A DNA stretch of 64,000 nt. Origin: an uncultured Pelagibacteraceae bacterium (GTDB lineage Bacteria > Pseudomonadota > Alphaproteobacteria > Pelagibacterales > Pelagibacteraceae). Position 1 is the stretch's first letter, and each line of letters opens with the position of its first letter. The stretch covers positions 1-64,000 of the forward strand of contig CACFKZ010000003.1 of assembly GCA_902566945.1 (NCBI GenBank), read 5' to 3'. Made by a program: the position numbers and the translations under genes. The notes below the pieces were generated by a model. The model ran no database searches and had not been told where the DNA came from. It saw nothing but the letters and a program-made list of their open reading frames with translations. Below are positions 1 to 64,000 of the stretch, piece after piece.

Positions 1-1239
1 GACTACTTAATTCTTGGTGTACCAACGAGATTTTTTAGAGATTGGATAGTTTCTAGATATTTAGACAAAATTCTGGAACAAGTAAAAAATTTCAAATTAA
101 GCCTTAACAGAATTGAATTCAAAATTATTGAGGAAAATAAACAAAATCAAGAATTACTTAAAATTGATGAATTAAACAAAGTTACAGAAATAAAAGACTC
201 AATTTTAAATTATAATAGGTTAAATCCCAAGTTGAGCTTTCAAAACTTTATTGCTGGAAAAAGTAACGATATTGCTTTGTCTTATTCAAAGAAAGTATGT
301 GAGCACGTTTCAAGGTATAACCCCCTTTATATATGCGGCGGCGTAGGTCTTGGTAAGACCCATTTATTAAACGCTATAGGCTTAGAATTACAACCTAATA
401 ATAACGTAATGTTCATTTCTGCTGAGAGATTTATGTATCATTTTATTAAATCAATTAAAAAAAATGATATGGTGAATTTCAAAGATTTTTTTAGAAAATC
501 TTCGGTTTTTATTATTGACGACATACAATTTGTAAGCGGCAAAGAGAGTTTGCAAGAAGAATTTTTCCATACTTTCAATAATTTAATTGAAAAAGGATCC
601 CAAATAATTATTTCAGCGGATAGACCTCCAATGAAATTAGACCGAATCCAAGAGAGAATAAAATCTAGACTTGCTGGCGGTCTTGTTGTGGACATTGAAA
701 CTCCTGATTTAGACTTGAAAATACAAATATTGAAGAAAAAAATTGAAGAGATAGAAAATCAATTTAAAGAAAACATTAACTTAAGTAACGAAATTATAAA
801 TTTTATAGCTACAGAATGTAAAACCAATATTAGAGAATTAATTGGAGTACTAAACAGGGTAATAGCATTTAGTAGAGTTCATAACAAAACACCATTATCA
901 ATATCAGACTGTAAAAGTATTTTGAAAGATGTTTTTAATCAAATAAAAATAATCACCGTTGATAAAATACAAAATGTTGTTTCAAATTATTTCAATATTG
1001 CTTTAAGTGAGATGTTATCGCAAAGGAGATCCAGACCTCTTGCTAGACCAAGACAAATTGCAATGTATTTGTCTAAAAAGATGACCTCTAGATCCTTACC
1101 GGAAATTGGAAGAAGATTTGCAAATAGAGATCATACTACTGTAATTCATGCAGTTAAAACAATTACTAGATTGTCAGAACAAGATGACGAAATGAAAAAA
1201 AACTTGAGTCAGATAAAAAGTCTTTTATTAGAACAATAA
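1..1239 (+). CDS. dnaA: Chromosomal replication initiator DnaA (5' truncated by window; frame open from base 1)
   Basis: Frame 1 reads DYLILGVPTRFFRDW... into the listed ORF; AAA+ Walker A GGVGLGKTHL, Walker B VFIIDDIQF, C-terminal DnaA signature GRRFANRDHTTVIHA. Confidence 0.97.
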   Translation, partial: DYLILGVPTRFFRDWIVSRYLDKILEQVKNFKLSLNRIEFKIIEENKQNQELLKIDELNKVTEIKDSILNYNRLNPKLSFQNFIAGKSNDIALSYSKKVCEHVSRYNPLYICGGVGLGKTHLLNAIGLELQPNNNVMFISAERFMYHFIKSIKKNDMVNFKDFFRKSSVFIIDDIQFVSGKESLQEEFFHTFNNLIEKGSQIIISADRPPMKLDRIQERIKSRLAGGLVVDIETPDLDLKIQILKKKIEEIENQFKENINLSNEIINFIATECKTNIRELIGVLNRVIAFSRVHNKTPLSISDCKSILKDVFNQIKIITVDKIQNVVSNYFNIALSEMLSQRRSRPLARPRQIAMYLSKKMTSRSLPEIGRRFANRDHTTVIHAVKTITRLSEQDDEMKKNLSQIKSLLLEQ

Positions 1240-1243
1240 TAAA

Positions 1244-2362
1244 ATGCAGTTTAAAATTAAGAGAGATATTTTACTAAAATCTTTAAATTTTGTTCAAGGT
1301 GTTGTAGAAAAAAAAAATACTTTACCTATTCTTTCAAACGTATTATTGCAACTTAAAAATAATAAATTATCAATAGTTGCTACAGATTTAGATATTATTT
1401 TTTACGATGAAATTAAAAATGTTGAAGTTCTTACAGAAGGAAGCACAACTACATCGGCAGCGATATTATATGATATTTTAAGAAAAATATCTTCAAATGC
1501 TGAACTAAATTTTGAACAAAAAACAGAAAATAAATTATCACTTAAAAGTGAAAACTCTAATTTTAGTTTATTATGTCTTCCCACAGATAATTTTCCAAGT
1601 TTTGCAGAAGAATTTGAAGCTAATGAGGTCAAACTTAATAGGGATAAATTTTTAAAGCTTTTAAATAAAACAAGAATTTCTATATCAAATGATGACACAA
1701 GACATTATTTAAATGGAGTTTTTATACACATTACAGAGGCCCATGGAAGAAGTTTTCTAACTGGCGTTGCTACCGACAGTCACAGACTTTCCTCAAGCAG
1801 TTTGGAGATAGATGAGAAAGGATCAATTTTAATACCATTCATTTTGCCTCGAAAAACTGTATTTCAGCTATGCACACTACTTGCAGAAACAAATGATTCA
1901 TTAATAATGCAAACTAGTGAAAATAAGGTCAAGTTTGCTATTGGTAATATAAAACTAATATCAAAAGTAATTGATGGAAAATTTCCAGACTATAAAAAAG
2001 TGGTACCGATTAATAATGATAAAAGACTAACAGTTTCTACAAAAGATTTTATTAGTTCTATTGAAAGGGTCGCAAGTGTATCATTGGATAGAAAAGAGGG
2101 TGTAAAATTAGCAATAAACAAAGATAATATTCATTTTTCTGTAAATAGCGCCAATTCAGGTGAAGGCAATGAAATAATTAAAGCAGAATTTAGCTCAGAC
2201 AATCTATCAGTTAGTTTCAACTCTAAATATTTGACAGATATAGCCTCTGAAGTTGAGGACAGTAAATTAAGATTAAATTTTAAAGACCCAACTTCACCAG
2301 TTCTTATAGAGGATGCTGCTGATAAGAACAGTTATTATGTGATTATGCCAATGAAAATTTGA
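1244..2362 (+). CDS. dnaN: DNA polymerase III beta clamp
   Basis: 372 aa, clamp-like sequence, C-terminus YYVIMPMKI, follows dnaA. Confidence 0.97.
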   Translation: MQFKIKRDILLKSLNFVQGVVEKKNTLPILSNVLLQLKNNKLSIVATDLDIIFYDEIKNVEVLTEGSTTTSAAILYDILRKISSNAELNFEQKTENKLSLKSENSNFSLLCLPTDNFPSFAEEFEANEVKLNRDKFLKLLNKTRISISNDDTRHYLNGVFIHITEAHGRSFLTGVATDSHRLSSSSLEIDEKGSILIPFILPRKTVFQLCTLLAETNDSLIMQTSENKVKFAIGNIKLISKVIDGKFPDYKKVVPINNDKRLTVSTKDFISSIERVASVSLDRKEGVKLAINKDNIHFSVNSANSGEGNEIIKAEFSSDNLSVSFNSKYLTDIASEVEDSKLRLNFKDPTSPVLIEDAADKNSYYVIMPMKI

Positions 2363-2394
2363 TTTTTATTTAAAATTAGATTTTTTTTTATTTT

Positions 2395-2434
2395 AAGCGC
2401 TATTATCGTTGATAATAAATAGTTCTAGACGCTT
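2395..2434 (+). other. Intergenic hairpin between dnaN and gyrB
   Basis: TATTATC-GTT-GATAATA stem, flanked by AAGCG...CGCTT. Confidence 0.5.
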
Positions 2435-2477
2435 TAAGCTCTGTGTAGTTTTATATTGTAAAGAAAAAATGGTATAA

Positions 2478-4559
<2,082 letters not shown>

Positions 4560-4566
4560 AATTATC

Positions 4567-5856
4567 ATGAATTTATCAACTCTTTTTCGAACAAAAGAGA
4601 ACTTAAGTTTAGACAAAAATACATTAACAATCCTAAGATATATAGCTATAATTGGCCAAATTTTAGCAATAAGTACAGTTTTTTATTATTTAAATTTACC
4701 GTTTCCAATTCAAGAGAGTTATTTGATCATTTCACTTGGTTTGGCTACAAATTTGTATCTTCAATTCGGGATTAAAATCAATCAGTTAAAAGATTTTTAC
4801 GCAGCTCCTTTTCTTTTGTATGATCTAATTCAATTGAGCGCTCTTCTTTATTTGACAGGCGGAATTTTTAATCCATTTTCTTTCTTACTAGTTATACCAG
4901 CTGTTGTTTCTTCAACATTTTTAAGTATGGGCACAACAATTATTTTAGGATTAATAACATCATTACTATTATTAACTATCTCATTTTTTCACTTACCTTT
5001 ACCCGGTGAGGATATGAATTTGTTACATTTTCCAAATTTTTACAAGATTGGAATAATAATATCAGTTTTGATTGGTCTAATATTTTTAAGTTATTTTGGT
5101 ATTAGATTTGCTGGAGAAAAAAAGAAAACAGAAGAAGCCTTTAAAAAACTCCAAGAGGTAATCTATAAAGAGTATGAACTAGAATCTTTAGGTGGACAAG
5201 CAGCAGCAGCGGCTCACTCTTTGGGAACACCTTTAGCAACAATAAGTGTAGTTGCAAAAGAGTTAAAAAAAGAAATCGGAGACAACAACGAACTATCAAA
5301 GGATATTGATCTTTTAATTAGCCAATCTAAAAGATGTAGTGAAATTTTAAAAAGAATTTCAAAAAAACAAATAGAAGAGGATAAATTTTTTAGTTCAACA
5401 AAATTAGAGAATCTACTTGAGGAAATAATAAATTCTTTTAAAGAAACCTCTTCTAAAGAAATTGCTTTAGTATCCGAAAATGATAAAAATAAAATTGATA
5501 TTCAACGATCAGCAGAAATGATTTATGGTTTAAGAAACTTTATAGGCAATGCAATTAAATTTTCAAAAAGTAAAGTAAATATTTTTCTTACAAGTAATGA
5601 TAAAGAAATTAAAATTATAGTTAATGACGACGGGCCAGGATTTCCTAGAGATATAATTGAGAAATTAGGTGAACCCTATATTAAATCCAGGTCATTGGAA
5701 TTAAATCCTAATTCAGGTTTAGGTCTTGGGACTTTTTTAGGTAAAACTTTGTTAGAAAGACAAAACGCTAAACTGTTATTTAAACAGGATAAAAATTTAG
5801 GTGGTGCCTCAGTAGTTATTAGCTGGTCACCAAAAAATATTTTACTTAACGCTTAA
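4567..5856 (+). CDS. regB: RegB/PrrB-type redox sensor histidine kinase
   Basis: H-box GGQAAAAAHSLGTPLATI typical of RegB; N-terminal TM segments; HATPase region. Confidence 0.9.
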   Translation: MNLSTLFRTKENLSLDKNTLTILRYIAIIGQILAISTVFYYLNLPFPIQESYLIISLGLATNLYLQFGIKINQLKDFYAAPFLLYDLIQLSALLYLTGGIFNPFSFLLVIPAVVSSTFLSMGTTIILGLITSLLLLTISFFHLPLPGEDMNLLHFPNFYKIGIIISVLIGLIFLSYFGIRFAGEKKKTEEAFKKLQEVIYKEYELESLGGQAAAAAHSLGTPLATISVVAKELKKEIGDNNELSKDIDLLISQSKRCSEILKRISKKQIEEDKFFSSTKLENLLEEIINSFKETSSKEIALVSENDKNKIDIQRSAEMIYGLRNFIGNAIKFSKSKVNIFLTSNDKEIKIIVNDDGPGFPRDIIEKLGEPYIKSRSLELNPNSGLGLGTFLGKTLLERQNAKLLFKQDKNLGGASVVISWSPKNILLNA

Positions 5857-6727
5857 ATTCAAAAGAATATGAAAGGATCTTATAAGCTAATTTAGCTACC
5901 AAAAAGTTATATGAGTCGAATCTTTTTATCGGTGCAAGTTCATTAATATCTGCACCAACTATATTTGATATTTGACAGACCTTCTTTATTATCGGCAAAA
6001 CCTCATCCCAAAATAACCCGCCTGGTTCAGGAGTTCCAGTAGCTGGCATAATACTCGCATCAAAGCCATCTACATCAAAAGTTATATAGACTTGCTTGTT
6101 TTCAAATAAGTTATTTAACTTTTTTAAATCCCAATTTTTTTTATCTTTTGCCCAAAAAATCTTTATTCTATTTTTATTCATATTATAATAATCCATTTCA
6201 GTTTTAGAGAGATTTCTGATTCCGAAAGATACAACTTTTAAATTTTTAAAATCGAGGCACCTCTTAATTGCAGAGGCATGAGAAAATTTTTCTCCTTGAT
6301 AACTTTCTCTTAGATCAGCATGTGCATCAAAATGAAGTAGTATTAACTCTTTATGTCTTTTTACAAATGGTTTTACAGAACCTGGCGTAATAGAGTGTTC
6401 ACCTCCTAAGACTAATGGAAATTTTTTTTCAGATAATATCTTTTCATTAATTTCTGATAATTGATTTAAAGCTTCACTTAATTTACTTTTTATTTTAAAA
6501 GGTTTTAAAGTTTGAATGCTGATCGTTTTGTAAGGTTCTTTATTTAACTCTTCATCAAACAACTCTACTTGATGAGAGGCTTTAATTATTTCTTTCGGTC
6601 CATTCTTAGTTCCACTACCATAGCTTACGGTTTTTTCTAAACCAAATGGTACTACAACTACTTTTGACTTAGATTTAAGATTTGTATCAAATCCCAAAAA
6701 ACCTTTTTTCTGGTCTAAGTAATTCAT
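5846..6727 (-). CDS. speB: Agmatinase/arginase family ureohydrolase
   Basis: GGEHSITPG, HFDAHADLR, FDVDGFDAS motifs. Confidence 0.88.
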   Translation of the reverse strand: MNYLDQKKGFLGFDTNLKSKSKVVVVPFGLEKTVSYGSGTKNGPKEIIKASHQVELFDEELNKEPYKTISIQTLKPFKIKSKLSEALNQLSEINEKILSEKKFPLVLGGEHSITPGSVKPFVKRHKELILLHFDAHADLRESYQGEKFSHASAIKRCLDFKNLKVVSFGIRNLSKTEMDYYNMNKNRIKIFWAKDKKNWDLKKLNNLFENKQVYITFDVDGFDASIMPATGTPEPGGLFWDEVLPIIKKVCQISNIVGADINELAPIKRFDSYNFLVAKLAYKILSYSFEFKR

Positions 6728-7777
6728 TTAAGACTCAAAAATTTGAGAAAAATTTCTTTTTGATCTCTTTTTCCAATTAGCTCTGTGATATGCATCACTT
6801 GCGATTAACGGCAATACACTCGTAGCTTCAGCGAATACCATTTGTTCTTTTGTTATATCAACTTTACCCCATGAGCTAGCTTCTTTTAATGTTGAGCTAC
6901 TGCAAGCGCCATCTCTAGTATCAGCAACAGTAATTTGTATAGCATATTTATGCATATCCACTTTTTTACCTAGCAACTCTGCACAAACCACTGTATCTTG
7001 TATGAAATTTTTAGGCACACCTCCCCCTATCATCAGCAGCCCTGATTGCTTTGATTGAAGTTTTATTTCAGTTAACTCTCTAAATTCTCTTATAGAGTCT
7101 ATTGTAATATGTTTGTTAGGATTTTTTTCTTGATGCATTACAAGCCCAAAACCTGCTGAACTATCAGTGAAAGCTGGGCAAAATATTGGAACATTATTAT
7201 CGTATGCAGTCTCTATCAAAGAGCCTTTTTTTTTAGAGTTAGATTTAAGATATTTTCCTAATTCTTTTATGAATTCTCTAGAGGTATAAGTTTTAGGTTT
7301 TAATTCATTAGCAATATCACAAATAGTTTGGTCACATGCTTGAAGTTCTTCCTCATCTATATATGTATCGTAAATTCTATCTATATAGTTATTTCTTAGC
7401 TCAGTATCATCTTGAAATTGAGATCCTTGGTAATGTTTAAATCCTAGAGCTTCAAAAAAATCCATATCAATAATAGAGGCTCCAGTAGCTACAATTGCAT
7501 CTACCATATTATTTTTTACTAAATCAGTATATAAGTCCATACATCCACCTGCAGAGGTCGAACCTGCTAAAGTCAAAAAAATTGAACAATCCTTATCAGC
7601 AAGCATTTCATTATATATCGCTGCCGCCTTAGCTGTATCTCTAGAAGTGAAAGACATTTTACTCATTCCATCAATAATCTTACGAGCATCAAAAGATTTG
7701 ATATCGATATGCTCAACCGGGGAATTAAGTAAAGATTTTTTGTTATGTCCAATATTTGGACTATTTTTTTTACTCAT
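6728..7777 (-). CDS. Deoxyhypusine synthase-like protein (probable polyamine aminobutyltransferase)
   Basis: DHS-like fold; active-site lysine region SSWGKVDITKEQMVFAEATSVLPLI; operon with decarboxylase and agmatinase. Confidence 0.85.
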   Translation of the reverse strand: MSKKNSPNIGHNKKSLLNSPVEHIDIKSFDARKIIDGMSKMSFTSRDTAKAAAIYNEMLADKDCSIFLTLAGSTSAGGCMDLYTDLVKNNMVDAIVATGASIIDMDFFEALGFKHYQGSQFQDDTELRNNYIDRIYDTYIDEEELQACDQTICDIANELKPKTYTSREFIKELGKYLKSNSKKKGSLIETAYDNNVPIFCPAFTDSSAGFGLVMHQEKNPNKHITIDSIREFRELTEIKLQSKQSGLLMIGGGVPKNFIQDTVVCAELLGKKVDMHKYAIQITVADTRDGACSSSTLKEASSWGKVDITKEQMVFAEATSVLPLIASDAYHRANWKKRSKRNFSQIFES

Positions 7778-8958
7778 TAAGCTACTAAAGAACCGACTTT
7801 ATCATTTGTTTCATCGTACATAGATATAATCGGTTTGTCACTTAATTCATGAATTTCATTTGAATAAAAGCCGTTGAAGTTTGTTCTGAAAGTAAGACTG
7901 TACGCGCCTAGCTGGCCTAATTCTATGTAATCACCTTCCTTAATATTGTTAGGTAACAAAAACGGACCTTTCATATAATCTAACCCATCACAAGTAGGCC
8001 CAAAAAAACTAAAAGCAGTAAGTTTTTTAGACTGAACTCTTCCATCTGTAATCATTTTTGATGGTAAAACAAAGTTTGGTGCACCAGCGTCAAATAAAGA
8101 CCCATATGTTCCATCATTAATATACAGGCTATTTTTTTTTCTTAAAATAACTTTAACTATTGTAGATCCACTTTCAGCTACAAGAGATCTTCCTGGCTCA
8201 CAAATTATTTCGGGCAATTTATTAAGTTTTAAATTATTAAGTTCTTTTTTAATTTCATTCATATAATTTATTAATGGTTCAGGATTAAGGTCCGGGTAAA
8301 TAGAAGGGAAACCACCTCCAACGTTGATTGTGTCTGGGACTATCTTTGTCTTTTTAATTATGTTTCCTATTTCACTTATGCCCTTAGAGTAAGAAATTTT
8401 ATGCATGCATTGAGAACCTACATGAAAGCTTATACCAATTTTTTTTGAATGATCTTTACATAATCTGACCAACCCCAAAGCTTCAGATGGAAGAGCGCCA
8501 AATTTTCTAGATAAATCTATTTCTGCATGTTCATTAGAAATCGCAATTCTTACAAATAGCTCTAAATCTTTTGCCTGATTAGTAGCATCTAAAATTTTTC
8601 TTAATTCATCTCTGCTATCAAGAGAAAAACTTTTAACACTGTAGTCAAAGTAAGCTGAAGAAATACTTTCTTTACTTTTAATTGTATGCATGAAATGTAG
8701 CTTTGAGTCTGATTTAATCTTTTTAATAAGCTTAATTTCATTTAAAGAAGCAACATCAAATTCATTGATGCCGCTATTAATTATTTGTTTTATAATTTTT
8801 TCGTTTGGATTGGTTTTTACGGCGTAGAGGACCTTTCCAGGAAAATTCTCTTTAAAAAATTTTACGGATTTCTTAATCTCGTTTAGCCGTATACAATATA
8901 CGGGGTAATCTGGTTTTAATGAGTTAACTAATTCGTTAACTGTTTTAAATTTTCCCAT
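7777..8958 (-). CDS. PLP-dependent ornithine/lysine decarboxylase (alanine racemase fold)
   Basis: VLYAVKTNP PLP-lysine motif, HVGSQC, GGGFPS, EPGRSLVAESG, FGPTCDGLD. Confidence 0.9.
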   Translation of the reverse strand: MGKFKTVNELVNSLKPDYPVYCIRLNEIKKSVKFFKENFPGKVLYAVKTNPNEKIIKQIINSGINEFDVASLNEIKLIKKIKSDSKLHFMHTIKSKESISSAYFDYSVKSFSLDSRDELRKILDATNQAKDLELFVRIAISNEHAEIDLSRKFGALPSEALGLVRLCKDHSKKIGISFHVGSQCMHKISYSKGISEIGNIIKKTKIVPDTINVGGGFPSIYPDLNPEPLINYMNEIKKELNNLKLNKLPEIICEPGRSLVAESGSTIVKVILRKKNSLYINDGTYGSLFDAGAPNFVLPSKMITDGRVQSKKLTAFSFFGPTCDGLDYMKGPFLLPNNIKEGDYIELGQLGAYSLTFRTNFNGFYSNEIHELSDKPIISMYDETNDKVGSLVA

Positions 8959-9117
8959 TTCATGTGTCCCTCGTTAATTTACACAAAGATTTTTTAAAAA
9001 ATTTAATAAAAAAAATCTTATTTATTTCGCGTTTAAGGTTTTTTTAACATTATGTAAAGAAAAAAAGGACATATTTGTCATGTTGTAATTTTGTCAACAG
9101 TACCCATATGAACCTAT

Positions 9118-9690
9118 ATGAGATCACAAAAAAATGTACCTGAGCAGCTAAAATTGGCCAACTTCGCGGATAAATCGCTATTAATTCTTGATGATGACGA
9201 TCCGCTAAGAGGAAGGCTCGCTAGAGCTATGGAAAAGAAAGGTTTTCAAGTAAAAGAGGCAAAATCTGTTGCTGAAGGCCTAAACATTGCTAAGAGTGCT
9301 CCAACGGCCTTCGCAGTAGTGGATTTAAGACTTGAGGATGGTAATGGGCTTGATGTTGTTAAAGAACTCTCCAAAAATAAAAAAGACAGCAGAATTGTGA
9401 TGTTAACAGGATACGGGAATCTACCAACGGCTGTAGAGGCAGTAAAAGTTGGAGCGATAGATTATATAGCTAAACCAGTTGATGCGGATGATGTTGAAGC
9501 AGCACTTCTAGCATCTCCTGAGTCAAAAGCTAAGCCACCAGAGAACCCGATGTCAGCAGATAGAGTTAAGTGGGAACATATTCATCGAGTGTTTGAATTG
9601 TGTAATAGAAATGTTTCTGAAACAGCTCGAAGACTTAAGATGCATAGAAGAACGCTACAAAGAATTCTATCAAAAAGATCCCCAAGATAA
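9118..9690 (+). CDS. regA: RegA/PrrA/ActR-type response regulator
   Basis: Receiver domain LLILDDDDPLRGRLARAMEKKGF and Fis-type HTH NVSETARRLKMHRRTLQRILSKRSPR. Confidence 0.93.
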   Translation: MRSQKNVPEQLKLANFADKSLLILDDDDPLRGRLARAMEKKGFQVKEAKSVAEGLNIAKSAPTAFAVVDLRLEDGNGLDVVKELSKNKKDSRIVMLTGYGNLPTAVEAVKVGAIDYIAKPVDADDVEAALLASPESKAKPPENPMSADRVKWEHIHRVFELCNRNVSETARRLKMHRRTLQRILSKRSPR

Positions 9691-9692
9691 TT

Positions 9693-10244
9693 TTAAATAT
9701 ATTTTCTTAATTTTTTTATGTGATTGATTGCTAAAGTTGCAATCATAATTTTAAATAATTCCGCTAATAAAAAAGGTTGTGCTCCCAATTTAAATATCGG
9801 TTTTTCCCAGCCTATTAAAGTCCCTAACCACAACATTCCTAGAATATAGATAAAACTAGTAGCAAAAACTATTTTAAAAAAATTCATAATCAAATTTTTA
9901 CCATAAGTAAATTTTCCTACAAGATATGCTGTAATCATAAAACCAATAAGATAACCCATTGTAGGGCCAGTAAAATAAACTAAACCTAAACCTTTTTCAG
10001 GAGTTCCAGAAAACACTGGCAACCCTAAAATTCCTTCAAACAAGTATAAGGAGATAGTAGCTAACCCAAGTTTCCAACCAAATGCTATTCCAATAAATAA
10101 AACAACAAAGGTTTGCATGGTCATAGGCACTGGATAAAAAGGTATTTTAATTTTTGATGAAATAGCCAAGAGTAAAGATCCCAACAAAGCGATGAACATA
10201 TATTTAACTATTTTTTGTTGTCTTAAACTTTTTACAAATTCCAT
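9693..10244 (-). CDS. bioY: Biotin transporter BioY
   Basis: IPFYPVPMTMQTFVVLFIG; GxxGLPVFSG; FTGPTMGYLIGF; 183 aa. Confidence 0.9.
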   Translation of the reverse strand: MEFVKSLRQQKIVKYMFIALLGSLLLAISSKIKIPFYPVPMTMQTFVVLFIGIAFGWKLGLATISLYLFEGILGLPVFSGTPEKGLGLVYFTGPTMGYLIGFMITAYLVGKFTYGKNLIMNFFKIVFATSFIYILGMLWLGTLIGWEKPIFKLGAQPFLLAELFKIMIATLAINHIKKLRKYI

Positions 10245-10275
10245 TAAGTTAATTTAGCTTTTTTTAAGATAAAAT

Positions 10276-11205
10276 CTAGTGTTTTGTTAGTTGTACAAAA
10301 ACATCCTCTAAATCACCATCCTCAGTGATTATATCTTCAATTTTGATATCATTTTTATTTAAATAATTTACTATTTCACTAAAATCTAATGATTTTTTCT
10401 CGTATGTTACCAAAATTGAATTTTTTGATATAATTTTAAAATTTATATCTTTCATTAATAGTTTTTGATCCAAATTAATATTTTTGACTTTAAAATTAAT
10501 TTTTTTAGTTTTAATTCGATCTAATAATCTTGCCGTTGTATCTAATGCTACCAAATTTCCATTATTTATAATTGCAATTCGATCGCACATTTCTTGAGCT
10601 TCAATTAGATAATGTGTAGTCAATATTATTGTTACTCCCGCTTTGTTGAGTTCTTTAACATTTTCCCATAGATTATTCCTTAACTCAACATCAACACCGG
10701 CGGTTGGCTCATCTAAAATTAATATTGGAGGTTGATGAACCATAGCTTTAGCAATAAGCAGTCTTCTCTTCATTCCACCTGATAAACTTCTAGAATAAGC
10801 ATTGGCTTTATCTTCTAATGCTACCATTTTAAGTATTAAATCGGTTATACGATCTTTTTTTTCAATTCCATAAAGACCAGCTTGAAGCTCAAGAAGTTTT
10901 TTTGGACTAAAAAAAGCATCTAAGTTTACTTCTTGAGGAACAACACCTACAGAAGCTTTTACTTGACGGGGATTTTTATCTAGATCAAAACCCCAGACGT
11001 TTACTTTGCCATTTGTCTTTGTAACTGTCCCACCAAGAATACTCAAAAATGTAGTTTTACCGGCTCCATTAGGCCCTAGTAATCCAAATACCTCTCCCTG
11101 CTCAACTTTAAAACTTAATTCATTTAATGCTTTATTATGTTTCTTAGTCTTAGGGTTAGAGTAAATTTTTGACAGATTCTCAACAGTTAAAGCAAATTTA
11201 TCCAT
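10276..11205 (-). CDS. ABC transporter ATP-binding protein (ABC-2/multidrug type)
   Basis: Walker A GPNGAGKTT, signature LSGGMKRR, Walker B LILDEPTAGVD. Confidence 0.93.
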   Translation of the reverse strand: MDKFALTVENLSKIYSNPKTKKHNKALNELSFKVEQGEVFGLLGPNGAGKTTFLSILGGTVTKTNGKVNVWGFDLDKNPRQVKASVGVVPQEVNLDAFFSPKKLLELQAGLYGIEKKDRITDLILKMVALEDKANAYSRSLSGGMKRRLLIAKAMVHQPPILILDEPTAGVDVELRNNLWENVKELNKAGVTIILTTHYLIEAQEMCDRIAIINNGNLVALDTTARLLDRIKTKKINFKVKNINLDQKLLMKDINFKIISKNSILVTYEKKSLDFSEIVNYLNKNDIKIEDIITEDGDLEDVFVQLTKH

Positions 11206-11247
11206 ACTTTTTTAAAAATTGGTTAAAATTCAATGTAATATGTATAT

Positions 11248-14013
11248 ATGAGTTCAATAAAAAAAACAGATCATTTTTATTTAGTTGATGGTTCAGGATA
11301 TATTTTTCGAGCTTATTATGCTTTACCCCCTCTTTCTAGGAAAAGTGATGGTCTCCCAACTGGAGCAGTAAGCGGTTTTTGCTCAATGCTTTTTAAACTT
11401 TTAGAAGACGCAAGATCGGATGATACTAAAAATAAACCTACACATTTTGCAGTGATTTTTGACTCTGCAAGAAAAAATTTTAGAAATGAAATTTACAGTG
11501 ATTACAAAGCTAATAGAACTGAAGCTCCAGAAGATTTAGCTCCACAATTCGAGTATATTAGAAAATCAGTTGAGGCGTTTAACTTACCTTCTATAGAACT
11601 TTTGAATTATGAAGCTGATGATTTAATCGCCACTTATGCTAAACAAATTACAGAGGCTGGAGCAAAAGTAACTGTAATTTCTTCTGATAAAGATTTAATG
11701 CAATTAGTTTCAAATAAAATAAGACTATTCGACCCAATGAAAAGCAAAGTAATTGGAGAAAAAGAAGTTTTTGAAAAATTTGGTGTAAAACCAAATCAAG
11801 TAATTGATGTCCAATCTTTAGCCGGAGACACTTCAGACAATATTCCAGGCGTTCCAGGCATTGGAATTAAAACTGCATCAGAGCTTATAAATAAATATAA
11901 AAACCTAGATAATTTGCTCAATAAAGCATCTGAAATAACTCAGAATAAAAGGAGAGAAACTTTAATAGCCAATAAAGAAAAAGCCCTATTAAGTAAAAAA
12001 CTAGTCACCCTAAAAGAAGATGTCCCAGTTAAGCAGAGTGCTGATAAATTTTTAATCAAGTCTATTGATAAAGATAAACTTTATAGTTTTCTAAGAGAGA
12101 TGGAATTTAATCGATTATTGAGCCAGGCAATAAGTTTTTATGGAGAGCCAAACATAAAAAATTTTGGTGTAGAAAATAAACTTAAAAAGCAATCAAAAAT
12201 TAATACTAAAGAATATAAAAGCATAAAGGAAGAAAAAGAGTTAAGTAAAATAGTCAACGACTTAAATGAGAAAAGTATATTTGCAGTCGATACAGAAACA
12301 ACTTCTCTTAATCCACAGGAGGCAGAGTTAGTTGGTATTTCTTTGAGCTATGCTGCAAATGCTTCTTTTTACATACCAATCGGACATAGTAATACTCGTA
12401 GCTTAAGCAAAGAATATGTTATCAGTAAATTAAAACCTATTTTAGAAGATCCAAGTATTAAAAAAGTCGGTCAAAATATTAAATATGATTATATAATTTT
12501 TAAAAAGCATGGAGTTGAACTTACTTCTATAGAAGACACAATGCTTCTTTCATACACTTTAGATGCAGGAAATAATCGTCATAACATGGATACGCTATCA
12601 GAATTACATCTTGGTCATAAAACTATTTCTTACAAAGATGTAGTTGGAACGGGCAAAAAACAATTAAATTTTTCTGAAGTTAATTTAGATAAAGCTACAG
12701 AGTACGCAGCAGAAGACGCAGACGTGACCCTAAGATTATATGAAATTTTATCAGATAAAATAGAAACTGAAAAACTAAATAAAATCTATGAAATTTTTGA
12801 AAAGCCAATGATTAAAATTTTATCAAAATTAGAAATTCAAGGAATTAAAGTAGATGACAGCTACTTAAAGAAATTGTCAAAAAAATTTGAAACAAGATTG
12901 ACAAAAATAGAAAAAGAAATTTATCAAATTTCAGGAAAAGAATTTAATATAGGCTCACCCAAACAACTCGGTGAAATAATTTACAACGATTTGAAAATTG
13001 CTAAATTAAAAAAAACAAAAAAAGGTAGTTTAGCTACAAGTGCAAAGATTCTAGAAGACCTTGCCCTAACAGGTCATAAGTTTCCTAACTTAGTTTTAGA
13101 ATGGAGACAAGTTTCAAAGCTAAAAAGTACTTATACTGATGCCCTTCAAGATCATATTAACGAAAAAACAAAAAGAGTTCATACATCTTTTCTTCTTGCA
13201 GCTACTAACACTGGTAGATTGGCATCAAGTGATCCAAATTTACAAAATATACCTATTAAAACCTCTGATGGAAAAGAGATAAGAAAAGCTTTTATTGCTG
13301 AAAAAAATAATACTTTAATTTCTGCTGATTACAATCAAATTGAAATGAGAATACTTGCAGATATTGCTGATGTGAAAGAATTAAAAAAAGCTTTCAAAGA
13401 TAACCAAGATATTCATTCTTTAACAGCAAGCCAAATATTCAACTTACCAATAAATAAAATTTCTGAAGATCAAAGAAGAAAAGCCAAAGCGATAAATTTT
13501 GGTATTATTTATGGAATCACACAATATGGGTTAGCGAAACAAATATCAGTTTCAAATGATGATGCGCAAGAATTTATTAATTCATACTTCAAAAAATTTC
13601 CTGAAATTAAAGATTACATGCAAACTACTGTTAAAAGTTGCAGAACTAAAGGATATGTTACAAATATTTTTGGAAGAAGAATTCATCTTAGAGGTATAAA
13701 TGATAAAAATTTTAGCGTTAGAAGCTTTCAAGAAAGGGCTGCAATTAATGCCCCTATCCAAGGATCTGCAGCTGATATTATTAGATTAGCCATGATTAAT
13801 ATTGATCAAATTTTATCAAAAAACCAAAAAGCAAAAATGTTACTTCAAATTCATGATGAATTAATTTTTGAATGTTTAAAATCTGATGAAAATAAAGTTA
13901 AAAAATTAATCAAAGATGCCATGGTATCAGTTTCTAGTTCAGAACATCACATGTTTTCAATTCCTTTAGAGGTAAGTATTAATTCAGGAAATAATTGGGG
14001 AGAGGCGCATTAA
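11248..14013 (+). CDS. polA: DNA polymerase I
   Basis: 5' nuclease domain, DxE exonuclease motif (VDTETTSL), polymerase motifs SADYNQIEMR and QIHDELIFE. Confidence 0.98.
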   Translation: MSSIKKTDHFYLVDGSGYIFRAYYALPPLSRKSDGLPTGAVSGFCSMLFKLLEDARSDDTKNKPTHFAVIFDSARKNFRNEIYSDYKANRTEAPEDLAPQFEYIRKSVEAFNLPSIELLNYEADDLIATYAKQITEAGAKVTVISSDKDLMQLVSNKIRLFDPMKSKVIGEKEVFEKFGVKPNQVIDVQSLAGDTSDNIPGVPGIGIKTASELINKYKNLDNLLNKASEITQNKRRETLIANKEKALLSKKLVTLKEDVPVKQSADKFLIKSIDKDKLYSFLREMEFNRLLSQAISFYGEPNIKNFGVENKLKKQSKINTKEYKSIKEEKELSKIVNDLNEKSIFAVDTETTSLNPQEAELVGISLSYAANASFYIPIGHSNTRSLSKEYVISKLKPILEDPSIKKVGQNIKYDYIIFKKHGVELTSIEDTMLLSYTLDAGNNRHNMDTLSELHLGHKTISYKDVVGTGKKQLNFSEVNLDKATEYAAEDADVTLRLYEILSDKIETEKLNKIYEIFEKPMIKILSKLEIQGIKVDDSYLKKLSKKFETRLTKIEKEIYQISGKEFNIGSPKQLGEIIYNDLKIAKLKKTKKGSLATSAKILEDLALTGHKFPNLVLEWRQVSKLKSTYTDALQDHINEKTKRVHTSFLLAATNTGRLASSDPNLQNIPIKTSDGKEIRKAFIAEKNNTLISADYNQIEMRILADIADVKELKKAFKDNQDIHSLTASQIFNLPINKISEDQRRKAKAINFGIIYGITQYGLAKQISVSNDDAQEFINSYFKKFPEIKDYMQTTVKSCRTKGYVTNIFGRRIHLRGINDKNFSVRSFQERAAINAPIQGSAADIIRLAMINIDQILSKNQKAKMLLQIHDELIFECLKSDENKVKKLIKDAMVSVSSSEHHMFSIPLEVSINSGNNWGEAH

Positions 14014-14051
14014 CGCCTAAATTTTGACATTAAGATTATGAAAATAAAATT

Positions 14052-14750
14052 ATGGGACATACAATCGCTTTAGTCGACGACGACAGAAATATTCTTACTG
14101 GTATAAGCATGGCCTTAGAGAGAGAAGGCTTTAAAGTTCAAACTTATATTGACGGTGAGTCAGCACTAATTGGACTGACTAGAAATCCACCTGATTTAGC
14201 AGTTCTAGATATAAAAATGCCAAGAATGGATGGAGAAGAACTCCTTAAAAAATTAAAAAAGAAAATGTCTATTCCAATAATATTTTTAACCTCTAAGGAT
14301 GAGGAAGTAGACGAATTATTGGGACTTAAGTTGGGGGCAGATGATTTTGTAAAAAAATCTGGTGGTTTTTCCACAAAAGTGCTCATTGAAAGAATTAGAG
14401 TTCAGCTAAGAAAAAAAACTAACGTAATCGACGATACTAAAAATATAATTTCTCATGGAAAATTAAAGTTAGACCCAGCGCAATTAGAGTGCGAGTGGAA
14501 TGGTAAACCATTACCAGATAAATTGACAACCACTGAATTTTTAATCGTTAAAGAATTAGCAAAAAGACCTGGAGTAATTAAGGAGAGATCACATTTAATG
14601 GATATCGCTTATAAAGAGAATACAGAAATTGAAGATAGAACTATAGATAGTCACGTTAAAAGAATAAGAAAAAAGTTTAAAAAAGTAGATGAAAAATTTT
14701 CTGCGATTGAAACTAGATATGGAAGCGGGTATAGATGGAATGTTAGCTAA
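14052..14750 (+). CDS. chvI: ChvI-like OmpR-family response regulator
   Basis: ALVDDDRNIL receiver plus winged-helix output; paired with adjacent kinase. Confidence 0.85.
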   Translation: MGHTIALVDDDRNILTGISMALEREGFKVQTYIDGESALIGLTRNPPDLAVLDIKMPRMDGEELLKKLKKKMSIPIIFLTSKDEEVDELLGLKLGADDFVKKSGGFSTKVLIERIRVQLRKKTNVIDDTKNIISHGKLKLDPAQLECEWNGKPLPDKLTTTEFLIVKELAKRPGVIKERSHLMDIAYKENTEIEDRTIDSHVKRIRKKFKKVDEKFSAIETRYGSGYRWNVS

Positions 14751-16270
14751 TGAAAGTAAAAAAAACAGCGTCTATTTTAAAGAAATTTTTACTATTTAAT
14801 TTAACTACATTTTCAATTCTTGGTTTATTTACAATAATTTATCTAAAAGCAATTCAGCCTAATTTAGTTAAAGAAAGAGCTACTGACCATAGAACTATAA
14901 TAAACAATACGCTAGATCATTTAAAGAGACTTAATGTGGAGTATAGTTCAGAAGGAATTAGAACTTTTTTACTTTCAACTAGGTTTTTATTTCAAAGTTT
15001 GGATAGAGTACAATTTTATGATTCAACCGGAGAACTAATTGGTGACACAAATATTTTAGATTTAGATCAAAGTGTATTTTCAAGATCGGAGATAATCATT
15101 GAAGAAACTATTGATGGAAAACGGTCAAATCAATTTAATTCAATTGCATCTGATGAGGAAAATAAAAATTTTATTGGTCAAAATTTATTAGAAAATTATG
15201 AAAATGAACCTTTGATTATTTCTGAAGTAGATAAAAATAATTTTTACGTAAAAACACTTAGTAAAATAAACTTAGGGGAAAACGATATTGGATATATTTT
15301 AGTATCTGAGCAAGCTAATGACATTGTTAACGCAGTTACTGAGAGAAAAGATTTTATAATAAGAACAGTCATTGCAGTTGCACTAGTAATTTTAATCTTT
15401 TCAATGTTTTTAAATAAATATATATTAAAACCTATTGGATTACTTGTTAAATATAGTGATTCCATTAAAAAAAAATCTACTGAAATTATCAATATAAAAA
15501 AAGTTTTTGTTAGAGATGATGAGATAGGAAAACTTACAATGTCTATCGATGAAATGACTAAAGAACTTCAACACAGAACAAATAGAGCAGAGACATTTTC
15601 AAATGATTTAGCACATGAAATTAGAAATCCACTTGCTTCCTTAAAAAGCGCATCAGAGTTACTAGATAAAACAACCGAAAAAAATGAAAGCGAAAAGCTT
15701 CTTAAAATAATTAATCATGACGTTGAAAGAATAGAGAGATTAATTACTGATTATTCTCAAATGTTGAAAGATGAGGCCTCTCTATCAAGAGAAAAAATGA
15801 CTAAGATCAATTTATTAGAAGTTATAAATAACGTGGTTGAAGACTTTAAACAGGATCTTAGTAATCAAAATAAAAAAATTGTAATTAAGATTAACGAAAA
15901 AATTGGTTCTAAAAATGGAAAATATATCTTAGGCATAGAAAATAGATTAGAACAAGTTATTGCAAATCTTTTAGATAATTCTATTTCGTTTAGCCAAGAC
16001 AACCAAAAAATCGAGATAAGCATTGAAGAGACAACAAAAAATCTTGTAATGACAATTAAAGATGAAGGCCCAGGATTTTCAGAGACATCACCTCAAAAAA
16101 TTTTCAAACGTTTTTATAGTAATAGGCCTAAAAACTTTGGGAAACACTCTGGGCTTGGTCTTAATATTGTTAAGAATATTGTAGAATTACATAAAGGCAC
16201 AATAGCAGCGTCAAACAGACTTAATACAAAAGGAGCTCAAGTTGAAGTTCTGTTGCCGAAATTTTCTTAG
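14750..16270 (+). CDS. chvG: ChvG-like membrane sensor histidine kinase
   Basis: TM-periplasmic-TM-HAMP layout, H-box DLAHEIRNPLASLKSA, DEGPGF, GLGLNIVKNIVELHKG. Confidence 0.85.
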   Translation: MKVKKTASILKKFLLFNLTTFSILGLFTIIYLKAIQPNLVKERATDHRTIINNTLDHLKRLNVEYSSEGIRTFLLSTRFLFQSLDRVQFYDSTGELIGDTNILDLDQSVFSRSEIIIEETIDGKRSNQFNSIASDEENKNFIGQNLLENYENEPLIISEVDKNNFYVKTLSKINLGENDIGYILVSEQANDIVNAVTERKDFIIRTVIAVALVILIFSMFLNKYILKPIGLLVKYSDSIKKKSTEIINIKKVFVRDDEIGKLTMSIDEMTKELQHRTNRAETFSNDLAHEIRNPLASLKSASELLDKTTEKNESEKLLKIINHDVERIERLITDYSQMLKDEASLSREKMTKINLLEVINNVVEDFKQDLSNQNKKIVIKINEKIGSKNGKYILGIENRLEQVIANLLDNSISFSQDNQKIEISIEETTKNLVMTIKDEGPGFSETSPQKIFKRFYSNRPKNFGKHSGLGLNIVKNIVELHKGTIAASNRLNTKGAQVEVLLPKFS

Positions 16271-16318
16271 TGTTCTTTCTTGCTAAGATAAGCTTATGTT
16301 GATATTAACAAAATCAAA

Positions 16319-17608
16319 ATGACACAAGATTATAAAGTAAAAGATATAAAGTTAGCTGATTTTGGTAGGAAAGAAATTTCTCTAGCTGAAACTGAGATGC
16401 CAGGTCTTATCGCTTTAAGAAAGGAGTACAAAGGAAAACAACCACTTAAAGGAGCAAAAATTCTTGGGTGTCTTCACATGACGATTCAAACGGCAGTTTT
16501 AATTGAAACATTAGTTGAGCTTGGTGCGGAAGTGAGATGGTCATCTTGTAATATTTTTTCAACACAAGATCATGCAGCAGCAGCAATCGCTAAAGCTGGT
16601 ATTCCTGTTTTTGCTTGGAAAGGAGAAACGGAAGAAGAATATTGGTGGTGTGTAAAACAAACTATTGAAGGAAAAAAAGATTGGAAGCCAAACATGATTT
16701 TAGATGATGGTGGAGATCTAACAGGTTTAATGCATAAAAATTATAAAGACCTTTTGAAAGGTGTGAAAGGAGTATCAGAGGAAACAACTACAGGTGTTTT
16801 AGCTTTAAAAAAGATGGAGGAAAAAAAAGAACTTCTTATTCCTGCTTTTAATGTGAACGACTCAGTTACAAAATCAAAATTTGATAACTTATATGGTTGC
16901 AGAGAAAGTTTAGTAGATGGCATCAAAAGAGCAACTGACATTATGATGTCCGGAAAGGTGGCAATAGTTGCAGGATTTGGTGACGTTGGTAAAGGTAGTG
17001 CTGCATCACTTCGTCAAGCAGGAGCTAGAGTATTAGTGACTGAAACTGATCCAATCTGTGCTCTACAGGCAGCGATGGAAGGGTATGAGGTCGTTCTGAT
17101 GGAAGATGCAATAAAAGAAGCGGATATAGTTGTAACCGCCACAGGAAATAAAGATATTGTAACAGCAGATCATATGAGAGATATGAAAGATAGAGCTATT
17201 CTTTGTAACATTGGACACTTTGACAATGAAATTCAAGTAGAGGCATTAAAAAATTACAAATGGGATGAAATTAAACCTCAAGTTCATGAAATAGAATTAC
17301 CAAACAAAAAAAGAATAATTTTATTAGCCGAGGGAAGATTAGTAAATCTTGGATGTGCAACAGGTCACCCTAGTTTTGTCATGAGCGCTTCATTTACAAA
17401 TCAAGTCATAGCACAAATAGAACTCTGGAGTAATTCAGATAAATATGAAAATAAAGTTTATGTATTACCAAAACATTTGGACGAAAAAGTTGCAATGTTG
17501 CATTTAGAAAAAGTTGGTGCAAAATTAACTAAAATGTCTAAAGATCAAGCAGATTATATTAGCGTTAAACCATCAGGACCATTTAAACCCGATACTTACC
17601 GCTACTAA
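16319..17608 (+). CDS. ahcY: Adenosylhomocysteinase
   Basis: [51 protein letters not shown]-terminal KPDTYRY. Confidence 0.98.
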
Positions 17609-17619
17609 AACAGTAGCTA

Positions 17620-18069
17620 ATGATTGTTAAATCTTTAGAACATTTAAATTCTTTATCTAAAAAGGTTGCAGACCAACTTTCTAAAAACGATTGCATTTTT
17701 TTAATTGGTGAAATTGGTGTAGGAAAAACCACTTTTACAAGATATTTAATAAATTACTTACAAGAAAAAAATGGGGGAAAGATTACAGAAGTATTAAGCC
17801 CTACATTTAATTTACTTTATGAGTATGATTTAAATAATATTAAAATTATGCATTATGATCTTTATAGAATAGTAGATGTAAGTGAATTAAGACATTTAGG
17901 CATTTTTTCAGATAAACAAGAGACAATAAAAATCATAGAATGGCCGCAACTCATTGATTTTCCGTTATCTGATAAGTTAGAAATACATCTAGATTACGCT
18001 AAAAATGAAAATCAGCGAGAAATAAAGTTTATAGGATCTGGTAAGTGGAAAATTTTTAATGAATTATAA
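17620..18069 (+). CDS. tsaE: tRNA t6A biosynthesis ATPase TsaE
   Basis: GEIGVGKTTFTR Walker A, SPTFNLLYEY, HYDLYR. Confidence 0.92.
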   Translation: MIVKSLEHLNSLSKKVADQLSKNDCIFLIGEIGVGKTTFTRYLINYLQEKNGGKITEVLSPTFNLLYEYDLNNIKIMHYDLYRIVDVSELRHLGIFSDKQETIKIIEWPQLIDFPLSDKLEIHLDYAKNENQREIKFIGSGKWKIFNEL

Positions 18070-19021
18070 ACTTAAAAAAATTTCAGGTGATGCATCATTC
18101 AGAGAATTTTATAGATTACAAAAAGGACGAGATACATCAATAATAGTTCAAGCAAAAAAAGAAAAATTTAAAAATTTAATCACCTATATTGTCGTAAATA
18201 AAATTTTGGCAAAATATAAGATATATGCGCCTAAGTTAATCAGCAATCACTTCGAGAACGATATTATTGAGATTACCGATTTGGGGCAAAAGTCTTTTTA
18301 TGATTTAATTATTAAAAAAAAAAATAAATTTAATGACTACAAAGATCTAATTAAGATTATTATTAAACTACAAAATATTAAGTTAAAACAAAATTATCAC
18401 TTAGGAAAATTTAAAATTAATTTTCAAAAATATTCAATTAAGAATCTTCATAAAGAATCCGATTTATTTTTTGATTGGTATTTAAAGTATTGTTTCAAAA
18501 GTTCAAAACTAAAAAAAATTAGAGAAAGTTTTAAAAATGAATTAACTAAAATATATAAAAAGCTTTATTTTCAAAATAATACTTTTGTACACAGAGATTT
18601 TCATGCATCTAATATAATGATAAATAAAAATAAACTTGGTTTAATTGATAGCCAGGATGCTATAATTGGAAACCCATTATATGATGTAGCTTCATTAATT
18701 GATGATGTAAGAATAAAATTGCCTTCAAATTTACAAGAAAAATTATTAAATTTTTATTATTATAAATCTAAACTAAAGAAAGAGGATTACAAAAATTTAA
18801 AAAACGATTTTGAAATATTATCTGTTCAAAGAAATTTAAAAATTCTTGGAATATTCGTTAGACTTTTTAAAAGAGATGGTAAATCTAATTATCTAAAATA
18901 TTTACCTTATACTTGGAGCTTAATTGAAAGACGTCTCAAAAATCCTGTTTTCAAGAACCTGAACTTATTATTTAAAAAACATCTAAAAATAAAAAAATTG
19001 AAAAAAATAAATAATTTATGA
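18059..19021 (+). CDS. amgK: Aminoglycoside-phosphotransferase-fold sugar kinase (AmgK-like)
   Basis: FVHRDFHASNIM and GLIDSQDAIIGNPLYDVASL motifs; tsaE-amgK-murU gene order. Confidence 0.83.
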   Translation: MNYKLKKISGDASFREFYRLQKGRDTSIIVQAKKEKFKNLITYIVVNKILAKYKIYAPKLISNHFENDIIEITDLGQKSFYDLIIKKKNKFNDYKDLIKIIIKLQNIKLKQNYHLGKFKINFQKYSIKNLHKESDLFFDWYLKYCFKSSKLKKIRESFKNELTKIYKKLYFQNNTFVHRDFHASNIMINKNKLGLIDSQDAIIGNPLYDVASLIDDVRIKLPSNLQEKLLNFYYYKSKLKKEDYKNLKNDFEILSVQRNLKILGIFVRLFKRDGKSNYLKYLPYTWSLIERRLKNPVFKNLNLLFKKHLKIKKLKKINNL

Positions 19022-19716
19022 AAATAAAACACGGAATGGTATTGGCTGCTGGCTTAGGAAAAAGAATGCAACCTTTTACTAATAAAAAACCAAAACCATT
19101 ATTAGAAATAGGAGGCAGCACTCTCCTTGAGAGAGCAATTAATCTTTTAATCAATCATGGTGTAGAGGAGATTACTGTAAACGTCCATCATCTTGCTAAT
19201 CAAATTGAAAAATTTATCTCAGATTTTAAATCAGAGATTAAAATTAAAATATCAAATGAAAAAGATTTATTATTAGATACTGGTGGAGGAGTGAAAAAAG
19301 GAACAAAAGAATTTAAAGATAATCCTTTTTTTATAATTAATCCGGATACACTTTGGAATAATAAATATTCTAAAGAGTTACAAGCTTTAGAAAAAGAGTA
19401 TTTCTCAAATAAAAGACCTTGTTTACTACTGGTTAATAAAGAATTATCTTTGGATAATTCTTTCAATGGTGACTTTAATTTAAAGAATAATTTAATTTCT
19501 AAAAATGAAAAAAACCAATTTATTTTTACTGGCCTACAAATAATGAAAAATGATCATTTAGCCTTTTTTAATAAAAGTATTTTTTCTATGAATGAAGTTT
19601 GGACAAAATTAATAAATGAAAACAATCTTGGTGGATTGGAAAGTAATCAAAAATTTTACCATTTAAATACCATCAAAATGTTTGAAAAAATATCTTCTTT
19701 AAGCTCTATTGATTAA
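19018..19716 (+). CDS. murU: Nucleotidyltransferase (MurU-like)
   Basis: MVLAAGLGKRMQPFTNKKPKPLLEIGG signature; order after amgK. Confidence 0.85.
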   Translation: MKIKHGMVLAAGLGKRMQPFTNKKPKPLLEIGGSTLLERAINLLINHGVEEITVNVHHLANQIEKFISDFKSEIKIKISNEKDLLLDTGGGVKKGTKEFKDNPFFIINPDTLWNNKYSKELQALEKEYFSNKRPCLLLVNKELSLDNSFNGDFNLKNNLISKNEKNQFIFTGLQIMKNDHLAFFNKSIFSMNEVWTKLINENNLGGLESNQKFYHLNTIKMFEKISSLSSID

Positions 19717-20425
19717 AAATTATATTTTTAGCTCTCGACTTATCTAGATAATAATATTTTTTAATTTTTAATTGATTATCAAATTCGATTATTAGTGGAT
19801 TTCCTGTTGGAATTTCTAGTTCATTAATCTTTGTGTCTGAAATCTTAAAGAGATATTTACACAATGCTCTTAATGAATTTCCATGAGCTGATATCAAAAT
19901 ATTTTTTCCATTTTTCAAATTTTTTTTTATTTCTAAATCATAAAATGGAACTACTCTTTCATAAGTATTTTTTAGGGATTCGGTCAAAGGAATTTTATTT
20001 TTTTGAATTCCACTGTTTAAGGGGCCGAAATTTTCAAAATATTGACTATCCTCGGCCATTGGAGGAGGTGCTACGTCCCAAGATCTTCTATATCTTTTAA
20101 ATTGTTCTTCACCAAGTTTCTTTTTTGTTTCCTCCTTATTTAAACCTGTAAGAGATCCATAATTTCTCTCATTTATTTTCCAAGAAGTATTAAACTTCAT
20201 AGATAAATTTAAGGTTTTTAAGATAATTGTTAGCGTTTCAATCGCCCTTTTTAGATAAGAGGTATAACTAATATCTATATTTATATTCAATTCTCGAATT
20301 AACTCACCTGACTTTTTAGCTTCCTTTTTACCTTTCTCTGAAAGATCAACATCTACCCAGCCTGTAAATCTGTTTTCTGCGTTCCAAATACTTTGTCCAT
20401 GTCTTACAAGAATTAATTTTATCAT
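19706..20425 (-). CDS. gpmA: 2,3-bisphosphoglycerate-dependent phosphoglycerate mutase
   Basis: LILVRHGQSIWNAENRFTGWVDVDLSEKG; SAHGNSLRALCK. Confidence 0.94.
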   Translation of the reverse strand: MIKLILVRHGQSIWNAENRFTGWVDVDLSEKGKKEAKKSGELIRELNINIDISYTSYLKRAIETLTIILKTLNLSMKFNTSWKINERNYGSLTGLNKEETKKKLGEEQFKRYRRSWDVAPPPMAEDSQYFENFGPLNSGIQKNKIPLTESLKNTYERVVPFYDLEIKKNLKNGKNILISAHGNSLRALCKYLFKISDTKINELEIPTGNPLIIEFDNQLKIKKYYYLDKSRAKNIIFNQ

Positions 20426-20479
20426 TTGATTTATACTTAACTAAACTTATTATACTAATTCCCTTTAAAAATAAAATTT

Positions 20480-20869
20480 ATGAATAGTGAAAAAATTATA
20501 TCTTTTTGTTATTATTCTCTAATAATAGTATTAATTTTTCTTTATCTGGTCCCGCCATCTATTATGGCATTTTTATTTCGAACTGATCCAGAAATTGCTC
20601 TCTATCCATCATATAAAATTGGATTATCTATCTATCACCTAATTTTTATTTTTATACTTACATTATTAGGTTTTTTAAAAAGTTTTTCTAAAAGAAATAT
20701 TTCTTTTTTATTTATTTTAATTTTTAGTATAGAAATTTTACACTTTATTTTACCCTATAGAAGTTTTGAGTTAAAAGATTATTTGGGAAATATATCAGGT
20801 TTTTTTTCTGCTTTTTTAATGTTTTATTTAATAAGATTTTTAATTAACAAATTTACTTTTACTAAGTGA
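20480..20869 (+). CDS. Small VanZ-like membrane protein
   Basis: Multiple TM segments; EILHFILPYRSFELKDYLGNISG resembles VanZ-like E-x6-R-D/E core. Confidence 0.5.
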   Translation: MNSEKIISFCYYSLIIVLIFLYLVPPSIMAFLFRTDPEIALYPSYKIGLSIYHLIFIFILTLLGFLKSFSKRNISFLFILIFSIEILHFILPYRSFELKDYLGNISGFFSAFLMFYLIRFLINKFTFTK

Positions 20870-21369
20870 AATACTTTCTTTTCTTATTTTTAAATATTTT
20901 TTTAATATCAAATCTTGCTTTTTCAGAAGAAATTTTTGGAGAAGCTAAAGTAATTGATGGAGATACATTAAGAATAAAAAAATCTAAAATTAGACTGGAG
21001 GGTATAGATGCACCAGAGATGAAACAAAAATGTAAAAAACCTTACCTACAAATTTCTAATATTATAGGTATAACTTTTAATAAAGAATATAATTGCGGAC
21101 AAAAATCAAAAAAAGAATTAGAGAATAAAATTAAAAAATCTAAGATTAACTGTATTATAAAATCTAAAGATAAATATAAAAGATATTTAGCTACTTGTTT
21201 TAAAGGAGACCTAAACCTTAACCAATGGATGGTAAAAAGAGGTTATGCAGTAGCTTACAAAAAATACTCCAAACAATATTTAGCTGACGAACAAAAAGCT
21301 AAAGAAAATAAATTAGGGATATGGGAGGGTTCCTTTATAAGACCAGAAAAGTGGAGAAAGCTTAATTAA
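20866..21369 (+). CDS. Secreted staphylococcal-nuclease-like (SNase) protein, GTG start
   Basis: Signal peptide; VIDGDTLRI, RLEGIDAPE, KYKRYLATC, AKENKLGIWEG. Confidence 0.88.
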   Translation: MKYFLFLFLNIFLISNLAFSEEIFGEAKVIDGDTLRIKKSKIRLEGIDAPEMKQKCKKPYLQISNIIGITFNKEYNCGQKSKKELENKIKKSKINCIIKSKDKYKRYLATCFKGDLNLNQWMVKRGYAVAYKKYSKQYLADEQKAKENKLGIWEGSFIRPEKWRKLN

Positions 21370-21389
21370 TTTTTAGTATAAGTTATCAA

Positions 21390-21989
21390 GTGATTCATTT
21401 TAAAAAAATTATATTAATTTCAATTTTATTTATTCTTAGCGCTTGTTCTTCAATCCCGAAAAATACACAAAATAGTTGTGCTATCTTTGAAGAAAGATAT
21501 TTATGGTACAAACATTCGAAGGCTTCTTATGAAAAATGGGGGGCACCTATTCATCTGCAGCTAGCTTTTGTTAAAAAAGAAAGTAACTTCAATTTCCTTG
21601 CGAAGCCCCCAAGAACCAAATTATTTAAAGTAATACCTTTTAAAAGACCTTCTTCTTCATTTGGATACTCTCAAGCAATTAAGGCTACTTGGGAAAAATA
21701 TAAAAGAGAAACAAATAATCCACTAGCTACGAGAGCAAGATTTAAAGACTCAGTAGATTTTATAGGATGGTACATTCATAAAACTAATAAGATATTGAAA
21801 ATTTCCAAAAAAGATCCTTATCGACAATATTTAGCTTATTACAAAGGTTGGGGAGATTATAAAAATTATTCAAAAGATAAAAAAGCTATTATATATGCAA
21901 AATCTGTTAAGGACCTGGCAAAAAAATATAGAAAGCAATTAACACTCTGTAAAAAAAATCTAGATAAAAATAAATATATTATCTTTTAA
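21390..21989 (+). CDS. SLT-type lytic transglycosylase-like lipoprotein (GTG start)
   Basis: Lipobox LSACSS; FVKKESNF catalytic-region motif; SSFGYSQAI. Confidence 0.72.
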   Translation: MIHFKKIILISILFILSACSSIPKNTQNSCAIFEERYLWYKHSKASYEKWGAPIHLQLAFVKKESNFNFLAKPPRTKLFKVIPFKRPSSSFGYSQAIKATWEKYKRETNNPLATRARFKDSVDFIGWYIHKTNKILKISKKDPYRQYLAYYKGWGDYKNYSKDKKAIIYAKSVKDLAKKYRKQLTLCKKNLDKNKYIIF

Positions 21990-24900
21990 GCTGTTTTTTT
22001 AATTCTATTTCAACTGCGTCTATTCTCTTTGTGCCTTTACCAACTATCGTATAAACAGTGGGTATTACGTAAAGAGTAAAAAAAGTAGAGAATAACATTC
22101 CACCAAATATTGTTATACCAACAGTTAATCGACTTGCAGCACCTGGTCCAGTTCCAAGAATAAGTGGTAAAACTCCAATAATAGTTGAGATACTTGTCAT
22201 AAGAATAGGTCTTAATCTTATCGCAGCAGCCTCAAAAACAGCAACTTCTAAATTTTTTCCTTCTTTTCTAAGTTGATTTGCAAATTCCACAATTAAGATT
22301 CCATTTTTAGCTGATAAGCCAATTAAAATTATTAAAGCAATTTGACTATAAACGTTTAGTGAAGAGCCAACTACTAATAGACCTAATAGACCACCTAGTA
22401 TTGCCATTGGAACAGTTAACATAATTGTAAGTGGATGCCTCCAGCTTTCAAATTGTGCGCTCATAGCTAGATAGGCGGTTATTAAAGCAAGAGCGAAAAT
22501 AACATAAAGCTCAGTATTAGTTTTTTTATACTCTTCACTTTCACCTTTGTAAGCAATCCTAGCCTGTGGAGTATTTTGTTCAACAACTCCAACTAAAAAT
22601 TTTAATGCTTCATCTAAAGAATAATCACCAACAAGTCTTGCTGAAATAGTAACTGCCTTTTGTCTATTATACCTTGCCAAAAATGGTGATTCACCTTCCT
22701 CATCGTAATCAACTAAATTAGATACTGAAACAAGTTTTCCATTATTTTTAGATCTAACAAAAACTTTACTTATGCTATCTGGTTCTTGTCTATCTTTTAT
22801 ATCTCCTTGTAAAATAATAGAGTATTCTTTTCCATCTCTTGTAAAATTCGTTACTCTTTTAGATCCAAAAATAGTCTCAATCGTTTTTCCAATATCTTCG
22901 GTAGAAACACCTAAATCAGCGGCTTTTTTTTGATCAATTTTAACATTAAGTTGTGGTTTATTTAAATCAAAGTCATCTTGTATAGATGTTAGTCCAGGAT
23001 TCTTCCTTGCCTCTCTTTTGATAATTTCCTTCCACTCGACCAGTTGCTCGTAGGTATTGCCCAAAATTACAAACTGAACAGGGCTTTCAATTCCACCAGT
23101 TCTTATTCCTTGGGGCATAATTGGAAAAGCTAAAACGCCTGGCACTTTTCCTATTTCTCTAAAAGACTCCCTCATAATTTCTACTCCATGACGGTTTCTC
23201 TTTTTCCAAGGCTCTAAAAGCACAATAATGAACCCGCTATTAACCTGTTTTGCAGATTTTCCAAACCCAGGAACTCGCATTATTAATCTTCTATATTCAC
23301 CTTTTCCAACTTTTGGCAGTAGTAGTTTTTCAATTTCTTCTGCTCTATCTTTTGTAAAGTTAAATCCAGAGCTTTGAGGAGCTTTAACTATTACAAAAAA
23401 TGCACCTCTATCTTCAGGTGCTATCAATTCTTTTTTTGCAAAATTAAAAAAGAAAATAGTTAGAGCGAGCGTACTCAATAAAAAAATTGTGATTGCTTTT
23501 CTTTTTTTAATCCATTCTAATAATGAAACCTTATATAAGTAAGTAAGATTTTTTAAAAGATTCTCAAATTTAATAACCGTTTTAGATTTTTCCATATTTT
23601 TTCTTAGAAACTTACTGGCTAGCATTGGACTCAGTGAAAGAGCAACAAAACTTGATATGATAACTGCTGAAGCAAGCGTGATCGCTGTTTGAGTGAACAG
23701 TACTCCAGTTATACCCTTAATAAAAATTAAAGGAACAAAAACAGCAACTAGAACTACGGTAGTTGCTACAATTGCAAAAGAAACTTGTTTTGCTCCTTTA
23801 TATGCAGCAACTAAAGGAGTATCTCCTAACTCTATTCTTCTCACAATATTTTCAAGCATCACTATGGCATCATCAACCACTATTCCAATAGCCAAAACTA
23901 AAGCCATCAAAGTGAATAAATTTATTGAAAAATCAAAAATATATATAGATAGAAATGTAGAAATTAATGATACCGGTAGAGCAATTAAAGGTACTATTAA
24001 CGCTCTTAAGTTTCCTAAAAATAAATAGATAATTATAGTTACTAATATTAGAGCAATGACTAAAGTTTTATAAACTTCCTTAATTGCAGTTTTTATATAA
24101 TTACTTCTGTCAAAAGATACTTCTAAAGTTGTGCCTGGAGGTAAACTTGGTCTTAGTTCTTGCATTTTTTCTTTAATACCATTTGCTACAGCAATAGTAT
24201 TTGCATCTGATTGTTGGTATATACCTATTCCAACTACTTGTTTGCCATTTCCTTTAAATATGGTTCTTGTTGACTCAGCACCTAATTCTATTCTTGAAAC
24301 ATCAGATAAAGTAATTATTGAGCCATCTTTGGCTCTTTTCAGTGGTAAATTTTTATAATTTTCTACATCTTCGTAAGCTTTATCGAGTTTAATTGTTAAA
24401 TCTATATCTTTAGACTCAATTCGACCAGCTGGAAACTCAACATTTTCTTTTCTTAAAACTGCCTCAACCTCCTGCGTTGTCAAATCTCTTGCAGCTAAAG
24501 CTAGAGGGTCCAGCCAAACTCTTAACGAGAGTTCTCTTTGACCTCCAAGTCTCACTCTACCAACACCGTCGACGGTGGACAGCGAGTCTGTTATACGCCT
24601 GTCAGCGAAGTCAGTTAGCTCGAGGTCCGTCATAGTTTCAGAACTAAAAGATAACCACATCGTCGTACGCATTTGTCCGCTTTGCTTGAATATTTCAGGT
24701 TGTTCGGCACCGTCAGGTAAATTATCTAAAACTCTGGACACAGAGCTTCTAACATCGTTAGCTACATCATCTAAATCTAAATCCGTTTCAAAAGTGAGAG
24801 TAATTCTAGAGCTTTCATCTTCACTGAAAGAGTCGATTGTCTCTAAGCCTGGAGTGCCTCCAACAAAATCCTCAATTTTTTGTGTGATTTGAGTATCAAC

Positions 24901-25074
24901 TACTTCAGCAGAAGCGCCTCTATATTCAGTTTGAATTGTAACAACAGGCGGTTGCACATCAGGTAATTCATCTGTAGGGATTTCTTGAAAAGTTACTAAA
25001 CCAAATATAACTAAAACCAAACTCATTACTGAGGCTACAACAGGTCTTTTGATTGAAAGGTCAGTTAAAAACAT
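21979..25074 (-). CDS. RND-family efflux transporter permease (AcrB/MexF-like)
   Basis: 1031 aa; LALVLAIGIVVDDAIVMLENI motif, MSAQFESWRHPLTIML. Confidence 0.95.
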   Translation of the reverse strand: MFLTDLSIKRPVVASVMSLVLVIFGLVTFQEIPTDELPDVQPPVVTIQTEYRGASAEVVDTQITQKIEDFVGGTPGLETIDSFSEDESSRITLTFETDLDLDDVANDVRSSVSRVLDNLPDGAEQPEIFKQSGQMRTTMWLSFSSETMTDLELTDFADRRITDSLSTVDGVGRVRLGGQRELSLRVWLDPLALAARDLTTQEVEAVLRKENVEFPAGRIESKDIDLTIKLDKAYEDVENYKNLPLKRAKDGSIITLSDVSRIELGAESTRTIFKGNGKQVVGIGIYQQSDANTIAVANGIKEKMQELRPSLPPGTTLEVSFDRSNYIKTAIKEVYKTLVIALILVTIIIYLFLGNLRALIVPLIALPVSLISTFLSIYIFDFSINLFTLMALVLAIGIVVDDAIVMLENIVRRIELGDTPLVAAYKGAKQVSFAIVATTVVLVAVFVPLIFIKGITGVLFTQTAITLASAVIISSFVALSLSPMLASKFLRKNMEKSKTVIKFENLLKNLTYLYKVSLLEWIKKRKAITIFLLSTLALTIFFFNFAKKELIAPEDRGAFFVIVKAPQSSGFNFTKDRAEEIEKLLLPKVGKGEYRRLIMRVPGFGKSAKQVNSGFIIVLLEPWKKRNRHGVEIMRESFREIGKVPGVLAFPIMPQGIRTGGIESPVQFVILGNTYEQLVEWKEIIKREARKNPGLTSIQDDFDLNKPQLNVKIDQKKAADLGVSTEDIGKTIETIFGSKRVTNFTRDGKEYSIILQGDIKDRQEPDSISKVFVRSKNNGKLVSVSNLVDYDEEGESPFLARYNRQKAVTISARLVGDYSLDEALKFLVGVVEQNTPQARIAYKGESEEYKKTNTELYVIFALALITAYLAMSAQFESWRHPLTIMLTVPMAILGGLLGLLVVGSSLNVYSQIALIILIGLSAKNGILIVEFANQLRKEGKNLEVAVFEAAAIRLRPILMTSISTIIGVLPLILGTGPGAASRLTVGITIFGGMLFSTFFTLYVIPTVYTIVGKGTKRIDAVEIELKKQLKR

Positions 25075-25947
25075 TTATTTGGCTGATGTAATAATTTTTA
25101 TTTTACCTTTATCTCTTACTTTAGATACACCCTCACTAATGACAAGATCACCTTCATTTAATCCAGATATAACTGAAACTTTACCAAAATTTCTTTTACC
25201 AATTTCTATATTCTTTTTTACAGCAGTATTATCATTAACCATATAGACAAATGCAGTCTTTCCTTGAATTGTCACCGCACTTTCTGGAACACCAATTTGG
25301 TTTTTTTCATCATAAATAATTTTTACAGTCATTAATTGACCAGGAATGATTTCAAAATTTGAATTATCTACTATTATTCTTGAAAGAATCGATCTAGTAG
25401 AGGGGTCAATACGAGAACTTATTGTTTCTATTTTACCCTTAAAAATTTTTTTGTAAGCAGAACTAGTAACCTCAGCTTTTAGCCCTGTTTTAAGAACACC
25501 TACATAATTTTCAGGCACTTTTATATCTATTATGATATTTTTGAGATCATCAAGTGTAATAATTAAACTCTCAGAACCCAAAACACCTTGAGCTATTTCT
25601 CTTTTTCCTACTTTACCAGCAAAATCTGCTATTAAATTTTCTCCATCTTTCAATGCAAGAATTATTTCTCCTTTTTTTACAAATCTATTTTCTAAATTAA
25701 GTTTTCCATTAATATTACTCGCTTGAACCCTATAGGCTTTTGAGTTTTGAGCAATTGCGGTACCAAAAGTTTCAATACTTTTATAAAAAAGCGATTTTTC
25801 AACAGTTGAAACGATTACACCTGGAGCTGGTCTCACGCTAAATTTTTTTTTAAAATGAAGATTTAAAAAGTGCCTCGCTGTTATGATTGCAAAAATAGCT
25901 ATAAAAAAAATTATTAGGAAAGTTTTGATTTTTGAAGAAGTTGTCAT
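25075..25947 (-). CDS. RND periplasmic adaptor (membrane fusion protein)
   Basis: N-terminal TM, barrel/lipoyl-like architecture, immediately upstream of RND permease. Confidence 0.88.
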   Translation of the reverse strand: MTTSSKIKTFLIIFFIAIFAIITARHFLNLHFKKKFSVRPAPGVIVSTVEKSLFYKSIETFGTAIAQNSKAYRVQASNINGKLNLENRFVKKGEIILALKDGENLIADFAGKVGKREIAQGVLGSESLIITLDDLKNIIIDIKVPENYVGVLKTGLKAEVTSSAYKKIFKGKIETISSRIDPSTRSILSRIIVDNSNFEIIPGQLMTVKIIYDEKNQIGVPESAVTIQGKTAFVYMVNDNTAVKKNIEIGKRNFGKVSVISGLNEGDLVISEGVSKVRDKGKIKIITSAK

Positions 25948-25950
25948 ATT

Positions 25951-26763
25951 TTAATTTAATCCGTACTCTGCCCATGAACCGTCATAGATAACAGGTTTTT
26001 TACCACTTATAATAGAATATGCTAGTCCTAATACAGTACTGGTCACACCACTGCCGCATAAAAAAGCCTTATCTTTCTCATTATTAATTTTTTTTTCTTC
26101 AAAAATACGTTTTAACTCATTTACCTTTTTAAAGGTTCCGTCCTCATTAATTAATAATTGAAATGGTAAATTTATAGAATTTTTTACATGTCCGCTCCTT
26201 AATCCTTCTCGTGGCTCAGGCTGTAGACCTAAAAATCTTTTCTCGCTTCTTGCATCAATTAATTGAAATTTTTTGTTTATTATATTTTCATTTACTTGTT
26301 CTTTATTAATTACTAAGGAATTATCTTCAACTGCATTATATTTTGTCTCAATAATTTTAGATGTATCTTTAGATGTTGATTTTTTTTCAATTAACCATTT
26401 GCTAAAACCACCATCTAATACAGAAATTAGATTAGGATCATGACCAAAGTAGATAAAAGTATACCAAACCCTACATGCGCTTAACACATCTGAATTATCA
26501 TAAACAACTACATGATCAGAATTTTTAATACCTAAACTAGATACTATAATCTCCCAATCTTTTTCTTGAGGCAACATATGAGGTAAAGGCGAATTTTGAT
26601 TTGAATACTTATCGATATCGAAAAAAATTGAGTTTTGGATATGGTTCAATTTATATTCTTCTTCTGCTTTTCTATTTGAATTTGGAAGATGCCATGAAGC
26701 ATCAAGTATTTTTACTTTATTTAGATTTTTTTCTAACCAATCTGTAGAAACAAGTTGTTTCAT
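25951..26763 (-). CDS. sseA: 3-mercaptopyruvate/thiosulfate sulfurtransferase
   Basis: Two rhodanese domains; active-site loop CGSGVTSTV; DARSEKRFLG. Confidence 0.9.
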   Translation of the reverse strand: MKQLVSTDWLEKNLNKVKILDASWHLPNSNRKAEEEYKLNHIQNSIFFDIDKYSNQNSPLPHMLPQEKDWEIIVSSLGIKNSDHVVVYDNSDVLSACRVWYTFIYFGHDPNLISVLDGGFSKWLIEKKSTSKDTSKIIETKYNAVEDNSLVINKEQVNENIINKKFQLIDARSEKRFLGLQPEPREGLRSGHVKNSINLPFQLLINEDGTFKKVNELKRIFEEKKINNEKDKAFLCGSGVTSTVLGLAYSIISGKKPVIYDGSWAEYGLN

Positions 26764-27218
26764 CTTCTGTTCTTCATGATATATTTTTGATGATAATCCT
26801 CTGCAGTTACATATGTTGTTAAAGGATTAATATTTGTCACAACTTTACCACCTAAAGTTTTATTAAATCTATCTTTTACAGCAGAAGCTATTTTTTTTTG
26901 TTCGTCATTAATGTAAAATATTTCACTTCTATACTGAGGTCCCACATCAGGGTATTGCATATCTTTCTGTGTTGGATCATGCATTTTGAAAAAAAGATCA
27001 AGAATTTTTTCATAGCTTATAATTTTTTCATCAAATTCGATTTTAACTGTTTCTGCATGGCCAGTGTTACCTTTACAAACTTTTTCGTAATTAACATTTT
27101 CATCTTTTCCACCAGCATAACCAACCTCTGTGGAAATTATACCTGGTTTTGTTCTAAAGCTTTCCTCTATGCCCCAAAAGCAACCACCGCAAACATAAGC
27201 CTTTTTTAATTCATTCAT
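26760..27218 (-). CDS. msrA: Peptide methionine sulfoxide reductase A
   Basis: VCGGCFWGIEESF, VGYAGG, HDPTQ, AEDYHQKY. Confidence 0.96.
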   Translation of the reverse strand: MNELKKAYVCGGCFWGIEESFRTKPGIISTEVGYAGGKDENVNYEKVCKGNTGHAETVKIEFDEKIISYEKILDLFFKMHDPTQKDMQYPDVGPQYRSEIFYINDEQKKIASAVKDRFNKTLGGKVVTNINPLTTYVTAEDYHQKYIMKNRR

Positions 27219-27249
27219 AATGTGATAAACAATATTTGAGGATAATGAA

Positions 27250-28128
27250 TTGTTAACTAAAAATCAATTAGGGGTATGTTATGGGATCGCATCTGTCGCA
27301 TGTTTTGCGATGATGGATGCTTCTGTGAAGTGGCTAGATATGCTTCCTGTTGGACAAGTTTTATTTGCTCGGTTCTTTTTTGGATTAATTCCTATTCTCA
27401 TGCTTGTACCTAGAAGTGAATATAAAACTTTTTATAAAACAACTCGGCCTAAGCTTCACGCAGCGAGAGCTATAGCAGGTTTTTTTGCGATCGTTTCTTT
27501 GTTTATTGCACTTAGAGAAATGCCTCTTGCAGATGTAGTGAGTTTAACTTTTGGAGGTCCGATTTTCGTTACTCTTGGTTCTATATTTTTTTTATCTGAA
27601 AAAGTGGGTATTAGAAGATGGTCTGCAGTGTTTATTGGATTTATTGGAATGTTAATGATTGTTAAACCAGCTTATGATGAATTAAATATTTATTATATAT
27701 TTCCAATAATTTTTTGTATTTTCTTTGCATGCGTAGCCCTAAGCATAAGAAGCTTATCATCTACCGAACCTAATTATAGAATTGCCTTGTACTTTTCTTT
27801 ACTAAGCATGGTAGGTGGTTTAGTAACACTTCCTTTTGGTTGGATTATGCCATCAAAATTTGAACTCTTTCTTCTTATTTTTACAGGTATAATTGGTTCA
27901 GTAGCTAATATTTTACTTACAGTGTCGCTAAGAATTGCTGAAGCATCACTAGTTACACCAACAAAATATTTAAATTTAGTATTTGCAATATTACTAGGAT
28001 ATTTCATTTGGGGCGAAATACCAAAAGTACTGACTCTTTTGGGTGCTGGTTTAATAATTGTAAGTTCTGCAATTATTTTTATGAGAGAGTCTCAACTTAA
28101 AAAACAGGTTGTAAGTCCTAGGCCGTGA
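27250..28128 (+). CDS. EamA/DMT-family transporter (TTG start)
   Basis: 10-TM DMT pattern; RAIAGFFAIVSLFIALREMPLADVVSLTFGGPIFV. Confidence 0.9.
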   Translation: MLTKNQLGVCYGIASVACFAMMDASVKWLDMLPVGQVLFARFFFGLIPILMLVPRSEYKTFYKTTRPKLHAARAIAGFFAIVSLFIALREMPLADVVSLTFGGPIFVTLGSIFFLSEKVGIRRWSAVFIGFIGMLMIVKPAYDELNIYYIFPIIFCIFFACVALSIRSLSSTEPNYRIALYFSLLSMVGGLVTLPFGWIMPSKFELFLLIFTGIIGSVANILLTVSLRIAEASLVTPTKYLNLVFAILLGYFIWGEIPKVLTLLGAGLIIVSSAIIFMRESQLKKQVVSPRP

Positions 28129-28748
28129 GCAAGTATCCAAGTTACTGGCCAAAAGCAATAAAAATTTTATCTAAAAAAGATAAAGTACTAAAAAAACTTA
28201 TTATAAAATATAACGATAAATTCCTTACAACAAGAAAAGATATTTTTTATTCATTGTGTAAGAGCATTATTTCACAACAATTATCTACTTTTTCAGCTTC
28301 AGCAGTATTTAATCGATTTCAAAAAAAAGTTGGGAAAATTAAGCCAACCCAAGTTGCCAAATTCTCAATTTCGCAGATTAAATCTTGTGGCATGACCAAA
28401 CAAAAAGCAAAAGGAATTAAAGAACTTGCGATAAAAATGATAAGAAAAGAATTTGATCCAAAATTAATTAATAAAATGAATGATGAGCAGGCTATTGAGT
28501 ATCTATCATCTCTTAGACAAATAGGTAGGTGGAGCGCTGAAATGATATTATTATTTACTTACAATAGATCTAATATTTGGCCTTTGCAAGACATTGGTTT
28601 ATTGAGAGCAATATCAAATAATTATAAGAAAAAATACTTTCCTCCAAAAAGTTTTTTAAATAAACTTTATAAAAAATTTACACCTTATTGTTCAGTTGCT
28701 ACGTGGTATCTCTGGCGCAGTATTGACGATGAACCAATCCAATATTAA
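28125..28748 (+). CDS. alkA: DNA-3-methyladenine glycosylase II-like (HhH-GPD), GTG start
   Basis: SIISQQLS, LRQIGRWSAEMILLFTYNRSNIWPLQDIGLLRA HhH plus catalytic Asp. Confidence 0.86.
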   Translation: MSKYPSYWPKAIKILSKKDKVLKKLIIKYNDKFLTTRKDIFYSLCKSIISQQLSTFSASAVFNRFQKKVGKIKPTQVAKFSISQIKSCGMTKQKAKGIKELAIKMIRKEFDPKLINKMNDEQAIEYLSSLRQIGRWSAEMILLFTYNRSNIWPLQDIGLLRAISNNYKKKYFPPKSFLNKLYKKFTPYCSVATWYLWRSIDDEPIQY

Positions 28749-29032
28749 GCCCCTTCAATCGTTTGATGTTGACGTTCTGCGTAGCCTTCAAGAACAGAGT
28801 GTGCATCTTGATACTCTTTTGAATTGTAAAAGTTATTAGCTTCATCGTAGGATGGAAACTCAATTACAACTGTTCTTGGAGATTTATCGCCCTCATTAGA
28901 TGTAGATCTTCCGCCTCTAATTAAAAATTTTCCCTTATATTTTTCAACTGCTGCTTTAGCTTTGACTGCGTATTCTTTTAACTTTTCCTCATTACTTATA
29001 CTTTTATAAACACAAACTACGTATCCTTTCAT
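28745..29032 (-). CDS. DUF1330-family protein
   Basis: 95 aa; IRGGRS ... VVIEFPSYDEANNFYNSKEYQ pattern. Confidence 0.85.
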   Translation of the reverse strand: MKGYVVCVYKSISNEEKLKEYAVKAKAAVEKYKGKFLIRGGRSTSNEGDKSPRTVVIEFPSYDEANNFYNSKEYQDAHSVLEGYAERQHQTIEGA

Positions 29033-29065
29033 TTACAACTCCTTTAAAATAAATTAACTTTTTTC

Positions 29066-29593
29066 ATGGCAGATAAACTTATCATTGATTGGAAAGAGTA
29101 TAATCTAATCGTTGAAAAATTAGCAATACAAATTCATGAAAGTGGTTTTAAACCAAACTTACTTATTGGTATTGCTAGAGGTGGTCTTCCAATTACTGAT
29201 GTCTTAAGCCGAGTTTTTAAACTAAAGTGCGCCTATCTTGCCGTAGAATCATACTCTGGAGAGGGCACAGAAGATCAACAAGGAGATTTGGTTTTCTCAA
29301 GAGAAATGAGCTCTACTGTTCAAGACATGAAAGGCAACATTCTTTTATGTGATGACTTATCTGATACAGGGGTAACACTAAATAAAAGTATTGATTGGCT
29401 AAAAAAATATCCACCCCTCAAAGGCAATATAAAAGAAATTAAAACTGCTGTGCTTTGGAAGAAAAAAGACTCAACTTTTGAACCCGATTTTTGTGCTCAA
29501 AGATTAGATAGTAACCCATGGATTGTTCAACCGTTCGAGCATTATGAAGAGATAAAAGTTCAGGATTTAATTAAGAAACATCAGAAGAATTAA
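29066..29593 (+). CDS. Purine phosphoribosyltransferase (xanthine-guanine type)
   Basis: PRPP motif NILLCDDLSDTGVTL; GIARGGLP. Confidence 0.85.
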   Translation: MADKLIIDWKEYNLIVEKLAIQIHESGFKPNLLIGIARGGLPITDVLSRVFKLKCAYLAVESYSGEGTEDQQGDLVFSREMSSTVQDMKGNILLCDDLSDTGVTLNKSIDWLKKYPPLKGNIKEIKTAVLWKKKDSTFEPDFCAQRLDSNPWIVQPFEHYEEIKVQDLIKKHQKN

Positions 29594-29617
29594 GGGCCAG
29601 AATTAACTGGCCCTTAA
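29590..29617. terminator. Bidirectional intrinsic terminator between converging genes
   Basis: TTAAGGGCCAG-AATTAA-CTGGCCCTTAA perfect 11-bp stem. Confidence 0.85.
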
Positions 29618-29621
29618 ATAT

Positions 29622-30938
29622 TTAAACTACAGCAAAGTAAGCTACGCTAGCAATAGCAATTACATAAACTGCTCCAGAAACTTTACTTCCTTGACCAGTT
29701 AATAATTTTATCAAAGCATAACTTAAAAAGCCCAAAGCTAAACCTGCAGAAATTGAGTAAGTCAAAGGCATTGCTAAAGTAGCAATTACGGCCGGAAGAT
29801 ACTCGCTTACATCTTTCCAATTCAAGTCTTTTAAGTTTTTCATGAACATACTCGCAATAACAACTAATGCTGCTCCATCTATAGGAGCTGGTATGCTTGT
29901 TGCAAGCGGTGAGATGAACAAACATAGTAAGAATAAAACTCCACAACCAACTGCAACGAGACCTGAGCGCCCGCCTACAGACACGCCACCTGCGGCCTCA
30001 ATGTAACTCGTGACGTTCGACGTACCAGTTAGTCCACCAACTACTGTTCCAACTGAGTCAGCCATCAAAGCTCTATCAACATCTTTGATGTTTCCTTTTT
30101 TATCTATTCTACCTGTCTCTTTTGCAATCGCAGTTAAAGTAGAATTCGTATCAAGGACATCTACGAAGAATAGTGTAAAAACTACTGTTGCACCACTCGC
30201 TGACATAATAGCTGAAAAATCAAATTCTAAAAAGTATCCCATTTCAGGAATTGATCCAACAACACCATTAAATTTTGCAAGACCAGTTACCCAAGCAATA
30301 GTTGAAAATAAAATTATACCTATAATTATTGATCCTTTACTAATCATTCCTAAGTTTAATTTTTGCAAAACAACAATAAATATTAAAGCAGCACATGCCA
30401 GAATTGTCATCGGAGAAGTCATATCTCCAAGTTGAACTAATGTTATTGGCGCATCTTTTATGACGGCCATTAAACTAATTCCAATTACAAAAAGAAAAGC
30501 GCCTATTCCCGCGGCGATTCCATTTTTAAGTGACATAGGCACTGCATTGACTAAATATTTTCTAATTGGACTTACTGATAATATTACAAACAATATTCCA
30601 GAAACTAAAATTGCACCCAAAGCTTGCTCAGGTGTAAATCCTAGTTGCGCACATACATAGTATGAAACTGTTGAATTTAATCCCATACCCGAAGCGAGCG
30701 CAATCGGCTGGTTTGCCCAGAGTCCCATCACGAAACATGCTATCGCTGCTGAAATTATTGTTGCTACAAAAACAAAATTGAAATCAAAAAATCCCTTTTC
30801 TGGTCCAGCAAATTCACCAGAAAGTATCAACGGATTTAAAAATATCACATATGCAGTTAGCAAAAAAGTTGTAACTGATGCGTTCAACTCTGTTCGCATA
30901 TTTGTTTTAAGTTCTTTAAATTTAAAAAATTTTTCCAT
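29622..30938 (-). CDS. NCS2-family (AzgA-like) purine permease
   Basis: 438 aa; GMGLNSTVSYYV; FVDVLDTNSTLTAIA; GTSNVTSYIEAAGGVSVGGRSGLVAV. Confidence 0.92.
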   Translation of the reverse strand: MEKFFKFKELKTNMRTELNASVTTFLLTAYVIFLNPLILSGEFAGPEKGFFDFNFVFVATIISAAIACFVMGLWANQPIALASGMGLNSTVSYYVCAQLGFTPEQALGAILVSGILFVILSVSPIRKYLVNAVPMSLKNGIAAGIGAFLFVIGISLMAVIKDAPITLVQLGDMTSPMTILACAALIFIVVLQKLNLGMISKGSIIIGIILFSTIAWVTGLAKFNGVVGSIPEMGYFLEFDFSAIMSASGATVVFTLFFVDVLDTNSTLTAIAKETGRIDKKGNIKDVDRALMADSVGTVVGGLTGTSNVTSYIEAAGGVSVGGRSGLVAVGCGVLFLLCLFISPLATSIPAPIDGAALVVIASMFMKNLKDLNWKDVSEYLPAVIATLAMPLTYSISAGLALGFLSYALIKLLTGQGSKVSGAVYVIAIASVAYFAVV

Positions 30939-31068
30939 ATATTCTCCTTTTGAAGTTTTTTAATGGATAATTGTTAAGAAATCTTATTTAAATTTCTCAG
31001 AACTGGCATGATTCAACTATAAGTAAATATATCTGTTTATAACTTTACGTTATAAAATAAGGTTAAGA

Positions 31069-31374
31069 ATGAAAAAATTTTTTAAAGTAATTTTATTCAC
31101 ATTATTGATTGTTTCATTGGCGGGGTGCCAGACAGTTTCAAAAAAAATTGATGATACTACAGCTAAAGAGGAAAAAGAATTGAGCAAATGGTTAAATAAA
31201 CCTGAAGAAGATCTTAAAAGCTTTTATGGTCAACCTGATAAAGTTGAGTTTTTAAAGACTAGAAATAGGAATTACGTCTATATTACTGAGAAATATAAGA
31301 TTAAGTGTGAACGTAAATTTGAGGTAAATCCAAGGAATATTGTGGTTGGTTTTAGTAGTAAAAACTGCTTTTGA
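31069..31374 (+). CDS. Small lipoprotein
   Basis: Signal peptide with lipobox SLAGCQ; 101 aa. Confidence 0.75.
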   Translation: MKKFFKVILFTLLIVSLAGCQTVSKKIDDTTAKEEKELSKWLNKPEEDLKSFYGQPDKVEFLKTRNRNYVYITEKYKIKCERKFEVNPRNIVVGFSSKNCF

Positions 31375-31408
31375 TTACCTGCGGAGTTAAACTCCGCAAG
31401 TAAGGTAA
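31375..31408. terminator. Nested bidirectional hairpin terminator
   Basis: TTACC-[TGCGGAGT-TAA-ACTCCGCA]-AGTAA-GGTAA. Confidence 0.75.
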
Positions 31409-31410
31409 AC

Positions 31411-31857
31411 TTATTTAATTTCAATAAGTCTTTTTTTCTTCATTTCAGGGATGATTTTTTCACAAGAAATAGTTAGCAAACCATCTTTTAGCTCGGCACC
31501 ATTTACTTTTACATCATCTGCAATTGTAAATGATCTGGCAAAGGATCTTTGCGATATTCCTCGATGAATAACTTCATCACCACCTTTATCATCTGTTTTT
31601 TTAACTTGTTTTGTTCTAACAGTTAAAAGATTGTCCTCAGTTTCAACTTCAACTGAATCTTTCGAGTGACCAGCAAGAGCAATAGAAATTTCAATTCCAT
31701 TTTTGCCTACTTTTCGAATATTGTATGGTGGATAGTTGCCTTGTAAAGAAACACTTCCATCACCTAACATCGACTCGAACTGTGAAAAAACATCCTCAAA
31801 ACCTATCGAAAACGGTCTTAGTGAATTAAAGATTGATATTTCCCTACTTAAGTTCAT
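31411..31857 (-). CDS. ibpA: Small heat shock protein (Hsp20/IbpA)
   Basis: 148 aa alpha-crystallin domain; YNIRKVGKNGIEISIALAGHSKDSVEVETEDNLLTV; GISQRSFARSFTIADDV. Confidence 0.95.
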   Translation of the reverse strand: MNLSREISIFNSLRPFSIGFEDVFSQFESMLGDGSVSLQGNYPPYNIRKVGKNGIEISIALAGHSKDSVEVETEDNLLTVRTKQVKKTDDKGGDEVIHRGISQRSFARSFTIADDVKVNGAELKDGLLTISCEKIIPEMKKKRLIEIK

Positions 31858-31912
31858 ATTCCTCCTTTGTTAGCAAGGTTCATTGTCAGCCCCACTTAGC
31901 AACTGACAATTT
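31858..31912 (-). promoter_or_regulatory. ROSE-like RNA thermometer candidate in hsp20 5' UTR
   Basis: Minus strand CCUUGCU-AACAA-AGGAGG places a UUGCU motif opposite the SD, preceded by ATTGTCAG...CTGACAAT hairpin. Confidence 0.6.
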
Positions 31913-31930
31913 ATATGTAGGAACTAATTT

Positions 31931-34018
31931 TTAATTTTCAAGAGATGCGTTTAACTTTCCAGAAATTTTTAAAGCGAAAGCATAATCAAAAGCAACTTCC
32001 TCGATTGCTGCCGTTCTCCCACTGCGACCACTATGTCCACTTTCCATTTCACATTTAAAAAGTTGTAAATTATTATCAGTTTTTAAAAATCTTAATTTAG
32101 CGCAATATTTTGTTGGCTCATCAAAAAGAACGCGTGAGTCTGAAAGGGATGTCGTTATTAAAATATTAGGGTAATCTTTCTTTTTAATATTATCATATGG
32201 AGCATAAGATTTAATATATTCAAAATGTTTTTTATTATTTTTTGCATCTCCGAATTCAAAAATTTCTCCTTTTGTTAATGGAAGAGAGTGGTCTTGATTT
32301 GTTGTAAGACAATCTAAAAATCCGACATGATTAATTACACCTAAAAATAATTCTGGTCTTTCATTTACAACAAATCCAATTAAAGTCCCACCAGCTGAGC
32401 CACCAATCCCTATAATTTTTTTTTTTGCTGTATATTTCTTATCAATTAAAAATTCAGCACAACTTATAAAATCAAAAAAAGTATTTTTTTTATTCATCAT
32501 CTTACCAGACTTCCAGTGATTCATGCCACGTTCCAAACCGCCACGAATATGGGAAGTAACACAAATTATATTTCGATTAATTAGACTTAGTTTTGAAGAT
32601 GAAAAACCAATAGGCTGGGATAAACCATAGGAACCATATCCTGTTAAAAGTAAATTGGCAGACCCATCTAATTTGGTTTTTTTATGTCTTGTAATAGTAA
32701 TGGGAATTAAATAACCATCATGACCTTCTACCTCAAGTCTTTCTACAATATAATCATCCCTGTTATGTCCAGAGGGAACAATTTGTTCTTTAACTAATTT
32801 TTTCTCTTTAGTCTTTATATTATACTCAAATACTCTTGAAGGTGTTTTAGGAGACTCGTAGCCTATTCTAATCCAGTCAGTATCTTTATCTTTTTGCATC
32901 AAACTAATACCAGGACTAATGACTTTTTCCTCTGTAATAATAAGTTCTTCCTCCTTATTAGTTTTAATATCTCTTACATAAATCTTTGATAAAGCATTGG
33001 ACATTTCTGATCGAACTATCCAATCTTTTAAAAAGGTAAGTCCGCCTATTAAAGTTCCAGATTTTGCAGGAATAAAATCTTCCCATTGGTTTATATTTTC
33101 ATGTGAGCATCTAGCTATTTTGAAATCTTCAGCATCTTTATTAGTGTTCATCCAAAAATATCCTGCCCAACTGTTAATTGAATACTGAACACCATCTTCA
33201 CGTTTAATAAACAATTTTGGCTCTAAATTTTTATCATCTTTATGAATATAGTAGATTTCTGATGTTGTGTGTTCTGTAGCAGATATCATGTAATAGTTTT
33301 CATCAGATGTTAAGTAAAGTGATGCTGTAAAACGCTCATCAGTCTCGTTATAAATTAATTTATCTTCTTTTGGAGAGGTGCCTAAAACATGTTGAAATAT
33401 TTGCCTTGGTCTGTGAAGTTTATCGAGTTTGCTATAAAAAAAAGATTTATCATCATAAGCCCAAGTTATTCCACCAGCAGTATCTAAAATCGGTTCCCCA
33501 ATAATTTTTCCATCACTAATATTTCTCACATATATAGTGAAGTATTCACTTCCCTTATCATCAATTGAGTACGCAAGCATCTCGTCATTATTGGAAACCT
33601 CAATATCACCAGCATTAAAAAATTTTTTACCTTTGGCTTCTTTATCGCCGTCCCAATACATTTCTACCTTATCTTCTCCAATTTTTTTTCTAAGATATTT
33701 TGTGTAGTTTCCTTCTTTTGTAGTTTTCGACCAATATTCATATCTCCGGTCTTTATATTTTAAACTTTCATCTTCTAGCTTGATTCTTCCCTCAATTTCC
33801 TTAAACAATTTTTTTTGTAATTCTTTAGTGTCGCTCATATTTTTTTCTGTATAAGCGTTCTCTTCCTCTAAATATTTTCTTACCTCAGGATTAAGTTTGC
33901 TTTTATCTTGTAAGATTTCTAGACAATTAGACTGATGAATCCACGAATAATAATCAGACCAAGTGTAACCATGTGCGGTCTTTACTTCTTCTTGTCTTCT
34001 AAGGTAAGGTGTTTTCAT
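31931..34018 (-). CDS. ptrB: S9A oligopeptidase B-type serine peptidase
   Basis: IGIGGSAGGTLIG nucleophile elbow; LDCLTTNQDHSLPLTKGEIFEFG; C-terminal MESGHSGRSGR. Confidence 0.95.
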   Translation of the reverse strand: MKTPYLRRQEEVKTAHGYTWSDYYSWIHQSNCLEILQDKSKLNPEVRKYLEEENAYTEKNMSDTKELQKKLFKEIEGRIKLEDESLKYKDRRYEYWSKTTKEGNYTKYLRKKIGEDKVEMYWDGDKEAKGKKFFNAGDIEVSNNDEMLAYSIDDKGSEYFTIYVRNISDGKIIGEPILDTAGGITWAYDDKSFFYSKLDKLHRPRQIFQHVLGTSPKEDKLIYNETDERFTASLYLTSDENYYMISATEHTTSEIYYIHKDDKNLEPKLFIKREDGVQYSINSWAGYFWMNTNKDAEDFKIARCSHENINQWEDFIPAKSGTLIGGLTFLKDWIVRSEMSNALSKIYVRDIKTNKEEELIITEEKVISPGISLMQKDKDTDWIRIGYESPKTPSRVFEYNIKTKEKKLVKEQIVPSGHNRDDYIVERLEVEGHDGYLIPITITRHKKTKLDGSANLLLTGYGSYGLSQPIGFSSSKLSLINRNIICVTSHIRGGLERGMNHWKSGKMMNKKNTFFDFISCAEFLIDKKYTAKKKIIGIGGSAGGTLIGFVVNERPELFLGVINHVGFLDCLTTNQDHSLPLTKGEIFEFGDAKNNKKHFEYIKSYAPYDNIKKKDYPNILITTSLSDSRVLFDEPTKYCAKLRFLKTDNNLQLFKCEMESGHSGRSGRTAAIEEVAFDYAFALKISGKLNASLEN

Positions 34019-34031
34019 AAAAATTAAATAT

Positions 34032-34532
34032 ATGAATTATATCCTTTTAGCTATTAGCATTTTTATCGTCTTATACCTAATTTTAAATTATTTAGCTCGA
34101 GTAAGTTCAAAAAAAATTGCCACAACTATAAAAAAATTCGCTGTTTATTTATCTTTAATACTTACAGCTCTTTTTACTATTGCTGGAAAATGGATATTTA
34201 GTTTGCCATTCCTTTTAATAGTTCTTTCAGGATTAAAGATAAAAGGTTTGACAGCTTTGCAGTTTTATAACCTGTACCGGCTTATTCAATTTATGAAAAA
34301 TTCTGGAAGATTTTCTCAAGGACAAACCCAAGGTTCCACGACTGTTTCAATAGATGAAGCGTATAAACTATTAGGGTTGAAAAAAGGAGCAAGTAAAGAG
34401 GAAGTTTTGAGGGCAGCTACTCAATTACAAAAAAAAATACATCCTGATTTAAATAGAACTGTATCCACTGAAAGACTTAGCCAACTAGTAAATGAGGCTA
34501 AAGAAAAAATAATAAAAACTGACTTTAGTTAG
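34032..34532 (+). CDS. Membrane-anchored J-domain protein
   Basis: N-terminal TM; EAYKLLGLKKGASKEEVLRAATQLQKKIHPDLN (HPD intact). Confidence 0.85.
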   Translation: MNYILLAISIFIVLYLILNYLARVSSKKIATTIKKFAVYLSLILTALFTIAGKWIFSLPFLLIVLSGLKIKGLTALQFYNLYRLIQFMKNSGRFSQGQTQGSTTVSIDEAYKLLGLKKGASKEEVLRAATQLQKKIHPDLNRTVSTERLSQLVNEAKEKIIKTDFS

Positions 34533-35487
34533 ATAGAAGCTCAATACATTTATTATAAACTTTATCAAAAGAAATTTTATTAGAACCTAAACTATCATGT
34601 GATAGCGACTCCTCAGTCTCACCTTCTGGAATTATCACATTAATATTTTCTGAATATTTCCCATAAGCAAGTACAGGAGAGTCCATAAATAAAGCTACTG
34701 TTTTCAAAGACAAAGCCGCGCTGATATGCATAAAACCAGTATCATTTCCACAATATAAATTACAATTTGCTATTATAGGAAGCATCTCATTTATCTTTAA
34801 ATAATTTAGAGAAATACAATTAGTTCCTATATTTGAATTTAATATTTCATCTATCAATTGCTGATCATTTTTTCCAGCTGCTAAATAAAATTTTGAAGGG
34901 TGCTTTTCATTTATTTTTTCGATTAATCTTATAAAATTTTTAATTTCCCAACGCTTTGTCGGTCCAGATGCACTAATACCTAACACAATATTTTTGTGGC
35001 TTTGAGATACATCTTTTTTAGCTTTTAAAATTTTGTCCTCACTGATTATAAGTTTTGGTTGCGTTGATACAATTTTGTTAAGTTCATTCTCGGTAAAGAT
35101 TTTAGCAGTATTGACTACATGTTGTCCCTTTTTTTTAAATAAAGGATATTGAGAAATTTTTTTTATACCTGCAAATTTACAAATTAAAAAATATCTTAGG
35201 GAACTGTTAAAGATGAATACTTTATCAAATTTTTTTTCTTTAATATCATTTACTAATTTAAAAAAACCACTTAGACCATCATGGCTACCCGAACTATCAG
35301 CTAATCGGTCTAACGTGATCACCTCATCAATATGAGGATCATCCAGAAACAGATCTTTTGCTCTTGTATTTTCTTTAGCTAGTATTGAAACTGGTTTTCC
35401 GTATTTTTTTGAAATTTCATGTATGTAATTAATGTGAATTATACAGTCTCCAAGACCTACTTTATTTATGAGAATCAGAACTTTCAT
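34525..35487 (-). CDS. Glycosyltransferase family 9 (heptosyltransferase-like)
   Basis: GxGDCIIHINYIHEI N-terminus; YCGNDTGFMHISAAL. Confidence 0.85.
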   Translation of the reverse strand: MKVLILINKVGLGDCIIHINYIHEISKKYGKPVSILAKENTRAKDLFLDDPHIDEVITLDRLADSSGSHDGLSGFFKLVNDIKEKKFDKVFIFNSSLRYFLICKFAGIKKISQYPLFKKKGQHVVNTAKIFTENELNKIVSTQPKLIISEDKILKAKKDVSQSHKNIVLGISASGPTKRWEIKNFIRLIEKINEKHPSKFYLAAGKNDQQLIDEILNSNIGTNCISLNYLKINEMLPIIANCNLYCGNDTGFMHISAALSLKTVALFMDSPVLAYGKYSENINVIIPEGETEESLSHDSLGSNKISFDKVYNKCIELLSN

Positions 35488-35534
35488 TTTTAAAATTTAT
35501 ATTATATTTTATTTCAATAAATTGGGACAATAAG

Positions 35535-36422
35535 ATGTTGAAACGTGGGGTGTACGCAGCTGGGATGAGTGTTTTAAATAAAGACTTAACTTTAAACGTT
35601 GAGGCTACCATTTCTCATGCAGAAAATTTAATCAAAAATGGTCTTCACGGCTGTTTCTTTTTTGGAAGTACAGGGATGTCTCAGCTTATTTCAAAAAATG
35701 AAAAAATGGAGCTGATTTCCAAAATTTCCACTCACAAACTTAGAAAACAGTTTTTTTTAGGAACTGGCTGCAACAGTCTTAACGAAAATATTGAATTAAT
35801 AAAATATGCAAGTGAGTTTGGCTTCAATACAATCTTGCTAATGCAAAGTGCCTACTATTCTGGAAATTCCGATGAGGGAGTCTTTGAATTTTATAAAAGA
35901 ATAATTTTAGCATGTCCAAAAATAAAAATTGTAATCTATAACTTTGAGAAATTATCTGGTTATTTGTTTTCAGTTGAGGCAATAACAAAATTGGTTGAGT
36001 CATTTCCTAAAAATATAATTGGAGTAAAAGATTCGTCTTATAATTTATATGAAAAATTAAAAATTAAAAATTTTTTGATCTTTCCAGGATCAGAGGCAAA
36101 GCTGCTTAAAGGACTTGAATTAAAATGTTCGGGTTGTGTTTCTGCAGTATGTAATTCGACCCACTCTCTAGCCAGAAAAGTGTTTGATGATTTCGAAAAT
36201 AAAACACCACAGTCTAAAAACGATCAATTAATTGGTGTAAGACAGTCATTTGATCAGGCCGGTAACTTGATATCAGCATTGCATACTTATCATTCGATTA
36301 AAAATGAAAATTATAAGAATATATTGCCTCCACTTACTTTATTAAGTGAGGAAAAAAAGAAAGAACTTATTGAAAAATTAAATAAACTAAAATTTACTGG
36401 TGAAAAAAATTTAGCAGCATAA
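35535..36422 (+). CDS. DapA/N-acetylneuraminate lyase superfamily protein
   Basis: (beta/alpha)8 lyase motifs; Schiff-base Lys IIGVKDSS; VIYNF; GSTGM replaces canonical GTTGE. Confidence 0.82.
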   Translation: MLKRGVYAAGMSVLNKDLTLNVEATISHAENLIKNGLHGCFFFGSTGMSQLISKNEKMELISKISTHKLRKQFFLGTGCNSLNENIELIKYASEFGFNTILLMQSAYYSGNSDEGVFEFYKRIILACPKIKIVIYNFEKLSGYLFSVEAITKLVESFPKNIIGVKDSSYNLYEKLKIKNFLIFPGSEAKLLKGLELKCSGCVSAVCNSTHSLARKVFDDFENKTPQSKNDQLIGVRQSFDQAGNLISALHTYHSIKNENYKNILPPLTLLSEEKKKELIEKLNKLKFTGEKNLAA

Positions 36423-36425
36423 CTT

Positions 36426-37625
36426 ATGTTATTATCAAATTTTTTAAATAAATTGATTGAAAATGATGGATTTATTCTTGAAACATCAGACAAAAAGAAT
36501 TTTACTATTGGCAATCCAAAAAAACCAAATCCACCTAAAATAAAATTAAAAAATAAAATTATCGAATATCAACTTCTTTTATTTCCAGACTTTTATTTTG
36601 GTAAGGGATATACTGATGGTACAGTTGTAGTTGAAAATGGTACAATTTCAGAAGTATTAGATATCGCCTTAAAGAATATTGGTAGAAAAGATATTAGCAA
36701 TTTTTCTAAAATTATAAACAAATTTAGAGGAACCTGGAGATATCTAACGAACTTTAATACAAGAAAAAGCTCGAAGGCTTCCATCGAGTATCACTATGAC
36801 CTGGGGTCTGCTGAATTTTATAAAAAATTTATTGATAACAAACATTTTCAATATAGCTGCGGGTATTTTCCTAGAGAAAATATGACACTAGAGGACAGTC
36901 AAGAAGCGATGATAAATCATATGATAAAAAAATTAGAGATAAGTGATAAAGACACCGTTCTAGATATTGGATCTGGATTTGGCGGTTTAGCTTGTGCAAT
37001 AGCAGAGAAGACAGGAGCAAGAGTTGATGGAATTACGATTTCAAAAGTTCAAATAGAACATTCAAAAAATATTGCTAGGGAAAAAAGACTTGATAATTTG
37101 TGTGATTTTCGCTTTGAGGATTACAGAGATGTGAAAAAAAAGTACACAAAAATTCTGAGCAAAGGTCAATTAGAGCACGTAACGCGTAAATTCTATAAAA
37201 CTTATTTTAAAAAGATATACGAGTTGCTTGAACCGAAAGGAAAAGCATTAATTCATACTATTGGAAGCATTGATAAACCTAGAGACCCACAAGCATGGAT
37301 TTCTACATTTATTTTTCCTGAAGGATACACACCATCTTTTAGTCAGCTGATGCCAGCAATTGAAAATTCAAAACTTGTGTTATCTGACTTAGAGGTTTTG
37401 CCAGGCATACATTATGCATCAACTTTAAAAGAATGGAAAAATAGATTTATAAAAAATAAAGATAAAGTTGTTAAAGAGTATAGCGAAAAATTCTACCGAT
37501 TATGGCTTTACTACTTGAGCGGGTGCGAGTCCGCATTTAGATTTGCAGATCAATGTAATTTTCAGATATTACTAGATAAAGATATAAACATTTCTAAAAG
37601 ATCAAGACATTTTATGTACTCTTAA
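36426..37625 (+). CDS. cfa: Cyclopropane-fatty-acyl-phospholipid synthase family methyltransferase
   Basis: EYHYDLGSAEFYKKFID, FQYSCGYF, LDIGSGFGGLACAIAEKTGARVDGITISKVQ. Confidence 0.93.
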   Translation: MLLSNFLNKLIENDGFILETSDKKNFTIGNPKKPNPPKIKLKNKIIEYQLLLFPDFYFGKGYTDGTVVVENGTISEVLDIALKNIGRKDISNFSKIINKFRGTWRYLTNFNTRKSSKASIEYHYDLGSAEFYKKFIDNKHFQYSCGYFPRENMTLEDSQEAMINHMIKKLEISDKDTVLDIGSGFGGLACAIAEKTGARVDGITISKVQIEHSKNIAREKRLDNLCDFRFEDYRDVKKKYTKILSKGQLEHVTRKFYKTYFKKIYELLEPKGKALIHTIGSIDKPRDPQAWISTFIFPEGYTPSFSQLMPAIENSKLVLSDLEVLPGIHYASTLKEWKNRFIKNKDKVVKEYSEKFYRLWLYYLSGCESAFRFADQCNFQILLDKDINISKRSRHFMYS

Positions 37626-37651
37626 AACCTGTTATTCATCTTGCTGCAGGT

Positions 37652-38863
37652 ATGAAAAGAAAGAAAAAGAGATTTAAGAATAATAAGTTAATTAAATCAA
37701 AAAGATTTAAATTAAGAAAACCTATTAAAAAAAGAAAAAAAGTTTTCAAAAGAAATCCAAAAATAAAAAGATCATTCAAAAAAAGAAGAAAAAAAATTAA
37801 GTCTCGAAAAAAGAAAATTGTTACATCAAGATCAAAATATAAAAAAACTCAAAAAACAAGAGCAATAGTTTCAGGAATTCTAAGCTTTAGTGACAAAATT
37901 AAATCTATGTTAAGGTTTAATTTAAATCTAGATAAATCTCTTCAAAATTTTTTTCAAGGTATTTCTAACCGAGTTTCAAATATTAAAAAAATCATTCAAG
38001 AAGAAAGAGTGAAGCAAAAACAGAAAAAAATAAAAGAAATGGAGAGAGAAAAAATAGAGGCAAAGAAACGCTTCATGCAACAAGAGGAAATAGCATTAAA
38101 AGCCAAAGCGCTTGAGCTTAAAGAGGAAAAAGAACTAAGTCGCCAATTATCAATCGATCTAAAAAGATTTTTGCGCGAGGATCAAGCTGAACTCAGACGA
38201 GAACGTGCAGAGAAACAAAGGAAGTTTTTAGAACAAATACAGCTTGAAAAGAAAATAGAAAGCTTTGTGCGTCGAGAAGAAAAGGAAGTTCAAGCACTCT
38301 CAAAATATGTCTTAAATCAACAAAGAGAGTCTTACGAAGAAGTCAAATTACGAATAGATAAAATTAAAGAGAAGTATAAAGCTTTAAGACAACAAAAAGT
38401 TGAGGAAGCAATTAGAGAACGATTAACTCAATTTGGTGTTGAAGTAAAAGACAGTGATACTAAAGAAATATTATTAGAGAAGGAAAGAGTTTATAATGAA
38501 GAGCGAGAAAAGGTAGAGTATGCGCTTGAATCTTTCTACAGGGCTTCCCACTCACTTTGTTTTATGATTTCAAAAAGATATTTAAGTAAACATCTTCCTA
38601 TAATGAGGTGTATAGACAAAAGAATAGAGGAGTCAGCTATATATATTAAATGGGATGATACCCCCGAAGATGAGTGGCTCATTTGTATTTATTTAAAAGA
38701 TGATACTCCGACTGAAGGGATAGTCATCGAGGACAAGACTGATCCAGAAAAAAATATTTCAAAAGAATTTAAGAGAGATCAGATTTTTGACGCTTCAGAT
38801 TTTATGGTGGACTCTCTGACCGCTTTACTTGAGAGAGTAAGATCTAAAAGAAAAGTTAGTTAA
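37652..38863 (+). CDS. Uncharacterised protein: extremely basic N-terminus, long coiled coil, acidic C-terminal domain
   Basis: 403 aa; first ~60 residues dominated by K/R; E/K/R/Q heptads; C-terminal IKWDDTPEDEWLICIYLKDD. Confidence 0.8.
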   Translation: MKRKKKRFKNNKLIKSKRFKLRKPIKKRKKVFKRNPKIKRSFKKRRKKIKSRKKKIVTSRSKYKKTQKTRAIVSGILSFSDKIKSMLRFNLNLDKSLQNFFQGISNRVSNIKKIIQEERVKQKQKKIKEMEREKIEAKKRFMQQEEIALKAKALELKEEKELSRQLSIDLKRFLREDQAELRRERAEKQRKFLEQIQLEKKIESFVRREEKEVQALSKYVLNQQRESYEEVKLRIDKIKEKYKALRQQKVEEAIRERLTQFGVEVKDSDTKEILLEKERVYNEEREKVEYALESFYRASHSLCFMISKRYLSKHLPIMRCIDKRIEESAIYIKWDDTPEDEWLICIYLKDDTPTEGIVIEDKTDPEKNISKEFKRDQIFDASDFMVDSLTALLERVRSKRKVS

Positions 38864-39956
38864 GTAAATCTTTAATTAATGAAATTTGACCTATATTCAT
38901 TAAATGAATATCTTTCTTTTCAAAGCCAAATTCTTGTGCACTATTTAAAAGTCGATTTCTTGGTTCATTAATAGGACCATCGGAATTCTGACCCTCTAAT
39001 CCTAAAAGAAAACTTCCATAATGCATAGGTATAACTTTTTTTGCTTTTATATCTTTGGAAACTTTTAAAGCTTCTTCAGGATTTGTGTGAAAAATAGAAA
39101 AATCTTTTTTACCAGTGATAACCTCGAAGTTATATGCACCCGAATTTATAAAAATAACATCGATAGGGCCAAATTTATCTCCCATCATTTTATAAATATT
39201 GGAATAACCAGTGTCACAAGCAAAAAATAATTTAATATCTTTGTACTCGATTAAAAAACTTCCCCATAAAGCCTTATCCGTTGCTCCTGGGCCAAAAGGG
39301 AGTATACTCCTCTTATTCCAATGTTGCGAGGGAACTAAAGTTATAGTTAAATCTTTATTTATCTTAACTTTATCAAACCAATCCAGCTCTTTTACATCTT
39401 TAAAATTATTTTTTTTAAAATATGAACCATTATTTAAAGGAACTAAAACTTTTGCAGATTTAAATGGAAACCTTCGAATATCACTCATAGATAAATGATC
39501 GTAATGTAAATGGCTGTTCAACCATAAATCAATTTTAGGAAAATCTTTTAACTCTAATGCTGGAGGTGTATATCTTTTAGGGCCTAAGAATAGAGGACCT
39601 GCATTTGGGGCAGTAATTAAGTCTGTAACAATTTTTTGATTACCAAGGTTTATTATGAAGCTTGCATGATTAATCCATAAAATAAAATCTTGACTTGAGT
39701 ATTTATTCAAATTTTGAATGACTGTCTTTCTTGGAATTACAAAATCCTTTGGAACAACTACATTAATGTTTTTTTTAGCTTCACCAAATTTTTTGTAAGA
39801 CCATTTTATATTTTTATCTCTCTGAGGAGCACCCTGGAAATTTCTGAATTTTAAAAATTTTCCGTTTTTATAAACGTGATGGTATGGTTTTTTTTCCATA
39901 GCATTTAAACTAATACTTAATGAAAATAATGTACACAGAATAAGGGGTATTCGCAT
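38856..39956 (-). CDS. Metallo-beta-lactamase-fold hydrolase (NAPE-PLD/UlaG-like), likely secreted; start revised from 39977
   Basis: LNSHLHYDHLS, FACDTGYSNI, IPMHYGSF; internal Met gives signal peptide MRIPLILCTLFSLSISLNA. Confidence 0.85.
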   Translation of the reverse strand: MRIPLILCTLFSLSISLNAMEKKPYHHVYKNGKFLKFRNFQGAPQRDKNIKWSYKKFGEAKKNINVVVPKDFVIPRKTVIQNLNKYSSQDFILWINHASFIINLGNQKIVTDLITAPNAGPLFLGPKRYTPPALELKDFPKIDLWLNSHLHYDHLSMSDIRRFPFKSAKVLVPLNNGSYFKKNNFKDVKELDWFDKVKINKDLTITLVPSQHWNKRSILPFGPGATDKALWGSFLIEYKDIKLFFACDTGYSNIYKMMGDKFGPIDVIFINSGAYNFEVITGKKDFSIFHTNPEEALKVSKDIKAKKVIPMHYGSFLLGLEGQNSDGPINEPRNRLLNSAQEFGFEKKDIHLMNIGQISLIKDLLN

Positions 39957-39994
39957 ACCCCTTATTAGCACAGACAATTAAATTTAAAAGGAAA

Positions 39995-40204
39995 TTAGCT
40001 ATCTGAACAATTGGATTTATTTATTCTTTTATCAAAAGATTTTTCATCCAAATCTTTTGAAACTACCCATATGTAAGAGCTTTCTTGTAAGCCACCTTTA
40101 TCAGCAACAGTACAACGCTTTCCAAATTTAACACTTTGAGCAAAATTCCCACCAGCGCAGTTAGCAGTTAAAAGTAACAAAGTTAGAATAGATAATATTT
40201 TCAT
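39995..40204 (-). CDS. Small lipoprotein
   Basis: 69 aa; lipobox LLTANCAGG. Confidence 0.65.
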   Translation of the reverse strand: MKILSILTLLLLTANCAGGNFAQSVKFGKRCTVADKGGLQESSYIWVVSKDLDEKSFDKRINKSNCSDS

Positions 40205-40312
40205 GATTTAAAATTAATCAAAGAGTCTGTGCTTTGCTTGGCATAATTTGGACCAAAAAAAGAAATTGAAACTTTATTGAATAAGATAAATTTTAGCCTT
40301 ATGATTGAAATT

Positions 40313-40705
40313 ATGTCCAAAAGCCACATTTATAAATTGAAAGTTTTTGTTGAAGACGTTGACTTTGGTCGGGTTTTTTATTCTAGATATCTTCAGTATA
40401 TCGAGAGAGCCAGAACGGAGCTAATACACGAAAAATTTGGTCTTACTTTAACTCAACTTATGAACGAACACGATATAATGTTTGTTGTAAAAAATTGTAA
40501 CATAAAATATATAAAAGGGGCGGTTTTTGAGGATAATTTAAGTGTCGAAACAACCGTTTTAAAAAAAACCAACGTTAGACTTAATTTGCTTCAAGAGGTT
40601 AAAAGAGGCGGGGAAGTTCTTGTTAGCGCAGAAGTGGAACTAGCAGTTGTAGATCGAAGTGGGTCAATAAAAAAACTTCCTCAAGATTTTTTTGCAAAAA
40701 TTTAA
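40313..40705 (+). CDS. ybgC: YbgC-type acyl-CoA thioesterase (start revised to internal Met)
   Basis: VEDVDFGRVFYSRYLQYIERARTELI hotdog-fold active site. Confidence 0.9.
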   Translation: MSKSHIYKLKVFVEDVDFGRVFYSRYLQYIERARTELIHEKFGLTLTQLMNEHDIMFVVKNCNIKYIKGAVFEDNLSVETTVLKKTNVRLNLLQEVKRGGEVLVSAEVELAVVDRSGSIKKLPQDFFAKI

Positions 40706-40818
40706 ATTTGGCCAAGAAACGCCTAATATCTGCCTAATTTTTCCTTATAAACTATATTCAACTCAAGTTTGCAAATTCAGCAATACTCATAGGGTTAAAA
40801 ATAAACTAAAAAGGAATC

Positions 40819-40941
40819 ATGAGAATTAAACAACTTAAAAAAAACAAATTAAAGACAAACATTAATAAGAAATTCAAAAAAATCTCTCTTTTCGAACTTC
40901 AAAATAGTCCAAAATTTCTAAATTTTAGAGTTCGAGCATAA
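40819..40941 (+). CDS. Candidate small basic ORF, 40 aa (MRIKQLKKNKLKTNINKKFKKISLFELQNSPKFLNFRVRA)
   Basis: ATG after AAGGAATC, ends 22 nt before an intrinsic terminator; isolated intergenic unit. Confidence 0.45.
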   Translation: MRIKQLKKNKLKTNINKKFKKISLFELQNSPKFLNFRVRA

Positions 40942-40963
40942 TCTTTCCTCCTAAATAAATCAG

Positions 40964-40992
40964 TGGCTTAATCTAATTAGGCCATTGTTTTT
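40964..40992 (+). terminator. Intrinsic terminator downstream of small ORF
   Basis: TGGCTTAAT-CTA-ATTAGGCCA followed by TTGTTTTTA. Confidence 0.75.
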
Positions 40993-41017
40993 ATATAAAT
41001 AATTGTTAAATTAATTC

Positions 41018-41503
41018 GTGAAGTTCAATAAACAAAACAACAAAGTTGCCGTCGTCATGGGGTCGCAATCAGACTTCAAAGTGATGAAAGAGGCTGTAAA
41101 AATTTTAAAAGAATTTAAGATTAAACACGAAGTTTCAATAGTAAGTGCACATAGAACTCCAAAAAGAATGTATGATTTTGCTACTTCAGCGGAAGATAAT
41201 GGTTTTGCAGTAATTATAGCAGGAGCCGGGATGGCCGCGCACCTTCCAGGTATGATTGCGAGCTTAACTTCATTACCGACAGTGGCAGTACCTTGTGAAA
41301 GTAAAAAACTTAAAGGATTAGACAGTCTGCTCAGCTGTCATATGCCAAATGGTATTCCTTTAGCTGTTATGCCAATAAATGGAGCGATGAATGCAGGACT
41401 ATACGCTGTTTCCATAATTGCCACTTTTGATCAAAGAGTAAAAACAGCTTTAAACAGATGGAAATTGAAACAAACCAAATCAGTTAAAAAGAAACCAAAA
41501 TAA
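41018..41503 (+). CDS. purE: N5-carboxyaminoimidazole ribonucleotide mutase (GTG start)
   Basis: VVMGSQSDFKVM, SAHRTPKRM, DSLLSCHMP; precedes purK. Confidence 0.95.
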   Translation: MKFNKQNNKVAVVMGSQSDFKVMKEAVKILKEFKIKHEVSIVSAHRTPKRMYDFATSAEDNGFAVIIAGAGMAAHLPGMIASLTSLPTVAVPCESKKLKGLDSLLSCHMPNGIPLAVMPINGAMNAGLYAVSIIATFDQRVKTALNRWKLKQTKSVKKKPK

Positions 41504-41506
41504 TTT

Positions 41507-42550
41507 ATGTCAAATAAAAGACTTGGAATTGTTGGTTCAGGACAGCTTTGTAGTTTTCTTTGCATGGCAGCAAAAAAACTAAAAATCTCTACTACTGTAT
41601 TTACTGATGACAAAGATGGACCTGCACAGAATTTTTGTGATAATTTTATTTATGGCAAATATGATGATAAAGAAAAAATAAAAGAATTTATAGAGAATAC
41701 GGATATCGTAACTTACGAATTTGAAAATATTCCAGTAGATTTCTTAAAATTAATTGAAAATGAAAGACCAGTCCTACCTAATCCCAATATAAATAAAATT
41801 GCTCAAAATAGAAAACTTGAAAAAACTTTTGTAAATGAACTAGGCATTAAAACTACTGATTGGGTTTATATAAAGTCTGCTGAAGATATAAAAAAAAACC
41901 AAAATCTTTTACCCGGAATATTAAAATCTAATACACTAGGTTATGATGGAAAAGGTCAGTTTGTTTTAAATTCTCTAGATGATATAAAAAAAGACTGGTG
42001 TTTTACGGCTGATTATATTTTAGAAAAAAAAGTAAATTTAAAAAAAGAGATATCAGTAGTCATAACAAGATTTAAGGATGGAACATTATCTTTTTACCAA
42101 CCAATAGAAAATGAGCATCGAAATCAAATCTTATTCAAATCTAAAATACCAGCAGATATTAGTAATAAAATATTTGAAAAAGCTATATCAGATGCAAAAA
42201 AAATATCTGAAAAATTTAATTATATAGGTGTATTAACAGTAGAATTTTTTATAACCGAAGATGATGAATTATTGGTAAATGAGGTTGCTCCAAGAATCCA
42301 CAACAGTAATCATTTATCCATCGATGCTTTTAATATATCCCAATTTGAAAATCATGTTAGAGCAGTATGTAACCTAGGTTCAAAACCAATTGGAAAAATA
42401 TCTAATGCGGAAATGTATAATATTTTAGGTTCTGAAATTCTTGATTACAGAAAAAAGACTTTTAAAAAAAATGAATTTTTTTATGATTATTTAAAAAAAG
42501 AACCTCGCGAGGGAAGAAAAATGGGTCATATTACAATTTTAAAAGAATAG
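41507..42550 (+). CDS. purK: N5-carboxyaminoimidazole ribonucleotide synthase
   Basis: LGIVGSGQL, GYDGKGQF, NEVAPRIHNSNHLSIDA. Confidence 0.95.
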   Translation: MSNKRLGIVGSGQLCSFLCMAAKKLKISTTVFTDDKDGPAQNFCDNFIYGKYDDKEKIKEFIENTDIVTYEFENIPVDFLKLIENERPVLPNPNINKIAQNRKLEKTFVNELGIKTTDWVYIKSAEDIKKNQNLLPGILKSNTLGYDGKGQFVLNSLDDIKKDWCFTADYILEKKVNLKKEISVVITRFKDGTLSFYQPIENEHRNQILFKSKIPADISNKIFEKAISDAKKISEKFNYIGVLTVEFFITEDDELLVNEVAPRIHNSNHLSIDAFNISQFENHVRAVCNLGSKPIGKISNAEMYNILGSEILDYRKKTFKKNEFFYDYLKKEPREGRKMGHITILKE

Positions 42551-43345
42551 TTATTGAACCGTAATCCTAAACATTTTTCTATTTCCATTGAATGCTGTTG
42601 CTGCGTGTAGCGAAGCACTAGACCATAATGCTAAATCTCCTTTTTTCCAGGAAAAACTAAATGAGAATTCTTTTTTAGTTTGGTGAGAAGATAAAAATTC
42701 AATTAGCTCGTTTTGATCAGCTTTGTAATTAGCTATACCCACTATATGTCCAGGAGAAGAGTAAATAGCTTTTCTTCCATCGATAGTCTGAACTAATTTA
42801 TGCTGGGATTTTATTTCTTTTGTATTACTAGTGCCATGTTCAGCCTCTCGCAATGTACGAGTCTTAGCAATTTTGCCTTTTGAAGAAAAAATACCTTTTA
42901 AATTTTCAATTTTGGTTTTAATTTCATTTGGTAGTGCTTCATAGGCAAGAAACTGATTATAGAATAATGTGTTACCTTGTCCTTCTTCGGGAACTTCTAC
43001 AGCTTGTAAAAAAGTAAATCTTGGAGGATTATTCATGTAAACTGAGTCGAGGTGAGCACCTTCGCCAAAACTTAGACCCTTGTCACTTTTTTTTCTTTCT
43101 ATAACATAGATATCTTTAAAATCTTTATGAGGTTTTAGCATTGGATATTTAGCAGGTTTACCAAATTGAGATGCAAATCTCATATATTCTTCTGGACTTA
43201 AATTTTGTTCTTTAAAAAAAAGTACCGCGTATTTATTTAATAATTTTTTTATTTCCTGAATTTTAAGATCGTTGACGGTTTTTAAGTCAGTTTTTACATA
43301 ACAACCAACATTATTTTCTGATAGTTCTACTGAAAGTTTATTCAT
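42551..43345 (-). CDS. TauD/TfdA-family Fe(II)/2OG dioxygenase
   Basis: HLDSVYMNNPP and WSSASLHAATAFNGNRKMFRITVQ metal/2OG motifs. Confidence 0.88.
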   Translation of the reverse strand: MNKLSVELSENNVGCYVKTDLKTVNDLKIQEIKKLLNKYAVLFFKEQNLSPEEYMRFASQFGKPAKYPMLKPHKDFKDIYVIERKKSDKGLSFGEGAHLDSVYMNNPPRFTFLQAVEVPEEGQGNTLFYNQFLAYEALPNEIKTKIENLKGIFSSKGKIAKTRTLREAEHGTSNTKEIKSQHKLVQTIDGRKAIYSSPGHIVGIANYKADQNELIEFLSSHQTKKEFSFSFSWKKGDLALWSSASLHAATAFNGNRKMFRITVQ

Positions 43346-43968
43346 TCTACAGGATTTATAAGATTTTCATCGTTTTTAGAAGGATTATTCACATCAGTAG
43401 ACACCTTGTGAAACTTTAACTTAGGTGCTTTAACAGAGTTTAAAAATTCAACAGCATTGTTGTTTAGATTGAAATAATTATTAATTTGAGATTTTGAAAT
43501 TATTACAGGTTGTCTATGGTGTACAAATGCATTCTCAGAAGTTGCTGGTCTCGTAATAATTGTGAACTCCCCACCGTCATGAATCCCGCAGACAAATAAA
43601 TCCTGGTCGTCTGATCTTGTAAAATAATAAGGAACTTTCTTTTCATTTACTTTTTGCCATTCATAAAAACCTGTCAAACAGATTATCGCTCTAGAGTTAA
43701 CTATCAGTTTTTTAAAACTGACTTTAGTTTCTATACCTTCTAATCTTGCATTGTGAAGTCTTCTAAAATCAGGTTTGGCCCAAGAAGGTAAAATTCCAAA
43801 CACAGTCATTTCAAGGTACTTACCGTTTGTAGCAGATTTGATGCATGGGTATTTTCCTCCAGGAGCACAATTAAAATTATCTTGCTCAAGATCTACATTA
43901 ATATTTTTCTTAACTAAACTATTAGCAGCTAGTAAAGTTTTTTTCTGAACACTATATCTTCCGCACAT
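43342..43968 (-). CDS. yedK: SOS response-associated peptidase (SRAP/YedK/HMCES family)
   Basis: MCGRYS N-terminus with catalytic Cys2; NARLEGIETK; CLTGFYEWQK; HHRQPVII. Confidence 0.95.
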   Translation of the reverse strand: MCGRYSVQKKTLLAANSLVKKNINVDLEQDNFNCAPGGKYPCIKSATNGKYLEMTVFGILPSWAKPDFRRLHNARLEGIETKVSFKKLIVNSRAIICLTGFYEWQKVNEKKVPYYFTRSDDQDLFVCGIHDGGEFTIITRPATSENAFVHHRQPVIISKSQINNYFNLNNNAVEFLNSVKAPKLKFHKVSTDVNNPSKNDENLINPVE

Positions 43969-43970
43969 AA

Positions 43971-44081
43971 TTATTTATTTCTTTTCTCTCTTTTAAGTTT
44001 CCTTTTTTCCTTAAAAGACAATTTAGCTTTTTTTTTAAAGCTTCTATCTTTTCTGCAGGGCCCTGAGAATCTTTTTGACAT
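43971..44081 (-). CDS. Unannotated small basic protein, 36 aa (MSKRFSGPCRKDRSFKKKAKLSFKEKRKLKREKRNK)
   Basis: Exactly fills the gap in a minus-strand operon: starts 2 nt after the FAH-family stop and stops 2 nt before the SRAP start. Confidence 0.7.
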   Translation of the reverse strand: MSKRFSGPCRKDRSFKKKAKLSFKEKRKLKREKRNK

Positions 44082-44083
44082 AT

Positions 44084-44926
44084 CTATTGGTTCCTCACAT
44101 TATGTTTTTGTTTTCCTAACCCTTCAATTTCAAGCTCGATTATATCACCATCTTTTAAAAAAACAGGGTTAGGTTTACAACCCGCGCCTACCCCTTCTGG
44201 ACTGCCAAAAATAATTAAGTCACCTTTTTGTAGTTTAATAAAGGTACTTAGATATGCGATAATGTAATTTATAGAATGGATCATATCCTTCGTATTTCCA
44301 TCTTGCATGACTTTACCGTTTACAATTGTTTTCATTTTTAAGTTTTGTGCATCATCAATCTCATCCGGTGTAACTAAATAAGGACCAATAGGTCCAAAGG
44401 ATGGAGATGATTTTCCAATAATAAATTGACCTGACTTCTCTAATTGAAAATCTCTAGCACTAACATCGTTGGCTAAAAAATAACCACCAATGTACTTTTC
44501 ACTTTCATTTTCTTTAATTTGATAAGCATCCTCTTTTAAACAAACTCCTATTTCACATTCCCAATCAACTTTCTTAGAGTCTTTTGGAATTATTATGTCA
44601 TCGTTTGGACCGGATATACAATTTGCCTTAGAGAAGATCATTGGATTTTTTGGTGTAGAAGAATTTAGCTCCTTAATATGATTGATAAAATTTTTTCCCA
44701 CACAAAAATAGTTTTTGGGATTATTTATAAAGGGACCGACTCTTGTTTTAGGATGAATTTCTCTTTGTTTTGATAAGTCTATGTTTTTTATTTTTTCTAA
44801 ATACTCACTAATAAAAGTTTCTGGAGTTAAGTCATTAATAAGATCTGAAAGATCTCTGATACTATTCTCAGTGTCTATGGCAGCAATTTTTTCGCGTCCA
44901 ATCTCACCTACTCTTAATAATTTCAT
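44084..44926 (-). CDS. Fumarylacetoacetate hydrolase family protein
   Basis: FCVGKNFINHIKE, DWECEIGVCL, NDVSARDFQ, GSPEGVGAG. Confidence 0.93.
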   Translation of the reverse strand: MKLLRVGEIGREKIAAIDTENSIRDLSDLINDLTPETFISEYLEKIKNIDLSKQREIHPKTRVGPFINNPKNYFCVGKNFINHIKELNSSTPKNPMIFSKANCISGPNDDIIIPKDSKKVDWECEIGVCLKEDAYQIKENESEKYIGGYFLANDVSARDFQLEKSGQFIIGKSSPSFGPIGPYLVTPDEIDDAQNLKMKTIVNGKVMQDGNTKDMIHSINYIIAYLSTFIKLQKGDLIIFGSPEGVGAGCKPNPVFLKDGDIIELEIEGLGKQKHNVRNQ

Positions 44927-44950
44927 CTAGTAATTTTAGATAAGAATTTA

Positions 44951-45406
44951 TTATTTTACAAATCTTTTAATTCGTTCTTCGACTGTAGAATCAGGGCCAG
45001 TATAATTTGGATCCTCATAAGAATTTGTTTTAGTTAAAACACTAATACCTTTTGTAAAAACAAACATAAAAAATATAATAAAAACTATAGAAAAAATTTT
45101 TGCTGGACTAAGTTCTCGTTTTTCTTCAAAACCCGTTTGCTCTCTATTTCTAGCTTTATAAAAAATTTTAAATGTAAAGTAAGTGAGTATTATTAGAAGC
45201 ACATGTCCTAAGAAAACTCCAGCGAAACCTAACGCAAAAGTTGAAATATTAAATACATATAGCGAGAACACAAGTGACCAGCAGAAGCTCATGACGCAGA
45301 GCAATTGCAATCTTACTGTTTTGGGTAATGAACGAAAATCGTTTCGAGTGTCATCAAACATAATAGAGGCAGCGTCCGAACACCAATCTTTTAATTTTTC
45401 TAACAT
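44951..45406 (-). CDS. Membrane protein of unknown function
   Basis: 151 aa with about three predicted TM segments. Confidence 0.7.
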   Translation of the reverse strand: MLEKLKDWCSDAASIMFDDTRNDFRSLPKTVRLQLLCVMSFCWSLVFSLYVFNISTFALGFAGVFLGHVLLIILTYFTFKIFYKARNREQTGFEEKRELSPAKIFSIVFIIFFMFVFTKGISVLTKTNSYEDPNYTGPDSTVEERIKRFVK

Positions 45407-45478
45407 ACTATGAGTTATATACTTTTTAAAAAAAAAATAAATTATTTTAATCCCTTGCTAGTTTTCTTACTCTTTTCA

Positions 45479-45628
45479 TTAATCTTTTTTATTTTTAGAT
45501 GGAAAAAAATATAAACCTGAACCGACTCCCACACAAACAGCACTAACAAGCATTTTTCCCTCCTGATTAGAATATAAAACAAGCCCTCCAAATATGATTA
45601 ATAAAATGCCTAAGATTTTTTGGTTCAT
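45479..45628 (-). CDS. Candidate small membrane protein, 49 aa (MNQKILGILLIIFGGLVLYSNQEGKMLVSAVCVGVGSGLYFFPSKNKKD)
   Basis: Hydrophobic ORF with Gly-rich TM segments and charged tail; below the ORF-track cutoff. Confidence 0.55.
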   Translation of the reverse strand: MNQKILGILLIIFGGLVLYSNQEGKMLVSAVCVGVGSGLYFFPSKNKKD

Positions 45629-45728
45629 ATAACCTTATAAACTTGGAGATTTTTTGATCAAATAATATGTTGCAGAGCTGTGAATTATAAATTAAGATTC
45701 TCATTACCATAGAGCATGGATAAAAAGC

Positions 45729-45767
45729 TCCCGCGTACTCACGCGGGACACTTTCTGTAAAAAGTGT
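45729..45767 (+). promoter_or_regulatory. Two adjoining perfect hairpins in leader of 45797 ORF
   Basis: TCCCGCGT-ACTC-ACGCGGGA and ACACTTT-CTGTAA-AAAGTGT. Confidence 0.7.
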
Positions 45768-45796
45768 TGCAAAGAGGCTGAACAAAAGGAGGTGTA

Positions 45797-45991
45797 ATGA
45801 TTGGAAGATTTACACATTTATTGAAGAGTTTCAGCTTGGCACGCAAGAAAGAGCGACTTCTTCAAGAAATGAACAAAGCGCAAGTAACCCCGAGTGCTTA
45901 TGACAATGGCAGCGCAGGTCTAAAATTGTCTGAAGGCAATAGGAAGGGTGAAATAATCGCACATCGAAGAAAACATAATAATTCGTTGTAA
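45797..45991 (+). CDS. Small protein of unknown function, 64 aa
   Basis: Strong SD (AAAGGAGGTGTAATG), followed by strong terminator; MIGRFTHLLKSFSLARKKERLLQEMNKAQ... Confidence 0.75.
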   Translation: MIGRFTHLLKSFSLARKKERLLQEMNKAQVTPSAYDNGSAGLKLSEGNRKGEIIAHRRKHNNSL

Positions 45992-46002
45992 TCTTTTTAT
46001 GG

Positions 46003-46028
46003 AGAGAGGGATTGTTTAATCCCTCTCT
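46003..46028 (+). terminator. Hairpin terminator
   Basis: AGAGAGGGATT-GTTT-AATCCCTCTCT. Confidence 0.8.
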
Positions 46029-46049
46029 ATCATCTTATATTAGCAAGTT

Positions 46050-47141
46050 ATGGAAAAAAAAAATTTTTATGATCTCACGTTTGATCAGTTAAAAGAATTT
46101 TTAATAGAAAAAGTTGGCATTGTCGAAAAACAAGCTAAGATGAGATCTCAGCAAATGTTCAATGCTATTTATAAAAAAAATATCAAAAGTTTCGATGAAT
46201 TAACAACTTTTAGTTTAGATTTAAGAGAAAAAATAAAAGATTTAATTAGCTTAGAAAGATCTGCGAAAATAATTGAAATTCAAAAATCAAAAAATGATGG
46301 AACAATTAAATTTTTATTAGAGTTAAATAAGGATAAACGACAAACAGAAACAGTTTTAATTCCCAACAAAAGTAAATCTAAATATACAATTTGCCTTTCA
46401 GTAAGTGTTGGCTGCTTCCTGAACTGCAAATTCTGTGCTACAGCTCAAATACCTAAAAAACTTGTAAGAAATTTATCTGCTTCAGAGATTATGTCTCAAA
46501 TAATGATTTGCAAAGAATATTTAAATGATTGGAAGACAAGTAATAAATTAGTTAAGACACAAGTTTTGATGGGATCTGGAGATTTTGCCTTAAACGCTGA
46601 AAATGTTCGCACTTATATTCAGAATGCAAAACACAAAGATTCACTAGATTATGGTAGGACTCGAATTACTGTCTCGAGCGTAGGTCTGGGTAATAAGATA
46701 AAAGATTTAAGTGTTATAGAGTGGGCGGCTAGGGAGCTTGATGTTTATTTTGCTTGGAGTTTACATAATCCTATAAACAAACAAAGGTTAGAGATGATGC
46801 CTAACGGTAATTATTCAATAGATGATTTAATTCCTAAATTTAAAAAGTATTATCAAATAACAAAATTACCAATATTTATAGAGTATGTTGCGTTAGAAAA
46901 TAATATTACTAAAGAGCATGCTAACGCGTTGGTTTCATTAATGAAAAAAGTACCAAGCAAATTGAATTTGATTGAGTACAACCCTTTAGACAATCGGGAT
47001 TTCAAACCCGCCACTCAAGAAAATATCGATATTTTTTCTAAAATTATTCAAGATAATGGTTTCTTGGCTTTATTTAGAAAATCAAAAGGTAGAGATATAA
47101 ATGCCTCTTGTGGTAGCCTAGCATTAAAAAGAGTTACTTAA
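46050..47141 (+). CDS. rlmN: RlmN-like radical SAM 23S rRNA/tRNA (adenine-C2) methyltransferase (divergent)
   Basis: CKFCATA radical SAM CxxxCxxC, RITVSSVG, WSLHNPINKQR, RKSKGRDINASCGSL. Confidence 0.88.
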   Translation: MEKKNFYDLTFDQLKEFLIEKVGIVEKQAKMRSQQMFNAIYKKNIKSFDELTTFSLDLREKIKDLISLERSAKIIEIQKSKNDGTIKFLLELNKDKRQTETVLIPNKSKSKYTICLSVSVGCFLNCKFCATAQIPKKLVRNLSASEIMSQIMICKEYLNDWKTSNKLVKTQVLMGSGDFALNAENVRTYIQNAKHKDSLDYGRTRITVSSVGLGNKIKDLSVIEWAARELDVYFAWSLHNPINKQRLEMMPNGNYSIDDLIPKFKKYYQITKLPIFIEYVALENNITKEHANALVSLMKKVPSKLNLIEYNPLDNRDFKPATQENIDIFSKIIQDNGFLALFRKSKGRDINASCGSLALKRVT

Positions 47142-48091
47142 TGTTTCAAGACTTAAATATTTTTTTAGGTGCTGTTGTGGCAGACGCAGCCGCTCGCCCT
47201 CTTCATTGGGTATATGATCCTAAGAAGCTTAAAAGATATATTAAAGGGAAAAAAGAAATTGCTTTTCTAAAAGAAAACAAATCTCCTTTTTATGCTTTAG
47301 AGACGGGTTTAACATCAGGCTACGCAGACATGGGATTAGTTATGTTTCAAACAATAATAACTTCTAAAAAGAAATCAGACATACTTCCGAATTTTAAAAA
47401 AAATATAGTTCAACATTTTGGTCCTGGTTCTAATTACTGGAAAAATTTAAAAGAGAGAAAAAAATATAAAAAGGTTAAATGGAAACGTCCGTTACAGGGC
47501 AACTGGTTGCACCAAAATACGCTTGAGACCATTCAGAATATTAAAGAGAAAAAAAGGATCACAGGAGGTACAAAAGTTTTAGAAACAGACGGATTTAATT
47601 CAGCATTGCCCTATTATTTTCTAGTAAGCAAAGAAGACGAAGAAATTAAAAGAATAATTAGAACTGTGGCTAATTCTCATAAAAATGAATTATATGGATT
47701 AGCTAGATTGAAGATTATAGATTTGGCTAGTGAAGGAGAAAAAAATCCTATTCAAAAATTTATTCAATTAAATAAGAAAAATAAGTATTTTAGAGAAGTA
47801 GTTAAAGATATTAAAAAGGTATTAAAACTTAAAAATCAAAATCATATTTACGTCACAAGAATGCTGGGGAAAGCGTGCTCAGATAACTCGAACTTCAAAA
47901 GTTCAATTCATTGTATAATTACTTCAAGCAATTATGAGTCTGCAATCATTAAGACAATTAAAGCTGGAGGATGTAATTGCAGCAGAGCTATTTTTTGTGG
48001 ATCTTATTTTGCAGCGTTAAAAAAAAGGAATATCCCTTTAGCTTGGATTAAAAAAACCATCGCAGCACAAAAAATTTTAGAGTTTCTTTAA
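47141..48091 (+). CDS. ADP-ribosylglycohydrolase/crystallin-J-like family protein
   Basis: LGAVVADAAARPLHWVYDP; KTIKAGGCNCSRAIFCGSYFAAL...IPLAWIKK. Confidence 0.78.
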   Translation: MFQDLNIFLGAVVADAAARPLHWVYDPKKLKRYIKGKKEIAFLKENKSPFYALETGLTSGYADMGLVMFQTIITSKKKSDILPNFKKNIVQHFGPGSNYWKNLKERKKYKKVKWKRPLQGNWLHQNTLETIQNIKEKKRITGGTKVLETDGFNSALPYYFLVSKEDEEIKRIIRTVANSHKNELYGLARLKIIDLASEGEKNPIQKFIQLNKKNKYFREVVKDIKKVLKLKNQNHIYVTRMLGKACSDNSNFKSSIHCIITSSNYESAIIKTIKAGGCNCSRAIFCGSYFAALKKRNIPLAWIKKTIAAQKILEFL

Positions 48092-48092
48092 T

Positions 48093-48296
48093 TTATTGGT
48101 AACCCTTATTGATCTTTTCTCTTAATTTTTTTTCGTAATACTTCTTAGCTAAATCTTTAGATGAAAAAGATTTGGTTTGTTTAGCAGGGTTTTCAATACC
48201 AATTCTGCCATAGCAAATGTTTATTGATTTACCTTTAAGTTCAATCTCCCAGAATTTATTAGATTTAGCGTCAGTATATTCTAAATGTTTTCTCAT
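48093..48296 (-). CDS. Stand-alone WGR-domain protein
   Basis: 67 aa; KFWEIELKGKSINICYGRIG...KQTKSFSSKDLAKKYYEKKLREKINKGY. Confidence 0.85.
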   Translation of the reverse strand: MRKHLEYTDAKSNKFWEIELKGKSINICYGRIGIENPAKQTKSFSSKDLAKKYYEKKLREKINKGYQ

Positions 48297-48332
48297 ACAT
48301 TTGCCTTAATTTAGGTAATGTAAACATTAAAG

Positions 48333-51300
48333 TTATTTGACTTTATAATCAAGCAATTTATAAAAATTATTCATTAATTTTATCTGATTAATATTTTTAG
48401 GGGAAAATTCTAAAAGTTTTGGATTAAAGAGTATTATTGATGCTACTTGTGCTCTAGATATAGCTACATTCAATCTATTTTTATCAAAGAAAAATTCTTT
48501 ATTTCTTGGTAGTGTTTCGCTATCCGATGAAGTCATTGAAATAATATTTACAGGCGCCTCCTGACCTTGAAATTTGTCTATTGTACCAACTCTGGCATTT
48601 TTAATTTTTTCCTCCTCTAATTTAGCTATCATTAGATTAACTTGTGTATTGTAGGGACTTATTATTAAAAAATCTTTCACATTGAGTTCTCTTTTTTTTC
48701 CATTGTCATTGAATTCACTACCAATCATTTGTTTCATTAAATCAATGACTGTGTCAATTTCCTCTAAACTTGTTTGAACATTGTTTTTATGGTTCATTTC
48801 TATGTAATGAATACCAGGATTTTGAATAATACATTTTTTGTCAAATTTAATAATTCTTTTTTCTGTTCTCTCATCACAATTAAGTCTTCCTTCGTAAAAA
48901 TTAGATGATATAAATTCATTAATTTTTGAGTGCATCCGATAAGTTTTATTCAAGAATATTCCTCTATTTTCAGGGATTGTATCCCGTCTCTCTAAGAGAT
49001 AATCCAAAATTGATTGACCAGATTCGTTTGGGTGAGTTCCTTTTATTGGTTGTCCTAACTGGTTTTGATCTCCAATTAAGACAATATTTTTAGCTATATT
49101 ACCGATACTAATTAAATCCGCTAAACTTACCTGTCCAGCTTCATCAATAAATAAGTAATCGATTTTGCTATCGTAATACGAACTCGCTAAGTGATATTTT
49201 GTGCCAGCAAAAATTTGACCTGCATCTTTTATTTTTAATGCATTCATGAAAACCGGATCTTTTTCATGAGTTTTAATAAAATCTCCATTAAATATTGTAT
49301 CTTCATCCTCAAGGTTTCCCCGTTTATATCCAATGATCTTTAACTGTTTCTCCTTTGCAATACCTTCGACTTTTTGCAATAGATTATGAATTACTTTATG
49401 AGACAAACCTGTAATTGCTATCTTCTTTTTTTGCTTCAATAATTCTATAATTGCGTTTGAAGCTTGAAACGTTTTTCCAGTACCGGGTGGCCCCTGAATA
49501 TAGATATAGCTATTATTTAAGTTTGAAATAATCTTCGGAATTTCTTTAATAAAATCATTTGATTGGATAATTTTTTCTCCAGTTTTTATACCAGTTATAT
49601 TTGGATATTTTTTTTCTAAGAAATCAATTAATGAGCTATATTTTTTTTCTTTATTTATTAGAGAGTCTATAAATTTATATGTATTAGAAACTAACTTTGT
49701 ATTAGGTCTTGGTTTATCCGGACCTATTGATAAAATTTTAGGCAAAATTCCTTGAGAGGTTCCTCTTTTTATTAAAATATCTTTCTTTTTATAATCGATT
49801 TCAATAATTGTCCCTGCATAATCTTTTTGCTCAATATCTTGATTATTTGCAATCACAGTTTTTTTACTTTTTCTAAGCTTAAAATCTTGATCTTCAAATT
49901 TATAAGAATAAAGCAAAGATTTTTTATCTGGTTTAGGCTCACCATCTAACGTCATATTCCCTATACATTCTGGATCTTCAATTAATTCTTCATCAGATTT
50001 TGTTCTTCTTTCAAAGAATTCACGCCATGCAGGCTTATCTTCACGATTATAAAAACCTATTATGTCTGACATTAATTGTTTAATCTTTTTATTTTCAATT
50101 TTAGATTTCTCAACTTTTTCTTGATATGTGATCATATCAATTTCCCAATCTCTTAACTCCATTTCTCCATTTTTCTTCGGAATGAACCAAGAAGTTTCTT
50201 CAGGTTTTTTATCTAATAACCATTTATGTAGTTCATAAGTAGAATGACAGTCTTGTTTGTTGTAACTTTCTATTTCTTCTAAAAATTTTTTATCGTTTGT
50301 TTCTAGCCATTCAATATAATATTCTTGCGAAACATCCCCTCTTTGTACATCGCCCTCTCTTTTAAAATGATAAAATTTTTCCATGTTTTTTAAAGAATTA
50401 CTATTCTCAGAAATAAATAGTCCTTGTCTATTAACTTCTAATAAATTTACAAATTTATCTAAGTTAAGATAATGGTCATATTCAATACCCTTTACTTTAT
50501 GGAAAGAGGATAGTTTTAATAATGCTGTTATTTCATAACTGCCGTAATGATAAATTTTTGAATTTGGGTATTTTTCAAAATGTTGTTTTGTAAAATCAAA
50601 AAACTTAATTAAGTTTTTTTTTTCTTCACTCTTGTTGTGAGACCATAATGCTTTGAAATTTTCTTTTCCATTTTCAATATAAAAAATTCCAAATAGATAT
50701 TCCAAACCTCCGGGATATATATGATCTTCAACACTTTCGATATCAAAGTATAAATCACATTCTGAGGATTTAGGTAACAAGTTAAAACCTTTTGACCCAT
50801 TTAAGTTATAAGGATTTGGTTTATATATTGGAATACCTGTCTTCTCATACTCTTTTTGTAGCTTAGCTTGTGTAACTAATTTGTAAGAAATTTCTTTTCT
50901 AAAACCCTTTATAGGTTTATTTTCATCTTGTTTTGATAATTTAGTCGCTGTATCTATTTTTATATTGAGTAATTTTTTTAAGTGCACTTTTGTCAATCCA
51001 CCAACTTGGTTGAGATTATCTTCTTTTTTCCAAATATTTTCACACCGATCTAGCCATTCACAAGTTTCACAGGCACTACATTTCTCCGGTTTTGTTTTAT
51101 TTACTAAAGTTTCAATAAATTTTTCGTAATTTTCTCTAGTTTTTTTAAAAAATTGATTTACCTGATGTACTTGAACTTCTTCTTGAACCATATTCTTCAA
51201 AACTATGATGAATTTTTTTGGTAAAACCCCTTGGGTTGCCTCTAACATAAATGTGTATGAACCCAATTGTATGATATGATCTGGTTTAGGTTTATTAGAG

Positions 51301-51695
51301 TATTTTGTATCTATTACTTCATAACTATAGTCTCCAAATCTAGATTCTTGATCTTTATTAATAATTAAAAAATCAAATTCACCACTCCATTTATCTCTTT
51401 TTAAACAACCACCAAAAATAATATCAAAACCTTCTTTCATTGCCTGAACGGTTTTTGAGATTTTTTCCTCTTTGGTGAGTTTTTGGTCCTTTAAATTAAG
51501 TGTTTTCTTAAGCTTTTTCTTTAATTCCTTAAAATATTCTTTTTCATGAATATTTCCTCTTTCAATTCTGAGCTTGTCATTTGTTTTTAGCTCAATTCTT
51601 TTGAGTTTGAGCTTTTCTTCGTTTATTTCATTAAATATTTTATACTTACAACTCAAGTACCTCCTAAGCATCGTAGGAGAAAAAAGATTTTTCAT
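48333..51695 (-). CDS. TM0106-like RecB-family nuclease, DEDD exonuclease-like and SF1 helicase fusion
   Basis: N-terminal PD-(D/E)xK (GEFDFL...VIDTKY) with Cys cluster CSACETCEWLDRC; FDIE segment; Walker A IQGPPGTGKTF, DEAGQ, C-terminal LNVAISRAQ. Confidence 0.9.
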   Translation of the reverse strand: MKNLFSPTMLRRYLSCKYKIFNEINEEKLKLKRIELKTNDKLRIERGNIHEKEYFKELKKKLKKTLNLKDQKLTKEEKISKTVQAMKEGFDIIFGGCLKRDKWSGEFDFLIINKDQESRFGDYSYEVIDTKYSNKPKPDHIIQLGSYTFMLEATQGVLPKKFIIVLKNMVQEEVQVHQVNQFFKKTRENYEKFIETLVNKTKPEKCSACETCEWLDRCENIWKKEDNLNQVGGLTKVHLKKLLNIKIDTATKLSKQDENKPIKGFRKEISYKLVTQAKLQKEYEKTGIPIYKPNPYNLNGSKGFNLLPKSSECDLYFDIESVEDHIYPGGLEYLFGIFYIENGKENFKALWSHNKSEEKKNLIKFFDFTKQHFEKYPNSKIYHYGSYEITALLKLSSFHKVKGIEYDHYLNLDKFVNLLEVNRQGLFISENSNSLKNMEKFYHFKREGDVQRGDVSQEYYIEWLETNDKKFLEEIESYNKQDCHSTYELHKWLLDKKPEETSWFIPKKNGEMELRDWEIDMITYQEKVEKSKIENKKIKQLMSDIIGFYNREDKPAWREFFERRTKSDEELIEDPECIGNMTLDGEPKPDKKSLLYSYKFEDQDFKLRKSKKTVIANNQDIEQKDYAGTIIEIDYKKKDILIKRGTSQGILPKILSIGPDKPRPNTKLVSNTYKFIDSLINKEKKYSSLIDFLEKKYPNITGIKTGEKIIQSNDFIKEIPKIISNLNNSYIYIQGPPGTGKTFQASNAIIELLKQKKKIAITGLSHKVIHNLLQKVEGIAKEKQLKIIGYKRGNLEDEDTIFNGDFIKTHEKDPVFMNALKIKDAGQIFAGTKYHLASSYYDSKIDYLFIDEAGQVSLADLISIGNIAKNIVLIGDQNQLGQPIKGTHPNESGQSILDYLLERRDTIPENRGIFLNKTYRMHSKINEFISSNFYEGRLNCDERTEKRIIKFDKKCIIQNPGIHYIEMNHKNNVQTSLEEIDTVIDLMKQMIGSEFNDNGKKRELNVKDFLIISPYNTQVNLMIAKLEEEKIKNARVGTIDKFQGQEAPVNIISMTSSDSETLPRNKEFFFDKNRLNVAISRAQVASIILFNPKLLEFSPKNINQIKLMNNFYKLLDYKVK

Positions 51696-51782
51696 AAAAT
51701 TAATCTAATTAATTGCTCTACCAGTTTCAATTGATTGCTAAAATATCTTTTCTAATATTGTTTTAATTTTTTAAATTTACTA

Positions 51783-51811
51783 TTGACATTAAAATTACTT
51801 TGATTTATAAG
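51783..51811 (+). promoter_or_regulatory. Sigma70-like promoter
   Basis: TTGACA-17 nt-TATAAG. Confidence 0.7.
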
Positions 51812-51836
51812 GGAATTGTTAAGAATTATTAGATAA

Positions 51837-51899
51837 CCTTGTAATGTAGTCGAAGTTGTTCTTAATATCCTTTCGAAGAATATTTCCTATATTACAAGG
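51837..51899 (+). promoter_or_regulatory. Structured 5' UTR (long closing stem)
   Basis: CCTTGTAATGTAG ... CTATATTACAAGG, 13-bp stem with one G-U, enclosing smaller complementary segments. Confidence 0.6.
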
Positions 51900-51931
51900 C
51901 TATAAAACTAAAAAACTAAGGAGTTTTTGTT

Positions 51932-52153
51932 ATGAATTGTAATAAACCTAAGGAATATATTAAATATTTCTCGTGTTACAACTGCAACTGTCTCGGTTTT
52001 TTTCAGGAAACCAGAGGACTTTTAACAGTTTTAGGGTGGAAACTATCGCTTAGCAAAACTCGACCTTGTTATATGTGTTCTGGCAAAGGTTTTGTTGCAT
52101 CTAAAAAAATAATAACAAAAAAAAATAATTACAAATCATTTTTAACTCACTGA
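51932..52153 (+). CDS. Small DnaJ-type zinc-finger protein
   Basis: 73 aa; CYNCNCLGFF and CYMCSGKGFV paired CxxC motifs; strong SD AAGGAG. Confidence 0.75.
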   Translation: MNCNKPKEYIKYFSCYNCNCLGFFQETRGLLTVLGWKLSLSKTRPCYMCSGKGFVASKKIITKKNNYKSFLTH

Positions 52154-52155
52154 TA

Positions 52156-53739
52156 ATGGCACTAGAAGATAAAAAAATAGAGATTTACAAGAATTTGTTA
52201 CTTGGTATTTCAGGAGTTACTGAGGCTAAGTATTCAAAAACAGTGGAATCATCTGTTACAACCAGCTGGGGCGTTAATTGGGATCACGATTTCATCGCTA
52301 GAGACATTTTGCAAAATTTTAGAGACGCCAATCTTAAAGAAATTGATAAAATTGATATAAAAGTTCATGATGATCAAATTCTGGTCTCTGCTAAAAATTC
52401 TTTCGATATACGAAAATTATTTTATATGGGCTCAAATAAATCTGGAGATGATGAAACAATAGGTGAATATGGAGAAGGATTTAAAGCAGCTTGCGTATCC
52501 ATGATTAAATTAGGTATCAACGATCCGATTTCTATAAGTGGTGATAATGCAATAATAATATCAGTAGGCAAAGCGGTGGTAGAAAATATGAGGCCACTTA
52601 TCTACCATTATTTTAAAATTAATAAGCAAAACTCAACAATTTTCAGCGTAAATACCTACGACGAAAAGCTTAAAAAGGCTTTTAAATTTGGGATGAATCA
52701 TTTTTGGTATGAAAAAAATGATCTTGTTGGTCAAAAACTCTACGATTATAACGAAATAGCAGCTTATAGATCTAAGAAATCCAAAGAGGGTTATATTTTT
52801 TATAGAGGTATAATGAGAAATACTATTCCTCATATACCGATAGTAATAAATATTTCAAAAAAGTATGCCGCAATTGAAAATAAAATAAAAGCCGATCGAG
52901 ATAGAAATTCATTTTCTAGTAAACTTACTCAAACTTTTTTTTCAATTTACGCTAGATCCGGTTTTTACTGGGGTGGGATGAAAAACAATCCTGCAATCCA
53001 TTATATCTTAAAAACATCGAAACCGATCTGGCCAAAAGGGCATCAGTTATTGAGTGCTATTGGGACATATTCTAGAAGCTTACATGAAGATCCTGTTATT
53101 AAAAAAATGTTTGCATCAAAAAAATATTATTGTGAGAGTACTTATAATTATACATCTGGAATAACTTGGTCTGATTGGTACGATACTAAGACACAAAGCT
53201 TTGTTTTAAGACGTGATAATAAATTTAAAAAAGATGGTAGAGTAAAACTACCAAGTTATTTTTCTAGCTTCGGCGTTTTGAGCTCTTTAGGACAATTTGT
53301 GAAGAAAAAAAAAGCTGCTGAGGAAAGAGTTAAAAAGACTAAAACAGCATCGCTTACAACAAAGCAAAAGAAAGCTGTAAACCTTGCTTTAGATTGTATT
53401 CGAAAAGTAGCGCCCACTTTTTCAAAATTATATAAAAACCATATTGAAGATGAAGGAATTTATGATTTGAACATTAAAATGTGTGAGTCAAAAGATCTTC
53501 TTGGGCAGTTAAAAGATAATCGGGAATATAATGATAAAACAATTTTTCTTAATAAAGAATTATTTAAAAGTAGTTTTGGAAAATTCTTTAGCACGTTAGC
53601 TCATGAAATGAGCCATGTATTTGGTCAAGACGGACAAAGAGAATTTTCTGATGTGTTAACTCATTTACTAGAGCAAGCCGTGCAAAGAAATAAAATTTTA
53701 AATCAATATGCTAAAAAATGGAAGGAACTAAAATTATGA
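52156..53739 (+). CDS. GHKL-type ATPase-like protein with C-terminal HExxH zincin motif
   Basis: N-box-like ARDILQNFRDAN; G2-like GSNKSGDDETIGEYGEGFKAA; C-terminal STLAHEMSHVFGQDGQREFSDVL. Confidence 0.75.
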   Translation: MALEDKKIEIYKNLLLGISGVTEAKYSKTVESSVTTSWGVNWDHDFIARDILQNFRDANLKEIDKIDIKVHDDQILVSAKNSFDIRKLFYMGSNKSGDDETIGEYGEGFKAACVSMIKLGINDPISISGDNAIIISVGKAVVENMRPLIYHYFKINKQNSTIFSVNTYDEKLKKAFKFGMNHFWYEKNDLVGQKLYDYNEIAAYRSKKSKEGYIFYRGIMRNTIPHIPIVINISKKYAAIENKIKADRDRNSFSSKLTQTFFSIYARSGFYWGGMKNNPAIHYILKTSKPIWPKGHQLLSAIGTYSRSLHEDPVIKKMFASKKYYCESTYNYTSGITWSDWYDTKTQSFVLRRDNKFKKDGRVKLPSYFSSFGVLSSLGQFVKKKKAAEERVKKTKTASLTTKQKKAVNLALDCIRKVAPTFSKLYKNHIEDEGIYDLNIKMCESKDLLGQLKDNREYNDKTIFLNKELFKSSFGKFFSTLAHEMSHVFGQDGQREFSDVLTHLLEQAVQRNKILNQYAKKWKELKL

Positions 53740-54644
53740 TTTATAACCTTAAAATTTCAAAACCTATTCAAAAAAGTAATATAGTTGTGTTTTTTTTAAA
53801 AAACCATGAAATGAGTGAACACACTTATTTAAACTTAAATGAAGCTTTAAGAAAAAATAAAATTGGCATCGAAGAATATGATGATGTGGGTTATAGAGAT
53901 TTGCTAAATATTAAAAATTTGTCGAACGAAAGTTTGTTACTTTTAAACGGAGAGCAAATTATCGGCCATAAGATAAAACAAAATAGAGTAGTAGCAAGCA
54001 CATCGTTAATAGAAAAAAATTCTGAAGGAATAATCAGAGTATCTTGTGGAGAAAAAAATAGATGGTCGGCATTAACAAATGAGGATATCAACACCTCTGA
54101 CTCAATGTTTTTCTCACGGCAAACACTTCATAAACAGAACTTATCGTGGGGACAGATAGATAGCTATCTTTATCAAAATGGTATTAAATCTCTTACTAAA
54201 GACTCATCAATAGTTTACAAGAAGAATAAAATAACTGTAGACAATATTGTTGAGTCGTTTAAGCCAGAGGCTAATGTAATTGGTTTAGCGATAGGAAATC
54301 GTTATGGTATTACAAGCTTAGATGTTTTTTCAAACCCTTTACTATTTCAGCATTACTACAAAAAAATTTTAAGAAGTTACGTACTTGCAAATTTAAGTAA
54401 TAATAAAAAAATGATAAATGTAGATGAACAAGATGTGAATATTTTTCTTCAAAATGTATACGTTGCAAAAAAAAGAAAAATTATGAATTTAAAAGGACAG
54501 CACGGTGAAAAATACTCTCTGCAAAGTAAAAAAATTGTAGGTAATGTTTTGTATGATAAAGCTAAAGTAGTTCATTTTACCGCATTACTTAAAAATGATT
54601 TGAATGAACTTCCAGATAAAAATAAAAAAAGAAAGGCAGCTTAA
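53718..54644 (+). CDS. ARPP-1-like (DUF6569-type) domain protein
   Basis: LNLNEALRKNKIGIEEYDDVGYRDLLNIKNLSNESLLLLNGEQIIGHKIKQNRVV...IRVSCGEKNRWSA; GLAIGNRYGITSLDVFSNPLLFQHYYKKILRSYVL. Confidence 0.68.
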   Translation: MEGTKIMIYNLKISKPIQKSNIVVFFLKNHEMSEHTYLNLNEALRKNKIGIEEYDDVGYRDLLNIKNLSNESLLLLNGEQIIGHKIKQNRVVASTSLIEKNSEGIIRVSCGEKNRWSALTNEDINTSDSMFFSRQTLHKQNLSWGQIDSYLYQNGIKSLTKDSSIVYKKNKITVDNIVESFKPEANVIGLAIGNRYGITSLDVFSNPLLFQHYYKKILRSYVLANLSNNKKMINVDEQDVNIFLQNVYVAKKRKIMNLKGQHGEKYSLQSKKIVGNVLYDKAKVVHFTALLKNDLNELPDKNKKRKAA

Positions 54645-55750
54645 TGACATTTGAAATGAATTATTTGATATTTTCTATAGTTTTTCTAATTATAGGAGTT
54701 TTAGTGGGGTATTTTATTTATTCACGATTAAACAAAGATAAGACTGATCAAAACAAAGATTTAGAAACATTAAAAACAGAAGTTGAAGACACTTTTACAA
54801 GATTACTTAACGATTTAAATGAAAAAGTCGAGTCATACCATACTAAATCTGATCAAGATCGGGGATCTTTAACACAAGTTCTAAAAGATATTCGTTCTAT
54901 TGGTAGTGGTGTTAGTACTGATATTAATACCTTCAAAAATGTCTTAGTTTCTGGTGGTGCTCGTACTCAAGGTCCATGGGGACAAATGGTTCTGGAAAAA
55001 ATTTTGGAAAAGATGGAGTTTACCGAAGGTACTGAATATGAAAAACAAAAATCAATTAAAACAGATGATGGACGTAAAATTCCAGATTGTATCGTTCATC
55101 TCCCAAATGACTCAGGTGATAGAAGAGATATTGTCATTGATGCTAAAGTAAGTTTGCAAGCATGGTCAGAGCACGAGGAAAGTGATGATCCGATTGTAAA
55201 AAAAGAGGCACTCAAAAGACATATTCAATCTGTTAAAAATCATATTAAAGATCTGGCCGGCCAAAATTATCAAAACCTGCCCGGTATAGAGAGCTTAGAC
55301 TCAGTTATAATGTTTTCTCCAAATGAACAGGCGATTTTTGGATTAGGAAAAGATAGCAGAGAAATTTTAGATCTGGCTTTTGATAAAAAAATTGTACCTG
55401 TTGGGCCAACTATGCTTTATTTTGTTTTGAAGTCTGTTGCTGACAATTGGAACAAATCAAAACAATCAAAAAATATGCAAGAGGTAATAAAGATAGCAAA
55501 TTTAGCATGCTCGCAAGCTACTGAAATTTATCATTCAGCGAGAAAATCAAAAGAAAACATTAGTAAAACTCTTGAAAATTTAGATGATGTAATGGATCAA
55601 ATACAAGACGGTAGAGGAAGTTTTTTAGGAAGAATACAAAGAATGACAAAATTGGGCGGGTTAAATCCAAAAAGTATACCCGATGAAGCACTCAAAAATA
55701 TCGAGAACGCTGAAGTAAACACGATTTCAAAAACTAAAATTAAAGACTAA
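54644..55750 (+). CDS. rmuC: DNA recombination protein RmuC
   Basis: N-terminal TM; GARTQGPWGQMVLEKILE; KIPDCIVHLPND...IVIDAKVSLQAW; VPVGPTMLYFVLKSV. Confidence 0.93.
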   Translation: MTFEMNYLIFSIVFLIIGVLVGYFIYSRLNKDKTDQNKDLETLKTEVEDTFTRLLNDLNEKVESYHTKSDQDRGSLTQVLKDIRSIGSGVSTDINTFKNVLVSGGARTQGPWGQMVLEKILEKMEFTEGTEYEKQKSIKTDDGRKIPDCIVHLPNDSGDRRDIVIDAKVSLQAWSEHEESDDPIVKKEALKRHIQSVKNHIKDLAGQNYQNLPGIESLDSVIMFSPNEQAIFGLGKDSREILDLAFDKKIVPVGPTMLYFVLKSVADNWNKSKQSKNMQEVIKIANLACSQATEIYHSARKSKENISKTLENLDDVMDQIQDGRGSFLGRIQRMTKLGGLNPKSIPDEALKNIENAEVNTISKTKIKD

Positions 55751-55755
55751 TTTAA

Positions 55756-57165
55756 ATGAATTATATATTCCTGGATACTGAATCTACGGGCTCTAGCACT
55801 GTTTGGGACCAGGTTTTAGAAATTGGAATGGTGTGGACCGATGAAAATTTAAACATTAAAGAAAAATGGGAAATGCGGAGTAGAATAAAAGATGGGATAG
55901 TTCCAAATTTAGGTGCGTGCGAGGTAACTGGCTTTTCTGTTCAGGACATTACACAATCTAATCATTCACATTTGCAGATGGTGGAAGCTATGGAAAATAC
56001 ATTAAAGCGTTGGGGCAACGCTTATGTATTTGCTTATAACGGGCAAAATTTTGACTACCCTTTGATCCAAAAGACTTTATATAAATCTTTAAAACCAGCT
56101 TATATCACTAATACAAATGGAAAAAAACATGGTGATGTTTTAAATATTATTCGTGCTGCAAAATTAGTTAATCCCGATGTCATTGAAACACCAATGTCAG
56201 ACTCAGGCAATCCAGTATTTAAATTAGATAAATTAATGAAACATGAAGGAGCTCACGGAGCTATGGCGGATACGCTCGCCATGCTTGAAGTAGCTAAAAA
56301 GGCCTTTAATAAAGCAAACTCTGTCTGGAAGTCATCTCTACTTACTATCAGCAAAGCAGATACAGAAGATATTATTACAAAACAAAAATTATTTTGTCAG
56401 CTACAGTGGTTTTATGGCAGAATGAGAAAATATTTAGTCACGCATTTCATATTTCATCCAGTTTATCTTGCATGGGCACAAACATGGGACTTAAGTAATA
56501 ATCCTGAAGACTTTTTTAAATTAGACGATGCTAATTTAAAACAAGCTCTTACAAAGTCTCCAAAAGCACTTAGAACGTTAAAAGCAAACAAAAGTGAAAT
56601 CATCCTAAATCACAAACATGCTTTAACTGAGTCTCCTTATAAAGAAATAGGAGTGGATGAACTTGTCAGAAGAGCCAGTATTTTACAAGATAATTTTGAA
56701 TTTAAAAAAAGAGTTAAAAAAATTTTACAAGATATTCATGATGAGAAAACAGCTAAATCAATAACAGATGATAAAATCTTATATCCAGAGGAAATGCTTT
56801 ATGCAAAAGGCTTTCCTAAGAAAGAAGACCAAACTTTAATGACCTTTTTTCACCAGTTTAAATGGGAAGATAGAGTTGAGCTAATTGATAAATTTAAAGA
56901 GGAAAGGTTTTCAAGATTAGCTGAAAAACTTATTTACGAAGAAAAACCTGAAATTCTTCCAGAAAGCATTAAAAAAAGGGTCAAAAGAGATATAGCAGAA
57001 AGGATTTTTTCGATTGATAAACAAAACTGGACCACGCTTCCAGAGTTTTACAGACAAATTGATGATAAAAGAAATAAGTATGAAAATGATGAAAAAAAAA
57101 TGAAACTATTGAATGAATACGATGAGTTTGCTCAATCTATACAAAGAAAATATGAGACAGCTTAA
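55756..57165 (+). CDS. sbcB: Exodeoxyribonuclease I
   Basis: IFLDTESTGSSTVWDQVLEIG DEDDh exonuclease, FAYNGQNFDYPLIQKTLY, HGAMADTLAMLEVAK; C-terminal domain present. Confidence 0.9.
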   Translation: MNYIFLDTESTGSSTVWDQVLEIGMVWTDENLNIKEKWEMRSRIKDGIVPNLGACEVTGFSVQDITQSNHSHLQMVEAMENTLKRWGNAYVFAYNGQNFDYPLIQKTLYKSLKPAYITNTNGKKHGDVLNIIRAAKLVNPDVIETPMSDSGNPVFKLDKLMKHEGAHGAMADTLAMLEVAKKAFNKANSVWKSSLLTISKADTEDIITKQKLFCQLQWFYGRMRKYLVTHFIFHPVYLAWAQTWDLSNNPEDFFKLDDANLKQALTKSPKALRTLKANKSEIILNHKHALTESPYKEIGVDELVRRASILQDNFEFKKRVKKILQDIHDEKTAKSITDDKILYPEEMLYAKGFPKKEDQTLMTFFHQFKWEDRVELIDKFKEERFSRLAEKLIYEEKPEILPESIKKRVKRDIAERIFSIDKQNWTTLPEFYRQIDDKRNKYENDEKKMKLLNEYDEFAQSIQRKYETA

Positions 57166-57206
57166 GAATAATTATAAACAGGTTTAAATAATAATTATTA
57201 CAAAGG

Positions 57207-57235
57207 TTGACATGTTTGAATTAAATAATTATTTA
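57207..57235 (+). promoter_or_regulatory. Candidate trxA promoter
   Basis: TTGACA-17 nt-TATTTA ending 7 nt before the trxA ATG. Confidence 0.5.
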
Positions 57236-57242
57236 ATCATTA

Positions 57243-57611
57243 ATGGCAACTATCAAATCTACTGACGAAAATTTTGAAAAATTAAAAAAAGAACATAAAA
57301 ATCTATTATTAGATTTTTGGGCACCTTGGTGTCGATGAGCCCACTCACATTTTGTGGGTGGGCTCATCGATACAAACCCACGCGGTCCATGCGTTCAAAT
57401 CTCCCCGGTGTTAGAGCAAATTTCTGAAGAGATGAAAGATGTAACTATCGCTAAACATAACATTGAGGAGGAATTAAACCTTCCAGTCCAATATTCTGTG
57501 AGAGGAATTCCTACTATGATTCTTTTTTGTAATGGAGAACAAAAAGCTGTTAAAGTAGGCGCATCTAGCAAAGAAGATCTAGTCGAATTTCTCAAAAAAA
57601 ATAAAATTTAA
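57243..57611 (+). pseudogene. trxA: Thioredoxin trxA interrupted in its active site (pseudogene, or subject to unusual decoding)
   Basis: MATIKSTDENFEKLKKEHKNLLLDFWAPWC - 51 nt insert with TGA - GPCVQISPVLEQISEEMKDVTIAKHNIEEELNLPVQYSVRGIPTMILFCNGEQ, all in one frame. Confidence 0.85.
57332..57370. repeat. Palindromic hairpin inside trxA insert
   Basis: TCGATGAGCCCAC-TCACATTTTGTGG-GTGGGCTCATCGA, perfect 13-bp inverted repeat. Confidence 0.95.
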
Positions 57612-58861
57612 TTCTTATTCAAAATATTTGAAGAAAAATAGAGACTACCAAAACAACAGATAAGTTTTTTTTCATTACTACTGATTTTTTTTAATGCATC
57701 TCTAAAATCTTTTGCTGTTTCAGACTTAATTTTATTATTATTGGCAATTTTGTTGAGTTCTTTAGCAGAAACTGAATCTACGTCTTCTATAGGAATAGCA
57801 ACTATTTTTTTAAATATACCTTTCAAGTTTTTAATGAATTCATCTGGCTCTTTATTTTTAGACATAGCCCAAACACCATATACGGGTAATTTTATTGTTT
57901 TAAGATATTTATACAAATTTAACGCGTCTGCCGGGGCATGAGCACCATCTATCATTATCATTTCATTCTTATGCAACATTTTTTTTATGTTACCTTTTTT
58001 TAAATAATCGTATCTTCCTGGAAAAGCTAGATTGGGAATAGTTTTTTCTATTACTTTTTTGCTGATATTTAAATCTAAAGCTATTTTGATAGCATGAGCA
58101 ATATTGCTAAACATACCTTCGCTATGTACATTTTTAGCATTAAGCTTAATTTTCGCTGACTTATCTTGGTAAAAATAAAGATTATTTTTTTTTATTAATC
58201 TCCAAGAACTTGGATAATGGATTATACTTTTATTTTTTTTCAAATAAAGTTTAGCCTTCTTTAATACATAGGGGGTTTGTTTTGCTATATATATGTTACT
58301 AAAGCTGGATAAATACCCTGTATCTTCTTTGATTATTTCACTAAGAGTTTTTTTTTTAAGAAAGTTTTTATGTTGCAGATTAATATTTGTAACGACTTGA
58401 GCGAGGGGGAAAGAAAAGATATTCGAGCAATCATTTTTCCAAAGAGCTCCAGTCTCTATAATAAAGTAATCTACATTTAGTTTAGACGCATTTATTACAT
58501 AAACCAAAGTAAGAACTTCATACACAGTTAAGGGAATTTTTAATTTTTCAATTTTTTTAATAGTCTCTTTAATTTCTTTATAAGATAAATATCCTTTTCC
58601 CATATAGTATCTATCTCGAATATCAAAAATTGACGGCGAAGTGTAAGTTGATACAGTTTGATTGTTCGCTTCTATGAAATTTTTTAATGACCATAGCGTA
58701 GTAAATTTTCCTGACTCTCCAAGTACACTAATAACTTTATTAAGTTTCCTTTCTGGATTTCCTAATAAATTGAGGGCAAGTTTGATTCTTTTAAGACCAA
58801 ACTTTACAGATTTATTAAATAATTTATGACGCGTTAGATGCTGGTATATCAACTTTGACAT
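57608..58861 (-). CDS. folC: FolC-like folylpolyglutamate/dihydrofolate synthase (divergent)
   Basis: Mur-ligase-like layout, TSPSIFDIRDRYYMG, ETGALWKNDCSN, MIDGAHAPADALNLYKYL; between trxA and accD. Confidence 0.8.
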   Translation of the reverse strand: MSKLIYQHLTRHKLFNKSVKFGLKRIKLALNLLGNPERKLNKVISVLGESGKFTTLWSLKNFIEANNQTVSTYTSPSIFDIRDRYYMGKGYLSYKEIKETIKKIEKLKIPLTVYEVLTLVYVINASKLNVDYFIIETGALWKNDCSNIFSFPLAQVVTNINLQHKNFLKKKTLSEIIKEDTGYLSSFSNIYIAKQTPYVLKKAKLYLKKNKSIIHYPSSWRLIKKNNLYFYQDKSAKIKLNAKNVHSEGMFSNIAHAIKIALDLNISKKVIEKTIPNLAFPGRYDYLKKGNIKKMLHKNEMIMIDGAHAPADALNLYKYLKTIKLPVYGVWAMSKNKEPDEFIKNLKGIFKKIVAIPIEDVDSVSAKELNKIANNNKIKSETAKDFRDALKKISSNEKKLICCFGSLYFSSNILNKN

Positions 58862-59780
58862 TTGATGTTGACTCAGCTTTTACCTCTTTTTCTGATTTTT
58901 TGAGAAGCACTCTTATTAGACTTGTAATTCTCTCTCTAATTTCAATTCTTGATTCAAAAACACCATCAATCATACCTAACTCTTGTAAACTTGATGAAAC
59001 ACCGAAGTTTTCAGGTAGTGCTTGTCCTTTATTAACTGATGCTGAAACTCTTTTTCCAGCAAAAAGCTGCGACTGGTTACCGGGATTGGTAGAAAATAAA
59101 AAATCATTACTGTATGTGTTGCAAAATGTACCGCCAGTAATTTTAGCTTCCAAAATTCCGATTGTGACGATGCCTGCTTTTCTTAATTCTCTCATTGCAA
59201 ACATCTGTTTTGGCATGGAACTGAGCCCGTGTATATTAGTCGCGACGGACATACCGCCGCTTTGATATATTGAGATTACTCCGTCAACTTTTTCTTCTAA
59301 CGCTTTTTGTATACCACTTAAGAGTTGCTCATTTTCTCGGGGCGTCATAGCGGATCCGCCGAAGGCAAAATTGTAACCAAAAGCAACTATATTTAATCCA
59401 TTAACTTTCCCTAACCCTGCTAGGATCGCTGAGTCTTGATTAGTTTTTTTAACATTGGCATTATATTTATCTATATATTTTGTTTCACCAATTTTAAAAT
59501 TTAAAGGGTCTGGGTCAGCAGGAGGGCAAGGTATTCTTTCCCACTCTCCATCATCAAATAAAAGTTCTGTAAATAAAATTTTTGGATCAAGATCAAAGTG
59601 ATGACTGCATTCACAGACATTAAAATTTTTTTTAAGATCATCTCTCAATTTCATTTTATTGCAACCAGGGCAATTAATCCAAGCACTACTCGCTTGATCT
59701 GCCTTTGAAGGTCTGTCTCGTTTAAAGGTTTGTTTTACTTTTTCTACAAATTTAGTTTTAACTTTTAAGATCCAATTCAT
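58824..59780 (-). CDS. accD: Acetyl-CoA carboxylase carboxyltransferase subunit beta (divergent)
   Basis: N-terminal Zn ribbon CPGCNKMKLRDDLKKNFNVCECSHHFDL; FAFGGSAM; ITGGT; gene order. Confidence 0.87.
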   Translation of the reverse strand: MNWILKVKTKFVEKVKQTFKRDRPSKADQASSAWINCPGCNKMKLRDDLKKNFNVCECSHHFDLDPKILFTELLFDDGEWERIPCPPADPDPLNFKIGETKYIDKYNANVKKTNQDSAILAGLGKVNGLNIVAFGYNFAFGGSAMTPRENEQLLSGIQKALEEKVDGVISIYQSGGMSVATNIHGLSSMPKQMFAMRELRKAGIVTIGILEAKITGGTFCNTYSNDFLFSTNPGNQSQLFAGKRVSASVNKGQALPENFGVSSSLQELGMIDGVFESRIEIRERITSLIRVLLKKSEKEVKAESTSNVKVDIPASNAS

Positions 59781-60601
59781 TTCTTGATTCCTCTTGATAG
59801 TTTCTTAACATAAGATGAGACAAATGTGGCTAATTTTTTACCTTTTAACCTTTTTTTATGTCCCTCAGCTACTTTATTTACTATAGATGAGCCACAAATT
59901 ACTCCATCAGCATATTTAGAGACTTGCTTTACTTGAGAAGGTGTCTTTACACCAAAGCCAACTGCTACAGGTATTTCTTTAGAATAATTTCTAACTCTTT
60001 TTACCATTTTTTTAACATTATCTATGTTTACGTTTTTGGAGCCAGTCAATCCAAAATATGATGTAATGTACAACCAAGAATCACGGCAATTTTTTATACT
60101 TAGCTTAATAAATTCATCATCGTTTGTAGGGCTAATAATTTTAATATAACCAATTTTCTTTTTTGAAAGACCGTTTATTAAAATTTTTTCCTCTGGTGAG
60201 TTTAGATTGCTATCTACTATAATGACACCATCAATTCCCACAAAATTGCATTGATTAATAAATTTTTTTAATCCGAATATCTTTACCGGATTTAAATATG
60301 TCATAATCACAAAACAAGTATTTGTCTTAGTTTCTCTTTTAACTTCTCTTATGAGTTTAAAAGTTTTGTTCATATTCATACCAGAATTTATAGCCCGATC
60401 ATTTGCTTCCATAATAATTGGAGAGTCACTTGTGCTAGTGTTAAAACTTATCCCCGCTTCAATTATCTGACAAGATTTTGTCATTTCTTTTATAATTTCT
60501 TTGGATGATTTGTAATTGGGATCACCGCTTGTTACAAATCCTATGAATATTTTTTTTTTATTTTTTTTGGCTTCTTTGAAAAGATTGTTAAGTTTACTCA
60601 T
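59777..60601 (-). CDS. trpA: Tryptophan synthase alpha chain (divergent)
   Basis: FVTSGDP, IEAGISF, NFVGIDGVIIVD, FGLTGSK, VAVGFGVKTPSQV. Confidence 0.88.
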   Translation of the reverse strand: MSKLNNLFKEAKKNKKKIFIGFVTSGDPNYKSSKEIIKEMTKSCQIIEAGISFNTSTSDSPIIMEANDRAINSGMNMNKTFKLIREVKRETKTNTCFVIMTYLNPVKIFGLKKFINQCNFVGIDGVIIVDSNLNSPEEKILINGLSKKKIGYIKIISPTNDDEFIKLSIKNCRDSWLYITSYFGLTGSKNVNIDNVKKMVKRVRNYSKEIPVAVGFGVKTPSQVKQVSKYADGVICGSSIVNKVAEGHKKRLKGKKLATFVSSYVKKLSRGIKK

Positions 60602-61845
60602 TTATTTTTTTTCATATGTTCCATCATTTGTGCAACATTTGGTTCTCCAGCGCCACATAAGTGAATTAAATGATTTTGTTTAGGCTTTCCTATTTTTCTA
60701 ATTTCTTTGATTGCAGCATGAATCACATAACAAGCCTCGATTGCACAAATTAAACCAACTTTACGAGCCATCATCATAAAGGTTTTTTTTGCTTCTAAAT
60801 CTGTAGCAGTCAAAAATTTTATCCTTCCAACCGATTGAAGAAAAGCTACTTCAGTTCCTATAGAGCTGAAATCGAGCCCCGATGCTTCTGTAAAACTTTC
60901 TGCGATATTTTCTCCATCTAACAAAACTTTTGATTGCATACCAAGTAAAATTCCAATTTTTCCACCACCACCAATAGTTGCTCCATGTTTTCCAGTTTTC
61001 AAACCTTTGCCTGCAGATTCTACTGCATATATTTTAGTATTTTTCGTTTTAAGGTATGGATATGAGATACAAAGCATATTGGATCCACCTCCACATACAG
61101 AAAATATTGTTGAAGGATCTTTACCCACTAAATTTTTAAATTGTTTTTTTGTAATTCGACCAATGACACTGCCGAATGTTCTTACCATAAGAGGATATGG
61201 ATGCGGTCCTGCTACGCTTCCAACTACATACATTGAGTCTGGCTCGCTTTGAAATGCTCGAAGGGCAGCAGCCATAGCTGGCAACAAAGATTTTGTTGAG
61301 TCATGTACCTCAATTATATTAGCGCCATGAAGGGCAGATATATCTTTATTAATTGCTAATTTTTTAGCATCATTTGCACCAACATAAATATCTAAATCCA
61401 ATCCTAATGCAGCACAGGCAGAAGCAACGGCACGACCATTTTGGAATGCTCCAGTTTCAGTTAGAATCTTTTTAAACCCTAAATACTTTGCAAGTTTGCA
61501 ACAAGAATAAGCTGATACAGGTTTGTGACTGTGGTTTGTGTGCAAATCCGTTCTTTTAAGATAAATTTTACCAATTTTCTTTTCTCCCCCAGCTAATTTA
61601 GTCAGTTCAGGGCTAAAATGTACAGGTGTATTAACACCAATAAAAGAAAGCAGTTCTTCATTGAGCTCTCTCATAAATTTTTTATCTTTTATGGCTTTAA
61701 AAAAACCTTTCTCCACTCTTTTAAGATTTGGAACAAGCAGAGGAGAAATATATTGACCACCAAATCGCTCTTTAGTTTTTTTATTGATCCAAAAACCATC
61801 TTTTGTTGGTGGATTTATTTCTTTAAAAGGGGGAATTTTCATCAA
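60598..61845 (-). CDS. trpB: Tryptophan synthase beta chain (divergent)
   Basis: RFGGQYISPLL, KRTDLHTNHSHKPVSAY (PLP Lys), ETGAFQNG, CGGGSNML. Confidence 0.88.
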   Translation of the reverse strand: MMKIPPFKEINPPTKDGFWINKKTKERFGGQYISPLLVPNLKRVEKGFFKAIKDKKFMRELNEELLSFIGVNTPVHFSPELTKLAGGEKKIGKIYLKRTDLHTNHSHKPVSAYSCCKLAKYLGFKKILTETGAFQNGRAVASACAALGLDLDIYVGANDAKKLAINKDISALHGANIIEVHDSTKSLLPAMAAALRAFQSEPDSMYVVGSVAGPHPYPLMVRTFGSVIGRITKKQFKNLVGKDPSTIFSVCGGGSNMLCISYPYLKTKNTKIYAVESAGKGLKTGKHGATIGGGGKIGILLGMQSKVLLDGENIAESFTEASGLDFSSIGTEVAFLQSVGRIKFLTATDLEAKKTFMMMARKVGLICAIEACYVIHAAIKEIRKIGKPKQNHLIHLCGAGEPNVAQMMEHMKKNK

Positions 61846-62452
61846 TTGAGCTAATTTTTTTCATAAAATTTTGAATTTTTATATGATCTTTATGTCCTAA
61901 TTTTTTTTCTAAATTAGACGATAAATCAAAAAAGTTAACCCCTAATTTTGATATATTTTCTACATTATCTATACTAATTGAGCCCGCCAAAGCATATCGA
62001 TCTCCCTTTGGCAGTTTTGATATGAGATCTTTAGGGAATTCAATTGATTTTTCCATGCCAGGAGTATCAAATAAGATTATATCCGCGCCTGCATCTTCAT
62101 ATTTTTTATATTCATCAATATCTGCATCCGCTCTAATTTTGATCGCTTTAATTATTTTGATCCCCATTGATTTAATTTCTCTAACTCTCTCACAAGTTTC
62201 AGACCCGTGTAATTGTATATAATCAAAGTTATTTAAAACTGTTTTTTCAATAAATTTGTTATTTGGATTCACAGTGACGGCCACAAATGACGAGTCTTCT
62301 TTTTTATAGTCTTTTAATTTTTGAATATCTTTTAAATTTTTAATATTTCTTGGCGATTTTTCAAAAAAAACAAAACCTAACATAAAAACTTTTAATTTTA
62401 TGCACAACTGTACATCCTTAATTGGATTTAAACCACAAACTTTTACTTTCAT
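61823..62452 (-). CDS. trpF: Phosphoribosylanthranilate isomerase (divergent)
   Basis: MKVKVCGLN, LGFVFFEKSPRNI, YIQLHGSE, LAGSISIDNV. Confidence 0.88.
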   Translation of the reverse strand: MKVKVCGLNPIKDVQLCIKLKVFMLGFVFFEKSPRNIKNLKDIQKLKDYKKEDSSFVAVTVNPNNKFIEKTVLNNFDYIQLHGSETCERVREIKSMGIKIIKAIKIRADADIDEYKKYEDAGADIILFDTPGMEKSIEFPKDLISKLPKGDRYALAGSISIDNVENISKLGVNFFDLSSNLEKKLGHKDHIKIQNFMKKISSIDENSPF

Positions 62453-62456
62453 TTTA

Positions 62457-63122
62457 TTATTTTAACTCTTTAATTAGATTTTCAATGTTTTTTTTAATAT
62501 TTTTAGATCTAGTTAAAGAACGGCCGATTACAAGCCAATCTGATTTGACATTCCTAGCTTCCATAGATCTTTTCTGATCGTAGTTTTTTTTACCTATTTG
62601 TATCCCAGGTGTAATAATTTCTTTTTTAAAAATTTTTCTTACAATAGTTACTTCATGAGGACTTAGCACAAGTGCATCTAAATTTGCTTTTTTAGCGAGT
62701 CTAGCCTGATGAACAACTAACTTTTTTATGGTTTTATTATACCCTATAGATTTTAAATCTTCATTATTAAGAGAAGTCAAAGTTGTTACACCTACTATCC
62801 GGGTTGATTTTTTTGAGACTTTTTTTACTGCTTTTAAAGCAGCTAATCCTGAAGAGATATGGACTGTGAGATAATTTATTTTTAAATCTTTTAATGCTTT
62901 TACAGTTGAGAGCATAGTATTAACTGTATCATGAAGCTTCAGATCGATGAATATAGTCTTATTTTTTAAAGAGGAAATAAAGTTTCTGCCTTTTTTTGAA
63001 TTCATGAACTCTAATCCAAATTTATAACCTACTTTAATTTTATTAGTCTGGGTTTGTTTTATAATATTTTTTGTTTTTGCTATACTCGTAGTATCTACTG
63101 CAATGAATAACTTTTTTTTCAT
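62457..63122 (-). CDS. pyrF: Orotidine 5'-phosphate decarboxylase
   Basis: FIAVDTT, KVGYKFGLEF, FIDLKLHDTVNTM catalytic D-K-D, TPGIQIG...DQKR. Confidence 0.9.
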   Translation of the reverse strand: MKKKLFIAVDTTSIAKTKNIIKQTQTNKIKVGYKFGLEFMNSKKGRNFISSLKNKTIFIDLKLHDTVNTMLSTVKALKDLKINYLTVHISSGLAALKAVKKVSKKSTRIVGVTTLTSLNNEDLKSIGYNKTIKKLVVHQARLAKKANLDALVLSPHEVTIVRKIFKKEIITPGIQIGKKNYDQKRSMEARNVKSDWLVIGRSLTRSKNIKKNIENLIKELK

Positions 63123-63400
63123 TTGTTAATTAAGTTATTTAATTTTTTTGACGCCTTGAACCTAACTCTATCACGTTCTGGTCTAAAAATTAATTGATTA
63201 GTCTTTGGGTTTCTAAGGTTTGCATTTGCTTTTAATTTTTTACGATAAAATCTTCCAAATCCTCTTAAATGAATTTCTTGATTATTTCTAAGTGCATTAG
63301 TAAGGCTTTTTGTGAAAGTATCTAAGATAACTTCTAAATCTGATTGAGTAAACTTTTTATTTTTTTTTTTAAGGCTTTTGATTATTTCAGCTCTTGACAA
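63119..63400 (-). CDS. ihfB: IHF/HU-family DNA-binding protein (IHF beta position)
   Basis: 93 aa; EIHLRGFGRFYRKKLKANANLRNPKTNQ...RVRFKASKKL. Confidence 0.88.
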   Translation of the reverse strand: MSRAEIIKSLKKKNKKFTQSDLEVILDTFTKSLTNALRNNQEIHLRGFGRFYRKKLKANANLRNPKTNQLIFRPERDRVRFKASKKLNNLINK

Positions 63401-64000
63401 TTATTTATCTTTTTTTTTACTCTTTTTTCCTAGAGCAGTTTTAAATATTGATGCAAGTTTAGCTCCACTAGTAGAAGCTTTTTTTCCAAATTTTTCAATA
63501 AGATTTGACTGTTCATCAATCTGTGCAGCTTTTGGAGAGAGCCTTAGTATTCTTTTTTCAAAATCTAAATCCAATATTTTACAGTCGATTTTTATATCTT
63601 TCGTGTAAATATCCAGTCTTTGGTCAGCTGCCTCTATAGCTAGATCAGATTTCTTAATATTTGTGGTAATTTTCTTGTCAGGGTCTACGTAAACTTTTAA
63701 ACCAGATTTCAAAACTTCAAGAACTTTAGCTGTTATTATGTCATTAACATTCTTGTTAATTTCTTTGAAATAATTCCAAGGGTCTGGCCCTAATTTTCTT
63801 ACACTGACTTTTACTTTTGAGTCTAGAATTTCGGTAATTTTTACCTTTATAATTTGATTTTTCTTATACTTCTTTAATTCATTTATATCTTCGGAAAAAT
63901 TTAATTCTTTGTAATGTAAAAAACACACAACATTACCAAAATTTATTAATTCTCCGAAGATGCTTTTGTCAGTTATGTTTGTAATTTTGTAGTCAACCAC
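63401..64000 (-). CDS. rpsA: Ribosomal protein S1 (C-terminal part; start beyond window)
   Basis: S1-domain repeats with DPWNYF, KKSDLA...DQRLDIYTKDIKIDCKI; located upstream of ihf. Confidence 0.88.
   Translation of the reverse strand: MVDYKITNITDKSIFGELINFGNVVCFLHYKELNFSEDINELKKYKKNQIIKVKITEILDSKVKVSVRKLGPDPWNYFKEINKNVNDIITAKVLEVLKSGLKVYVDPDKKITTNIKKSDLAIEAADQRLDIYTKDIKIDCKILDLDFEKRILRLSPKAAQIDEQSNLIEKFGKKASTSGAKLASIFKTALGKKSKKKDK

What the first reader, a model, noticed from the sequence alone, without database searches (positions are those of the whole stretch)
51783..57165. Candidate undescribed system: Zn-finger / GHKL-zincin / ARPP-1 / RmuC / exonuclease I operon
Five same-strand genes are packed with almost no spacing (51932-52153, 52156-53739, 53718-54644, 54644-55750, 55756-57165) behind one consensus promoter and a structured leader. 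Two members are recognised DNA-end processing proteins (RmuC, SbcB-type exonuclease I). The others are a small DnaJ-type Zn finger, a GHKL-ATPase-like/HExxH fusion and an ARPP-1-like protein. I know of no described system with this gene set. A DNA repair, phage-defence or stress-response system in which an ATP-gated protease regulates DNA-end degradation is an inference.
Basis: partly seen in the sequence, partly recalled or inferred. Interest (0 to 1): 0.87.

Follow-up and report, generated by a model that had tools for sequence, protein, structure and literature searches.

The report
SAR11 swappable DNA-end-processing operon
In SAR11, very abundant ocean bacteria, the chromosomal spot that in related bacteria holds the AddAB DNA-repair enzyme carries instead two DNA-trimming genes, and a minority of strains have a five-gene version with a new chaperone-like/protease fusion protein that is exchanged between strains as one block; it is probably a DNA-repair or anti-virus module, but its function is untested.

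Summary
In detail: five tightly packed genes with a conserved promoter and a hairpin leader, in a Pelagibacteraceae (SAR11) genome. The interpretation needs splitting. rmuC and the ExoI-type exonuclease are not special to this system. They form the normal SAR11 locus beside trxA-folC-accD, the place where other Alphaproteobacteria keep addA. AddA was not found above cut-off in any of 61 Pelagibacterales genomes. What is special is a rare version (10 of 397 genomes of the order) carrying a GHKL-like/zincin fusion, here with an ARPP-1 protein and a small Zn-finger protein. The fusion occurs beside rmuC and exoI in all 15 genomes found. The window's five genes behave as one exchange unit: a 5.5-kb block is shared with another strain whose flanks are unrelated. 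Fusion-protein distances track those of ExoI, RmuC and ARPP-1 (r 0.87-0.98) but not neighbouring Trx (0.06). All five genes are under purifying selection. Best reading: a modular DNA-end-processing operon, repair or anti-phage. An "ATP-gated protease" is unproven: the GHKL G1-box Asp is missing, while HExxH is invariant. It is not a DRT system: no reverse transcriptase in 397 genomes. Side find: trxA next door carries a T4-gene-60-like hairpin insert at the active-site codons.

The parts
51783..51811 (+). promoter TTGACA-17-TATAAG
   Evidence: read directly; same -35 and spacing in L003, L004 (TATAAT) and L005; the consensus scan missed it because it requires T at the last position
51835..51902 (+). 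structured 5' leader hairpin
   Evidence: z = -3.5; the stem is kept in diverged L005
51932..52153 (+). small protein with two CxxC pairs (Zn-finger-like), 73 aa
   Evidence: ORF; homologues in L003, L004, L005, L042; pN/pS 0.07
52156..53739 (+). GHKL-like / HExxH zincin fusion protein, 527 aa (new family, A4)
   Evidence: 12-member alignment with invariant N-box N/D, GxxGEG and HExxHxxG; pN/pS 0.05
53736..54644 (+). ARPP-1 protein (PF20208)
   Evidence: E = 1.6e-44; co-diverges with the GHKL-zincin, r = 0.98
54644..55750 (+). RmuC, membrane-anchored predicted PD-(D/E)XK nuclease; the only copy in the genome
   Evidence: PF02646 1.3e-64; one match in G000; IVIDAK motif present in the translation
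55756..57165 (+). exodeoxyribonuclease I (SbcB)-type DEDDh exonuclease
   Evidence: PF00929 and PF08411; D/E/D/H/D kept against E. coli ExoI 1fxx
48333..51695 (-). associated, not a strict member: TM0106-type RecB-like nuclease + RNase H fold + SF1 helicase (Dna2-like layout), divergent to the operon
   Evidence: TIGR03491 1.4e-70 and AAA_12; in 8 of 16 fusion-carrying loci and 3 of 49 others
48093..48296 (-). associated: WGR-domain small protein
   Evidence: PF05406 1e-15; family in 11 of 16 fusion-carrying loci and 2 of 49 others
47141..48091 (+). core-locus neighbour: ADP-ribosylglycohydrolase
   Evidence: PF03747 4e-16; next to rmuC in many ordinary loci
57243..57611 (+). trxA (thioredoxin) interrupted by a 51-nt hairpin insert at 57333-57383; flanking core gene

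Best explanation
SHOWN: this is one allelic version of the SAR11 rmuC-exoI locus, which sits at the ancestral addAB position (trxA-folC-accD side). In this version a Zn-finger protein, a GHKL-like/zincin fusion and ARPP-1 are co-transcribed in arrangement and co-inherited with rmuC and exoI, and the five genes move between strains as one block of about 5.5 kb. INFERRED: the operon is a DNA-end-processing module in genomes without AddAB. RmuC (duplex or structured ends, at the membrane) and ExoI (3' to 5' on single strands), in half of the cases with the Dna2-like TM0106 helicase-nuclease and a WGR end-binding protein, degrade or trim linear DNA such as broken chromosomes or incoming phage DNA. 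INFERRED, weaker: the GHKL-like domain senses a partner or nucleotide and the zincin domain cuts a regulator, so that the nucleases are released only when needed. Strain-to-strain swapping suggests pressure from phages or their nuclease inhibitors.
For: rmuC is single copy in 54 of 61 genomes and lies within 12 kb of accD in 49 of 49 same-contig cases. trxA lies directly downstream of addA in 17 of 20 other alphaproteobacteria, while AddA is absent above cut-off in 61 of 61 Pelagibacterales. The fusion protein lies with rmuC and exoI in all 16 loci. Window and L004 share 51682-57167 at 85% nt with unrelated flanks. Distance correlations: ExoI 0.92, RmuC 0.87, ARPP-1 0.98, Trx 0.06, TM0106 0.24. 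pN/pS 0.05-0.19. Catalytic residues kept in ExoI, and HExxH in the zincin. Alternative cassettes at the same spot include a NurA/HerA/AAA_15 set with defence-profile hits.
Against: No functional data. The ordinary rmuC-exoI version exists without any of the three extra genes, so these are not needed for the basic function. The G1-box Asp is missing and the structure prediction failed (pLDDT 36), so ATP binding is unproven. RmuC of L005 is only 26% identical to the window's although its fusion protein is 71% identical, so RmuC can be swapped alone. Correlated distances partly reflect a few near-identical loci and genus structure (Fol and Acc also correlate, r 0.64 and 0.54).
Confidence: 0.45

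Rival explanations
1. Dedicated anti-phage system: the operon degrades invading phage DNA or aborts infection, and rmuC/exoI were recruited as effectors.
For: Patchy (10 of 397 genomes), swapped as a block, at a spot that in another strain holds AAA_15/NurA/HerA genes with PADLOC hits; RmuC is co-opted in the Shield anti-phage system (title and abstract of PMC10270631).
Against: rmuC and exoI are core single-copy genes in strains without the cassette. No PADLOC model matches the fusion protein or ARPP-1. The RTasSbcB defence profile scores the ordinary core ExoI even higher (303 against 217 bits), so that hit is not evidence for defence.
Confidence: 0.3
2. Pure DNA-repair variant: the operon replaces AddAB in double-strand break repair, the extra genes tune it, and phages play no part.
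For: Position at the ancestral addAB locus; Dna2-like TM0106 and WGR associations.
Against: Rapid allelic exchange and 15-40% identity between RmuC/ExoI versions within one family are unusual for pure housekeeping repair genes.
Confidence: 0.25
3. Insertion hotspot without functional link: unrelated genes accumulate beside rmuC-exoI and hitchhike with recombination across divergent trp-acc-fol alleles.
For: Flanking trpB/trpA/accD/folC are themselves extremely mosaic; many different cargoes occur.
Against: The fusion protein keeps rmuC within 1.5 kb in all 16 loci, ATGA/TAATG overlaps link the genes, and distances to immediate neighbours Trx and TM0106 do not correlate.
Confidence: 0.15
4. Member of the defence-associated reverse transcriptase (DRT) class, whose accessory profiles RTasRmuC and RTasSbcB it matches.
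For: PADLOC hits 1e-51 and 1e-64.
Against: No RVT_1 match in its own genome or in any of 397 Pelagibacterales genomes.
Confidence: 0.02

Closest known systems
AddAB / RecBCD DNA-end-processing enzymes
   Same: Same chromosomal neighbourhood (trxA-folC-accD side) and a toolkit with nuclease and, nearby in half of the cases, helicase activities
   Different: No AddA or AddB homologue; separate RmuC and ExoI nucleases, a zincin fusion and ARPP-1
DRT-associated RmuC/SbcB accessory genes (PADLOC RTasRmuC, RTasSbcB)
   Same: The RmuC and ExoI proteins match these profiles
   Different: No reverse transcriptase anywhere in the order sampled; ordinary SAR11 ExoI matches better
Shield (RmuC-domain anti-phage system of Pseudomonas, PMC10270631)
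   Same: Uses an RmuC domain
   Different: I read only its title and abstract start; no Shield model matched in PADLOC, and its other genes were not compared
GHKL/sacsin-type ATPases and zincin peptidases (YgjP/SprT/DUF4344-like)
   Same: N-box and G2-box motifs, HExxH
   Different: Canonical G1-box Asp missing; no Pfam family reached; the fusion of the two is not in the libraries searched

Membership tests
RmuC (PF02646) | match above the Pfam gathering score | tested here: met
   218.6 bits against 26
Exonuclease I (SbcB) | DEDDh catalytic residues and ExoI C-terminal domain | tested here: met
   PF00929 and PF08411 above cut-off; alignment to 1fxx keeps D/E/D/H/D
Exonuclease I (SbcB) | NCBIfam equivalog cut-off NF008746 | tested here: not met
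   122 bits against 260: a divergent member, not an assured equivalog
ARPP-1 (PF20208) | match above the Pfam gathering score | tested here: met
   152.9 bits against 27
GHKL ATPase | N-box Asn/Asp and G2 box | tested here: met
   N54, D57, G103xxG106-E107-G108 invariant in 12 homologues
GHKL ATPase | G1-box DxGxG Asp contacting adenine | tested here: not met
   position is A/S/G in the alignment
GHKL ATPase | three-dimensional fold | tested here: inconclusive
   AlphaFold2 with 4 sequences gave pLDDT 36
zincin metallopeptidase | HExxH motif | tested here: met
   invariant H483, E484, H487, with G490 and D492/D499
zincin metallopeptidase | membership of a named Pfam peptidase family | tested here: not met
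   YgjP-like 0.0036, DUF4344 0.013 at best, below cut-offs
DRT (defence-associated reverse transcriptase) | reverse transcriptase gene | tested here: not met
   0 of 397 genomes
AddAB | AddA homologue | tested here: not met
   0 of 61 genomes over cut-off; only UvrD-type matches
AddAB functional replacement | processes double-strand ends in vivo | not testable with these tools
   needs experiment
Shield | Shield gene set | not tested
   no PADLOC Shield model matched, but the genes were not compared directly

The most novel reading that the evidence does not exclude
SAR11 replaced AddAB by a modular, strain-swappable DNA-end-processing and anti-phage locus in which a GHKL-like/zincin protein is the sensor-protease that controls RmuC and ExoI.
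Probability: 0.25. Interest if true: 0.85.

Novelty: new variant of a known kind. Interest (0 to 1): 0.62.

Why it matters
SAR11 is among the most abundant bacterial groups on Earth (general knowledge), has small genomes and, in the genomes sampled, lacks AddAB. How it handles broken DNA and phages is a basic open question. A single chromosomal locus with a fixed nuclease pair and exchangeable partner genes gives a concrete place to test this, and the GHKL-like/zincin fusion is a protein family without a name in the libraries searched.

Tried and rejected
PDB profile search: no meaningful match for the fusion protein, ARPP-1 or RmuC. No homologue of the fusion protein in IMG/VR or plasmids; one weak partial phage hit at 4e-3. 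DRT membership considered because of PADLOC hits and rejected. Rfam: only a sub-threshold microRNA match. Literature: no paper with ARPP-1 and RmuC, Pelagibacter and RmuC; the two papers with SAR11 and AddAB mention them apart. The main UG/Abi reverse-transcriptase paper is not in the library. The consensus promoter scan did not list the promoter, which was read by eye and from the alignment. My regular expressions for ExoI and RmuC motifs across all loci missed many sequences and are not used as evidence.

Full report
WHAT IS THERE. The five genes exist as described, with one start corrected: ARPP-1 most likely starts at 53736, giving an ATGA overlap. RmuC overlaps the ARPP-1 stop by one base. 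The promoter TTGACA-17-TATAAG (51783-51811) and the leader hairpin are kept in relatives. Only two proteins had strong textbook assignments at the outset, RmuC and ExoI; ARPP-1 is also a clear Pfam member. The 527-aa protein has GHKL-like N-box and G2-box motifs and an HExxH motif, all invariant in 12 homologues, but not the G1-box Asp.

WHERE IT IS. Near-identical operons lie in single-cell genomes labelled Pelagibacteraceae, so the window is SAR11. One homologue is in a MAG labelled Bdellovibrionales (L005); its cassette and trxA look like the SAR11 ones, so mis-binning is possible but was not tested.

THE LOCUS. Fetching the accD side of related genomes shows that rmuC-exoI-trxA, convergent to folC-accD-trpA-trpB, is the usual arrangement in the order. 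In most Pelagibacter-type loci rlmN and an ADP-ribosylglycohydrolase gene precede rmuC. RmuC is single copy in 54 of 61 genomes and lies within 12 kb of accD in all 49 genomes where both are on one contig. In other Alphaproteobacteria the gene beside trxA is addA: 17 of 20 addA loci have trxA immediately downstream, four with folC visible within the fetched flank. In 61 Pelagibacterales genomes no AddA passes the cut-off; the weak matches are UvrD-sized ORFs.

THE SPECIAL VERSION. The GHKL-like/zincin protein is in 4 of 169 genomes of the genus and 10 of 397 of the order, and in none of the other genomes of an even class sample of 289. In all 16 loci (15 genomes) it lies within 1.5 kb of rmuC and 3.6 kb of exoI. 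Three layouts exist: fusion-ARPP-1-RmuC-ExoI (window, L003, L004, L005, L006, L041, and L042 with extra genes in between), ExoI and an unnamed partner gene divergent from fusion-RmuC (L007, L043-L048), and ExoI-fusion-RmuC (L023). ARPP-1 occurs in 7 of 16 such loci and in 0 of 49 other rmuC-exoI loci; the WGR protein in 11 of 16 and 2 of 49; the TM0106 helicase-nuclease in 8 of 16 and 3 of 49. Over 397 genomes TM0106 and the fusion co-occur in 6 where 0.4 would be expected. These counts ignore shared ancestry.

ONE UNIT. Window and L004 align without a break from 51682 to 57167 at 85% nucleotide identity, while the genes on both sides are of unrelated versions (TM0106 39%, Trx 29%, FolC 30% amino-acid identity). 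L006 likewise shares the operon at 96% but not trxA. Among 13 loci the distances of the fusion protein correlate with ExoI (0.92), RmuC (0.87) and ARPP-1 (0.98) but not with Trx (0.06) or TM0106 (0.24). pN/pS between window and L004 is 0.05-0.19 for all five genes.

HOW IT MAY WORK. From established knowledge: ExoI digests 3'-ended single strands; RmuC is a predicted PD-(D/E)XK nuclease; WGR domains bind DNA breaks in PARPs; a RecB-like nuclease fused to an SF1 helicase has the layout of Dna2. A DNA-end-processing module is therefore the most economical reading. Whether its targets are broken chromosomes, phage DNA or both is open. A regulatory protease is an inference from HExxH only.

KNOWN SYSTEMS. 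PADLOC calls RmuC and ExoI accessory genes of reverse-transcriptase systems, but there is no reverse transcriptase in 397 genomes, and ordinary SAR11 ExoI scores higher on that model. I found no description of this gene set in the papers searched, a limited library.

SIDE FINDING. trxA next to the operon is interrupted in the window, L003, L006, L008 and L047 by 41-51 nt at the codons of the WCGPC active site. A stop codon follows at once or within two codons, then a strong hairpin; the downstream part stays intact (pN/pS 0.05 over 75 codons, window against L003). There are four unrelated insert sequences, and in L008 and L047 the gap of 41 nt cannot be read through in frame; there GGT before and GGC after the gap would fit one glycine tRNA. 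Such hairpins are rare in these loci (20 in 1.1 Mb). Presence in independent genomes argues against a single assembly error. This resembles the translational bypass of T4 gene 60, but excision of an element or a decaying gene is not excluded.

LIMITS. Genomes are incomplete single-cell or metagenome assemblies; no experiment was done; no structure is available.

Noticed in passing
window 57333-57383; L003 15192-15242; L006 about 4417-4782; L008 about 5602-5961 (reverse); L047 12663-13033: trxA carries a 41-51 nt hairpin insert with an immediate or near-immediate stop codon at the WCGPC codons in five genomes (four unrelated inserts), with the downstream part under purifying selection: candidate T4-gene-60-like translational bypass or excised element. 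Not seen in about 60 other trxA genes at this locus.
   Followed up: partly
window 57608-61845 and L003, L004, L008, L009: folC, accD, trpA and trpB beside the operon exist as extremely divergent, mosaic alleles: window TrpB is 93% identical to G005 but 23-34% to all others, including L003, whose fusion protein is 99% identical; window AccD and FolC score low on their Pfam models.
   Followed up: partly
L056 24-9978: The trxA-side spot in one genome holds DUF2130, GrpE-like, Hsp70, PDZ-TerB, M48 peptidase and a 1078-aa protein before TM0106, an unfamiliar gene set.
   Followed up: no
L016 8311-15453: AAA_15/NurA/HerA gene set with defence-profile hits inserted beside rmuC.
   Followed up: partly
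L007 7516-8952 and L009, L043-L048, L053, L058, L061: Unnamed protein family of 380-494 aa, always next to exoI in the divergent layout; no Pfam or PADLOC match. By eye it resembles a LexA/S24-type domain without the catalytic Ser.
   Followed up: no
L005: Contig labelled Bdellovibrionales carries a SAR11-like cassette and trxA; possible mis-binning or transfer.
   Followed up: no
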